From positions 1-43,703 of the forward strand of contig CAJXQX010000027.1 in NCBI GenBank assembly GCA_913058185.1: 43,703 nucleotides of DNA, given 5' to 3'. This stretch comes from an uncultured Verrucomicrobiota bacterium. GTDB taxonomy: Bacteria; Verrucomicrobiota; Verrucomicrobiia; Opitutales; Opitutaceae. The translations under genes and the position numbers were made by a program. A model generated the notes under the pieces. That model made no database searches and was not told where the DNA came from. It worked only from the letters and a program-made list of their open reading frames with translations. This document shows positions 1 to 43,703 of this stretch, piece by piece. Within the stretch, counting starts at the first letter, position 1, and each line of letters opens with the position of its first letter.

Positions 1-46
1 AGATCAGCCTCGGTCTCGTGGGCTCGGAGATGTGTATAAGAGACAG
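1..46 (+). other. Illumina Nextera i7-side adapter (not genomic)
   Basis: Bases 1-4 (AGAT) are the tail of the P7 oligo and 5-12 (CAGCCTCG) match the i7 index usually called N710. Bases 13-46 are the Nextera read-2 transposase adapter ending in the 19-bp mosaic end AGATGTGTATAAGAGACAG. Genomic sequence starts at base 47. It should be trimmed before any annotation. Confidence 0.98.
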
Positions 47-68
47 TCGTTACACTACGTAGAACTTA

Positions 69-1595
69 TCAACGACCTGACCCCGGCGGTCGGTTTCTTG
101 TTACTTGATACCTGATACTTGGAACTTCGAGCGCGTCTGCCGCGCTCGTGCTGAAGGTTTCGTCGAATCTTGGCATGTTGTCGGCCTGCCATTGCTGGCC
201 TTCTTCCCAGACGTAGAACCACTCGGGCTGGGTGTGGGAGCGGCTCCATTGCTCCATTTCGGTGACCATATCGCGCACGAGTTCTGGGTGCCGGTCGCGC
301 ATGTCGGTGGTCTCGCTGATATCTTCGGCGATGTTGAACAGCATCCAATCGCTTTGGCCCTCGCGGCGGATCTTCCAGTCGTCGCGTCGCGCGCTGGCAT
401 CACTGAATCCGGCGCGGTGACGTAGGGCAAAAATAGTCTCACCAGCTCGCGGGTTACTGCCGTCTTGCAGGGCGGAAGAGAGGTCGGTGCCATCGAGCAC
501 TTGGGTTGCTGGCACAGGCGCATCTCCAATGGAGGCGAAGGTCGGATAGAGGTCGAGTGAGGTGACGGGGTGAGGAAAGGGTTGGCCGCCCTTCAGCTGT
601 TGCGGCCAGTGGAAAAACATGGGGACGCGGTGACCGCCTTCGGAGACGCTGCCTTTGCCCATGCTCAGGGGATAGTTGGTTGCGCCGAGCGAAAGTTTAC
701 CGCCGTTGTCACTGAGGAAAACGATCAACGTGTTGTCGAAGGCATCGTTGCGTTTGAGCGCGGTAACGAGTCGGCCGACGCCACGGTCGACGGCGTGCAC
801 CATGGCGGCGTAGGTGCGGCGTTTTTTGTCTTCGATATCGGCGTAGAGCGCGAGGTCTGCCTCGGTGGCTTCGAGCGGGGAGTGAGGTGCGTTGTAGGCG
901 ACGTAGAGGAAGAAGGGTTGATCCTTGGTCGCGGCCTCGTCCACGAAGCGGGCGGCCTCGCGGGACAGGGCGTCGGTGATGTATTCGGTTTCACGGACTT
1001 CGACGCCGTTGTGCTGAAGCGGGACAAAATACTCGTTGATGGGGAGATTGCCCGTTTTGAGCATCCGTTGATAGGCGGGCCGGTATTGCTCCGGGAAGTA
1101 GCGATGGCCCCCGCCGAGGAAACCGTAGTAATCGTCGAAGCCGCGGACGTTGGGATGAAACTCAGGGTTGATGCCCATATGCCATTTTCCGACAGCACCG
1201 GTGAAGTAACCAGCTCGCTGCAAAGTCGTGCTCATGAGCGTTTCGCTTTCGGGAATGCCCTTGGCGTTGTATTCGGCAATTCCGAGTCCGGGGTTGGGCA
1301 GGTTGAAAGGCCCGCCAAATTTGTGGGAGTAGCGTCCGGCCATCATGCTCATGCGACTCGGGCCGCAGAAAGGATGGGCGACGTAGGCCGCCGGAAAGAC
1401 GACGCCGTTCTGAGCGAGCTGATCGAGCTCCGGGGTGCGGATATCGGTGGCGCCGTTAAAGCCGACGTCGGAGTAGCCGAGGTCATCGCAGAGGACGACG
1501 ATGATGTTGGGTCGGCTTGCGTGGGCGCCGCCGATCGAAAGTAACCAGTAGCAGGTTACGAGTAGTAGCGCAGGGAGGCGGGAGGGGAAAAGCAC
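69..1595 (-). CDS. Secreted type I sulfatase (arylsulfatase A/GALNS-like)
   Basis: A 508-aa formylglycine-dependent sulfatase predicted to hydrolyse sulfate esters outside the cytoplasm. Residues 1-26 form a signal peptide ending in AHA. Metal-binding D37-D38 follow (LCDDLGYSD). The maturation motif is C77-G-P-S-R, where C77 would become formylglycine. GKWH (136-139), APHSP (236-240), SDNGG (295-299, second metal-ligand pair) and the GKGSVSEGG segment (313-321) are all in the expected order, so the enzyme looks intact. Related arylsulfatases act on sulfated sugars; the substrate here is unknown. The last ~20 residues (IRYQVTRNR region) are encoded by a dispersed intergenic-type repeat and look like a read-through tail. 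It lies in tandem with a second sulfatase, 228 bp away. Confidence 0.93.
   Translation of the reverse strand: MLFPSRLPALLLVTCYWLLSIGGAHASRPNIIVVLCDDLGYSDVGFNGATDIRTPELDQLAQNGVVFPAAYVAHPFCGPSRMSMMAGRYSHKFGGPFNLPNPGLGIAEYNAKGIPESETLMSTTLQRAGYFTGAVGKWHMGINPEFHPNVRGFDDYYGFLGGGHRYFPEQYRPAYQRMLKTGNLPINEYFVPLQHNGVEVRETEYITDALSREAARFVDEAATKDQPFFLYVAYNAPHSPLEATEADLALYADIEDKKRRTYAAMVHAVDRGVGRLVTALKRNDAFDNTLIVFLSDNGGKLSLGATNYPLSMGKGSVSEGGHRVPMFFHWPQQLKGGQPFPHPVTSLDLYPTFASIGDAPVPATQVLDGTDLSSALQDGSNPRAGETIFALRHRAGFSDASARRDDWKIRREGQSDWMLFNIAEDISETTDMRDRHPELVRDMVTEMEQWSRSHTQPEWFYVWEEGQQWQADNMPRFDETFSTSAADALEVPSIRYQVTRNRPPGSGR
93..123 (-). repeat. Degenerate AAGTATCAGGTA repeat inside the sulfatase 3' end
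   Basis: The minus strand reads approximately AAGTATCAGGTATCAAGTAA. Close relatives occur at 1538-1568, 37041-37072 and 37097-37131. This copy encodes the C-terminal tail of the sulfatase. Similarity was judged by eye. Confidence 0.5.
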
Positions 1596-1637
1596 AGGTT
1601 GATAGGGTGGTGGCGCTAAGAGGCAGGATTATTTTTT

Positions 1638-1733
1638 GCCCACGGAATACACGAAAGGCTTCGTCTACCGACTACGCACTGAAACGGGGATTATAGTGCA
1701 GGTTGGTTTTGTGGATTCTGTGCCTTTTGTGGC
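1638..1733. repeat. Imperfect inverted repeat, MITE-like
   Basis: The left arm at 1638-1658 (GCCCACGGAATACACGAAA) and the reverse complement of 1707-1733 (containing GGCACAGAATCCACAAAA) match at about 13 of 18 positions. The element fills much of the 228-bp gap between the first two sulfatases. It resembles the dispersed intergenic inverted repeats common in Verrucomicrobia and Planctomycetes. No ORF lies inside it. Confidence 0.4.
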
Positions 1734-1823
1734 TATAAATCTGGAGACAGGGGGGAAGATGTTTCAAGAACGAGAACGAGTAGGAGGGGAGAGTTAGAGT
1801 CCGCCGTCGCTTCCTTAGGGAAG

Positions 1824-3458
1824 CTATGGCGAGACGGGTAAGTTTCCGCGCCAGCCGGTATTGAATTGGGCGACAAGTTGCTGCACGATGCCGGGGTTTT
1901 GGTCGGCGATGTTTTTGGTTTCAGTGGGGTCTTTATCTTGGTCGTAGAGTTCGAAGAAGACGGGGTCGACGGTGGGGTCGGTGTGGTCTTTCCAAATTAC
2001 GAAACGATAGCGATCGGTGCGCATGGCGTAACCCATGAGGCGGTTTTCAAAGAGGTCGCGGTCCCACTTGTCGCCTTGTTGGGCGATGATGCGGGCCTCC
2101 ACCTTTTCGATGAGCGGGCCGAAGAAGGTTTCGCGACTGCCTTGGGAAAGCGGATTGGCGGCCCATTCGCGCAGAGCGGGGTTGGGGAATTGACTGAAGG
2201 CGGCGCTTTTCCACGGGCGATTTGGCTCAGCGAGCAGCGGCACAAAACTTGTTCCCTCCAGATGGTCGGGGAGCGCGACGCCAGCGAGTTCACAAAGCGT
2301 AGGATACATATCGATCAACTCCACGAGCGCGTCCGAAGTTGCGCCGCGGGTGGTGGCGGGTAGATCGGGGGTATCGATCATGAGAGCGACGCGAGTTCCG
2401 ATCTCGTAGTTGGTAGCTTTGCCCCAAATGCCCATCTCGCCGAGGTGCCAACCGTGATCGCTCCAAATGATTATAATGGTATTGTCGCGGAGTCCGGCTT
2501 CATCGAGAGCGTCGATCATGCGACCGATCTGGGCATCGACGTAACTGACGCAGGCGAGGTAAGAGTGTTTGAGGGTAGTCGCGAGTTCTGGGCCGATGGG
2601 GCCGTCCTTGGAGATGCCGTGGCGGGTGCGTAGTTCGAACGACGCATGCAGGCCCATCGCAGCGCCGTTTTCGGGTGCTTCAGTTTGGGTGGCGAGGGGG
2701 ACGTTCTCGGGATCGTAGAGGTCCCAATAGCGCTTGGGGGCGACCCAGTTGAGGTGGGGCCTGCTGAAGCCGAGTCCGAGGAAGAAGGGTTTGTCGGGAT
2801 CGGTCTCGACCAGATCGTGCAGGGTGGCGATCGCGAGGTCGGTATTGAAGCCGTCGATGTATGCGTTGTCGGGGACATCGGCGCTTTCGTAGGCCGGGCC
2901 ATTGCCGAGCCCGCCGCGGGCTTCGGGTGCGTAGTTCGCGGCAGCGTAGGCCTTGTTGGCGGCGGCGATAGCGCGGTTTTCGGGGAGCGCGTAGCCGCCC
3001 TTTGCGGTGGGGCCTTTGAGGGCGAGTTTGTCGCGGGCGGGTTGACGGCTCCAAGACAGCTCGAGGTCGTTGAACTTGCCGTGGTAAATTTTGCCGGCGT
3101 GGACGGTTTCGTAGCCTTTTGTGATCAGGTGTTGGGGCAGGGTGACGATGTCGGGATTGGCGTCGCGGAAATAAGTGTAGTTTTCGATGACGTTGATCGT
3201 ATCGGGGCGAGCACCGGTCATGAGGCTCGCGCGAGACGGACTGCAAATCGCCTCCTGGCAGTAGGCGCGGCTAAATTGCAGACCGTTATCCGCGAATGCA
3301 TCGAGGTGGGGTGTCACCGCCAGGTCGGAACCGTAGCTGCCGATTTCCGGCCGCAGATCATCGATGGCGATGAAGAGGATGTTGGGTTTCGCTGCCGCTA
3401 ACGAGAGATTCGCTAGCATGAGAAGGCCAAGGCGAATGCGGAGACGGAGGTTAATCAT
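1824..3458 (-). CDS. Secreted sulfatase, iduronate-2-sulfatase-like
   Basis: A sulfatase of 544 aa from the ATG at 3458. An in-frame start at 3500 would add 14 residues with no signal character, whereas the downstream Met is followed at once by a signal peptide (MINLRLRIRLGLLML, cleavage near AAA-K). In the 544-aa numbering, D33-D34 bind metal and C72-S-P-S-R is the formylglycine motif, followed by a RPDT stretch typical of iduronate-2-sulfatases. GKIYHG, the SRPHLNWVAP segment, the YDPENVPLA loop and SDHGWHLGE all match that family's order. It probably removes 2-O-sulfate from uronic acid residues of a polysaccharide; that substrate is inferred from family resemblance only. Confidence 0.92.
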   Translation of the reverse strand: MINLRLRIRLGLLMLANLSLAAAKPNILFIAIDDLRPEIGSYGSDLAVTPHLDAFADNGLQFSRAYCQEAICSPSRASLMTGARPDTINVIENYTYFRDANPDIVTLPQHLITKGYETVHAGKIYHGKFNDLELSWSRQPARDKLALKGPTAKGGYALPENRAIAAANKAYAAANYAPEARGGLGNGPAYESADVPDNAYIDGFNTDLAIATLHDLVETDPDKPFFLGLGFSRPHLNWVAPKRYWDLYDPENVPLATQTEAPENGAAMGLHASFELRTRHGISKDGPIGPELATTLKHSYLACVSYVDAQIGRMIDALDEAGLRDNTIIIIWSDHGWHLGEMGIWGKATNYEIGTRVALMIDTPDLPATTRGATSDALVELIDMYPTLCELAGVALPDHLEGTSFVPLLAEPNRPWKSAAFSQFPNPALREWAANPLSQGSRETFFGPLIEKVEARIIAQQGDKWDRDLFENRLMGYAMRTDRYRFVIWKDHTDPTVDPVFFELYDQDKDPTETKNIADQNPGIVQQLVAQFNTGWRGNLPVSP

Positions 3459-3696
3459 GGAGTGGGGTAGGGGTGGCGCGGAGTTGCAGCGAAGAATCAA
3501 CAGGTCCGAGCGGGGGAAGTGATTCTACGAACGTGGACTGCTGCGCTGCGACATTCGAACACCTTGTTTGCTGAACCCTTCACCTGTTGATGGGGCAGGG
3601 GGGGGGCTCCTGATTCCGGCGGGGTTGAATCAAATTTGCCAGCAAATGCGTTGTCCTCGCGGGCTCTAGGTTCGTAGGCTTGGTCCTCCAATACCT

Positions 3697-6015
3697 ATGT
3701 CCTCAGACGCTACTCCTCATTCTCTTACTGTTCGAAATTGTTTATCCCTCTCGGGGGTGATTGCCACGAGTGCTTCAGGGCCTCGGGTCGAGCAAACGGT
3801 CGCAGATGCGCTGGCGAAAGGATTATGCTCAAACGCCGAGATTGCTAAGGATGACGAGGGTTTGGCTGCGGCATCGGGAGTTCTTCACGTTTCATTAGCG
3901 GATGATACCACCAAGGTGGATCTCTCGGAATTGCCCGCCGGTAGCGAATGGATGTATTTTAAGTTGGACGAGAAGGGTGGAGGCGAGCTGATCGCTTCCC
4001 GGCCCCATCTCATTTATACTCTATTTTGCCACATCCGGGATAATTACTTGGACGTCGCGGCCGCGGAATTTGTCGCCGGAAAACTCATTCCGATCACCCT
4101 GGCTGGTATCAATGCCCGGGATGACCTTTTAACCGGGCGATCGAGTTTTCTGATCAATCGAGAACGTCAGGTGCAGCATTCCGATATCGAGGTATCCTTT
4201 CAGGAGATGGCCCGGATAGGTTCCGCCCAGGTGGTGGTCAACGAACTGGCCTTGCCGTTTGGCTATGACCGGGGACCGGAGGGGGAGGTTTATTATCGCT
4301 TCTACGACTATCTTCCGGATTTGGATCAATTTGTTGAAACAAAGTTCAACCAAGGCACCTACCCGCCGGAGCATCTTTCGGCCAATTTAAACTCCCTCAA
4401 ACGGTTGGCCCGGTTGGCCGACAAATATGGTCTGATTCCAGGAATGGAGATCGCTAATCCGCGCTCGGCTCCCGAATCGCTTTTGAAGCGTTATCCGTTT
4501 CTTCGCGGGGCCCGGGTTGATCATCCTTTCCGCTGCTTTGAGCCCCGCTACGCACTCACGCTGGCGCACCCGGCGGTCCGTTGGTTTTACGCGGAACTCA
4601 TGCGCACCCTGCTGCGGGAAGTCCCAGAGCTGGGCTTCATCTCGACGCTGATCAACGATAGCGGTTCCGGTTTTGAGTTTACGTCGAGTCTCTATCCCGG
4701 TCGCAACGGAGGTCCGTATATTATCAAAGAGTGGGAGACCGATGCGGCGATCGCTCAAGCCGCCTCAAAGAATGTCATTCGTTACTACCGGTTGCTGCGC
4801 GATGTGGCTCATGAAACCAATCCTGACTTTCGGATCGTCACTTCCTTGCGAAATATTGCGGAAGAATCGGGGATCATTATCGCCGGGATCGACAACGGGA
4901 TCGACCTGCGGATGGTTTCGCAGCGGTCCGATGTCGATGGTGACAGTTGGAAAGAGCAACTCGAGGTTGCCCGTCAGAAGAACTCCGATTTTGTGGCCGA
5001 CGCGATCACCCGGGCCAGCGAGTTTGTATTGGGGGTGCCGAGTCCGTGGCAGGTGCACCAGAGCCTGAGTAAAACCCGGAGTGGAGGTTTCAGCCGGGTC
5101 GATGTGTATTTGGATCCTCCTTATTTGGTTCCGCACAGCGTTAACCGGGATGTCATCCGGGCCTTCCAAGTGGCTCCCTCCCGTGATATCGATGACATCA
5201 TTGCACAGTCGGCTCGACTCCAGGTGGGTCGCGAATTTGCCGACACGTTAAAGGGCATCTGGCAGCTGGCCGATCAGGCGGTGCAGGCCGCCCCGTGTGA
5301 AGGGCTTTATGCCGGGAACGGGTTTGTTTGGTATCGGTTCTGGGCTCGTCCCATGGTGCCGGATATCGGGGCCATCCCCGAAGGAGATCGGCGCTACTAC
5401 GAGAAGCATTTTCTTTCTCACTTTAATAATGCCCACAACGTGGATTTCGCCGCTGATATGCTTTGGCAGATTGTGTCTCCCGAGCAGTGCGATGCCGAGT
5501 TCCGTTGGTTTGATACCGAGGTGTGGGGGCCTTTGGATAAGGCGATCGACTTGGCGAAGCGGGCGGTCGATCAAGCGGCGAGCGAGCCGGCGGCACTCGA
5601 GGTATTCGGTGACTTGCGTGACCGACTGGTGGCCTATCGCTGCTATGCCATGACGATGCGTAATCTCGCGGCCTGGATTGCCGGGGTGCATGGTTATTTA
5701 CAGGCCGATAATGAAGCGGAAAAACAGTCCCGATTGACCCTGGTCCAGGAGATGGTCGCCAGTGAATTGGCGAACGCCAAAGCGCTGCTCAAGCTCTGGG
5801 AATCTTCCGTGGTGGATTTCATGCCGGTGAATGCCTACACCGAAACCATGCATGAATACGGGGTCAATTTTGGCGAGGTGTTACAGCAGAAGATCGAGCT
5901 GATGGAGAAATATGGTGACCGCCTACCCTATATTGATCCCAACTACATGTGGCGGATGCCGGAAGGTTCCAGCGTTTCGGCCGACGACTACATGAGTTAT
6001 GTGGAGAACAAGTAG
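3697..6015 (+). CDS. Large glycosidase-like protein heading the aldarate operon, family not recognised
   Basis: A 772-aa protein with no signal peptide, so probably cytoplasmic. The N-terminal ~130 residues look like a small alpha/beta domain (GSEWMYFKL, then SRPHLIYTLFCHIRDNY), as precedes the barrel in alpha-glucuronidases and related hydrolases. Residues ~165-500 have TIM-barrel character: FGYDRG, the PGMEIANPRS strand, VDHPFRCFEP, HPAVRWFYAELMRTLL, then the NDSGSGFE segment at 320-327, a plausible active-site strand end. The last ~250 residues are helical. I cannot place it in a named family; GH67/GH115-like uronidase architecture is the nearest guess. It lies 157 bp upstream of kdgD, same strand, so an enzyme feeding a uronic or aldaric acid into the pathway is plausible. 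Start is the first ATG; the upstream 196 bp is a divergent intergenic region. Confidence 0.5.
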   Translation: MSSDATPHSLTVRNCLSLSGVIATSASGPRVEQTVADALAKGLCSNAEIAKDDEGLAAASGVLHVSLADDTTKVDLSELPAGSEWMYFKLDEKGGGELIASRPHLIYTLFCHIRDNYLDVAAAEFVAGKLIPITLAGINARDDLLTGRSSFLINRERQVQHSDIEVSFQEMARIGSAQVVVNELALPFGYDRGPEGEVYYRFYDYLPDLDQFVETKFNQGTYPPEHLSANLNSLKRLARLADKYGLIPGMEIANPRSAPESLLKRYPFLRGARVDHPFRCFEPRYALTLAHPAVRWFYAELMRTLLREVPELGFISTLINDSGSGFEFTSSLYPGRNGGPYIIKEWETDAAIAQAASKNVIRYYRLLRDVAHETNPDFRIVTSLRNIAEESGIIIAGIDNGIDLRMVSQRSDVDGDSWKEQLEVARQKNSDFVADAITRASEFVLGVPSPWQVHQSLSKTRSGGFSRVDVYLDPPYLVPHSVNRDVIRAFQVAPSRDIDDIIAQSARLQVGREFADTLKGIWQLADQAVQAAPCEGLYAGNGFVWYRFWARPMVPDIGAIPEGDRRYYEKHFLSHFNNAHNVDFAADMLWQIVSPEQCDAEFRWFDTEVWGPLDKAIDLAKRAVDQAASEPAALEVFGDLRDRLVAYRCYAMTMRNLAAWIAGVHGYLQADNEAEKQSRLTLVQEMVASELANAKALLKLWESSVVDFMPVNAYTETMHEYGVNFGEVLQQKIELMEKYGDRLPYIDPNYMWRMPEGSSVSADDYMSYVENK

Positions 6016-6172
6016 CCCTCGACCAATTTGGTGGAAAGATCCCCGCTGAGAATACCTCTCCGACTTCGTGTTCCTGTTTCCTTGGTGCCAGGTGATCGAG
6101 AGGCCACCTCGAAGTCATCAGGGGTCGACGCTTGCTAACACGATCACCGCGCGGCATGCCTTGGCGTGTTCC

Positions 6173-7084
6173 ATGAGCCCCCAGGAATTGAAGCAAACCA
6201 TGTCGGCCGGACTGTTGTCCTTTCCCGTCACCGATTTTAACGCGTCGGGAGATTTCTCTCCCGGCCCTTACACCAAGCGATTGGAGTGGTTGATGCCTTA
6301 CGGTGCCACCGTGTTGTTCGCGGCGGGAGGCACGGGCGAGTTCTTTTCTCTGACCCATTCCGAATACAGCAACGTGGTTGGCACGGCGGTGGATACTTGC
6401 CGTGGGGGAGTGCCCGTCGTGGCTGGTGCCGGGGGATCTACCCGACAGGCTATTGCGTGTGCGCAGGAAGCGGAGCGGCGGGGTGCGCAGGGGATTCTTT
6501 TGCTGCCGCATTATTTAACCGTAGCGGGTCAAGACGGATTGGCCGCGCACGTGGAGGCGGTGTGTCGGTCCGTGAAATTTGGCGTCATCATTTACAACCG
6601 AGGGGTGTGTCGACTGCAGGCGGAGACGCTGGCGAAGTTGGCCGACCGTTGTCCCAACCTGATCGGGTTCAAGGATGGCATTGGCGACATTGAATTGATG
6701 GTGAGTATTCGGCGCCGGATGGGCGATCGATTCGCCTATCTGGGTGGCCTGCCCACTGCGGAGGTTTATGCCGCGGCTTACAAAGCGTTGGGGGTTCCGG
6801 TCTATTCCTCTGCGGTTTTCAACTTCATTCCCAAAACGGCGATGAATTTCTATCAGGCGGTAGCCGCTGATGATGAAGCTACGGTGGGGCATTTGCTCGA
6901 CACCTTCTTTTTGCCTTACCTGAAAATACGCAATCGGGTGCCGGGATATGCCGTCAGCATCGTGAAGGCGGGCGCACGATTGGTGGGCCGTGATGCGGGT
7001 CCGGTGCGGACGCCGCTGACAGACCTTACGGCCGACGAGTCATCACAGTTGAACGAACTTATTACCGCGTTAGGTCCCCAGTAA
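6173..7084 (+). CDS. kdgD: 5-dehydro-4-deoxyglucarate dehydratase
   Basis: A DapA/NAL-superfamily lyase that dehydrates and decarboxylates 5-dehydro-4-deoxyglucarate to alpha-ketoglutarate semialdehyde in the cytoplasm. The ATG at 6173 ([22 protein letters not shown]) gives 303 aa, the usual KdgD length. A frame opening at 6068 would add 35 unrelated residues and was rejected. In 303-aa numbering, the [10 protein letters not shown] loop near residue 52, tyrosine Y141 (IIYNRGVCR) and Schiff-base lysine K167 (GFKDGIGD) are all present. [17 protein letters not shown] and [11 protein letters not shown] are highly characteristic of KdgD rather than dihydrodipicolinate synthase. No clear Shine-Dalgarno precedes the start. 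The next gene begins two bases after the stop codon. Confidence 0.93.
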
Positions 7085-7086
7085 AT

Positions 7087-8424
7087 ATGCCGTCTATGAC
7101 CACTTCGGTCCCTGCATCCGTGGAGCGCCCGACGCGGGTACGTTACGGGATTCTCTTCTTCCTGTTCATCGTGACCGCGGTGAACTACGCTGACCGCGCG
7201 ACGCTATCAATCGTCGGCACCAGTCTGTCGGACGAGTTGGGCATCGATACGATTGGCATGGGCTACATTTTTTCGGCGTTTGCTTGGGCTTATGTCATTT
7301 GCCAAATTCCCGGGGGCTGGTTGCTCGATCGGTTCGGCTCTAGGCGGGTCTATTTTTGGAGCATTACGATCTGGTCGCTGTTGACCCTTTTTCAGGGATT
7401 TGTCGGGGGCTTTAGTGCGACCACAGCGGTGATCGTGCTTTTTGGTCTACGGTTCCTTCTCGGCATGGCGGAGGCCCCCTCTTTTCCAGCCAACGCCCGG
7501 ATTGTGGCGTGGTGGTTTCCGACCGCCGAGCGCGGTATGGCTAGCGCGATTTTTAATTCGGCGCAGTATTTTGCGACCGTCTTGTTTGCCCCGATCATGG
7601 GCTGGATTACTCACGCCCACGGCTGGCCGCCGGTCTTCTGGTTTATGGGCATCGTTGGGCTGTTGATGGCGGCGGTTTGGCCCCGGTTTATATACGGCCC
7701 GCGAGACCACCCTGCGGCCAACGCGGCGGAAGTTTCTCACATCGAGGATGGCGGAGGGTTGGTTGATATGGATCAGCAAGGTGCGGGCAAGGCGCCGGTG
7801 CGTTGGTCGGTGATCGGCCAGTTGTTGGCCAATCGTATGCTCATCGGGATCTATTTCGCTCAATACTGCATCACCACCCTGACGTGGTTCTTCCTGACTT
7901 GGTTTCCCATCTACCTCATAAAGGAAAAAGGCATGACCATTTTGCAGGTGGGATTCGTTGCGGTGCTGCCGGCCTTGTGTGGGTTTGGTGGCGGCATTTT
8001 GGGCGGGTGGTTCTCCGACCGTATGTTGCGGCGAGGGCACAGTCTCACTGTCGCCCGCAAGACCCCCATCGTGGTCGGTCTCCTGCTCTCAGTGAGCATG
8101 GTCGCCTGTAACTATGTGAGCTCCCAGGGCGCGGTGATATTCTTCATGAGTTTGGCCTTCTTCGGTAAAGGCATCGGAGCCTTAGGGTGGGCCGTAGTTT
8201 CCGATACATCACCGAAATCTGCGACGGGACTTTGCGGTGGTTTGTTTAATACATTTGGGAATACCGCCGGTATCGTTACTCCGATTGCGATCGGTTACAT
8301 CATTCATCTCACTGGTTCCTTCAGTTGGGCGCTGGTCTACGTGAGCGCCCACGCTGCGATGGCGGTGGTCAGCTATCTGTTCTTGGTGGGAGAAATCAAA
8401 CGGGTCGAACTGACCGACTCCTAG
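7087..8424 (+). CDS. gudP: MFS aldarate transporter, GudP/ExuT family
   Basis: A 445-aa, twelve-helix major facilitator of the anion:cation symporter family, expected to import glucarate or galactarate across the inner membrane. Helix 1 (YGILFFLFIVTAVNYADR) carries the NYADRATLS signature of GudP/ExuT proteins. The loop 2-3 motif GGWLLDRFGSRRV and loop 4-5 GMAEAPSFPANARIVAWWFP are typical. A central cytoplasmic loop (about residues 205-240) separates the two six-helix halves. The start codon lies two bases after the kdgD stop and the stop ends ten bases before the gudD start, so these three genes are surely one transcript. Specificity is inferred from the flanking enzymes. Confidence 0.88.
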   Translation: MPSMTTSVPASVERPTRVRYGILFFLFIVTAVNYADRATLSIVGTSLSDELGIDTIGMGYIFSAFAWAYVICQIPGGWLLDRFGSRRVYFWSITIWSLLTLFQGFVGGFSATTAVIVLFGLRFLLGMAEAPSFPANARIVAWWFPTAERGMASAIFNSAQYFATVLFAPIMGWITHAHGWPPVFWFMGIVGLLMAAVWPRFIYGPRDHPAANAAEVSHIEDGGGLVDMDQQGAGKAPVRWSVIGQLLANRMLIGIYFAQYCITTLTWFFLTWFPIYLIKEKGMTILQVGFVAVLPALCGFGGGILGGWFSDRMLRRGHSLTVARKTPIVVGLLLSVSMVACNYVSSQGAVIFFMSLAFFGKGIGALGWAVVSDTSPKSATGLCGGLFNTFGNTAGIVTPIAIGYIIHLTGSFSWALVYVSAHAAMAVVSYLFLVGEIKRVELTDS

Positions 8425-8433
8425 TTTTTGCCT

Positions 8434-9771
8434 ATGGAAATTCCAACCGATACTCCAACCGTCACCAGCCTACGCGTCGTTCCGGTGGCCGGACTCGATA
8501 GCATGTTGCTCAACCTCAGTGGTGCGCATGGACCCTTCTTCACGCGTAACGTGGTATTGTTGAAAGACAGTGACGGAAATACCGGACTCGGTGAAGTCCC
8601 TGGTGGAGAGAACATCCGCCGGACCATCGAGGATGCGGGCAGTCTGATCGTTGATCGTCCGGTGGGGGAATACCAAGCGGTGATGGACGAAATGCAGCAG
8701 TGTTTCGGTGATCGCGATGCGGGCGGGCGAGGGATCCAGACCTTTGATTTGCGCACGACGATTCACGCTATTACGGCCGTGGAGTCTGCCATGCTAGATC
8801 TGCTCGGTCAGCATATGAATGTGCCCGTGGCGGATCTGTTGGGTTCCGGTCGCCAACGCGATGCCGTGGAAGTTTTGGGATACTTGTTCTTCGTGGGTGA
8901 TCGGACTAAAACAGACCTGCCCTACCGCGAACCCTGTGGCGGTGCCGATGATTGGATGCGATTGCGGAATGAGGAAGCTATGACGCCAGAATCCATTGTG
9001 CGGTTGGCCGAGGCCACCCACGCGCTTTATGGATTTAATGACTTCAAACTGAAAGGTGGCGTGTTAGCGGGCAGCGAAGAAATGGAGGCAGTGCGGGCCT
9101 TGAAGGAACGCTTTCCCTCCGCGCGGATTACGTTGGATCCGAACGGCGCGTGGTCGCTCGAAGAAGCGGTGCAGCTATGCCGAGGGCAGGGTGATGTGCT
9201 CGCCTACGCCGAGGATCCTTGTGGGGCCGAAAACGGTAAGAACGGCCGCGAAATCATGGCGGCCTTTCGTCAGGCAACGGGACTGCCCACGGCGACCAAC
9301 ATGGTGGCGACCGACTGGCCGCAGTTGGAGGATGCATTGCGGCTGCAGGCGGTGGATATTCCGCTGGCGGATCCACATTTCTGGACCATGCAGGGCTCGG
9401 TAAAAGTGGCGGAGACTTGCCGGGAACACGGCCTGACTTGGGGATCTCACTCCAACAATCACTTCGACATCTCACTCGCCATGTTCACGCAGGTTGCGGC
9501 TGCCGCGCCGGGTAAGGTGACCGCTATCGATACGCATTGGATTTGGCAGGATGGCCAGCGACTGACGCGAGAACCTCTGTTGATCCGGGACGGTTTGCTC
9601 CGCGTGCCCGAGCGGCCGGGACTGGGTATCGAAATTGACTCTGACGCGTTGGAGCAAGCGCACCAACGTTACCTTGCCATGGGGCTGGGTGGTCGGGACG
9701 ACGCGATCGCCATGCAGTATCTTATCCCCGATTGGGAGTTCGATCCCAAGCGTCCGTGTCTCGTGCGCTAG
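8434..9771 (+). CDS. gudD: Glucarate dehydratase (enolase superfamily)
   Basis: Removes water from D-glucarate (or L-idarate) to give 5-dehydro-4-deoxyglucarate, the substrate of the kdgD product. The ATG at 8434 was chosen over an in-frame TTG at 8428. With it the protein is 445 aa and residues fall on the known E. coli GudD numbering: K207 in FKLKGG, D235 in LDPNG, E266, N289 in TNMVATD and H339 in GSHSNN. These are the general base, Mg2+ ligands and second catalytic residue of the family. The capping domain and barrel are complete. The stop codon shares the palindromic tetranucleotide CTAG (9768-9771) with the stop codon of the convergent esterase gene. Confidence 0.95.
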
Positions 9772-10688
9772 TCCACGTCGAGCGACTCGAGCCAATCAAT
9801 GCAACGGTCGGTCCAGCCGGCGAGGTGACCCTTGTCCAACGCTAGACCAAAGCCGTGACCGCCGGTTGGATATAGATGCATTTCGGTGGGAATACCTTGG
9901 GCGATCAGTGCGGTATAGAGATCGATGCTGTTCTGCACCGGCACGGACTTATCGTCAGCGGCGTGAATGAAAAACGTTGGTGGCGTTTCGGGCGTCACGT
10001 TCTTCTCGGCGGAATATTTGGCAACTAACTCAGGCGAGTCTTGTTCACCGAGCAGATTGCGGCGTGAGCCACGATACGTAGAGGCGGTTTCAAACGAAAC
10101 CACGGGATACATCAGAATCATGAAATCAGGGCGCGAACTGAGGTGCTCGATTGGATCGGTCGAGGCTGGATTGCCGGCGTCAAAATGGGTGCCCGCCGTG
10201 GAGGCGAGGTGGCCACCGGCGGAGAATCCCATGATGCCGATCTTGGCCGGGTCGATGTTCCACTCCGCGGCGTTATGACGGACCATGCGCAGGGCGCGTT
10301 GGGCGTCCATCAAGGGCGACAGGTGCGGCACGACGTTACTGGCGTCTTCGGGTAGGCGATATTTTAATACGATGCCAGCGATGCCTTGGCTGTTGAACCA
10401 CTTGGCGATCTCAGTGCCCTCCCAATCATAGGCGAGGATCCCGTAACCACCGCCGGGGCAGATCACCACCGCTTGCCCGTTGGCGTTACGCTGGGCGGGT
10501 AGGTAAACCTCAATGCTCGGGTCCTGCACCTTGGAAATGCGGATGATGTTGGACTCCACGGTCTCTTCCTTCAGGTCGGAGGCTTGGTGATTGGGTGGGG
10601 TGCCATCCCATAAAGGATAAACCGTCGCGGCGGTGGCCACGGTCTGCAGGGAAATCAGCGCGAGTAGAGCAAGGGGTAGACGAAACAC
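9768..10688 (-). CDS. Secreted alpha/beta hydrolase (acetyl-esterase-like)
   Basis: An alpha/beta-hydrolase of the BD-FAE/acetyl-esterase type, probably removing acyl groups from polysaccharide outside the cytoplasm. I chose the GTG at 10688, which starts directly at a good signal peptide ([20 protein letters not shown], cleavage before ATVYP) and gives 306 aa. Upstream in-frame codons to a TTG at 10772 add 28 residues without signal character. Visible are the oxyanion region CPGGGYG, the nucleophile elbow GFSAGGH, a late acid in AADDKSVP and the catalytic His in GGHGFGL. It converges on gudD with overlapping stop codons. Acetyl-xylan versus other ester specificity cannot be told from sequence. 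Confidence 0.88.
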
Positions 10689-10765
10689 AGTGGGTCCACT
10701 TGAAGCGGTCTTCGGAATCAGGGCGAACCTTGAATATGGAAAACGAACAAAGGAACGGAATCTTT

Positions 10766-10874
10766 GCCGCAAAAAGGCACAAAAGTATCAACTACTAAGG
10801 AACGGTAAAAGGCGCCTATAGGCGCACGCTAACCTATCGGGTTTTCGGACTGTTTTTTTGTGCCTCTTTGCGGC
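10766..10874. repeat. 109-bp inverted-repeat element, MITE-like
   Basis: The terminal arm GCCGCAAAAAGGCACAAAA at 10766-10784 pairs with 10856-10874 with one mismatch in 19. The centre holds a perfect 14-bp palindrome, GCGCCTATAGGCGC, at 10812-10825. The element occupies the gap between the esterase and the next sulfatase and contains no ORF. On the minus strand it could also act as a terminator for the upstream sulfatase. Mobility is inference. Confidence 0.5.
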
Positions 10875-10901
10875 CACTAGAAACTCTGCGCAATATTGGC
10901 T

Positions 10902-12971
10902 CTACGGACTCGGTGCCAGATAGAGCTCAAACAACGCCGTGCCGGTCTCGCCGTTGGCGCCTTCGACGGCGACGGTGTAGAGGCCTTCCTCCAACGAAAC
11001 TAACATGGCTGAGTCGAGACTGTTGGTGGTCAGGGCGAACGCGCCTGATGCGGTGGCCGCATCTTCGGTCGATGGTTCCGCGCTCCAATTGTCATTGGTT
11101 GCGATGGTAATGCCGTCGCGATAAAGGGTCATCTTCGGGTCCGCCAAAACTCCATTGACGCCAAAGTCGGACAACCCGGGACCGACGGCTCGAATCAGAA
11201 GTCGGGCGACTCCGGAGCCTTGGACGACAAATCCGGGAACCAGACGATCATCACCCGTGCCGACAAAGGCCCGGGTCGAGGTGTTGACCACTTTTAAGGA
11301 CTCGTTGGCGACCGCCCCATCGTAAACTTCGAGTAACGTTACTCCGGCATCGTTACCGCTTGTCTCAACCGGGGTGGTGTAACTGCCGGCGCCGAGACTC
11401 ACCACGATTGCGGCGTCGTTGCTCCCACTGCCGAGGGGGAATCCGCCAACCTCGGCAAACGTCGTGCCGTCGGCTGGAAGCCATTGGGAATTGGTGGCGA
11501 GCGTGTCGCTACCCGAGATCAGTGAAAGGGAGGGATCGGCCAGCACCCCACTGACGCCAAAGTCGGCCAGCGTCGGACCCACGGCTCGAATGACCATGGG
11601 TTTGGTATTTTCGCCCGCCAGGACGAAGCCCGGGATTGGGGTTCCGGCCTCCGCGCCGGCTCGGGCCCGGACCGAGATGTTGATTAAGCCGACGCCGTCG
11701 TTGCTGGAAAAATCGGAGCGCATCCGAGCGAGTTCTTGATTCAACTTCGCGTTCAGGCTGGCGGCGAGACCCGATTGGGTGGAGCTTAAATCGGAGTTCT
11801 CACCGGGATCAGTATCTAAGTTATGAATACTTCGATTACCGTTGCGATCCACCACCACTTTGTTGAGGCCGTCGAGGTAGGCGAACGTGCTTTGGGCAGC
11901 CACGATGACCGGGCGGGTTACATTGCGAGAGACGTCGAAGAATGCGGTAGATTGGTCGATTCCGTCGAGCGGCGACGTGGTGCCGGGGGCGGTCTCCGCG
12001 ATCGTCGCGAGGGTGGGTAGCCAATCAACATCGGCGATAACTTGATTGGAGACGGAACCGGCAGGAACGCGGCCTGACCACTTGACGATGCCGGGGAGGC
12101 GGATTCCGCCTTCGAAAGCCTGGCCCTTACCTTGGCTAAGTTCACCGTTGCTGCCATAATCGGCGTTGTTCACGGCACCATTATCGGACACGAATATGAC
12201 GAGTGTATCATCGTTGATTCCCTTGGTGTTGAGCTCCGTCAAAATTGATCCAACGGCGTTGTCCATACTCTCAATCATCGCCGCATAGGTGCGCCGCTCC
12301 GCACTTAAACTGGGGTAGTTGGCTTCCAAATCGGCTGGAGCCTCCAACGGGAGATGCGGCGCATTGAAACACACCAAAAGGAAAAGAGGGTCGGAGGTGT
12401 CGTGATTGCGAATGATGATCACGGCCTCGTCTCGAAATAGGTCGGTGGAGTAGCCCGTATCGGTGACGGGCTCCAAGTCTCGCAGCCAGCCGCGACGGCT
12501 GCCGCCATTGAGGGAGCCGAAGTAGTTTGTGCCACCACCGAGAAAACCGAAGAAGGAATCAAACCCGCGACTGGTCGGATAGTAATCAGTCGAGGTGTCG
12601 CCGACGTGCCATTTGCCTACGAGTCGGGTGGTGTAGCCGGACTGTTTTAGAGTCTGCGGCAGAAAGTGTTCGGCGAGGGGAGGGTTTCCGGTGCGCGGTG
12701 ATGTGATGCCGAAGCGATACGGGTTCCTGCCCGTGTAGAGGGCGACTCTGGTGGGCACGCAGGTCGGATGACCGTAGTAGCGATTGAGCTCCATGCCCTC
12801 CGTGCGCAATTGATCGAGATTTGGGGTGCGGGCATCACCGCCCCGCCACGAAATATCCCCCCAGCCCAAATCATCCGCGACCATCATCACGATATGGGGA
12901 GGTGCTGCAGAAGTATACAGCGTAAGCACCAGGCCCATGGTGACGAATCGACAGAAGTTAGAGTTATACAC
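10902..12971 (-). CDS. Secreted sulfatase with two C-terminal repeat domains
   Basis: A 689-aa modular protein. Residues ~26-415 are a sulfatase domain: metal ligands D33-D34 (VADDLGWGD), formylglycine motif C71-V-P-T-R, GKWH (119-122), APHLPLEA (204-211), SDNG (262-265) and GKGQAFEGG (281-289). The C-terminal third holds two related repeats at about 430-551 and 560-686. Each runs from an NxSxRA(x)G motif through PGFV, an IRAVGP-L-DFGV-GVLADP block and ATN-W, and ends in an LLEVYD/LFELY strand. Such repeats are frequent at the C-termini of exported verrucomicrobial proteins and probably serve surface attachment or carbohydrate contact; that role is inference. The N-terminal signal peptide is short (to about residue 23) and an internal Met12 start is possible. 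It is divergent from the dienelactone hydrolase stub. Confidence 0.92.
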   Translation of the reverse strand: MYNSNFCRFVTMGLVLTLYTSAAPPHIVMMVADDLGWGDISWRGGDARTPNLDQLRTEGMELNRYYGHPTCVPTRVALYTGRNPYRFGITSPRTGNPPLAEHFLPQTLKQSGYTTRLVGKWHVGDTSTDYYPTSRGFDSFFGFLGGGTNYFGSLNGGSRRGWLRDLEPVTDTGYSTDLFRDEAVIIIRNHDTSDPLFLLVCFNAPHLPLEAPADLEANYPSLSAERRTYAAMIESMDNAVGSILTELNTKGINDDTLVIFVSDNGAVNNADYGSNGELSQGKGQAFEGGIRLPGIVKWSGRVPAGSVSNQVIADVDWLPTLATIAETAPGTTSPLDGIDQSTAFFDVSRNVTRPVIVAAQSTFAYLDGLNKVVVDRNGNRSIHNLDTDPGENSDLSSTQSGLAASLNAKLNQELARMRSDFSSNDGVGLINISVRARAGAEAGTPIPGFVLAGENTKPMVIRAVGPTLADFGVSGVLADPSLSLISGSDTLATNSQWLPADGTTFAEVGGFPLGSGSNDAAIVVSLGAGSYTTPVETSGNDAGVTLLEVYDGAVANESLKVVNTSTRAFVGTGDDRLVPGFVVQGSGVARLLIRAVGPGLSDFGVNGVLADPKMTLYRDGITIATNDNWSAEPSTEDAATASGAFALTTNSLDSAMLVSLEEGLYTVAVEGANGETGTALFELYLAPSP

Positions 12972-13061
12972 GAGGGGTGAAGACGGTCGGGAGGCGAGAC
13001 GGTTACATAAGATTCGAAACCTTGCCTCGGGCCGCAGGAAGATTCAGGTTCAATCCATGGA

Positions 13062-13194
13062 ATGAAAAACTGCCTCTGATTTCGACCAAGAGCTCTTGGA
13101 CCTTTATGATTACTACGTTCACGGCCGGTTGGATCGCCGGGAATTCCTCGACCAAGCAAAAAAATTTGCGGTAGGCGGGCTTACGGCGGGAGCG
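13062..13194 (+). pseudogene. 5' stub of a dienelactone hydrolase-family gene
   Basis: From 13066 the frame reads [20 protein letters not shown], then [18 protein letters not shown] and LTAGALL, the N-terminus of Tat-exported dienelactone-hydrolase-like proteins (twin-Arg RREFL). The ATG at 13062 is out of frame by one base: five A's follow it where four would give M-K-T-A-S, so a one-base insertion in the A run is likely. Homology stops at about 13194, where the sequence runs into the 3' end of the opposite-strand surE gene. Some 240 expected residues, including the catalytic Cys-Asp-His residues, are missing. It cannot be functional. Confidence 0.7.
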
Positions 13195-13989
13195 CTACTC
13201 GGCGATTTGTCCCAGAGCAGTGTAGTCTAAGATGGTGTGGCTGATTTGGCCGGCGGCGACGGCGGCGCGATCGGTGAGCGTGCCAAGCGGGGATTGATCC
13301 TCGCCACGGTTGAATTCGAAGTGGTGATGGCCGTCGGCATCGGCGGGACCGAAGAGCCCCGCCACCTGGACGCGGGCTGGAATGGTGCGACGGAGCTCGG
13401 TCTCGGGAGTGCAGGGGAACGGAAAATTGACGTTGTGCACGATCCAGGCGGAGGAGGCTTGGGGGCCGAAGCAGAGCGGCAGCAGGCGCGCGGCGTGGGC
13501 GGCGGATTGTTCGAGCGTGGCGCTTAATTCAGGCGTGGGTGTTTGCCCGGATTCGTGCCACGCAGAAAATGTTTCCTGGGGCAGTTCCTGAGAGAAGGCG
13601 ATGGCGGGCAGGCCGTGCACCGCACCCTCCCAAGCGCCGCCGATGGTGCCGCTGGCGAGGATGAAACCGAGTGAAACGTTAAAGCCGACGTTGATGCCAC
13701 TCACGACGGCGTCGGGTCGGCCCCAACCGGAATCGGGTAACAGATGCGAGAGAGCAATGGCGACGCAGTCGCTGGGCGTGCCGTCGATCGACCACGTGGG
13801 ACAGCCGAGGCCCTTGTCGATGGCGGTGGCCTGCACGGATCGGTGACGTGATTTGGCGGAGCCGATCCAGCTTTGTTCTCGTCGGGGCGCGGCGACGGCC
13901 AGTTCGTGTCCTGCCGCAGAGAGGGCGGCACCGAGGCGATACAGAAAAAGGCAGTCGATGCCATCGTCGTTGGTTAAAAGCAGGCGCAC
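13195..13989 (-). CDS. surE: 5'-nucleotidase SurE
   Basis: A metal-dependent nucleoside-5'-monophosphate phosphatase of 264 aa, near the family's usual ~250. The N-terminus [12 protein letters not shown] carries D8-D9, which bind the divalent metal, followed by [10 protein letters not shown] with the family serine, and [10 protein letters not shown] with the metal-ligand asparagine (SGxNxG). GTIGGAWEG and the [10 protein letters not shown] strand are typical of SurE. The domain looks complete. There is no signal peptide, so it acts in the cytoplasm, in nucleotide salvage and stationary-phase survival. No pcm or rpoS neighbour is present; instead it sits between two damaged loci and appears as an isolated intact gene. 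Confidence 0.93.
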
Positions 13990-14116
13990 GTGCGCATGGC
14001 GGAGGATGCAGGGAAATCGGGCAACGCTAATTTGAATGCGAGCTGAGTTGGACAGGCGTTATCCACGATCGCGACGGGCGCTTCTCCGGTGCGCGCGCTC
14101 CAGTAGAGATGAGACG

Positions 14117-15121
14117 TTACTCTCCGTAGACCCAGTCGGTCATTTGCTTGGCGAGAGATTCCAGACTGATCCCGAGTTGCGATTCATTCACTTCGAGGAC
14201 TTGGCGCGTCATCTCGGGCGGCAGGTTTTCGGCGCCGTGGAGTGCGCCGAGGATCGCCCCGGCGATCGCAGCCGTGGTGTCGTTGTCGCAACCGTAGTTG
14301 GTGATGAAGGTCATCGTCGGCTCGAATTCGAAATCCGAATACAGCATCGCGGTCAGTAAGATGAGGTAGATTTCTACCGGATGAAATGCGACGTCTTCGT
14401 TGGCTTCATCCAGTCGATCGAAGGCGTTTTTGAGCTTGGCGTATTCGAGTTCGGAAAGGTGGGCGTAAGCCGTCGGAATCTCGACGGGTGGTTGTTCGGG
14501 ATCCGGCTCGAAGGCGCGGGCGTCGGCCACGAGATGGCGGGCGTGCTGATAGAACCGGTAGGCACTGCGACCAATGAGGCGGCTTTCAAAAAAGGCCTCG
14601 GGGTCGACGGTGCGATTCACCCGCGTGACCGTCTCGCCAGTCGCGTCGGTCGCGAAGGCGGCAGCCGTCATAGAGCTGACCAATCCCGTCATGTCGCGTG
14701 CGTAGCCGAGATCGTATCCAGATATCGGGTCACCGGGGTGAACGGCGCCGAGCATGGGCGCATAGAGCATTCCCGCACAGGTCATCTCGCCGCCATAGAA
14801 CTTGCTAAGCGCCTGTGCGTAGGCGGGAAGATCGTTTTGGGTGTAAGGTTGAGCAACGAGCGCTCATTCCTGCAGCCAGGCCATTTTCATGAGGTTCTGC
14901 ACATAGGGTTTCGGATCGAAACCCTATGTGGCCTTCAGGTCATCGATGCGGGCTTGGTAGCGGTCGACGATGTGTTGGGCAAAAGCCGTGGCGGTGACTT
15001 CGCCGCGAGATTGTTCGCGGAGGAAGTCGATGGTGAGGGCTTTCCAGCGCGTGTCGTCCGTGGTGCCACCGGCGGGGAGGTTACTCTTCCAAATACCCTC
15101 GGCCGACACTTCGCGCACCAT
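14117..15121 (-). pseudogene. ADP-ribosylglycohydrolase-family gene, N-terminus lost, two in-frame stops
   Basis: One continuous minus-strand frame of 335 codons is interrupted by TAG at 14924-14926 and TGA at 14864-14866. The first section holds PAGGTTDDTRWK, the N-terminal TDDT metal motif of ADP-ribosylglycohydrolases. The last holds YGCDNDTTAAIAGAILGALHG, the C-terminal DxDT motif. The reading frame is kept across both stops and the text between them (GFDPKPYVQNLMKMAWLQE, then ALVAQPYTQNDLPAYAQ) is plausible protein, so these are nonsense changes rather than frameshifts. Sequence before the TDDT region is joined to the kinase gene upstream, with the expected first strand and helices absent. 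The TAG lies inside a perfect inverted repeat. The 222-aa part from 14785 is the largest uninterrupted piece and lacks the TDDT motif. Confidence 0.8.
14900..14930. repeat. Perfect 14-bp inverted repeat with 3-base loop inside a reading frame
   Basis: The arm CACATAGGGTTTCG at 14900-14913, loop GAT, and exact complementary arm at 14917-14930 form a 31-bp hairpin. It lies within the ADP-ribosylglycohydrolase frame and includes its TAG stop. No T-tract follows on either strand, so it is not a typical terminator. Confidence 0.9.
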
Positions 15122-15821
15122 GGATCAGCACCGGGCCAGAATCGAGGTAGACTTCGCCCAATTTAGAGAGTCGGTTGCGCAGTGAGTCGTTCGCTTGGAT
15201 GGGTGCGGCTAGAGCTTGGAGCCCCGGTTGGATGGCATCGAGGTCGAAGCCGGCGCGGAATGGGTAGTTGAAGATGTGTTCGTGATTGAGCTGCTTCAGC
15301 TCTCGGTTGAGCGGAAATTGGAATGGGTCCGCGTCGTGGGTGGATTGATGGAGGCGCGCCAGATACCCAAAGAGCGATTTGATTTCAGTTAGGGGGAGCT
15401 CTGTTCCCTTTGAGTAGATCGAAGTGTAGTCGGACCCGGCGCCGAGATCCTCGGTGATCATGACGAGATGGATGGAATCAACGGCCAGGAGCGCCGGAGA
15501 CATGGCGCGCAGCCTGGGTTCGGTGGCGGTGGCGCGGTAGTAAGTGGCCTCGGCATGCAGGCGTTCGTTGGGAGCGGCGATTTGAGGATACTTTTCGACC
15601 CACGGACGGCTCTGTTTGAGGATCAAGGTTTGTCGGTCGGTGATCACCCGCAGCACGAAGTTCATGTTTCCTTCCCCGGGTTTTTCGGTGCCGGTGACGA
15701 CTTCGTCGGGTGCGAGCAGGGCGTGCGATTTTAGCAGCGGTTCGAGCGCATCGAGATGGTCAGCGTCGAGGTAGTGTGCGGCTGGAAACTGAGAATTGAA
15801 TTGGGATTGAAGGGAAGACAC
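15081..15821 (-). pseudogene. Methylthioribose kinase-like (APH-fold) gene, truncated before its catalytic loop
   Basis: The product resembles 5-methylthioribose kinase (MtnK) of the aminoglycoside-phosphotransferase fold. I placed the start at GTG 15821 (VSSLQSQFNSQFPAAHYLD); an open frame extends to 16061 but overlaps the divergent sulfatase. Visible are GEGNMNFVLRV (nucleotide loop), LILKQSRPWVEKYPQIAAP (ATP lysine) and MITEDLG (hinge). The frame runs to GPVLIHG, where the family continues with the catalytic HGDYYPGSW loop and the DPEF magnesium motif. Here it instead switches to unrelated residues and stops at 15081. The catalytic Asp and the remaining ~120-150 residues are missing, so the protein should be inactive. 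The join runs straight into the ADP-ribosylglycohydrolase frame. Confidence 0.78.
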
Positions 15822-15963
15822 GTCGAGACAGTTGAAGATCAAGGGGAAGAGTTGCGAAAGAGGAAAAGATTCCGGGAGTGGGGGAGCTTCCGATGTAATG
15901 GTTTCAAATCTTCCACGGAATTGATCGTTGCAGGCCGCACTGGGACGAGGAAGATTTGCAGGG

Positions 15964-17562
15964 ATGAGACGACTGTTTTCTACCCTTACCCTAACCCTCC
16001 TGCTGTCGGGCGTTGTGGCCAACGCCGCGGATGATCGGCCCAATATTGTATTCATTTTCACCGATGATCACGCTCCCCACGCCATCGGCGCGTATGATGG
16101 TTGGCTGAAATCGGTCAACCCGACGCCGCAAATCGATAAGCTCGCCCGTGACGGTATGCTGTTCGTGAACAGCTTCTGCACCAACTCCATTTGTGGTCCG
16201 AGTCGCGCCGTCATCCAGACCGGCAAGCACAGTCACAAGAATGGTTTCATGAACAACGGTAACTCGTTCGACTGGGACCAGCAGACGTTTCCCAAGTTGC
16301 TGCAGGATGTCGGCTACCAGACCGCGATTTACGGCAAGTCTCACCTCAAGGGAACGCCCCAAGGTTTCGATAGCTGGGCGGTGCTGCCAGGGCAAGGACT
16401 CTATTACAACCCGGACATGATCACCGAAAACGGAACGATCATGATCGAGGGACATGCCACCGATGTGGTGACCGATATGGCCGTTGAATTTCTGGAAGAG
16501 AAGCGTGATGCGAAAAAGCCCTTCATGCTCATGGTGCAACACAAGGCACCTCATCGTAATTGGATGCCGGCGCTGCGTCACCTCGACCTCTATGACAACA
16601 TCGATATCCCCGAGCCCGCTACGCTCTTTGACGATTACCTCGATAACGCTCCACCCGCGCGTCATCAGGAATTGGAAATCGATCGGCACATGCATCTGAA
16701 CTTTGATCTGTTCGTTGATTTGACCGCCGATTTTGAAGACGTGCCCGGACGTTTCGACCGCTCCGCTTGGCGCAACATGCAACGCATGTCGCCCGAGCAA
16801 CTAAAAGCGTGGGGCGATGCTTATGGACCGAAGGACGAAGCCTTTCATGCAGCTAACCCGAGCGGCAAAGACCTCGTGCGCTGGAAGTATCAACGCTACG
16901 CCAAAAATTATCTACGTTGTCTGAAGGGCGTGGACGAAAGCGTAGAGACGATTCGCAATACGCTTGATGAGCTCGGTCTCGATGAAAACACCATCGTGAT
17001 CTATTCGTCCGACCAAGGTTTCTACATTGGCGACCACGGCTGGTATGACAAGCGCTGGATGTATGAGGAATCGATGAAGATGCCCTTCATCGTGAGCTGG
17101 CCAGGTGTGACCAAGCCCGGTTCGAAGAACATCAAGCTCGTCCAGAATCTCGACTACGCTCAGACCTTCCTCGACATCGCCGGAGCCGTCCAACCCGAGG
17201 ACATGCAAGGTGCTTCAGTCGTCCCCTTGCTGAAGGGCGAGAACCCTGAAGATTGGCGCAAATCGGTCTACTACCACTACTACGAATACCCCAGCGTGCA
17301 CATGGTGCCACGCCACAACGGTATCCGGACGAACCGTTACAAGCTGATGCACTTTTATGAGTTCGATGAATGGGAATTCTACGATCTCAAATCCGATCCA
17401 GACGAATCTCATAACTTGTATAATAACGATGGATACAAGGCGCTGATCAAACGAATGAAGAACCAACTCAAGGGGTTGGAGGAACATTACGAAGACGACA
17501 GCGACATGGCCGTGAAGCCCAAGGCCTGGCAGGATAAAGTCCGACCCGGCACGGCCGGTTAG
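15964..17562 (+). CDS. Secreted sulfatase (N-acetylglucosamine-6-sulfatase/arylsulfatase-like)
   Basis: A sulfatase of 532 aa from ATG 15964, preceded by GAGGAAG ten bases upstream and followed at once by a signal peptide (MRRLFSTLTLTLLLSGVVANA). An in-frame ATG at 15928 is less likely. D34-D35 (FTDDHAPHA) bind metal, C77-G-P-S-R is the formylglycine motif, GKSHL (about 138-142) takes the place of GKWH, and SSDQGFYIGDHGWYDKRWMYEES carries the late Asp-Gln/His set typical of N-acetylglucosamine-6-sulfatase-like and heparan-active enzymes. The C-terminal EFYDLKSDPDESHNLYNN block is the common sulfatase tail domain. It is divergent from the broken kinase gene and followed by a strong terminator. 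Substrate unknown. Confidence 0.92.
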   Translation: MRRLFSTLTLTLLLSGVVANAADDRPNIVFIFTDDHAPHAIGAYDGWLKSVNPTPQIDKLARDGMLFVNSFCTNSICGPSRAVIQTGKHSHKNGFMNNGNSFDWDQQTFPKLLQDVGYQTAIYGKSHLKGTPQGFDSWAVLPGQGLYYNPDMITENGTIMIEGHATDVVTDMAVEFLEEKRDAKKPFMLMVQHKAPHRNWMPALRHLDLYDNIDIPEPATLFDDYLDNAPPARHQELEIDRHMHLNFDLFVDLTADFEDVPGRFDRSAWRNMQRMSPEQLKAWGDAYGPKDEAFHAANPSGKDLVRWKYQRYAKNYLRCLKGVDESVETIRNTLDELGLDENTIVIYSSDQGFYIGDHGWYDKRWMYEESMKMPFIVSWPGVTKPGSKNIKLVQNLDYAQTFLDIAGAVQPEDMQGASVVPLLKGENPEDWRKSVYYHYYEYPSVHMVPRHNGIRTNRYKLMHFYEFDEWEFYDLKSDPDESHNLYNNDGYKALIKRMKNQLKGLEEHYEDDSDMAVKPKAWQDKVRPGTAG

Positions 17563-17595
17563 TCGCGGCAACCCCAGCCGTTCATTTCCCCAAAT

Positions 17596-17621
17596 GCCCC
17601 GCATCAACGCGGGGCGTTTTT
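17596..17621 (+). terminator. Rho-independent terminator after the sulfatase
   Basis: A 7-bp GC stem, GCCCCGC (17596-17602) with GCGGGGC (17609-17615), a 6-base loop, then G and five T's (17617-17621), 33 bp after the sulfatase stop codon. It also lies just beyond the 3' end of the convergent small HTH ORF. Confidence 0.85.
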
Positions 17622-17625
17622 GTTG

Positions 17626-17805
17626 TCACAAGCTGAGTTCGTAGCGTGCGCTGCGTCCGGCTCCGATCGGGCGGAAAACACCGAGCTTGGCGAGTTGTTG
17701 TAGGTCGCGGGTGGCGGTGGCCTTGGACACGCGGTTGAGTGATACATATTTGCGGGCGTTCATTCCGAGGGTGCCTTGTAAAAGATCGTTGGGAGAAGGA
17801 GTCAT
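17626..17805 (-). CDS. Stand-alone Fic-type C-terminal winged-helix domain, 59 aa
   Basis: A 59-aa ORF starting at ATG 17805: MTPSPNDLLQGTLGMNARKY, then VSLNRVSKATATRDLQQL, AKLGVFRPIGAGRSARYELSL. The NARKYVSL...S.ATATRDLQ.L..LGV..P.G.GRS.RYEL pattern is the winged helix-turn-helix found at the C-terminus of many Fic-family AMP-transferase proteins. No Fic domain (HPFxxGNGR) exists upstream, so this is either a retained gene fragment or a free-standing DNA-binding protein. A palindrome (CTAGTTAAACTAG) sits just upstream of the start codon. I favour fragment slightly, but the intact start and stop leave expression possible. Confidence 0.6.
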   Translation of the reverse strand: MTPSPNDLLQGTLGMNARKYVSLNRVSKATATRDLQQLAKLGVFRPIGAGRSARYELSL

Positions 17806-17815
17806 AAGCTTTCTC

Positions 17816-17828
17816 TAGTTAAACTAGA
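17816..17828. promoter_or_regulatory. Candidate operator palindrome upstream of the HTH ORF
   Basis: CTAGTTAAACTAG, six-base arms around a central A, lies 10-22 bases upstream of the start codon of the 59-aa winged-helix ORF. A further TCTAGTT half site occurs about 15-20 bases further upstream. Autoregulation is inference. Confidence 0.35.
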
Positions 17829-17929
17829 ACAGGCCTGGCCTCTTCTAGTTTTTCAAGAGGAGAGAGGGATGAATCTGTCGAGGTATAGTGTAAGTCCGCT
17901 TCAATTATAGGTTCATGGTGAAGATGCGC

Positions 17930-19486
17930 TCAGTCCAACGGATCGGCCCAGCGAAGCATCTGCGTCGTGTCGACACTCACTTCAGTATCGTTCGATCCTA
18001 TGGAATCTTTGCGACTCGCTCCATTGGCCACGACCGCTCGGAGTTTTTCGCTCAAGCGCTGGGCGATCTCCGGCTCTTGCTTTACGCGATTATTAGCCTC
18101 GGCGATGTCTTCCTCCAAATTGTAGAGTTCAAGGATTCGCGGCTTTCCGCGTGATTCCCGAAAGTTCGGGTCTTCGTTCTTAAAAACGACTTTCCAAGGG
18201 CCTTCCAAATAAGCGAATTCGCCTCCGACGGAGTGACTCACAACATGATCCCGATGCGCTTGTTTGCTCTGGCCCAAAATCGTAGGTAAAAAGCTGATAC
18301 TGTCCTCACCCGCGTTCGAAGGTAATTCCACGCCCAACAGTTCCGCGCAGGTCGCGAACACATCGTTCAAGCTGAGAATATCGTCGCTCACTGACCCTGC
18401 CTCAATTCGCCCGGGCCAGCGTATCATGAAGGGCACGCGATGCCCGCCTTCCCATATATCGGCCTTTCGACCCCGGTAGGGTCCGCTCGGGAAGTGCCCC
18501 GCCTCTATGAGCGTCTGCCATTCGGTCGGCAGGTGCCCGTTGTCGGACGTAAAGATCACCAAAGTATCATCTGCAACTCCGGCATCTTCCAAAGCTTGGA
18601 TTACCTGTCCCGCCGACCAATCGGTCTCCATGATGAAATCCGCGACGAGCGAGATGCCACTTTGCCCTTTAAACTGCGCCGTCGGCACGATCGGGGTATG
18701 CGGCGACGTCATGGGAAAATACAAAAAAAACGGCTCCTCCTGCTTCGCTTGTTCGTGAATATATTTAACCGCTCTTTGGGTAATTTCCGGCAGGATCTGG
18801 TCGAACTTCCAGTCGGGCGCCATGGGATTCCCGTCAAATATCTGAGGTAAAGCTCTGCCATCGTTGGGAACGTATTCGAATTTCGCCGTCGGCTGTTCCA
18901 CCACGCGATCGTTTTCGATAAAGGTAAACGGGGGAAAGTTGGGGACATGCGTTCCAAAGTAATAATCGAATCCGCGCGTCGTCGGCCCGTTGAGGATAGG
19001 CTTCGTGTAGTCCCATTGTTTTGTCCGAAGAATATTCGGCGTTTCGTCCATCGCGTTTGGCTGTGGCCCCACCCAATTCCAGCCAAGGTGCCATTTGCCG
19101 ATACACGCGGTGGCATAACCGTCTTCCTCTAGAAACCACGGAAGCGTCAGGCGATCTACCGCAATCAGAGGAGGTTCGTAGCAGGCCAACACCCACTCCT
19201 GAAGTCGCGTGCGCCAGGCATAGCGCCCAGTCAATAGTCCGTAGCGGGTTGGCGTGCAAACGGCCGAGCCGCTATGTGCATTGGTGAACCGCATCGACTC
19301 CGCGGAAAAGGTATCCAAATGCGGAGTCGCGATTTTGTTTTTCGGGAAATGAGCCTGGATATCGCCTATCCCGAAATCATCCGCTAGAATGATAACAATA
19401 TTTGGCCGATCCTGAGCCTCAATCCTCGAACAGCCCGACCATACAAAAATTAGAGTTGAATAGATAAGTATTGAAATTCGCGTCAT
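17930..19486 (-). CDS. Secreted arylsulfatase A-like sulfatase
   Basis: A sulfatase of 518 aa from ATG 19486; an upstream ATG at 19531 would add 15 residues before the signal peptide and is less likely. The export signal MTRISILIYSTLIFVWSGC could be a lipoprotein signal with Cys19 as lipidation site, though Trp at -3 is unusual for a lipobox. Metal ligands D36-D37 (LADDFGIGD), formylglycine motif C77-T-P-T-R followed by YGLLTGRY, GKWHLG, SPHTP, SDNGH and GRKADIWEGGHRVPF follow in family order. GRYAWRTRLQ after the active-site motif is typical of the larger arylsulfatase A group. No terminator was identified between it and the small HTH gene downstream. Confidence 0.92.
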   Translation of the reverse strand: MTRISILIYSTLIFVWSGCSRIEAQDRPNIVIILADDFGIGDIQAHFPKNKIATPHLDTFSAESMRFTNAHSGSAVCTPTRYGLLTGRYAWRTRLQEWVLACYEPPLIAVDRLTLPWFLEEDGYATACIGKWHLGWNWVGPQPNAMDETPNILRTKQWDYTKPILNGPTTRGFDYYFGTHVPNFPPFTFIENDRVVEQPTAKFEYVPNDGRALPQIFDGNPMAPDWKFDQILPEITQRAVKYIHEQAKQEEPFFLYFPMTSPHTPIVPTAQFKGQSGISLVADFIMETDWSAGQVIQALEDAGVADDTLVIFTSDNGHLPTEWQTLIEAGHFPSGPYRGRKADIWEGGHRVPFMIRWPGRIEAGSVSDDILSLNDVFATCAELLGVELPSNAGEDSISFLPTILGQSKQAHRDHVVSHSVGGEFAYLEGPWKVVFKNEDPNFRESRGKPRILELYNLEEDIAEANNRVKQEPEIAQRLSEKLRAVVANGASRKDSIGSNDTEVSVDTTQMLRWADPLD

Positions 19487-19757
19487 TGAATTTGAGTCAG
19501 CGATTGATAGTCTGAAGAGCATGACCGGCAAGGGTCAGAATATCGCAATCGCGAACGACCCATTTGTCATCTCCATTCGCAGATCAGATTCGATCGATTC
19601 CATCCACGTTGCACCCGCCATGTTCTCTAATACCTTGCTCAGGTGTTTCGTTTTTCTGCGGTCGATGCGACGGCGAGGGCAGAGCGTGGTTCGGGCGGAG
19701 GCCGTTGGCGCAGGAGCAGGGTGACGATTTCGTTTTAGGCTTCGCGAAGAGCTGGGT

Positions 19758-20231
19758 CTATCGGGCTCCGTCGGCGGGCCCGAAGCGGGGCGTGGCATCG
19801 ACCGTGATAGGAATCATCACGATGTATTCGAATGCGTTGTCCTCGTCGTCGCGCAGGGTGGGGAAGAGCCATTGGCCGACGGCTTTGGTCACGGCGTTCT
19901 GGATGTCCTGCTCGGCATTGGTCATGGCGATGGACATTTCCTTCACCCTGCCGGTTTTTGCGATGATCGTGCCGATAAGCACCACGCCGCCGCGGCCTTG
20001 GCGTTTGGCTTTTTTTGGAATGGCAACCTTGGCGCGCCGTTTGGGTTTTACCTCTTCGTCGATGAGATAAACGGGATAGTGGACACCGCCAACTTCGATC
20101 GTATCGCGATAGAGGTCACGGTCGGCCTTCACGTCTTCGGGAATCACCTTCTTCTCCTTACGATCCAGTAGTCCCGCTCCTATCAAAAGAGAGCAACTGG
20201 CGAGGAATATGCAGATGAGACGAGAAACCAT
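19758..20231 (-). CDS. Exported protein with a TonB C-terminal-like domain
   Basis: From ATG 20231 the protein has 157 aa, with an N-terminal signal or anchor (MVSRLICIFLASCSLLIGAG). Residues ~25-80 are charged (DRKEKKVIPEDVKADRD; KPKRRAKVAIPKKAKRQGRGG). The rest resembles the TonB C-terminal fold: GVVLIGTIIAKTGRVKEMSIAM, AEQDIQNAVTKAVGQWLFPT and a final strand FEYIVMIPITVD. It lacks the proline-rich spacer of a true energy transducer. Similar short proteins in Verrucomicrobia are of unknown function. It follows selO by 63 bp on the same strand and may be the last gene of that transcript. Function is not established. Confidence 0.6.
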   Translation of the reverse strand: MVSRLICIFLASCSLLIGAGLLDRKEKKVIPEDVKADRDLYRDTIEVGGVHYPVYLIDEEVKPKRRAKVAIPKKAKRQGRGGVVLIGTIIAKTGRVKEMSIAMTNAEQDIQNAVTKAVGQWLFPTLRDDEDNAFEYIVMIPITVDATPRFGPADGAR

Positions 20232-20294
20232 GATGGGTGAGACCCTCAATTCTAGAAAAAGTGCTGGCAAGCGGACTTCGACCTCACCGCGGAG

Positions 20295-21746
20295 TTAAGT
20301 GCCGCAGAAGGTTTCGGTCACGCGCTCATCGGAGGAAGGGGCTTGCTCGAGGTCGGAGAATTGTGCGTCTGCCGTGAAGGGTAGAGTGAGGGCATCGACC
20401 AGTCGATTAAACGGCACGAAGTCACCGCGGTAGCCGGCTTGAATGGCGGCTTCGATGCGATGATTGCGGGGAATGAGGATCGGGTTGGCCGCTTGCATTT
20501 TGGTGAGCTCAGTATCCGGCGATGCCACTGCGCGCCAACTTTCCAACCACGCGTTTGCATCGGTCTCGGCGGAGAACAACGCGACCACTTCGGCGGCGTC
20601 TTCGCCGGCAGCGACGCGCGTAAGGTGGCGAAAGAACAAGGTGAAATCGACCTCGTTTTTGGCGAGAATTTCGAGCGTCGATTTGATGAATTCTTTGCTC
20701 GAGTCGTTGGCCTCGGTGAGGCCCAGCTTGGCGCGGAATGCCGCCAAATACCCGGCTTGAAAACGGTCGGGAAAAATTGCCAGGGCCTGCTCGGCGAGTT
20801 TGATGGCGTCATCGCGATCTTCCGCGATGAGCGGTAACAACGTTTCGGCCAGACGAGTCAGGTTCCATTGGGCGATGGAGGGTTGATTGCCCCACGCGTA
20901 ACGCGCCCCGCGGTCGATGGAGCTGTAGACGCACTGCGGATGAAACCCGTCCATGAACGCGCAGGGGCCGTAGTCGATCGTCTCGCCGGAGATGGCGACA
21001 TTGTCGGTGTTCATGACCCCGTGGATGAAACCGAGCGGCAACCAGCGGATGATCAGATCACATTGCGCCGTGATCACGGCGGTGAGCAAGGCGAGGGCGG
21101 GATTGGCGGGGTCGTTTGCCGCGGGGTAGTGTCGAGCCAGCGCGTGGTCGACCAGGGCGCGCAACGCTTCGGTGTCTTCTTGGGCGGAAAAATACTGGAA
21201 TGTGCCGACCCGGATGTGACTGGCGGCCACTCGGGTGAAAACGCCACCGGCGAGCGGGGATTCGCGTTGCACCTCTTCGCCGGTGGTGACCGCCGCAAGG
21301 GCGCGCGTGGTGGGCACCCCGAGGGCGTGCATTGCTTCGCTCACGATGTATTCGCGCAGCACGGGGCCGATAGCCGCGCGGCCATCGCCGCCGCGGGACC
21401 ACGCCGTGCGGCCGGCGCCTTTGAGTTGGATATCGCGCCGATTACCATGAGTGTCGATGACCTCGCCGAGCAAGATAGCGCGACCGTCGCCGAGCTGCGG
21501 CACGAAGTTGGCGAACTGATGTCCGGCGTAAGCCTGAGCGATCGGTTGCGCCCCCTCCGGCACGAGGTTACCTGCCCATGTTGATACGCCCTCGGCTGAT
21601 TCTAACCAGGTGGAATCGATACCGAGTTCCGCTGCCAACCCGGGGTTAGCGCGGATCAGTTGAGGAGACGCTACCCGAGTGGGGGTTTGAGGAGCGAAGA
21701 GACGCTCGGGCAAACGAGCGTAGCTGTTATCAAAAGGAATCTGCAT
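20295..21746 (-). CDS. selO: SelO/YdiU protein adenylyltransferase (AMPylase)
   Basis: A pseudokinase-fold enzyme that transfers AMP from ATP to Ser/Thr/Tyr of proteins during the redox stress response. It has 483 aa, close to the ~480 of E. coli SelO. Visible landmarks are AGHQFANFVPQLGDGRAI (74-91), K109 in LKGAGRTAWSRGGDGRAA (ATP-binding lysine), E132 region VLREYIVSEAMHALG, H242-G-VMNTDN (metal-binding N/D) and D258 in IDYGPCAFMD. The C-terminus ends TFCGT; eukaryotic homologues have selenocysteine at the equivalent place and bacterial ones cysteine, which forms a regulatory disulfide. It follows the phytanoyl-CoA dioxygenase gene by 61 bp. Confidence 0.95.
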   Translation of the reverse strand: MQIPFDNSYARLPERLFAPQTPTRVASPQLIRANPGLAAELGIDSTWLESAEGVSTWAGNLVPEGAQPIAQAYAGHQFANFVPQLGDGRAILLGEVIDTHGNRRDIQLKGAGRTAWSRGGDGRAAIGPVLREYIVSEAMHALGVPTTRALAAVTTGEEVQRESPLAGGVFTRVAASHIRVGTFQYFSAQEDTEALRALVDHALARHYPAANDPANPALALLTAVITAQCDLIIRWLPLGFIHGVMNTDNVAISGETIDYGPCAFMDGFHPQCVYSSIDRGARYAWGNQPSIAQWNLTRLAETLLPLIAEDRDDAIKLAEQALAIFPDRFQAGYLAAFRAKLGLTEANDSSKEFIKSTLEILAKNEVDFTLFFRHLTRVAAGEDAAEVVALFSAETDANAWLESWRAVASPDTELTKMQAANPILIPRNHRIEAAIQAGYRGDFVPFNRLVDALTLPFTADAQFSDLEQAPSSDERVTETFCGT

Positions 21747-21807
21747 GCGAACAGCTACCCTATCACGGTTTTGAAGAAATGCGAATGGGCGTCATCTGCG
21801 CCGCCCC

Positions 21808-22632
21808 TCAATGCACGCGTTTGCCGTGCTTGCTGCGGTAGCGCGCGAGTTCGTGGTAGGCCTTGTTCGGGTCGGCGAATTTGTTGACGCCGGGGTCCTC
21901 GCCACTGGCCAGATAGAGTTGGTGCCACGGAAAGTCTTTCTCGTTCAGCTTGGTGTGTGAGCTGATGTAACGCATGGTGTAGCCACAGCGTCGCAGCGAG
22001 CTGGTGTTGGGAGGGCTGCCGTGAATCAGGCGCCCATCGTGCAAGCTGCAGTGATTGGCCTCCAACTCGATCGGCACGGCGGCGGTATCATTGCGTTGGG
22101 TCGGCGTGATCTCGGTGGGAAACACGGCGGCTTCCGTCGCGATGTCATCGTAGTCAGAAAACCCCAGCTTGCCGGAATTGTGGGTGCGCGGCACGACGGA
22201 CATGCAGCCGTTTTCGATGCGGGAAGGATCGATCGCCAGCCACACCGTGGCCACCTCCATCGGCTCGATCATACCTCTCCAATAGGCGGAGTCTTCATGC
22301 CAAGGCACCCGCTTGCCATCACCGGATGGCTTGCAGATGAAGTGGCTGGAAAAGAGTGCGATATCTGGACCCAGAATCGGCTGCACTAAACCCAATACTT
22401 CATCGGACAACAACCAATCGAACAACTTAGGATGCTGGAAGTGCGGCACATCCATGAGCTCGGGTCTCACGTCCGTCTCCAAGTCGTCGAGCAGATTTTC
22501 AAAGTAAGACTTCAATCCCTCAAACTTGGCGGCGGAGAAGACGGGTTCAGTAGGAATGACCCAACCTTCTTGGTTAAAGGTGTCAATCTGGGTCGAATTG
22601 AGTCGAGCTGGGCTGGGGTTCGAAAGGGGCAT
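21808..22632 (-). CDS. Phytanoyl-CoA dioxygenase (PhyH) family oxygenase
   Basis: A 274-aa Fe(II)/2-oxoglutarate oxygenase of the PhyH family. The iron triad is visible as H112-x-D114 (VPWHEDSAYW) and H204 (LHDGRLIHGSPPN); basic residues R214-R215 and R221 are placed to bind 2-oxoglutarate. WLAIDPSRIENGCMSVVPRTH is the conserved strand following the HxD motif. The domain is complete and cytoplasmic. Bacterial members hydroxylate varied small substrates, so the substrate cannot be named. The gene starts 73 bp from the divergent AraC-type regulator (to its ATG at 22706), the classic layout for local control, and heads a likely operon with selO and the TonB-like gene. Confidence 0.9.
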   Translation of the reverse strand: MPLSNPSPARLNSTQIDTFNQEGWVIPTEPVFSAAKFEGLKSYFENLLDDLETDVRPELMDVPHFQHPKLFDWLLSDEVLGLVQPILGPDIALFSSHFICKPSGDGKRVPWHEDSAYWRGMIEPMEVATVWLAIDPSRIENGCMSVVPRTHNSGKLGFSDYDDIATEAAVFPTEITPTQRNDTAAVPIELEANHCSLHDGRLIHGSPPNTSSLRRCGYTMRYISSHTKLNEKDFPWHQLYLASGEDPGVNKFADPNKAYHELARYRSKHGKRVH

Positions 22633-22656
22633 TCTTATGTTATATCACCTTACAAG

Positions 22657-22672
22657 GGGCAATATCTTGCCC
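22657..22672. promoter_or_regulatory. Candidate operator between the PhyH and AraC genes
   Basis: GGGCAA-TATC-TTGCCC, perfect six-base arms around four bases, lies in the short gap between the divergent phytanoyl-CoA dioxygenase and AraC-type regulator genes. Its position 25-40 bases upstream of the PhyH start suits a regulator site. AraC proteins more often bind direct repeats, so the link is tentative. Confidence 0.4.
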
Positions 22673-22705
22673 TAATCGCGCATTTTTATGTGGTATATTG
22701 ATACG

Positions 22706-23548
22706 ATGGAGCCTGCCCACGCGCACTTTCAACTGACCGATTTTATCCAAACCGGAGAGGCGTATCACTTCGCTCGGGTGGAAGTGACCGAGGGTAATCA
22801 GGCGCGCTATCACAATCACGATTACCACGAGGTCTTCTGGGTCACCCACGGTGCTGGTCAACATCGGTGGAACGGCCGCACCGATGCGGTTGAGCCGCAC
22901 CAACTATTTTTAATAAACCCGCAGGACCGACATGGCGTGGGCAGCCAGGGAACGGATGCTTTGGGCATTATCAATGTAGCGTTTCCGAGCGCTGCTTGGA
23001 GTGCGATTCAGGCTCGATATTTTGAGGATGGATTTGATCCGTTCCTGGCCAGTCCTGCGGCCCGTCGGATCGCGCTCGATCCATCTGGCCGATCCACCCT
23101 GGATTTCTGGGCACGTCGATTGGATCGTCCCGGGCGCCCCGGGGTAGCGTTGGACGGATTTCTGATGGATCTGCCACGATTGATTCAACCGCTCGAGCCG
23201 GCCCCGACCCGCTTGCCGGACTGGTTGGAACAGGCCTGTCGGGAGATCGTGCGCCCTGAGAATTTTCGCCGAGGAACTCCGGCGTTCGCCGATTTAGCCG
23301 GCCGCACTCCGTCTCACCTTGCTCGAGCCACGCGACGCTGGTTGGGCCGCACGCCCAGCGACATCGTTAATGCGGCTCGCATGGAGTTCAGTGCCCATCA
23401 GCTCATCACCACCAATCGACCGATTGTGGAAATAGCTTTCGATTGTGGGCTGACGAATCTCTCGCATTTTTATGCTCTGTTTCGGCACGCCCACGGATTG
23501 AGCCCCCGCCGATACCGCCTGCGGGCAACTTCGCTGGTAAGCGGTTAA
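22706..23548 (+). CDS. AraC-family transcriptional regulator with cupin sensor domain
   Basis: A regulator of 280 aa from ATG 22706 (an in-frame ATG at 22688 would add six residues; neither has a clear Shine-Dalgarno). The N-terminal half is a cupin with a histidine-rich motif, YHNHDYHEVFWVTHGAG, then HRHGV-like loops (QDRHGVGS). The C-terminal ~95 residues form two helix-turn-helix units: FADLAGRTPSHLARATRRWL and the signature IVEIAFDCGLTNLSHFYALFRHAHGLSPRRYR. It is transcribed away from the phytanoyl-CoA dioxygenase gene and most likely controls it in response to a small molecule. The cupin metal site suggests a metal or small organic ligand; which one is unknown. Confidence 0.9.
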   Translation: MEPAHAHFQLTDFIQTGEAYHFARVEVTEGNQARYHNHDYHEVFWVTHGAGQHRWNGRTDAVEPHQLFLINPQDRHGVGSQGTDALGIINVAFPSAAWSAIQARYFEDGFDPFLASPAARRIALDPSGRSTLDFWARRLDRPGRPGVALDGFLMDLPRLIQPLEPAPTRLPDWLEQACREIVRPENFRRGTPAFADLAGRTPSHLARATRRWLGRTPSDIVNAARMEFSAHQLITTNRPIVEIAFDCGLTNLSHFYALFRHAHGLSPRRYRLRATSLVSG

Positions 23549-23839
23549 CTCACTCGCCGGTGCTGGCTTCGAGGATAGCCCGGTCGACATATTCGCGGGC
23601 TGGCTTTCAGTGTAAAACATGAACACCCAGCACCCGATATCGAAATACCGAATGCCGGGTGAAATAACACGACCAGCCCCCGTCTGCAGCCGAGGGGTGT
23701 TAGGTCGAACAAGTTAGATCGAAAATTGGGCGAGTGGTTCCATTCCGAGGGTCGATTTATCTGCGTTGGATAAAGCCGAATCCTGGAGACGGGTAAATAC
23801 CGGGAGTTCGATTCTTGCTGGTTCCGAGCCAGTCCTCAA

Positions 23840-24463
23840 TCAGCCACGTCCCGCGTAGGGTATTTGGTTGGCGGTTATGGTGAGGAAAGGGATGTTCACT
23901 TCGAGGGGTAGTTGAGCGAAGTGAAGAACCATGTCGGCGACATGCTGCGCGTCGAATAGCGGCTCGGGTCGGAGGGATCCATCGGCCTGCAACATGTCGC
24001 GACTCATGTTCTCAGAAACATCAATGGTGGCGTTGCCGATGTCGATCTGACCGCAGGCGATGTTGGAGGCGCGTTGGTCGAGGGCGATTGATTTGGTGAG
24101 TCCGGTGATGGCGTGTTTGGCTGCAACGTAGGGAGCGGCATTCGGTCGTGGGGCGTGCGCGGAAACCGATCCGTTGTTGAGGATGCGTCCGCCCGAAGGG
24201 GATTGGGACTTCATCAATCGCACTGCCGCTTGGGCGCAGAGGAAAGACTCGGTGACGTTGATGCCGAACAGAGTCTGCCATTGTTCAAAGGTGAGGTCTT
24301 CGAAGGCGGCTTTTGGTGTGGCGATGCCGGCGTTCCCGAGTAGTCGCTTCACATCCCGTTCGGTAAACCGGGCGACTTTATGGAAATCGAAATCGTGGAA
24401 CATCTCCCGAAAGGTTTCCCGTTTGTTTAAAATCGTGCGCCAGCTTGAAAACCTTCGAGACAA
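23840..24463 (-). pseudogene. Chimeric ORF: tag glycosylase segment fused to an SDR lacking its NAD-binding N-terminus
   Basis: The first ~47 codons encode a middle piece of 3-methyladenine DNA glycosylase I (SWRTILNKRETFREMF, then RFTERDVKRLLGNAGI). From NAGI (24323-24334) onward it is a short-chain dehydrogenase: AGIATPKAAFEDLTFEQWQTLFGINV, the catalytic Ser in NNGSVS, then Y-x-x-x-K in PYVAAKHAI. NAGI occurs naturally in both families (Tag LLxNAGIVR; SDR VNNAGI), so the join falls at shared sequence. The SDR lacks TGxxxGIG and the first two Rossmann strands, so it cannot bind NAD(P) normally. The frame opens at a TTG. It continues the tag remnant upstream in another frame. Confidence 0.82.
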
Positions 24464-24597
24464 ATCTTTTCAAAGAGACGCCGATCATCTGTCACCGGAA
24501 AGCCCCATTCCGTATCGTGGTATGGAATGAACTCTGGGACGTCGCCACACCAAGCGCAGCGAGCTTGGCTATCGGGACCCTTGATGGTCGCACTCAC
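24430..24597 (-). pseudogene. tag: 5' part of tag (3-methyladenine DNA glycosylase I), frameshifted
   Basis: A GTG at 24597 opens a frame reading ...SQARCAWCGDVPEFIPYHDTE, WGFPVTDDRRLFEKICLEGFQAG, the N-terminus of Tag with its conserved zinc cysteine and YHDxEWG motif. It then hits a stop, while the expected continuation (SWRTILNKR) is found in the next frame. The observed CAAGCTGGCGC would be repaired by adding ten bases between two copies of AGCTGG, so deletion between short direct repeats is the likely cause. The GTG overlaps the aminopeptidase stop codon as GTGA, so the two genes were once translationally coupled. The C-terminal half of tag is absent. Confidence 0.75.
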
Positions 24598-25796
24598 AGC
24601 TGAAATTCGCCGTCGCGGTAGATGACTTGGGTCGAGCCATCGGTGAGGTGGGCGGTGACGACGCGGTTGGAGGTCGCGACGATATCGGTGTGCACGACGG
24701 AGTTGTTGTAACCCATCTCAGCCCATTGCTCATCGGTGATGGTCGCGGGGGCTCCGGTGTAGGAATCGCGGTAGGCGGAACCTACGGCGATGTGGGTGTT
24801 ACCGTATTGGCCCCCGACGTTCTCGTCGTAGAGCGTAAGCCCCATGAACTTGGTGATGCGGGAAAAACGGCGATCGGTGAGGGAAAATTCACCTACCTTG
24901 TCAGCGTTTTCGACCGCGATCATTTCTCGCAAGAGTTCCTCGCCTTCGCTGGCCGTCGCCTTGGTGACGCGACCCGATTCGAATTCTAAATAGGCATCCT
25001 TGATCAGAGAGCCGTAGCGATAGAGCGGTTCGGTGAATTGGATGCGCCCGGAAGTGCCCCGCCAGTCGGGCGAGATGAACAACTCGAAGCTCGGAATGTT
25101 GCGGCCGGAACCACCCAGCCATTTGCGATCGGCGCCGACTTGCACCCACAGATCAGTGTCGGCCGCTTCGACGTGCAGCATCTCGATCGGCAGGGCGTCG
25201 AGCTTGTCTTTGGTGGCGTAGATATCGGTGTAGAGGGCCTGCCATTTGGCGGCCGGATTGGCCTCTTCAAGGTAACAGGCATTGATGATTTCGCCCCAGT
25301 ATTCCTCGAGCGACATGCCGACTTCATCGGCCATCGCTTGGGTGCCATACATGGCGAGGGTCCAGGTGTAGTTGCCCGCGCTTTCTTTCGCGCGGCGCCA
25401 GTCGATATAGGGTTTCATCGCCTTCTGTGCGGCCATGATCTTGCCACTAGGAATACCGCTCAGCTCCTGCTTATTGGTCTCGGCGATAATCACGACGGTG
25501 TGGTCGATTTCCTCGACCGTGCCTTGGTGGTATTTCTCGGCGAAGAACGCGAGTTGCTCGTCGTTGGCGAGCTCAAAGAACTCACGGCTAAAATCGTCGG
25601 GAGTGAAAAAGACGAGTGGATGGGCACCCGCTTTCAGCACGGCTCGGCGCAGCGCTACGAGCAGAGGTTTGGCGACCTCCGGGACCCGCAGCTGCACCAC
25701 CTCGCCGGGCTTGACGCCTTCGCCGCTATTCAAGGCGAAGTTGATCAGCACATCGGCGTAATTATCGAGCAGGTCGGCAGCGGGTTGGTATGACAT
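24594..25796 (-). CDS. M29-family aminopeptidase (AmpS/PepS-like)
   Basis: A 400-aa cytoplasmic metallo-aminopeptidase of family M29. The N-terminal domain (1-200) carries LLDNYADVLINFALNSGEGVKPGEVV, typical of the family. Metal ligands in the C-terminal domain are visible: E256 in FTEPLYRYG, E325 in YDENVGG, H335 in YGNTHIAVGSAY, H369 and D371 in VVHTDIV. Length matches family members (about 400-410 aa). The enzyme releases N-terminal residues from peptides and needs Co/Zn/Mg. Its stop codon overlaps the GTG start of the broken tag gene (GTGA). No signal peptide. Confidence 0.94.
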   Translation of the reverse strand: MSYQPAADLLDNYADVLINFALNSGEGVKPGEVVQLRVPEVAKPLLVALRRAVLKAGAHPLVFFTPDDFSREFFELANDEQLAFFAEKYHQGTVEEIDHTVVIIAETNKQELSGIPSGKIMAAQKAMKPYIDWRRAKESAGNYTWTLAMYGTQAMADEVGMSLEEYWGEIINACYLEEANPAAKWQALYTDIYATKDKLDALPIEMLHVEAADTDLWVQVGADRKWLGGSGRNIPSFELFISPDWRGTSGRIQFTEPLYRYGSLIKDAYLEFESGRVTKATASEGEELLREMIAVENADKVGEFSLTDRRFSRITKFMGLTLYDENVGGQYGNTHIAVGSAYRDSYTGAPATITDEQWAEMGYNNSVVHTDIVATSNRVVTAHLTDGSTQVIYRDGEFQL

Positions 25797-25867
25797 AGCC
25801 TAAATTTTATCGGGCTCGCGGAAAGGGCAAGGCTGAGGCGGGCGATTGGGTGCCCGATAGGGTTTAT

Positions 25868-25900
25868 GTTGTAGCCGGGGTCGCCGACCCCGGAGAAACC
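25868..25900 (+). repeat. REP-like hairpin, copy A
   Basis: CCGGGGTC (25875-25882), GCC, GACCCCGG (25886-25893) preceded by TGTAG and followed by AGAAACC. It belongs to a dispersed family with copies at 26723-26760, 39065-39092 and 39131-39166. It lies in the 272-bp gap between the aminopeptidase and the toxin gene, which otherwise holds nothing recognisable. Confidence 0.65.
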
Positions 25901-26068
25901 GTCCGTTTATTCGCCACTCCCATGCTCCGGCCTCATCCGACTTCGCTGAGGCTTCCTCCTTCGCCAAGGCTATGGCGGACGCGTCGTCGCGACAAGACGA
26001 GACCGGCTACATTACGGTGTCCTCTTGGTCTTACACCGAACGACATGCCTTCTTTGCCGCCATCCAAT

Positions 26069-26341
26069 TCAGGAATAGTGGTAGCGGGCTTGGGCGAAAA
26101 GGAGTCGATCTTGTTTTACGATGTATACCAAGCGATGTTCTTGAGTGATTCGACGTGACCACACACCCGAACCGAGGTGGCGCAACGGTTCGGGTTTTCC
26201 GATCCCTTTGATGGGATCACGTCGAATCGCTTCGACCAACTCCAGAATTTTATGCGCAACCTTCCGGTCGGTGCTTATCCAGTATTTCAGGTCATCCAGA
26301 AAATCATGGTCAAAAACCAGTTCCCGCTGGAGCCCATTCAT
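26069..26341 (-). CDS. yoeB: YoeB-family mRNA interferase toxin
   Basis: A 90-aa RelE/ParE-fold toxin that cleaves mRNA in the ribosome A site when free of its antitoxin. The C-terminal block is diagnostic: GKPEPLRHLGSGVWSRRITQ followed by EHRLVYIV and QARYHYS, containing the catalytic Glu (KPEPL), Arg (WSRRI) and near-terminal His. Its ATG overlaps the antitoxin stop codon (ATGA, 26338-26341), so translation is coupled. The module appears complete. It sits between an REP-like repeat and the aminopeptidase gene. Confidence 0.93.
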   Translation of the reverse strand: MNGLQRELVFDHDFLDDLKYWISTDRKVAHKILELVEAIRRDPIKGIGKPEPLRHLGSGVWSRRITQEHRLVYIVKQDRLLFAQARYHYS

Positions 26342-26610
26342 GCTTTCACTTGAGCGGCCAATTTAGTTTGAGTCATCGATTTGCCTTGGCCGGACTCCAG
26401 CCGTTTCAACGCTCCGAGTAGTCGCTGTGCATTGGCCGGAGAGCGAAGCAGATGAGCGGTCTCCTCCATACTGCGCCATTCGTTTAAAGGTAGCATCACC
26501 ACCGACTCATGACCTCGTCTATCCATCACGACTGGTTCGCGAGTGGACACGGTTTCATCCCAGAATGAGGCAAGTTTATCGCGTGCTTCGGTGTAGGATG
26601 TTCTCGTCAT
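26338..26610 (-). CDS. yefM: YefM/Phd-family antitoxin
   Basis: A 90-aa antitoxin. The N-terminal half is the DNA-binding Phd/YefM domain (TSYTEARDKLASFWDETVST, then EPVVMDRRGHESVVMLPLNEW), and the C-terminal tail that wraps the toxin follows (ETAHLLRSPANAQRLLGALKRLESG). It precedes and overlaps yoeB by four bases. With the toxin it should repress its own promoter; palindromes 13-31 bases upstream of the start fit that. Confidence 0.93.
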   Translation of the reverse strand: MTRTSYTEARDKLASFWDETVSTREPVVMDRRGHESVVMLPLNEWRSMEETAHLLRSPANAQRLLGALKRLESGQGKSMTQTKLAAQVKA

Positions 26611-26622
26611 TCTTCAAAACTA

Positions 26623-26641
26623 ACCTGAACAGGTATCCTGT
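26623..26641. promoter_or_regulatory. Candidate YefM operator
   Basis: Two overlapping palindromes, ACCTG-AA-CAGGT (26623-26634) and ACAGG-TAT-CCTGT (26629-26641), lie just upstream of the yefM start codon. They share the half site ACAGG/CCTGT. Their place in the promoter region of an autoregulated toxin-antitoxin operon suggests an operator. Confidence 0.5.
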
Positions 26642-26722
26642 CCATGAAAATGATGGCAACGCTGCTGCCTTTTTGGCGTGGGTGGGGAGGGTGCGCGCGC
26701 CGAAGTGCGACAGATACGATGG

Positions 26723-26760
26723 AGGTTGAAACCGGCGGGCTCGGCGATCCCGCCCTACCT
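26723..26760 (-). repeat. REP-like hairpin, copy B
   Basis: The minus strand reads GGTAGGGCGGGATCGCCGAG then CCCGCCGGTTTCA. Arms GGCGGG (26734-26739) and CCCGCC (26749-26754) enclose TCG-G-CGA. It ends 15 bp from the sulfatase stop codon. Confidence 0.75.
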
Positions 26761-26774
26761 TGATCGCGGGCGGA

Positions 26775-28271
26775 TCAGTTCTTTTCCGGCCCCGTGTTCT
26801 CCATGAACACGTCCCAAGTGTAGGTTTGGCGGCCGAGGTATTCGATGGTGTCGAAGAAGTCGGTGCGGCCGTTGAGGCGCGGGTCGCCTTCGGCTTTGAG
26901 CATGGCCATCAGTTGGGCGTGAAGGTGAGCCATGACGGCCGTGTGGTCGTCAGAGTCGGCGAGGTTGTTCAGGCAATCGGGATCTTCGTTGATAGCGAAG
27001 AGTTGGCGGGTCGGACGTTTGCCGAAACTATCCGCCGTGTAGTGGTCGTCGCGCTCCAGTAAGTGAGTCTTGGTGGGCGATGCATCGACGTTGCGGTAGT
27101 CGGTCTCGGGATTTCCGGCAGGCCAACGTTCGGAATGGAAATTGTAGACGTAGAGGAAGTCGTCGGTGCGGATAGCGCGGGCGGGGTAGCCCCAGTCGTT
27201 GGGTCGGCCCACGTCATGACGTTCCTTGCCGGTGAGCATGATATCGCGGCTGGCATCGACTCGGCCTTCATCGGGCGAGCGAAGGACATTCGCGAAACTT
27301 TTGCCCGTAAATTGAGCATGAGGCGTGAGTCCAGCGGCCTCCAAGAATGTTGGAGCGAAATCGCGCACGTTGATGAAATCCGTCACGACCCGGCCGGCGG
27401 GAGCGTGGTCGCCCCAGCGGACGGCCAACGGAAGATGGAATCCCATTTCGTAGATCTGACCTTTGACCCGCGGGAAGGGCATGCCGTGATCGGACGTCAT
27501 GACGATGATAGTATTATCCAGCTCGCCGATTTCGCGGAGGTGTTCGAGCACCCGCGCCACGTGGGAGTCATACCACTCCACCTCGATGGCGTAGTCCAAC
27601 ATGTCGCTGCGGATGATTTCGTTGTCTGGGTAGAATCCGGGCACATCGACCGTATCCAGAGACTTACCTCGGCGCAGACCGTTGCCCTCTTCGTAAGCCC
27701 GATGCGGTTCTTTCGCGCCGAGCCAAAAACAGAAAGGTTGGCCCTCGTCGCGTTGAGGCAGGAAGTTTTCGATGAAGTTGCGGGCGTAGTCCTGGGTGGA
27801 CATCGACTTCCCGGGAGGGTCGGTTTTAAATTTGTCGTAGAGCGGGCCGGCAGGGTTGTGCTCTCGGTAATCTTGGAACTCGCCGGGTCCCCATCCTTTG
27901 CCGGTTAAGCCTACATGGTATCCTGCTTTAGCCAAAAGATCCGGATAGGTGATGAATTGCTCCGGCCAGCGGTTCCAATGGCTGATGCCCTCTTCGAGCT
28001 GCCAGGAGTTGCGGCCCGTCGTGATACTCGCGCGGCACGGAGCGCATTTCGGGTTGGAAGTGAAGGCGTTGGTGAAGAGCACACCTTCGCGGGCGATACG
28101 ATCGAAGGTGGGCGTTTCGACGAATTTCGATCCGTAAGCACCGGCGTGGGGCCAGCCCCAGTCGTCCGCGATACAGAACAAAATGTTTGGACGACGGTCA
28201 TCGGCTGCGGAGAGCAGACCGGCGGTGAAGAGGAGGGTGAAAAGCAGCCAGCAACGGCGAGAGGTAAGCAT
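26775..28271 (-). CDS. Secreted sulfatase with CAPCR active-site motif (heparan N-sulfatase-like)
   Basis: A sulfatase of 498 aa from ATG 28271, where a clear signal peptide begins (MLTSRRCWLLFTLLFTAGLLSA). The frame stays open to 28460, but the extra 63 residues read through a dispersed repeat and are not credible. Metal ligands D36-D37 (IADDWGWPH), the formylglycine motif C76-A-P-C-R followed by ASITTGRNSWQ, GKGWGPG in place of GKWH, KEPHRAYE, and SDHGMPFPRVKGQIYE match N-sulfoglucosamine sulfohydrolase-like enzymes. The fourth motif position is Cys where Ser, Thr or Ala is usual. It is divergent from the Tat-exported oxidoreductase. Substrate not known. Confidence 0.92.
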   Translation of the reverse strand: MLTSRRCWLLFTLLFTAGLLSAADDRRPNILFCIADDWGWPHAGAYGSKFVETPTFDRIAREGVLFTNAFTSNPKCAPCRASITTGRNSWQLEEGISHWNRWPEQFITYPDLLAKAGYHVGLTGKGWGPGEFQDYREHNPAGPLYDKFKTDPPGKSMSTQDYARNFIENFLPQRDEGQPFCFWLGAKEPHRAYEEGNGLRRGKSLDTVDVPGFYPDNEIIRSDMLDYAIEVEWYDSHVARVLEHLREIGELDNTIIVMTSDHGMPFPRVKGQIYEMGFHLPLAVRWGDHAPAGRVVTDFINVRDFAPTFLEAAGLTPHAQFTGKSFANVLRSPDEGRVDASRDIMLTGKERHDVGRPNDWGYPARAIRTDDFLYVYNFHSERWPAGNPETDYRNVDASPTKTHLLERDDHYTADSFGKRPTRQLFAINEDPDCLNNLADSDDHTAVMAHLHAQLMAMLKAEGDPRLNGRTDFFDTIEYLGRQTYTWDVFMENTGPEKN

Positions 28272-28346
28272 CCCGCCAATCTGATCGAAGGAGGCAGAAC
28301 ATGCCAAACAGGAATCACTGAAGCGTTTGGGCTGGGGCAACGCGAT

Positions 28347-28412
28347 GTCGGGCATAAAGCCCGACCCACCCGGCAACAGGCGGTGCGATGTGGGTCGGGC
28401 TTTATGCCCGAC
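28347..28412. repeat. Inverted pair of 23-bp palindromic repeats
   Basis: A 23-base unit starting GTCGGGCATAAAGCCCGAC at 28347-28369 is followed, after 20 bases, by its exact reverse complement at 28390-28412. Each unit is itself a hairpin (GTCGGGC-ATAAA-GCCCGAC). It lies between the sulfatase and the divergent oxidoreductase gene, as BIME-type REP doublets do. Confidence 0.8.
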
Positions 28413-28495
28413 ACTATTCACGTTGACCAATCGGGGGATCGACTTGTTGGGGTCGATCAACTGAAGTGTCTGGGACCCTTAATACTTTCTTCCCC

Positions 28496-29857
28496 ATGAA
28501 TCGTCGTTCCTTTGTTTCTGCCCTTGCGACCGCCAGTGCGGTTGCAGCCACATCCCCGCGTTTGTTAGGTGCCTCTTCGGCGATGAAGCCGCCAACCCTC
28601 GGCCTCATCGGCAGCGGTTGGTATGGTGGCGTGAACCTCAACAGCTTGGTCAAGAATACGGGGGCGCGCGTGACCGCGTTGTGTGATGTCAGCACCAAAC
28701 AATTGAGTAAAACTTTGGATTTTGTCGCGGAACGGCAGGCGCACGTGCCGACGACTTTTTCGGACTACAACGAGATGTTGGCGAGTGACGTGCCCGATAT
28801 CGTGATCGTGGCCACGCCGGATCACTGGCACGCCATGCCGGCCATCGCAGCCATGCAAGCGGGCGCAGACGTGTTTTTGGAAAAGCCCATTGGTGTAGAC
28901 GTCATGGAGGGTGAAGCGCTCGTCGCTGCGGCGCGCAAATACGGCAGCGTGGTGCAGGTCAATACGCAGCGTCGGAGCTATCCCATCTTTCGGCACGTTA
29001 AGAAGCATTTCATCCAAGCGGGCCGGCTCGGAGAAATCGGACAGGTCGAGACTTATGGTTACGTGGGTGGGGGACGAAAAGGTATCTCGGAAGTGGTGCC
29101 CGTGCCCAACTACCTCGATTATGATGCTTGGACGGGACCCGCGCCGATGCGCCCCTTTACGGCCCGCAAGGAAGACCGCGGATGGCGGCGATACCAGGAA
29201 TACGGCAATGGCATCATCGGCGATATGGGCGTGCACAAGATCGACGTGGCGCGTTGGTTGCTCGACCTCGGTTGGCCGACCAAAATCTATTCGACCGGCG
29301 GTATCCGCTTCCCGGAAGGGACCGACGCCAACACGGCGGATCACCAACATGCGACGTTTGAGTACCCAGATCTTACGCTATCCTGGGTGCACCGCACCTG
29401 GGGTAAGTCGCCGATCGTGAATCTGCGCCATTGGTCGGACGGCTGGGGCGTGCGAATCACCGGTTCGATGGGCACCCTCGATGTAACGATGCTGCACTAT
29501 ACCTTCACGCCAAATGGTCCGGGTGAAGTGGAGACGTTTCACGAGCTGTCGCCGGATGGGAATCCGATGAATGCTGATTTCATCGGCGGCACCAAATCGC
29601 TCGAAGCCAGGGCCGAAGCGAACCACGCGGCAAATTTCATGGCGGCGCGCGCCGCGCGCAGTCGACCCGTGGCCGACATCGAAGAAGCGCACATCTCCAG
29701 TGCGTGTTGCCAGTTGGCGAATCTCGCGATGGACCTGGGTCGACCGGTCAGCTACGACCCGACAACGCGCACCGTTCGAGGTGATGCTGAGGCAACCGCG
29801 ATGCTGGCCCGTGAATACCGCGGCCCGTGGGTGCATCCTGATCCCGCGGCGGTTTGA
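28496..29857 (+). CDS. Tat-exported Gfo/Idh/MocA-family oxidoreductase
   Basis: A protein of 453 aa from ATG 28496, which begins with a twin-arginine signal (MNRRSFVSALATASAVAATS). An in-frame start at 28466 would bury that motif. The Rossmann motif follows (LGLIGSGWYGG), then VTALCDVS, VIVATPDHWHA, and EKPIGVDVMEGEAL, the EKP catalytic lysine region. The C-terminal half holds GNGIIGDMGVHKIDVARWLL and the substrate-binding sheet. This subfamily is abundant in polysaccharide-degrading Verrucomicrobia and Planctomycetes. Members oxidise or rearrange sugars with tightly bound NAD(P) in the periplasm. It is divergent from the sixth sulfatase, consistent with a shared sugar substrate, which is inference. 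Confidence 0.92.
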   Translation: MNRRSFVSALATASAVAATSPRLLGASSAMKPPTLGLIGSGWYGGVNLNSLVKNTGARVTALCDVSTKQLSKTLDFVAERQAHVPTTFSDYNEMLASDVPDIVIVATPDHWHAMPAIAAMQAGADVFLEKPIGVDVMEGEALVAAARKYGSVVQVNTQRRSYPIFRHVKKHFIQAGRLGEIGQVETYGYVGGGRKGISEVVPVPNYLDYDAWTGPAPMRPFTARKEDRGWRRYQEYGNGIIGDMGVHKIDVARWLLDLGWPTKIYSTGGIRFPEGTDANTADHQHATFEYPDLTLSWVHRTWGKSPIVNLRHWSDGWGVRITGSMGTLDVTMLHYTFTPNGPGEVETFHELSPDGNPMNADFIGGTKSLEARAEANHAANFMAARAARSRPVADIEEAHISSACCQLANLAMDLGRPVSYDPTTRTVRGDAEATAMLAREYRGPWVHPDPAAV

Positions 29858-29897
29858 GTCTAATAATTAGCCCCTAGAGTTCACGGAATTTGTCCGT

Positions 29898-30263
29898 TTA
29901 ACTTGGTTGCGCGTGGTCTGCTTTGGTGGACCAGTCGGCGTGGCACTGGGGTGAGCCGCGGGCGAGGTCGCGGCAGGTTTGGGGGCGTTGCTCGTAGATG
30001 GCGCAGACGAATTGAAGGCCATTGGCGCTGGGCTTAATTTCCAACGCAGCGCAGTGCCCTTCGGACATGCGCATGAAGGCGCGGTTGTTTTGCCACCTCA
30101 CCCAGTGCTCAGCATTGGCGCCGAGGCGTTGATGGTCGTCGCCGGTCACGACCACGTAATTTTTGGCCGGCGAAAAACAACAGGCTCCGCACGACAAACA
30201 CGCTGGGGGGTGGAAGGAGGCTTCGGACGAGTCCGAATGTGGGGGAGAGGATGGAGTGGGCAA
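29898..30263 (-). CDS. YkgJ-family cysteine-cluster protein
   Basis: The conserved core reads CLSCGACCFSPAKNYVV, then GHCAALEIK, FVCAIYEQRPQTCRDLARGSPQC: a CxxCxxCC-type cluster with later Cys residues matching the YkgJ/UPF0153 family of probable iron- or zinc-binding proteins. The start is uncertain. The frame is open to 30665, but upstream text is unlike protein and would overlap the divergent RDD-like gene; I suggest the TTG at 30263 (121 aa). The function of the family is unknown. It converges on the oxidoreductase gene with a 40-bp gap. Confidence 0.7.
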   Translation of the reverse strand: MPTPSSPPHSDSSEASFHPPACLSCGACCFSPAKNYVVVTGDDHQRLGANAEHWVRWQNNRAFMRMSEGHCAALEIKPSANGLQFVCAIYEQRPQTCRDLARGSPQCHADWSTKADHAQPS

Positions 30264-30414
30264 AGAGCCTGACCGTGAGGCCGAGGGATGGAGCCTATTC
30301 AGGAGTTTTGGAATCGACGAGCATCGAAGTGAGATGGGATTGCGGTGCTCGGGCGGAATGGTTTCATTGAGGGCTCCTTTCTTATGTCCGAAGAACCATC
30401 CATCGAAGCTATCA

Positions 30415-30932
30415 GTGCCCGAGGAAGCTTCCTCGCCGCAATGCCGCACGGGCGTGGTCGACCGGGAGCGTTTGCGGATCGATCCGGCGTTGTTGGACAC
30501 GCCCCTGGCTAAGTGGTGGCAGCGCGGTGGGGCGAGGGTCATCGATCTTGCGGCGATTGGCGCGTTGTCGTTGTTGGCTAGTCCGGTGCTAGGGTTACTT
30601 ACCGGCGCGACGTTGGCGACTTTAGGGACGCGGCGAGAGAGTGGATCGAAAGTGTGGCAGCTCATTCGCTGGGCTTTGATTGGGTTGGGAGGCGTGGTGA
30701 TCGTCCTATCGGGATTTATGTTGGCGGGTAATCCGCTGGTGCGAACGGGTGCCTTTAACCTCTCCGCAGAAAAGGATGCTCCTGATCTAGCTGCGGTGGT
30801 GGTGGCGCCGAACGCTTCGTCGCGAGACTTAAGACGAGCGGTCGATCAGTTGGACGTGCAGGTGGAGTGGCTCCGGGCTGAGAATGCCAGCTTACGCGAC
30901 GAGATTCGCGGTAACTCGTGGCTGCGGCTTGC
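30415..30932 (+). pseudogene. RDD-like membrane protein, C-terminus replaced
   Basis: The frame from GTG 30415 encodes a hydrophilic start (VPEEASSPQCRTG), then RLRIDPALLDTPLAKWWQRGGARVID-LAAIGALSLLASPVLG, resembling the first helix of RDD-family membrane proteins. A second helix (LIRWALIGLGGVVIVLSGFML) and a short coiled coil (LRRAVDQLDVQVEWLRAENASLRDEI) follow. After about 30917 the reading continues in a frame that overlaps a LysR remnant and then stops at 30999. The start is uncertain: an ATG at 30384 opens a different frame and no Shine-Dalgarno is evident. It may have been a full gene cut by the deletion that also removed the LysR N-terminus. Confidence 0.5.
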
Positions 30933-31500
30933 GGCCAAATCCTATCGTTGGAAGATGACCTCGGCGCGAAGCTGTTCGAACGCAGTCCGTTCAAGCTGAC
31001 CACTTCGGGCGAGGAACTCTACGAATTTGACCGACCGTTTTTTGAAAACCTGCATGCGACGGCAGAGCGTCTTCGACAAACATCATCGCCCAGCCTACGC
31101 ATCGGTGCCTCGCCGGCCGAAATTGAAGTCGGCGGAAGATCTTTGGCGCAAAGACGTGATCGAAGAACCGCTGATTTGTCTGCCGGCGACAGAAATGATC
31201 ACTCGAGTTTTTCAGAAGGGCCTACAGCAACGCAAAATCGATTGGCCCCATACGATCGAAGCGAGTTCCGTTGGACTCGTGACGCGTTACGTCGCCAATG
31301 GTTATGGTGTCGGGGTGAGTGTCGCGGCTTCAGAAGCGGTTAAGCATAAAGATGTGCGGGTGCTTCCACTCGAAGATTTCGATTCGATCGAGATCGCCCT
31401 CTTGAGCAACGGAAAGCCTACCCCGCTCGTGGAACACGTCCTCGAAGCCTGCCGGCAGGTCGTCGCAAAAGAGTGGCCGAAGTCACAACGGATCGATTGA
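30933..31500 (+). pseudogene. LysR-family regulator remnant, lacking its HTH and part of the effector domain
   Basis: The first piece (QILSLEDDLGAKLFERSPFK, then LTTSGEELYEFDRPFF, LRIGAS) is the end of a LysR helix-turn-helix domain plus linker. Homology then resumes in another frame near 31120 as RPKLKSAEDLWRKDVIEEPLICLP through VANGYGVGVSVA to the natural C-terminus at 31500. The first ~25 residues with the DNA-recognition helix and an internal stretch of roughly 70-90 residues are missing, and the two pieces are out of frame. An open frame from 31027 covers the C-terminal half but has no matching N-terminus. Not functional as a regulator. Confidence 0.75.
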
Positions 31501-31514
31501 CCCGCGTTCGCGGA

Positions 31515-31691
31515 TCAATCCGTGGCCGTGTCTTGGGATTCGGACTTCTTCGCCAAACGAGCTAGTTCTCTCTTGGTGAGCTTCTTGGGCGCACGCGCGC
31601 CGGGTTTGGCCGGTGCTTCGCCCGGGTGGAGTCTTTGGAAGCGATCGGCCAGTTTGTGGTCCTTCACTTCAAAGTGATATTTGATGCCCAT
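31515..31691 (-). CDS. Small basic protein of unknown function, 58 aa
   Basis: The ATG at 31691 opens MGIKYHFEVKDHKLADRFQR, LHPGEAPAKPGARAPKKLTK, RELARLAKKSESQDTATD. It is lysine/arginine rich with a probable C-terminal helix. It starts 57 bp downstream of the SNF2 helicase stop codon on the same strand, so co-transcription is likely. I do not recognise the family. The protein-like composition and clean boundaries support a real gene. Confidence 0.6.
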   Translation of the reverse strand: MGIKYHFEVKDHKLADRFQRLHPGEAPAKPGARAPKKLTKRELARLAKKSESQDTATD

Positions 31692-31748
31692 GGTTGGAAG
31701 CGGATATAATTTGGGTGGGGTCGCAATCCGAAATGCGACCCCGGTGCT

Positions 31749-34700
31749 TTAGCTCAGGATGTCGCGGAGGCTGTCTAGATCCATTACCTTGCTGAGGCTT
31801 TCTTCCTGCACCACAGAAGCGGCGAGGGCGGCTTTCTCGTGTTGAAGGGAGCGGATCTTTTCTTCCACCGATCCTGCCGTGATGAAGCGGTAGGCGATGA
31901 CGGGTTTAGTTTGGCCGATGCGGTGAATCCGGTCGATAGCTTGCGCCTCGGCGGCAGGATTCCACCACGGATCGTAGAGGATCGCGTAACTTGCTGCCGT
32001 CAGATTGAGGCCGAAGCCGGCCGCTTTTAGCGATAGCAGGAACACCGTCTTGCTCGGATCCTTTTGGAACGTGTCCACCAACTCGGCGCGATTCTCGGTC
32101 GAACCCGTGAGGATGAGGTGGCCGATTTCCTTCTCCACCAATCGATCGCGAATGATGTTCAACATCTTCACGAACTGGCTGAACACGAGAACCTGATGGC
32201 CTTCTTCGGCGAGCTCTTCGACGCGCTCTAGCAAGGCTTCGAGTTTGGCGCTCGGAATATCAGCGTGAGCTGGATCGATCAGCGCTGGGTGACAACAGAT
32301 TTGGCGGAGGCGAAGTAGGCTGGCCAGCACGTGGAAACGCACTTTGCCCAGCTCCTTAGCGGTGGCCACACCGAGCAGTTCGGCTCGGGCGCGCTTGAGT
32401 TCCGCATCGTAGAGCTCCCGTTGTTCGCCTTCGAGATCGATGATAACATCATCCTCACTGCGCTTCGGCAGGTCGGGCGCGGCCTGTGCCTTGGTGCGAC
32501 GCAGCAGGAAGTGTTTCACGCGGCGGTGGAGGCGCTGGAGCCCCTCGGGCGTTGCGTCGCCATACTGACGCTTAAAGTTGGCTAGATCGCCCAACAAACC
32601 AGGTTGAGCGAAAGCGAACAGGCTCCAGAGATCGGTGAGTCGATTCTCGATCGGCGTGCCGGTGAGCACCACGCGATGACGGGCCGGAAGGGCGCGAGCG
32701 GCGAGTGCGACTTGGCTCTTGGGGTTCTTGATGAACTGACCCTCATCGAGCACAACGACATCCCAAGTGATACTGCGGAATCGCTCCGCGTGTCGGCGCA
32801 GTTGGGTGTAGTTGACGACCAGAATGTCCGGGTGCTTACGATCGGAATCGAGCCGGCCGGTTTCCGCCGAAAAGATGGTGGTGGTGAGATCGGGGGTGAA
32901 TCGGGCGGTCTCGGTGACCCAACCGTGGGTCACACTTTTTGGGCAAACGACGAGGGCGCGAAACGGTTCGGCCTTGGGTTTTCCTTTGGTGGAGCCCTTC
33001 GCTTTATCCGCGCTCAACTGGAGCATCCAAGCAAGCGCCTGGACGGTTTTACCCAAACCCATGTCATCGGCCAAAATTCCGCCAAATCCTTGTTGGGCGA
33101 GGTGCGACAGAAAATGGTATCCGTCCGTTTGATAAGGACGGAGGTTCGCCTTCAGGTTGGGCGGAAGTTTGGGAGGCTCGATCGAGGCGATTTCGGAGGC
33201 CCGGTTTTTCAGGCGTTCGACCATGCGCTCGTCGCGCGCCGCCAAGCGATTGGCTTCGAGGGCGAGTTGCAGGGTGTGGAACCGGTGTTTGGCGGGGTCG
33301 CCACTCTCGAGCACGTCGGCTACGCCGAGACCGAGACGATCCAGTGCTTCGGTGGTTTCTTCGTCGACCGCCGCTTCGGCGTCAACCCGCCGCCAACCGT
33401 GTTTGGGCAAGTGCACCCATTTGCCGCGCGCTTTGAGCAGCAGCTTGATCTCTTCGGTGTTGAGATTGGTGTCTTCGACTTTCAATCCCACGGTGAGGTC
33501 GAACCAGTCCTTTTCGGAGTCGGCCGAATCGTCGAGTTGCAGTTCCACGCGGGCGCTCAGTGGCTCGTCCAACAAGCTGGCAATTTCGGGCGAGAGCTCG
33601 GTGTGGATGTGCGGGGAGAGTCCGGCGTGCCAGCGCAGAAAGCTGTCGGCGAACTCGTCGTCCACGGGTCGCACCCAAGCGTCAGCCCAGCCATCCCACA
33701 TCAGACGGAAGCCCGTGAAGCTTTCGCCTGCCTCGCGGGCGCTGCTGAATTCGAACTCCAGCGCGGGTTTACCGACCTCGCGGGGAGGTGGCGCGCCGGT
33801 TTTGGTCCATTGCCAACCTACGGCATCGCCGGTCCATTGTTTCTCGCAAGCAGGGTGAGTTGAAACCGCGGTGAGTTGGGCGTGCATCTCGCGCTCTGCG
33901 CCGTCGAATCCGGCTGTGAGCCAGCATTTGAGGCGTGGCTTCAGAGCAACGATCTTCAGTTCGGCGGCGATTCCATCTGGCAATCGCAGTCCTACCGCGC
34001 GGAGGCGTGGGAGCAGGCGAGCATCACTGAGGGCGGCGATCGGAAGTTGAGGTGCCGGGGAGGGAGGTGGTCCTCGCCACAGTTGATCCTCGAAAAGGTA
34101 GAGTGGTTGAGGACGCGACGCGACCAGGATGGCGTCATCGGCGGGCCGGCCGTCGGGTGTGACCACTTGCAGGTCCAATCGATCGCTGGTGTCGGCTGCG
34201 ACCGTCGCCTCGGGCACCAAGGGATCTGATTCAATGATCAGGGGACGTCCGTCTGGCATGGCCAGGGCGGGTCGAGCCGAGGAGGTGCGCAGCAGTTCAG
34301 CTACGGCTTCGGAGGGCAGGGGACGTTTTGCGGTAAGGCCGGTGGGCAGCAAGCGCGCTTCGGCGGCCAGAGCGGCGGCGAGGCTGGCTTGGTCGGGCGG
34401 GAGTTTTTCCAGATCGGCCGGACGTAACTTGGTCAAGTCGTTGAACCAACGTTGGGCAGGTGCGCGCCAAGGTTTTTGACCTTTTCGTTGGATTTCGATC
34501 AGCCAGTTGCCGGAGTGGTCGAGGCGCAGACGTAGACCTTGGATGTCGGCAAAGAGGGGATGTTGTTGTGATTGGGCGGTCTCCTCGGCCGAAGGCAGCA
34601 CCCGCAACCAGCGGGCTAGTTCCTTCTCGAGGGCGTGTTCGTCGGCAGAGCTGACGGCTTGGGTGAAGTTGCTCTCGAGGCGGTGTGGAATGGTGCGCGG

Positions 34701-35042
34701 ATCGCGTCGGCCGTCGGGCGCGCCAGTTTCCACTGCCGTGATCCAGCCGTAACCGGAGGCGTAGGCGTGTTTGCAGTCCTGTTTATCGGGGCATGAGCAC
34801 TGGAAAGTCCATTTGCCGCGGGTGAAGAACCAAGTGAGATTGTAATGAGCGTTGCCGATGACTTCGGCTTTGACCAAGTGGTCGGCCTCGGACCAAACGG
34901 AGGCGACGGCGCCACTTTTCAAATAATCCTGGCCTCGATCTTTGGCGCGTTCGCCGAACGCGCCTAATCGTTCAATGAGTGCCTTAATGGCTTCAGGAGT
35001 GCGCACGGCGCGCATAGCAGTAGGACGATAACGAGGAGGCAT
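31749..35042 (-). CDS. SWIM zinc-finger SNF2-family DNA translocase
   Basis: A 1097-aa Swi2/Snf2 ATPase. An N-terminal SWIM zinc finger is formed by C82-x-C84 and C90-x-H92 (CSCPDKQDCKH). A long variable middle (about 100-620) follows, as in bacterial SNF2 proteins. The helicase core begins at LRPYQTDGYHFL: Walker A lysine K665 in DDMGLGKT, Walker B D766-E767 in LDEGQ (GQ in place of AH), motif III LTGTPIENR, motif V AAGFGLNLT and motif VI IDRIHRIGQ. It remodels protein-DNA complexes using ATP, with no strand separation expected. The target is unknown. It is followed by the 58-aa protein, and no restriction-modification genes are adjacent. Complete. Confidence 0.95.
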   Translation of the reverse strand: MPPRYRPTAMRAVRTPEAIKALIERLGAFGERAKDRGQDYLKSGAVASVWSEADHLVKAEVIGNAHYNLTWFFTRGKWTFQCSCPDKQDCKHAYASGYGWITAVETGAPDGRRDPRTIPHRLESNFTQAVSSADEHALEKELARWLRVLPSAEETAQSQQHPLFADIQGLRLRLDHSGNWLIEIQRKGQKPWRAPAQRWFNDLTKLRPADLEKLPPDQASLAAALAAEARLLPTGLTAKRPLPSEAVAELLRTSSARPALAMPDGRPLIIESDPLVPEATVAADTSDRLDLQVVTPDGRPADDAILVASRPQPLYLFEDQLWRGPPPSPAPQLPIAALSDARLLPRLRAVGLRLPDGIAAELKIVALKPRLKCWLTAGFDGAEREMHAQLTAVSTHPACEKQWTGDAVGWQWTKTGAPPPREVGKPALEFEFSSAREAGESFTGFRLMWDGWADAWVRPVDDEFADSFLRWHAGLSPHIHTELSPEIASLLDEPLSARVELQLDDSADSEKDWFDLTVGLKVEDTNLNTEEIKLLLKARGKWVHLPKHGWRRVDAEAAVDEETTEALDRLGLGVADVLESGDPAKHRFHTLQLALEANRLAARDERMVERLKNRASEIASIEPPKLPPNLKANLRPYQTDGYHFLSHLAQQGFGGILADDMGLGKTVQALAWMLQLSADKAKGSTKGKPKAEPFRALVVCPKSVTHGWVTETARFTPDLTTTIFSAETGRLDSDRKHPDILVVNYTQLRRHAERFRSITWDVVVLDEGQFIKNPKSQVALAARALPARHRVVLTGTPIENRLTDLWSLFAFAQPGLLGDLANFKRQYGDATPEGLQRLHRRVKHFLLRRTKAQAAPDLPKRSEDDVIIDLEGEQRELYDAELKRARAELLGVATAKELGKVRFHVLASLLRLRQICCHPALIDPAHADIPSAKLEALLERVEELAEEGHQVLVFSQFVKMLNIIRDRLVEKEIGHLILTGSTENRAELVDTFQKDPSKTVFLLSLKAAGFGLNLTAASYAILYDPWWNPAAEAQAIDRIHRIGQTKPVIAYRFITAGSVEEKIRSLQHEKAALAASVVQEESLSKVMDLDSLRDILS

Positions 35043-35404
35043 AGGTTAAAGGGTGCCCTGTGGTGCCGATATTGAGACGGCTACTCGGGCGACAACTTCA
35101 TTGAAGTCGGTCGGAAATGATGATTGTCGAATGTGCAATCCTCCCGCCTGTCAGATATTGACCCTCTCCGCAAGACATTGCGGGTAAACTACGCTTATTA
35201 GCGGCCTATCAACTAGCGAAGCTAGCTCTGCTTATGGCTTCAGGGATGAGATGACTCTCGAGAATGTTTCTCTAACCACGGATTCTTTGGCGTCCTGAAA
35301 CAGTGAAACTTCAAGGTGAGATAGTAGCGGAAGATTGGCCAACCAGTTTGCTGCCAGTTAAAGGGCATGAACCGTTTAAAGCAGCTAATTGGCTCACAAT
35401 ATGG
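35043..35404. other. Intergenic region without recognisable gene
   Basis: Together with the adjacent terminator this gap spans 438 bp between the helicase start and the glyS stop codon. I found no credible ORF, tRNA or repeat in it. It should contain the helicase promoter, but no convincing -35/-10 pair stood out. Confidence 0.6.
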
Positions 35405-35440
35405 TAAAAACATGAGCCGATTACGGAGTGTAATCGGCTC
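35405..35440 (-). terminator. Rho-independent terminator of glyS
   Basis: A perfect 11-bp stem, GAGCCGATTAC (35414-35424) with GTAATCGGCTC (35430-35440) around GGAGT. On the minus strand it is followed by ATG and a five-T run (35406-35410). It lies 41 bp beyond the glyS stop codon. Confidence 0.85.
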
Positions 35441-35480
35441 AACGAAAGGATTGGGCACACCTTCGGTGCACTGAGCCGGC

Positions 35481-37007
35481 TTAATAAACGTGTTCGTCCA
35501 AGAGGTCCAAGAGCTCCCGTTCCGTTACTCGACGTTGCTCCATGGAGTCGCGTTCGCGGAGGGTGAAGGTGTCGCCTTCGCCTTCGATGGTTTCGAAGTC
35601 GATGGTCACACACCATGGCGTGCCAATCTCATCCTGGCGGCGGTAGCGGCGGCCGATGGCTCCGGTTTCGTCGTAGAATACGGCGTAGCGGCGTTGCAGC
35701 TTTTTGTAGAGTGCTTTGGCACGGGTGGTGAGCTCTTCCTTCTTCTTGAGCAGAGGCAATACGGCCACTTTAACCGGCGCGATTCTCGGCGAGAGGCGCA
35801 ACACGGTGCGGGTCTCGGTGCGGCCTTTGTCGTCGGTGATTTCTTCTTCGGCGTAGGCGGCGGCAAGCACGGCCAAGAAGATGCGATCTACCCCGACGGC
35901 GGGTTCGATGACGTGGGGCACGAACTTCTTTTTCGATTCTTCGTCGAAGATTTCCTGCGGTTTACCGGAGGCTTTGGCGTGTTGGTTGAGGTCGTAATTA
36001 CCGCGAGCGGCGATACCCCAGAGCTCTTGGACACCGAACGGGTATTTGAACATGATGTCGGTCGTGCCGCGTGAGTAGAACGCGAGTTTGGCCTTTTCAT
36101 GATCGAAGAGCGATAGGTGCGACACGGGTAGCCCGATCGAGACGAGCCAGTCCCAACACCATTGGATCCACTCCTTGTGGGCGGTTTCCCAATCGGCGTC
36201 TTCGTGGATGAAATATTCCATCTCCATCTGCTCGAATTCGCGGGAGCGGAAGATGAAGTTACGGGGGGTGATTTCGTTGCGGAACGATTTGCCGATCTGA
36301 GCGATGCCGAAGGGCAGTTTCACGCGGCCGGTGTCGACGACGTTTTTGAAATCAACGAACATGCCCTGAGCGGTTTCGGGGCGCAGGTAGGATTTGGATG
36401 AACCGTCGCGCAGCGCGCCGACGTTGGTGTCGAACATCATATTGAAGTCGCGGGGTGGCGTGAGGCTGCCGGGCTCGCCCGTGGCGGGCGAAGGGATGAG
36501 CGGAATCTGCTCGGGGGTGGCTTCGGTGAACTCTTGGACGACGACGGGAGCGAGGGTTCCTTGGAGGGCTTGCTTACGCTTTACTTTTTCGGCGGCGGCT
36601 TGGAGGTCGGCGGCGGTGTCTTCAGCTTCGAGGGCGGAGACGTAGCCGTGGGTGGTGCCGTCCACGACGACGGCGGCGAAAAAGAGTTGGTCGGCGCGGT
36701 AGCGTTGTTTCGACGCTTTGCAGTCGACCAGAGGATCGGTGAACCCACCGACGTGGCCGGATGCTTCCCAGACCTTGGGGTGCATGATGATCGAGGTCTC
36801 GATGCCGACGACGTCGTCGCGGCGGCGCACCATGTCGTCCCACCAGCAGTCGCGGATGTTTTTCTTGAGATCGATTCCGAGAGGGCCGTAGTCGAAAAAG
36901 CCGTTGTAGCCACCGTAGATTTCGGAGGACTGGAAGACGAAGCCACGGCGTTTCGCGAGTGAAACGATGGCTTCCATGAGTTTGGCTGAGTCGTCGGTCT
37001 GGGACAT
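35481..37007 (-). CDS. glyS: Glycyl-tRNA synthetase, dimeric type
   Basis: Charges tRNA-Gly in the cytoplasm. It has 508 aa from ATG 37007 ([20 protein letters not shown]); an upstream in-frame ATG at 37052 lies in a repeat region and is rejected. Class II signatures are complete: motif 1 region [14 protein letters not shown], motif 2 [25 protein letters not shown] and motif 3 [23 protein letters not shown] is the glycine-type signature. The C-terminal ~110 residues are the anticodon-binding domain ([13 protein letters not shown]). This is the eukaryote/archaea/Gram-positive-like alpha2 form, not the alpha2beta2 GlyQ/GlyS form. A strong terminator follows. Confidence 0.96.
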
Positions 37008-37040
37008 AAGGTCCAACTTTAGCGAAGTCCGAGGACTACG

Positions 37041-37131
37041 CTCAAGTCGCAAGTATCAAGTTTCAGGGATCAAACGCGGGCGTGGGCTACGCCCGCGAAG
37101 TAGCAAGTAACAGGTATCAGGTAACAAGATT
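37041..37131. repeat. Paired AAGTATCAGGTA repeats flanking a 9-bp hairpin
   Basis: Copies of the degenerate repeat at about 37041-37072 and 37097-37131 flank CGCGGGCGT-GGGCT-ACGCCCGCG (37075-37097). The same repeat occurs in and around the first sulfatase. It lies in the gap between glyS and the symporter gene; the remaining bases up to 37321 hold no recognisable gene. Confidence 0.55.
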
Positions 37132-37321
37132 TACGGACTGAGAGGCTGGTGGGGCCAGATGGGCGCTGTTTTTGGCCCCGCGTTTATGGAATGAAATTTC
37201 ACGGGAAAATTGTCTGAACTTTCGGACTATTACGTTGCTGATTTGAGGGTGGGTTTCAGAACGGAGGGCCTACCCTCGCCCCTGTGTCGCCGTGTTTTGG
37301 TGACCGCATCCTTTTGGCCTC

Positions 37322-39043
37322 ATGCATCTCGAATACATCACTCTCGGCGCCTACTTCATCCTGTTGATCGTCATCGGCGCGGTCTTTGCCCGCTTCAACA
37401 ACAACTTGAGCGACTTCGTGCGGGGCGGCGCTCGTGCGACGTGGTGGATGGTGGGCACGAGCATGCTTATGGCGGGCATCAGCGCCTTCACGTTCACCGG
37501 TAACGCGTCTGCGATTTACGAGGCAGGACCTTCGGCGATCATCATTTACGGTGCCAATATTTTAGGCTTCATTATGGGAGCCACGTTTCTCGGGCGCTGG
37601 TGGCGGCAGAGTCGGGCGCACACATCGGGCGATTTGGTGCGGGCACGTTTCGGGCTCGGGGCGGAGCAAACTTTTGTGGTCACGGGCGTCATCCTGAATC
37701 CGTTGCAAGCGGCGATTCAGTTGTGGGCGCTCGCGGTTTTTGTGAGCGCCGTATTCGGCATTCCGGTGATCTGGATGATTATCGTCATCGGTCTGATCAC
37801 GCTGGCCTATTCAACCACCGGCGGCATGTGGGGCGTGATGGCGACCGATGTGATCCAAGGTGTGATCATGTATGGCATGACGATGGTGATGGGCGTGCTG
37901 TGCATCATGGATGTCGGCGGCGTCGGCGCGTTTATCGAGAATTACCAAGAGATGGTGGCCGAAGGCAGTTTCACTTTCGTGAAAGAAGAAGGGCAGTTCG
38001 CGAACGACCGCTACACCGGGCTCTGGATACTCATGGCGTTCATCATGCAGATCCTGTCCCAAATCCATCTCGGTGCAGCCAACAAGTTTCTCGCTGCCAA
38101 GGACGGCAACACTGCGTCCAAAGCCAGTTGGTTTTGCATGGGGTTGATGGCACTGGGCGTGGCGGTGTGGTTTATCCCGCCGATGGTCGCGCGCTTCCTC
38201 TACGCCGATGAAGTCATGGCCATGGCGGTGGGCGATCCAGCGACGACATCCTATGCGGTGGTCGCCAAACACGTCCTGCCCAATGGCCTTCTCGGCGTCA
38301 TGATCGCCGCGATGTTCTCCGCCACGATGAGTAGTATGGACTGGGGGCTGAATACCACGACCGGCATTCTGGTGAATAACTTCATTCTGCCGATCCGTCG
38401 TTGGAGAGGTAAAGCGAAGCTCTCTGATCTGTTCCAGCTTCGCCTCTGCCGCTCGATCACGGTGGCGCTTGGATTCTTGATCATCGCGATGTCCATCGGA
38501 CTCTCCAATCAGAGCCGGTTCGCGATGTTTGATTCCTATATGGTTTTGTCGTCGGTGTTGGCCGTTCCGCTAACCCTGCCGCTGGTGGTCGGAATCTTCA
38601 TCCGCAAGATGCCGGGTTGGTATTATTTTGTGATGCTCGGTGGCGGTATGGCGCTGTCGATTTACACGGTGATAGATGAGAGATTAAACGCCAATGTCTG
38701 GAACCTGCAGGAGCGCAGCTTCGTGGTCGTCTTGGGTGCCTTGGTAGCTCTCATGATCGCCTGGCCCTGGCGTCACAAACGCAGTAACGAAGACCTCGAG
38801 CGCGAGACTGAACTCTGGAAACGAACCCAAACGCCCATCGATTTTGAGAAAGAGGTGGGAGGTTCGCTCGATGGCGCGCAGGCGCGCATCACGGGCAATC
38901 TTATCTTGATAACCGCCGGCTTGCTCGCGGCATTTCTACTCGTGCCCAACACGCTCGGTGACCGCTTGGTAATCCTGTGCTTGGTGGCCTTCGTGGCCGC
39001 GTGCGGCAGTTGGCTGCGCTTTGTCGAAGGCCGTAAAGACTAG
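37322..39043 (+). CDS. Sodium:solute symporter (SSS family)
   Basis: A 573-aa polytopic inner-membrane protein with about 13-14 helices. The N-terminus (MHLEYITLGAYFILLIVIGAVF) is the typical first SSS helix, followed by FVRGGARATWWMVGTSMLMAGISAFTFTG, the helix-1/2 hallmark that includes part of the sodium site. A later GLLGVMIAAMFSATMSSMDWGLNTTTGILVNNF matches the conserved helix carrying paired serines/threonines near the second sodium site. It imports a small organic solute with Na+; SSS members in polysaccharide degraders often carry sugars, but the substrate cannot be read from sequence. No partner gene is adjacent. Complete. Confidence 0.92.
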   Translation: MHLEYITLGAYFILLIVIGAVFARFNNNLSDFVRGGARATWWMVGTSMLMAGISAFTFTGNASAIYEAGPSAIIIYGANILGFIMGATFLGRWWRQSRAHTSGDLVRARFGLGAEQTFVVTGVILNPLQAAIQLWALAVFVSAVFGIPVIWMIIVIGLITLAYSTTGGMWGVMATDVIQGVIMYGMTMVMGVLCIMDVGGVGAFIENYQEMVAEGSFTFVKEEGQFANDRYTGLWILMAFIMQILSQIHLGAANKFLAAKDGNTASKASWFCMGLMALGVAVWFIPPMVARFLYADEVMAMAVGDPATTSYAVVAKHVLPNGLLGVMIAAMFSATMSSMDWGLNTTTGILVNNFILPIRRWRGKAKLSDLFQLRLCRSITVALGFLIIAMSIGLSNQSRFAMFDSYMVLSSVLAVPLTLPLVVGIFIRKMPGWYYFVMLGGGMALSIYTVIDERLNANVWNLQERSFVVVLGALVALMIAWPWRHKRSNEDLERETELWKRTQTPIDFEKEVGGSLDGAQARITGNLILITAGLLAAFLLVPNTLGDRLVILCLVAFVAACGSWLRFVEGRKD

Positions 39044-39064
39044 TGCACCGGATTTGGAATTGAG

Positions 39065-39092
39065 GGTAGGGCGCTTTCGCCGAAAGCGCCGT
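39065..39092 (+). repeat. REP-like hairpin, copy C
   Basis: GGCGCTTTCG (39070-39079), C, CGAAAGCGCC (39081-39090), preceded by GGTAG. The stem pairs perfectly although its bases differ from copy B, so pairing rather than sequence is conserved. It forms a head-to-head pair with copy D about 40 bp away. Confidence 0.8.
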
Positions 39093-39130
39093 CACGAACT
39101 TGTCGGAAAACCTTACTCCGCACGAAAAGG

Positions 39131-39166
39131 ATGAAACCGGCAGGCTCGACGATCCCGCCCTACCTT
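39131..39166 (-). repeat. REP-like hairpin, copy D
   Basis: The minus strand reads GGTAGGGCGGGATCGTCGAG then CCTGCCGGTTTCAT, nearly identical to copy B at 26723-26760. Opposite orientation to copy C makes a BIME-like doublet between the symporter and the next gene. Confidence 0.8.
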
Positions 39167-39235
39167 TGCCTCCGTGAGGTGGATTCCCGTTGCAGCTCAA
39201 CGTGGGGTATTTGATAACCGCCGTGTGTTTATCGC

Positions 39236-39700
39236 ATGATGAAGGAATCGTTCTCACCGCAAGAATTCGCCCGACTCCTCGAGTTGGTGCATCTCGGTAT
39301 GCGCACGGTGATGTCACGCCAAGGCGGCGAATCACCCTACCTCGAGCGTTATGCGGGGATCGAACAGAAGATCCTCTCGATGGCCGGCAAGTATGGCTGC
39401 AGCGACAAGGTCGATGTGGGCGGAACGGGGAAGCTTATTCCCTCAGCCAAAACCGATGAGGACAAGGAGCTGCGAAAGATGGTGGGTGAGGCCGATAACG
39501 ATTTGTTCTGGCACGAGTTGGTCGCGCGATTGGGCGACCGTGACTTAGGCGTCGAACAAACGACTGCGGCATTGGTTGGCAAGCCCGGCCCTCCCATCAA
39601 TGCCGATGTGCGCCTCAAGGAAATTGAGGAGACGTATTGGGCGGAATTTGAGAAGCACGATCTCGCTCGAGTTCTCGTGCTGCGAGCGGCTCAAGGTTGA
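39236..39700 (+). CDS. Hypothetical protein, 154 aa
   Basis: Starts with tandem ATG codons at 39236/39239 (MMKESFSPQEFARLLELVHL). No signal peptide or membrane segment. It looks largely helical and acidic (TDEDKELRKMVGEADNDLFW; RLKEIEETYWAEFEKHDLARVL). The only short conserved-looking segments are LHELVARLGDRDL-like text (FWHELVARLGDRDL) and ETYWAEFEKHDL. I do not recognise the family. Composition and length support a real cytoplasmic protein. The following gene starts 147 bp later after an AT-rich stretch, so it is probably a separate transcript. Confidence 0.7.
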   Translation: MMKESFSPQEFARLLELVHLGMRTVMSRQGGESPYLERYAGIEQKILSMAGKYGCSDKVDVGGTGKLIPSAKTDEDKELRKMVGEADNDLFWHELVARLGDRDLGVEQTTAALVGKPGPPINADVRLKEIEETYWAEFEKHDLARVLVLRAAQG

Positions 39701-39745
39701 ATAGAATAAAACTCATAACCCATTTTTCTGAAATATTATAAAATG

Positions 39746-39770
39746 AAGTTTAACCAATATGGTTAAACTT
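39746..39770. promoter_or_regulatory. Perfect 11-bp palindrome, candidate operator
   Basis: AAGTTTAACCA (39746-39756), ATA, TGGTTAAACTT (39760-39770) sits in an AT-rich intergenic stretch just after TATTATAAAATG, which could supply a -10 element. No T-run follows, so an operator for the downstream channel gene is more likely than a terminator. Confidence 0.5.
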
Positions 39771-39847
39771 ACTTCGAAGATCGAGTGGGGTGAAGTCGAA
39801 GGGAGAAGGATTGGGTTGAAGGGGGAAGTTGGCCTGCCGGGAGAGGA

Positions 39848-40516
39848 ATGGACGGCTCTTCCTTGACTACTAATCCGTTTTTCCTGCCGGTCTGGTTTGA
39901 TCTGGGCGCGGTTGGGTTACTATCGATGTCGGGTGCGATCGTCGCCATGAAACGCGGTTACGATGTGGTGGCCGTAGTCGCTTTGTCTCTGATCACGGGT
40001 GTGGGTGGCAGCCTGATCCGGGAGGGCATTTTTATTCAGCAGGACCCTCCGGCTGCGACGACGGATCCGCGTTATATTCAGATTGCCCTAATGGGTGCGC
40101 TTATCGGCGGATTGTTGGGTGATCGGATACATTACTTTCGACGCATGATCGCCGGCGTGGATGCGTTGGCGTTGGGGGCCTTCTCGGTATTTGGCGTGCA
40201 GAAGTCACTGGGCGCTGGGCTGTCCGTGCCTGTAGCGATGCTCGTGGGTGTCATCAATGCGGCGGGTGGCGGTTTGTTGCGTGACGTGATCACGAATGAG
40301 GAGCCTCTGGTGTTTCGCCCGGGACAGTTTTACGTGTTGGTCGCTTTGACGGCGGCGACCCTGTTTGTCGTGCTGACGGTGCAGCTAGGGTTGGCTCCGA
40401 TGACGTCGGCCCGGATCGTGATCGGCGCGACATGTGTCTTTCGGGTGTTAACGATTCTTTTCAATTGGAAGACCGCGCCGATGGCGCCGCCACCCAATGC
40501 TCCGTCTGCCAGGTAG
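39848..40516 (+). CDS. TRIC-type cation channel family protein (UPF0126/YicG)
   Basis: A 222-aa inner-membrane protein with seven helices in two related halves. Each half carries the family glycine-rich motif: GVGGSLIREG (about 50-60) and GGGLLRDVITNEEP (about 142-155). The first helix begins FDLGAVGLLSMSGAIVAMKRGYD, matching bacterial TRIC channels that pass K+/Na+. Length (about 205-225 aa) is normal. It lies upstream of two YbjQ-domain genes and an M48 protease on the same strand, with a 97-bp gap that may hold a second promoter. The physiological role in bacteria is not well established. Confidence 0.88.
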   Translation: MDGSSLTTNPFFLPVWFDLGAVGLLSMSGAIVAMKRGYDVVAVVALSLITGVGGSLIREGIFIQQDPPAATTDPRYIQIALMGALIGGLLGDRIHYFRRMIAGVDALALGAFSVFGVQKSLGAGLSVPVAMLVGVINAAGGGLLRDVITNEEPLVFRPGQFYVLVALTAATLFVVLTVQLGLAPMTSARIVIGATCVFRVLTILFNWKTAPMAPPPNAPSAR

Positions 40517-40613
40517 GGTATAGTCCCTGTAGAAAACAGTTTGCCCTAGAATCTGATCGGTGACGAAGTTAAGGCTCGGTCCTGCTTAGAACCTTTTACC
40601 CCGCCTTGCTACT

Positions 40614-40937
40614 ATGAGTGATCTCTTACTGACGAATTTGGAATCGGTGCCCGGGCGCCTTATCGCTGAGCACTATGGGCTGGTCTCGGGGAATACGGTT
40701 CGAGCCAAAAACGTGGGCCGCGATATCGCAGCCAGTTTTAAGAATTTGGTGGGCGGCGAGCTGAAGGGTTACACCGAGTTGCTCTCCGAAGCGCGGCAAC
40801 AGGCGACGGATCGGATGGTCGAACAAGCGCGTGCGTTAGGGGCCAATGCCGTGATCAACGTGCGATTTTCGACTTCATCGGTGGCGCAAGGAGCGGCGGA
40901 ACTTTATGTTTACGGCTCAGCCGTGCGAGTGGAGTAA
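40614..40937 (+). CDS. YbjQ/UPF0145-family protein
   Basis: A 107-aa protein matching the YbjQ (DUF74) family: LLLTNLESVPGRLIAEHYGLVSG, then the GELKGYTELLSEARQQATDRM helix and the ANAVINVRFSTSS strand, ending in ELYVYGSAVRVE. The domain is complete and forms small pentameric barrels in known structures. Function is not known. It is followed after 21 bp by a second, membrane-anchored YbjQ-domain gene, and 22 bp after that by an M48 protease, forming a tight three-gene operon. Confidence 0.92.
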   Translation: MSDLLLTNLESVPGRLIAEHYGLVSGNTVRAKNVGRDIAASFKNLVGGELKGYTELLSEARQQATDRMVEQARALGANAVINVRFSTSSVAQGAAELYVYGSAVRVE

Positions 40938-40958
40938 CCCCGAGTAATCGGTCGCACC

Positions 40959-41474
40959 ATGGATCCTTCACAATCAGAGAATACTGAGCTAATTATTATG
41001 CTCATCCTTTACGCCCTGCCGGTGGTGGCATTGGTGGTGTTTGGCTCGATCGGGGGGATGGCAGAGCGCCGACATTTTGCCTCGATTCGATTGCGCGAAC
41101 AAACAGGGCCGCAGATTCCAATGGTGGCGGTGCGGAAGTGTGATCCGAATCGAGCCGTAGCGGAGTCCCGTTTGGTGACGGGATCGGTCGTGGTTTCCCT
41201 CGACTACTTCAAACGGTTTTTGGCGTCATTGCGGAATATCTTCGGCGGGCGCGTGCGCTCTTACGAAACGTTGATGGACCGGGCGCGACGAGAGGCGACG
41301 CTGCGACTGAAGGAACAGTGCTTGGGAGCGGATATCATCATGAATTTCCGAATCGAGACTTCGGCCCTCGCCAACACGAGAGGCAAGAAGGGCGCTGGCG
41401 GAGTGGAGGTATTGGCCTACGGCACGATGGTGCGTTACCTGCCGATGGAGGCGACGCCTCCACCGTTGGGGTGA
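40959..41474 (+). CDS. Membrane-anchored YbjQ-domain protein
   Basis: A 171-aa protein. Residues ~10-33 form one transmembrane helix (LIIMLILYALPVVALVVFG), and the remainder is a diverged YbjQ domain: LVTGSVVVSLDYFKRFLASLRNIFGGRVRSYETLMDRARREATLRL, a LGADIIMNFRIET strand and the closing VEVLAYGTMVRYLP. It probably arose by duplication of its 107-aa neighbour with a helix added. It may tether a YbjQ oligomer at the inner membrane; that is inference. It belongs to the operon with the M48 protease that follows. Confidence 0.88.
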   Translation: MDPSQSENTELIIMLILYALPVVALVVFGSIGGMAERRHFASIRLREQTGPQIPMVAVRKCDPNRAVAESRLVTGSVVVSLDYFKRFLASLRNIFGGRVRSYETLMDRARREATLRLKEQCLGADIIMNFRIETSALANTRGKKGAGGVEVLAYGTMVRYLPMEATPPPLG

Positions 41475-41496
41475 TCGGGCCGAAGGTAGCGACGCG

Positions 41497-42306
41497 ATGA
41501 AATTTGTGCAGAGGGATTTGGGCGAAGCGGCGGAGGCGAGCTCGGGTGGTGGCGGAAAGGGGATGACCCGCGAGATCCTGACTCTGTCGGGCGCGATGTT
41601 GGCACTCTTGATTGTGGTGTATTTCGGGGTCGGATTTTTGGTCGAGTGGACCTTGCCGTGGGTCTCAGTGGAGCGGGAGCAGCGGTGGTTTGGCGGTATG
41701 TATGCCAACGATGATATGGGAATCGTGGTGGAGGAGAACGGGGGGAGATTGGAAGATGCCCGGAGGGTCTTGGATAAACTGTTAGCGGTGGAAGAGGCTC
41801 CGCCAATTTCGTTTCAGTTGATATTGCTGGAGGATTCCGATCCTAACGCCTTTGCGATCCCAGGTGGGCGAATTGCGATCACCACGGGATTGTTGGAGGT
41901 AATAGAGGACAACGAAATCGCCTTGGCTTTTGTGCTCGGGCATGAGCTGGGCCACTTCATGCAGCGCGATCATTTGCGAGGGTTGGGGCGTTCGATTGGC
42001 CGGGGGCTGATTTGGGCTTTAATTTTTGGAGGAAGCGGAGGAATTGACCTCATTTCCGAGCGGACCAATCAGTTGCTCGATCTGGGCCATTCCCGAGAAC
42101 AAGAAAGTGGGGCCGATCGGGAGGGTTTTTTGTTGGTTATGCAGAGCTATGGCACCGCAGAAGGAAGCGAACGGCTGTTCGAATGGTTGGCCGAACAAAG
42201 CAATCAACCCAGATGGTTGTCGGTGCTGGAATCGCATCCGCCACCTGCCGACCGAGTCGAAAAGCTGCGGGGTTGGGCGATGGAATTTGAATCTCGAAAC
42301 GAGTGA
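41497..42306 (+). CDS. Membrane-anchored M48-family zinc metalloprotease
   Basis: A 269-aa protease. One transmembrane helix (about 28-50, LTLSGAMLALLIVVYFGVGFL) precedes the catalytic domain. The zinc site is H149-E150-x-x-H153 in LGHELGHF, with third ligand E203 in SREQESGADREG. PNAFAIPGGRIAITTGLLE is the usual M48 strand. SHPPPADRVEKL near the C-terminus is typical of M48C/BepA-LoiP-like enzymes, which degrade misfolded outer-membrane or periplasmic proteins. It is the last gene of a likely operon with the YbjQ pair. GAAGG lies about ten bases before the start codon. Confidence 0.93.
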   Translation: MKFVQRDLGEAAEASSGGGGKGMTREILTLSGAMLALLIVVYFGVGFLVEWTLPWVSVEREQRWFGGMYANDDMGIVVEENGGRLEDARRVLDKLLAVEEAPPISFQLILLEDSDPNAFAIPGGRIAITTGLLEVIEDNEIALAFVLGHELGHFMQRDHLRGLGRSIGRGLIWALIFGGSGGIDLISERTNQLLDLGHSREQESGADREGFLLVMQSYGTAEGSERLFEWLAEQSNQPRWLSVLESHPPPADRVEKLRGWAMEFESRNE

Positions 42307-42363
42307 GTTGTGGACCGCGTTGGCGCCGGTGGTGAATGGGGTGGACGCACGACGAATAAAAAT

Positions 42364-42402
42364 CGGCCGGCACCTTGGGGATGCCGACCGATCGTTTTCT
42401 CC
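42364..42402 (+). terminator. Rho-independent terminator after the M48 protease
   Basis: CGGCCGGCA (42364-42372) pairs with TGCCGACCG (42382-42390) with one mismatch, followed by ATCGTTTTCTCC. AAAAAT precedes it, so it could also stop minus-strand transcription from the sigma-factor gene. The bases from here to 42583 hold no recognisable gene. Confidence 0.65.
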
Positions 42403-42583
42403 TTTTAGATAACCTAACTGACCCGCGGGTGATGCGGGGGATTGCTGGGCTTGACCTCTGCGGTCGTTGGCGTCGCTTCGAATTCAGGTTCGAGCGCCCG
42501 CGCGACCTAACGGTCGAGGCGGCACCAAAGGTTTCGGATGAAGTTCATGCTGTTTTATTTTGTTCAATTTTGATGAGGGTTTT

Positions 42584-43294
42584 TTAGGCGATTAGGGCAT
42601 CCCACAGGGAGAGCATCTCAAGGTCGTCGCGCAGACGATTTTCACCGGCGGTGCGCAACTGGCGGGCCCGTTCCCGGGAAACCCCGAGCTCGGCGCCGAT
42701 GGTGTCGAGGGTGGCTTCCTCGATGTGGTAACGCTTCACCGCGTGAGCCTGCCGATCCGGCAGCCGATCGAGCGCGCCGAACAACTTGGCGAGCAAGTCG
42801 CCTTGTTCGGCTTGGCGAGCTGGATTGGGCGAGGACGGATCCGCGAGATTTTCGTCGAGGACCGGAGTGCCTGCTGCCTCGGCCGCGAGGTCGGACTGGG
42901 CGACGCGAACTTCGGCAGTGGAATAATCAAGCGCTTCGGCAATCTCGACGGTTAAGGGGGAACGGCCCAACTCATGGGTGAGCTCGTGCTCGATCTTCGA
43001 GACCGCCCGAACCCGTTCCCGCCTACGACGGGCGAGTGGGTCCATACGTCTGAGTTCATCGAGCATAGCGCCCCGAACCCGCACGAAGCAGAAAGCACGG
43101 GCGTCGTTGGTGGGGCCGTCGAATCGCAGGGTCGCGTTGACCAGAGCTTCACGACCAGCCGAGGCGAGATCATCGCGGTCAACGTGAGCCGGAAGTCTGG
43201 GGGCGATTCCCGCAAGCGCCCGATCAACCAAGTCGAGGAGATCGACGGGGTTGGGCGCTGGGAAGGGTGGGCAGAGGGTGTTTGGTGCTATCAT
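42584..43294 (-). CDS. Sigma-70 family factor, FliA/WhiG-like
   Basis: A 236-aa alternative sigma factor, a length typical of sigma-28. Region 2: VDRDDLASAGREALVNATLRFDG, then FCFVRVRGAMLDELRRMDPLARRRRE (the RGAMLDELR..DP.-R block is diagnostic of FliA/WhiG). Region 3: LTHELGRSPLTVEIAEAL. Region 4: LPDRQAHAVKRYHIEEATLD, then IGAELGVSRERARQL for -35 recognition. No region 1.1. Neighbouring genes are not flagellar, so the regulon cannot be stated. The stop codon lies next to an AT-rich tract. Confidence 0.92.
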   Translation of the reverse strand: MIAPNTLCPPFPAPNPVDLLDLVDRALAGIAPRLPAHVDRDDLASAGREALVNATLRFDGPTNDARAFCFVRVRGAMLDELRRMDPLARRRRERVRAVSKIEHELTHELGRSPLTVEIAEALDYSTAEVRVAQSDLAAEAAGTPVLDENLADPSSPNPARQAEQGDLLAKLFGALDRLPDRQAHAVKRYHIEEATLDTIGAELGVSRERARQLRTAGENRLRDDLEMLSLWDALIA

Positions 43295-43367
43295 GGCGAA
43301 ACGCCCGCCGGGGGTTAGATTTACTCAGTCCCAGGGGGACCTCGTCCGGAGGTGGGTTTCGCGGGCA

Positions 43368-43398
43368 AAAAAATCCCACTTCCGGTTGGGAAGTGGGC
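43368..43398 (-). terminator. Rho-independent terminator, minus strand
   Basis: On the minus strand CCCACTTCC pairs with GGAAGTGGG (43376-43384 with 43390-43398) and is followed by A and seven T's (43368-43374). It lies between the 59-aa ORF and the sigma-factor gene and would end transcripts of the former, 28 bp after its stop codon. Confidence 0.88.
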
Positions 43399-43425
43399 GG
43401 CGTAATCGAAATGAAAATCGTTTAC

Positions 43426-43605
43426 TTAGTATACACCACTTCCCGGGTTAGAACGGCCGTGCTTGGTTGCATCGACGCCAACGAGAACTACTCGCCAGTC
43501 GCGTCGAATAAGACCAACACGGCCCACCACAGATTTAACCATGGTCATCGAGCATAGCTTGGCCGCATGGGCGGACGCTGCATAAGCTTGGAAGGTGGTG
43601 GTCAT
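43426..43605 (-). CDS. Small hypothetical protein, 59 aa
   Basis: From ATG 43605: MTTTFQAYAASAHAAKLCSM, TMVKSVVGRVGLIRRDWRV, VLVGVDATKHGRSNPGSGVY. It is hydrophilic with no recognisable domain. The frame continues open to 43674, but the added N-terminus (MCIRDR...) is translated Nextera adapter and must be discarded. A terminator 28 bp downstream supports a real transcription unit. The upstream promoter region is cut off by the contig end. Confidence 0.55.
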   Translation of the reverse strand: MTTTFQAYAASAHAAKLCSMTMVKSVVGRVGLIRRDWRVVLVGVDATKHGRSNPGSGVY

Positions 43606-43657
43606 CGGATTAGGTGGGGGAGGGTGAAAACTATAACGAGTTTGGAGGGGATACGGT

Positions 43658-43703
43658 CTGTCTCTTATACACATCTGACGCTGCCGACGACTCCTTACGT
43701 GTA
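43658..43703 (-). other. Illumina Nextera i5-side adapter (not genomic)
   Basis: CTGTCTCTTATACACATCT (43658-43676) is the reverse-complement mosaic end, followed by GACGCTGCCGACGA (rest of the read-1 adapter), CTCCTTAC (complement of index S505/N505, GTAAGGAG) and GTGTA, the start of the complementary P5 oligo. Genomic sequence ends at 43657. Confidence 0.98.

Follow-up and report, generated by a model that had tools for sequence, protein, structure and literature searches.

Gene loss through RecA-independent (illegitimate) deletion between short repeats has been discussed as part of reductive evolution in Streptococcus agalactiae (PMC3637634). The locus described here, in an uncultured member of the Opitutaceae, resembles the S. 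agalactiae deletions in that coding sequence appears to have been lost at a short common run and a relative keeps the intact gene. It differs in belonging to an unrelated bacterial group and in being known from its scar alone, not from the parental arrangement or the length of the repeat. Among the titles retrieved from the literature on tag and pseudogenes, none deals with this case.

Two protein families meet at the locus. The first is Tag, 3-methyladenine DNA glycosylase I (PF03352), a DNA-repair enzyme, of which profile positions 1–82 are present, in two frames, whereas positions 83–177 are lost and the frame is broken. The second is the classical short-chain dehydrogenase/reductase (SDR; PF00106/PF13561), here reduced to its C-terminal two thirds, in which the S, Y and K positions are present, the N-terminal cofactor-binding part being gone. 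We take the N-terminal TGxxxGIG to be the SDR cofactor motif and Ser, Tyr and Lys to be the catalytic residues of this family; the C-terminal His and Cys of Tag presumably form its zinc site.

Results

The window, that is, the whole stretch of 43,703 nucleotides that was analysed and to which all positions refer, makes up contig 27 of a draft genome of 4.09 Mb that is split into 159 contigs. The ORF listing places a hybrid ORF of 207 aa on the minus strand at 23840–24463. It reads ...ERDVKRLLGNAGIATPKAAFEDLT..., with NAGI encoded at 24334–24323. Two Pfam families match this one ORF: Adenine_glyco (PF03352) at residues 7–49 (profile positions 40–82 of 177, E = 1.4e-12) and adh_short (PF00106) at residues 37–153 (profile positions 77–190 of 195, E = 2.8e-21). 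The original prediction, that Tag switches to an SDR at NAGI (24323–24334, minus strand), is thereby borne out: the join is in frame, both families lie on one ORF, and homology to the same-genus genome G005 ends at 24323. Equally well founded is its claim that the join takes away the C-terminal half of Tag and the N-terminal cofactor-binding part of the SDR, as can be seen from the Pfam profile ranges and from intact relatives. Two unrelated genes of the same strand are cut at a single point, in the manner of a deletion scar, and the run common to tag and SDR at this point (24323–24334) is at most 12 bases long.

The SDR remnant, the C-terminal two thirds of the gene, occupies 23840–24334 on the minus strand and was delimited by the PF00106 profile and eight intact relatives. 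It aligns to residues 86–252 of the 252-residue SDR of genome G127, to which the retained part is 65% identical. The eight intact relatives (seven of 252 aa, one of 255 aa) have 87 to 90 residues ahead of NNAG; measured against them, about 87 N-terminal residues are missing, namely everything before NAG. The window lacks the TGAGSGIG found near the start of all eight. It retains the S, Y and K positions, with NNGSVSAH and PYVAAKH where the relatives have NNGSISAH and PY/AY...KH. A search of this genome for the SDR front turned up no close copy but only paralogues, of which the best by E-value is 38% identical and none of the 19 listed exceeds 43%. At an E-value of 1e-30 the SDR has matches in 29 of 150 genomes of the family, its own included; the other 28 belong to other genera, G127 being the best, and the six other same-genus genomes listed have no match at this threshold.

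The tag remnant carries a second lesion, overlooked in the original prediction, about 110 bases upstream of the junction. Its first part (24427–24597, minus strand; a 56-aa ORF matching Adenine_glyco profile positions 1–39, PF03352 E = 2e-13) starts with GTG at 24597 and runs for 56 codons to a TAA past a 10-base gap. The gap was located by alignment to the G005 tag, relative to which the window has 10 bases fewer at about 24441–24447 (minus strand). The second part (24323–24445, minus strand; profile positions 40–82) has the same residue as G005 in 37 of 41 codons. Profile positions 1–39 and 40–82 thus fall in two frames, the second from about 24445, and translation from tag's own start does not enter the hybrid frame, because the gap upstream shifts the frame. 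In other words, of a single-frame Tag domain of about 177 profile positions only 1–82 are left, split over two frames, and the segment with the His and Cys of the presumed zinc site, present in the G005 protein as HVPNC, is absent from the window.

Elsewhere in the genome the best match to the C-terminal half of Tag reaches only E = 0.17, with 31% identity and two stops. A candidate second tag copy on contig C147 was rejected: its Pfam match is weak (E = 0.35, below the cut-off), its frame is interrupted by a stop, and a different kind of ORF, 266 aa long and on the same strand, overlaps it. Since the lost parts of tag and SDR do not appear in other contigs, they were more likely lost than moved elsewhere, as far as a draft genome can tell. 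Over both parts of the tag remnant (the four bases at the break being counted in each), 84 of 93 codons encode the same residue as in G005, and 40 of the 52 base differences are at third positions. Since the codons still look conserved and the differences are mostly at third positions, tag diverged mainly as a working gene, and its lesions are young.

Directly upstream lies an intact M29 aminopeptidase gene (24594–25796, minus strand; PF02073, E = 7.8e-92), the stop of which shares 4 bases with tag's GTG start, just as in G005. The two M29 proteins are 90% identical (dN/dS 0.06); among four named relatives the nearest, from a metagenome-assembled Opitutaceae bacterium, is 75% identical. Window positions 23000–25796 match 15 of the 38 genomes searched, including all eight of the same genus (its own among them). 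G005 aligns over 24323–25796 at 82% in blastn, ending exactly at 24323, and has an intact tag directly behind M29, about 202 aa from its GTG and covering profile positions 1–175 of 177. With the G005 Tag protein as query, five of the eight same-genus genomes gave a match: its own (broken), G003 (74%), G004 (76%), G005 and G001, where the match is partial (44%) and at another place. The same query found no Tag in G002, G006 and G007, one of which is only 69% complete. Because no tag was thus found in three of the seven other same-genus genomes, its loss seems to be tolerated. The genome under study has three HhH-GPD matches, putative glycosylases with unassigned substrates, and no match to an AAG-type glycosylase.

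The original prediction called for a comparison with relatives having separate tag and SDR genes on the same strand. No such relative is among the 16 stretches compared, and in none of them do the two genes stand side by side; only tag was found in place, in G005. The eight SDR stretches from other genera have no tag, and the seven stretches of other same-genus genomes have no SDR (three of them have tag, one of these three being only 3 kb long). Four M29 peptidase loci were found, and the one that was compared (L017) has neither gene. Both flanks of the scar lie on one G005 contig, with M29, sulfatase and oxidoreductase genes on one side and PhyH, SelO and a TonB-like gene on the other. Between tag and SelO, G005 has about 6 kb encoding an FG-GAP protein, an H+-pyrophosphatase, a protein with no Pfam match and a PEP-mutase-like protein; in the window, the SDR remnant and an AraC gene stand there instead. 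A search for the H+-pyrophosphatase in this genome, run with no positive control, gave no match at E = 1e-10. Given these 6 kb of other genes, the H+-pyrophosphatase included, the local history involves more than one clean deletion. We also observed that the order of SelO and PhyH is reversed between window 20295–22632 and G005 L021:12773–15094 relative to the common neighbours. In addition, a 44-base segment flanked by the AraC gene and the SDR remnant (23678–23721) shows 84% identity to G005 DNA preceding SelO (L021:12547–12590), perhaps a leftover of an old arrangement or a small repeat.

At the junction itself, the window differs at one of the 12 bases from the G005 tag and at one from the G127 SDR. 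These two genes agree with each other at 10 of the 12, and their longest perfect run is 6, one base of which lies outside the 12. Of all joins possible for this pair of genes (464,508), the shared run is at least 5 in 3,621, at least 6 in 1,191, at least 9 in 51 and at least 11 in none. When the G005 tag is paired with each of the eight SDRs in turn, runs of 10–12 bases are present elsewhere, and in no pair does the junction rank among the six longest common runs listed. The short common run of at most 12 bases is therefore, as judged from these alignments, a suggestive candidate for the deletion site. The original prediction regarded the four residues as natural to both families. NAGI does occur in some members of each; it is not fixed, since the three full-length Tags of the same genus have GNAGI, TDAGI and QNAAI and the eight SDRs have NAGV, NAGT or NAGI. 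An imperfect 19-base inverted repeat (24306–24324 and 24542–24560) touches the junction, and by our own estimate this is about what chance would give in 2.1 kb.

Several other features of the window deserve mention. About 6.6 kb from the NAGI junction, at 30163–31500, a membrane protein gene runs into the remnant of a LysR-type regulator. The homology of the membrane protein to its RDD-family counterpart in G005 ends at about 30935, its C-terminal part being lost. At this point the regulator sets in partway through its DNA-binding domain, which matches PF00126 from position 32 on with E = 1.2e-4, short of the cut-off. The regulator remnant is split over two frames, PF03466 matching in another frame (E = 1.5e-8). 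This second join fits a general decay of genes in the region. A YoeB-like toxin and Phd/YefM antitoxin pair (26069–26610) separates the M29 peptidase gene from a sulfatase-like gene; the corresponding interval in G005 measures only about 140 bases. Six sulfatase-like ORFs, as read from ORF translations, are present in the window (69–3500, 10902–12971, 15928–19531 and 26775–28460). Inside the 5' end of the longest such ORF in the last of these regions, at 28347–28412, a 19-base near-palindrome occurs twice in inverted orientation, where chance would give 0 such pairs. Similar DNA occurs in G005 at L021:5018–5086, and the element looks like a REP-type repeat. Because it falls within the 5' end of the ORF, the true start of this sulfatase-like gene is probably further downstream.

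Discussion

Based on these observations, we think it probable that the junction is the scar of a recent deletion that left two dead remnants of a tag and an SDR gene of the same strand. According to the proposed scheme, the ancestor would have had the M29 peptidase gene followed by tag on the same strand, as G005 still does, with an SDR gene further downstream. The end of tag, the front of the SDR and any DNA in between would then have been lost in a deletion at a short run that encodes NAG(I) in both genes; strand slippage or some other RecA-independent process is the probable mechanism. A separate 10-base deletion would have broken the frame of tag. From the scar we infer that tag and SDR were once neighbours, that a deletion rather than an insertion joined them and that a short repeat was used; the order in which the two events took place is likewise inferred. 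The original prediction had spoken of a textbook short-homology deletion. The in-frame joining of two same-strand genes, the truncation of both and the intact tag of G005 agree with that description; it presumes, in addition, a repeat in the parents and a former tag–SDR adjacency, and the two genes stand together in none of the 16 stretches compared. The scar is most likely an instance of short-repeat, RecA-independent deletion.

The two remnants might also have been brought together by an insertion, in which an SDR fragment, perhaps with the adjoining AraC gene, joined into a tag that lost its end, so that tag and SDR were never neighbours. In its favour, the six other same-genus genomes listed have no SDR match and the closest SDR found, at 65%, is from another genus; the gene content from tag to SelO is unlike that of G005, and none of the 16 stretches compared matches the AraC gene at E = 1e-3. 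However, the same strand and the in-frame join at a common NAG are simply explained by a deletion, and no transposase or integrase family was detected in the three scanned ORFs of the interval (AraC, the hybrid and the first tag part). We therefore regard insertion as unlikely, though the most credible of the alternatives. That the junction or the 10-base gap was produced by the assembler or by sequencing errors is suggested by the draft state of the assembly (159 contigs, 2% contamination) and by the otherwise good conservation of the remnants. Yet the words that assemblers normally use are longer than 12 bases, so that a common run of at most 12 bases would be too short for them, and no other contig yielded the missing parts of tag and SDR. 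The idea of a mis-join of distant contigs was rejected, since the two flanks lie together on one G005 contig. On balance, an artefact seems distinctly improbable.

A hybrid ORF expressed as a working fusion protein with a new role is harder still to reconcile with the data. The frame is open for 207 aa, and the SDR part, which breaks 7 of the 64 columns invariant in 19 relatives, resembles in this the two most isolated intact relatives (8/72 and 7/71), the other 17 breaking 0 to 2; as a measure of relaxed selection these counts have to be set against its longer tree branch (0.36 versus 0.13 for G127). Against a fusion, a TAA bars the hybrid frame from tag's own start, and the C-terminal half of Tag and the cofactor-binding front of the SDR are both gone. 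With the tag frame broken upstream and both domains truncated, a working two-domain fusion was rejected, and we consider expression in a new role extremely improbable. Just as little credence is given to the SDR part, with its catalytic positions still conserved, being translated from an internal start and useful without its own cofactor-binding front, the fusion then being a young new gene.

The locus carries a warning for automatic annotation, in which the 207-aa ORF might pass for a two-domain enzyme, since its Adenine_glyco and adh_short matches both exceed the Pfam cut-offs. We see no wider consequence of the join, which looks like ordinary gene decay rather than a new protein and provides an example of gene loss through local rearrangement.
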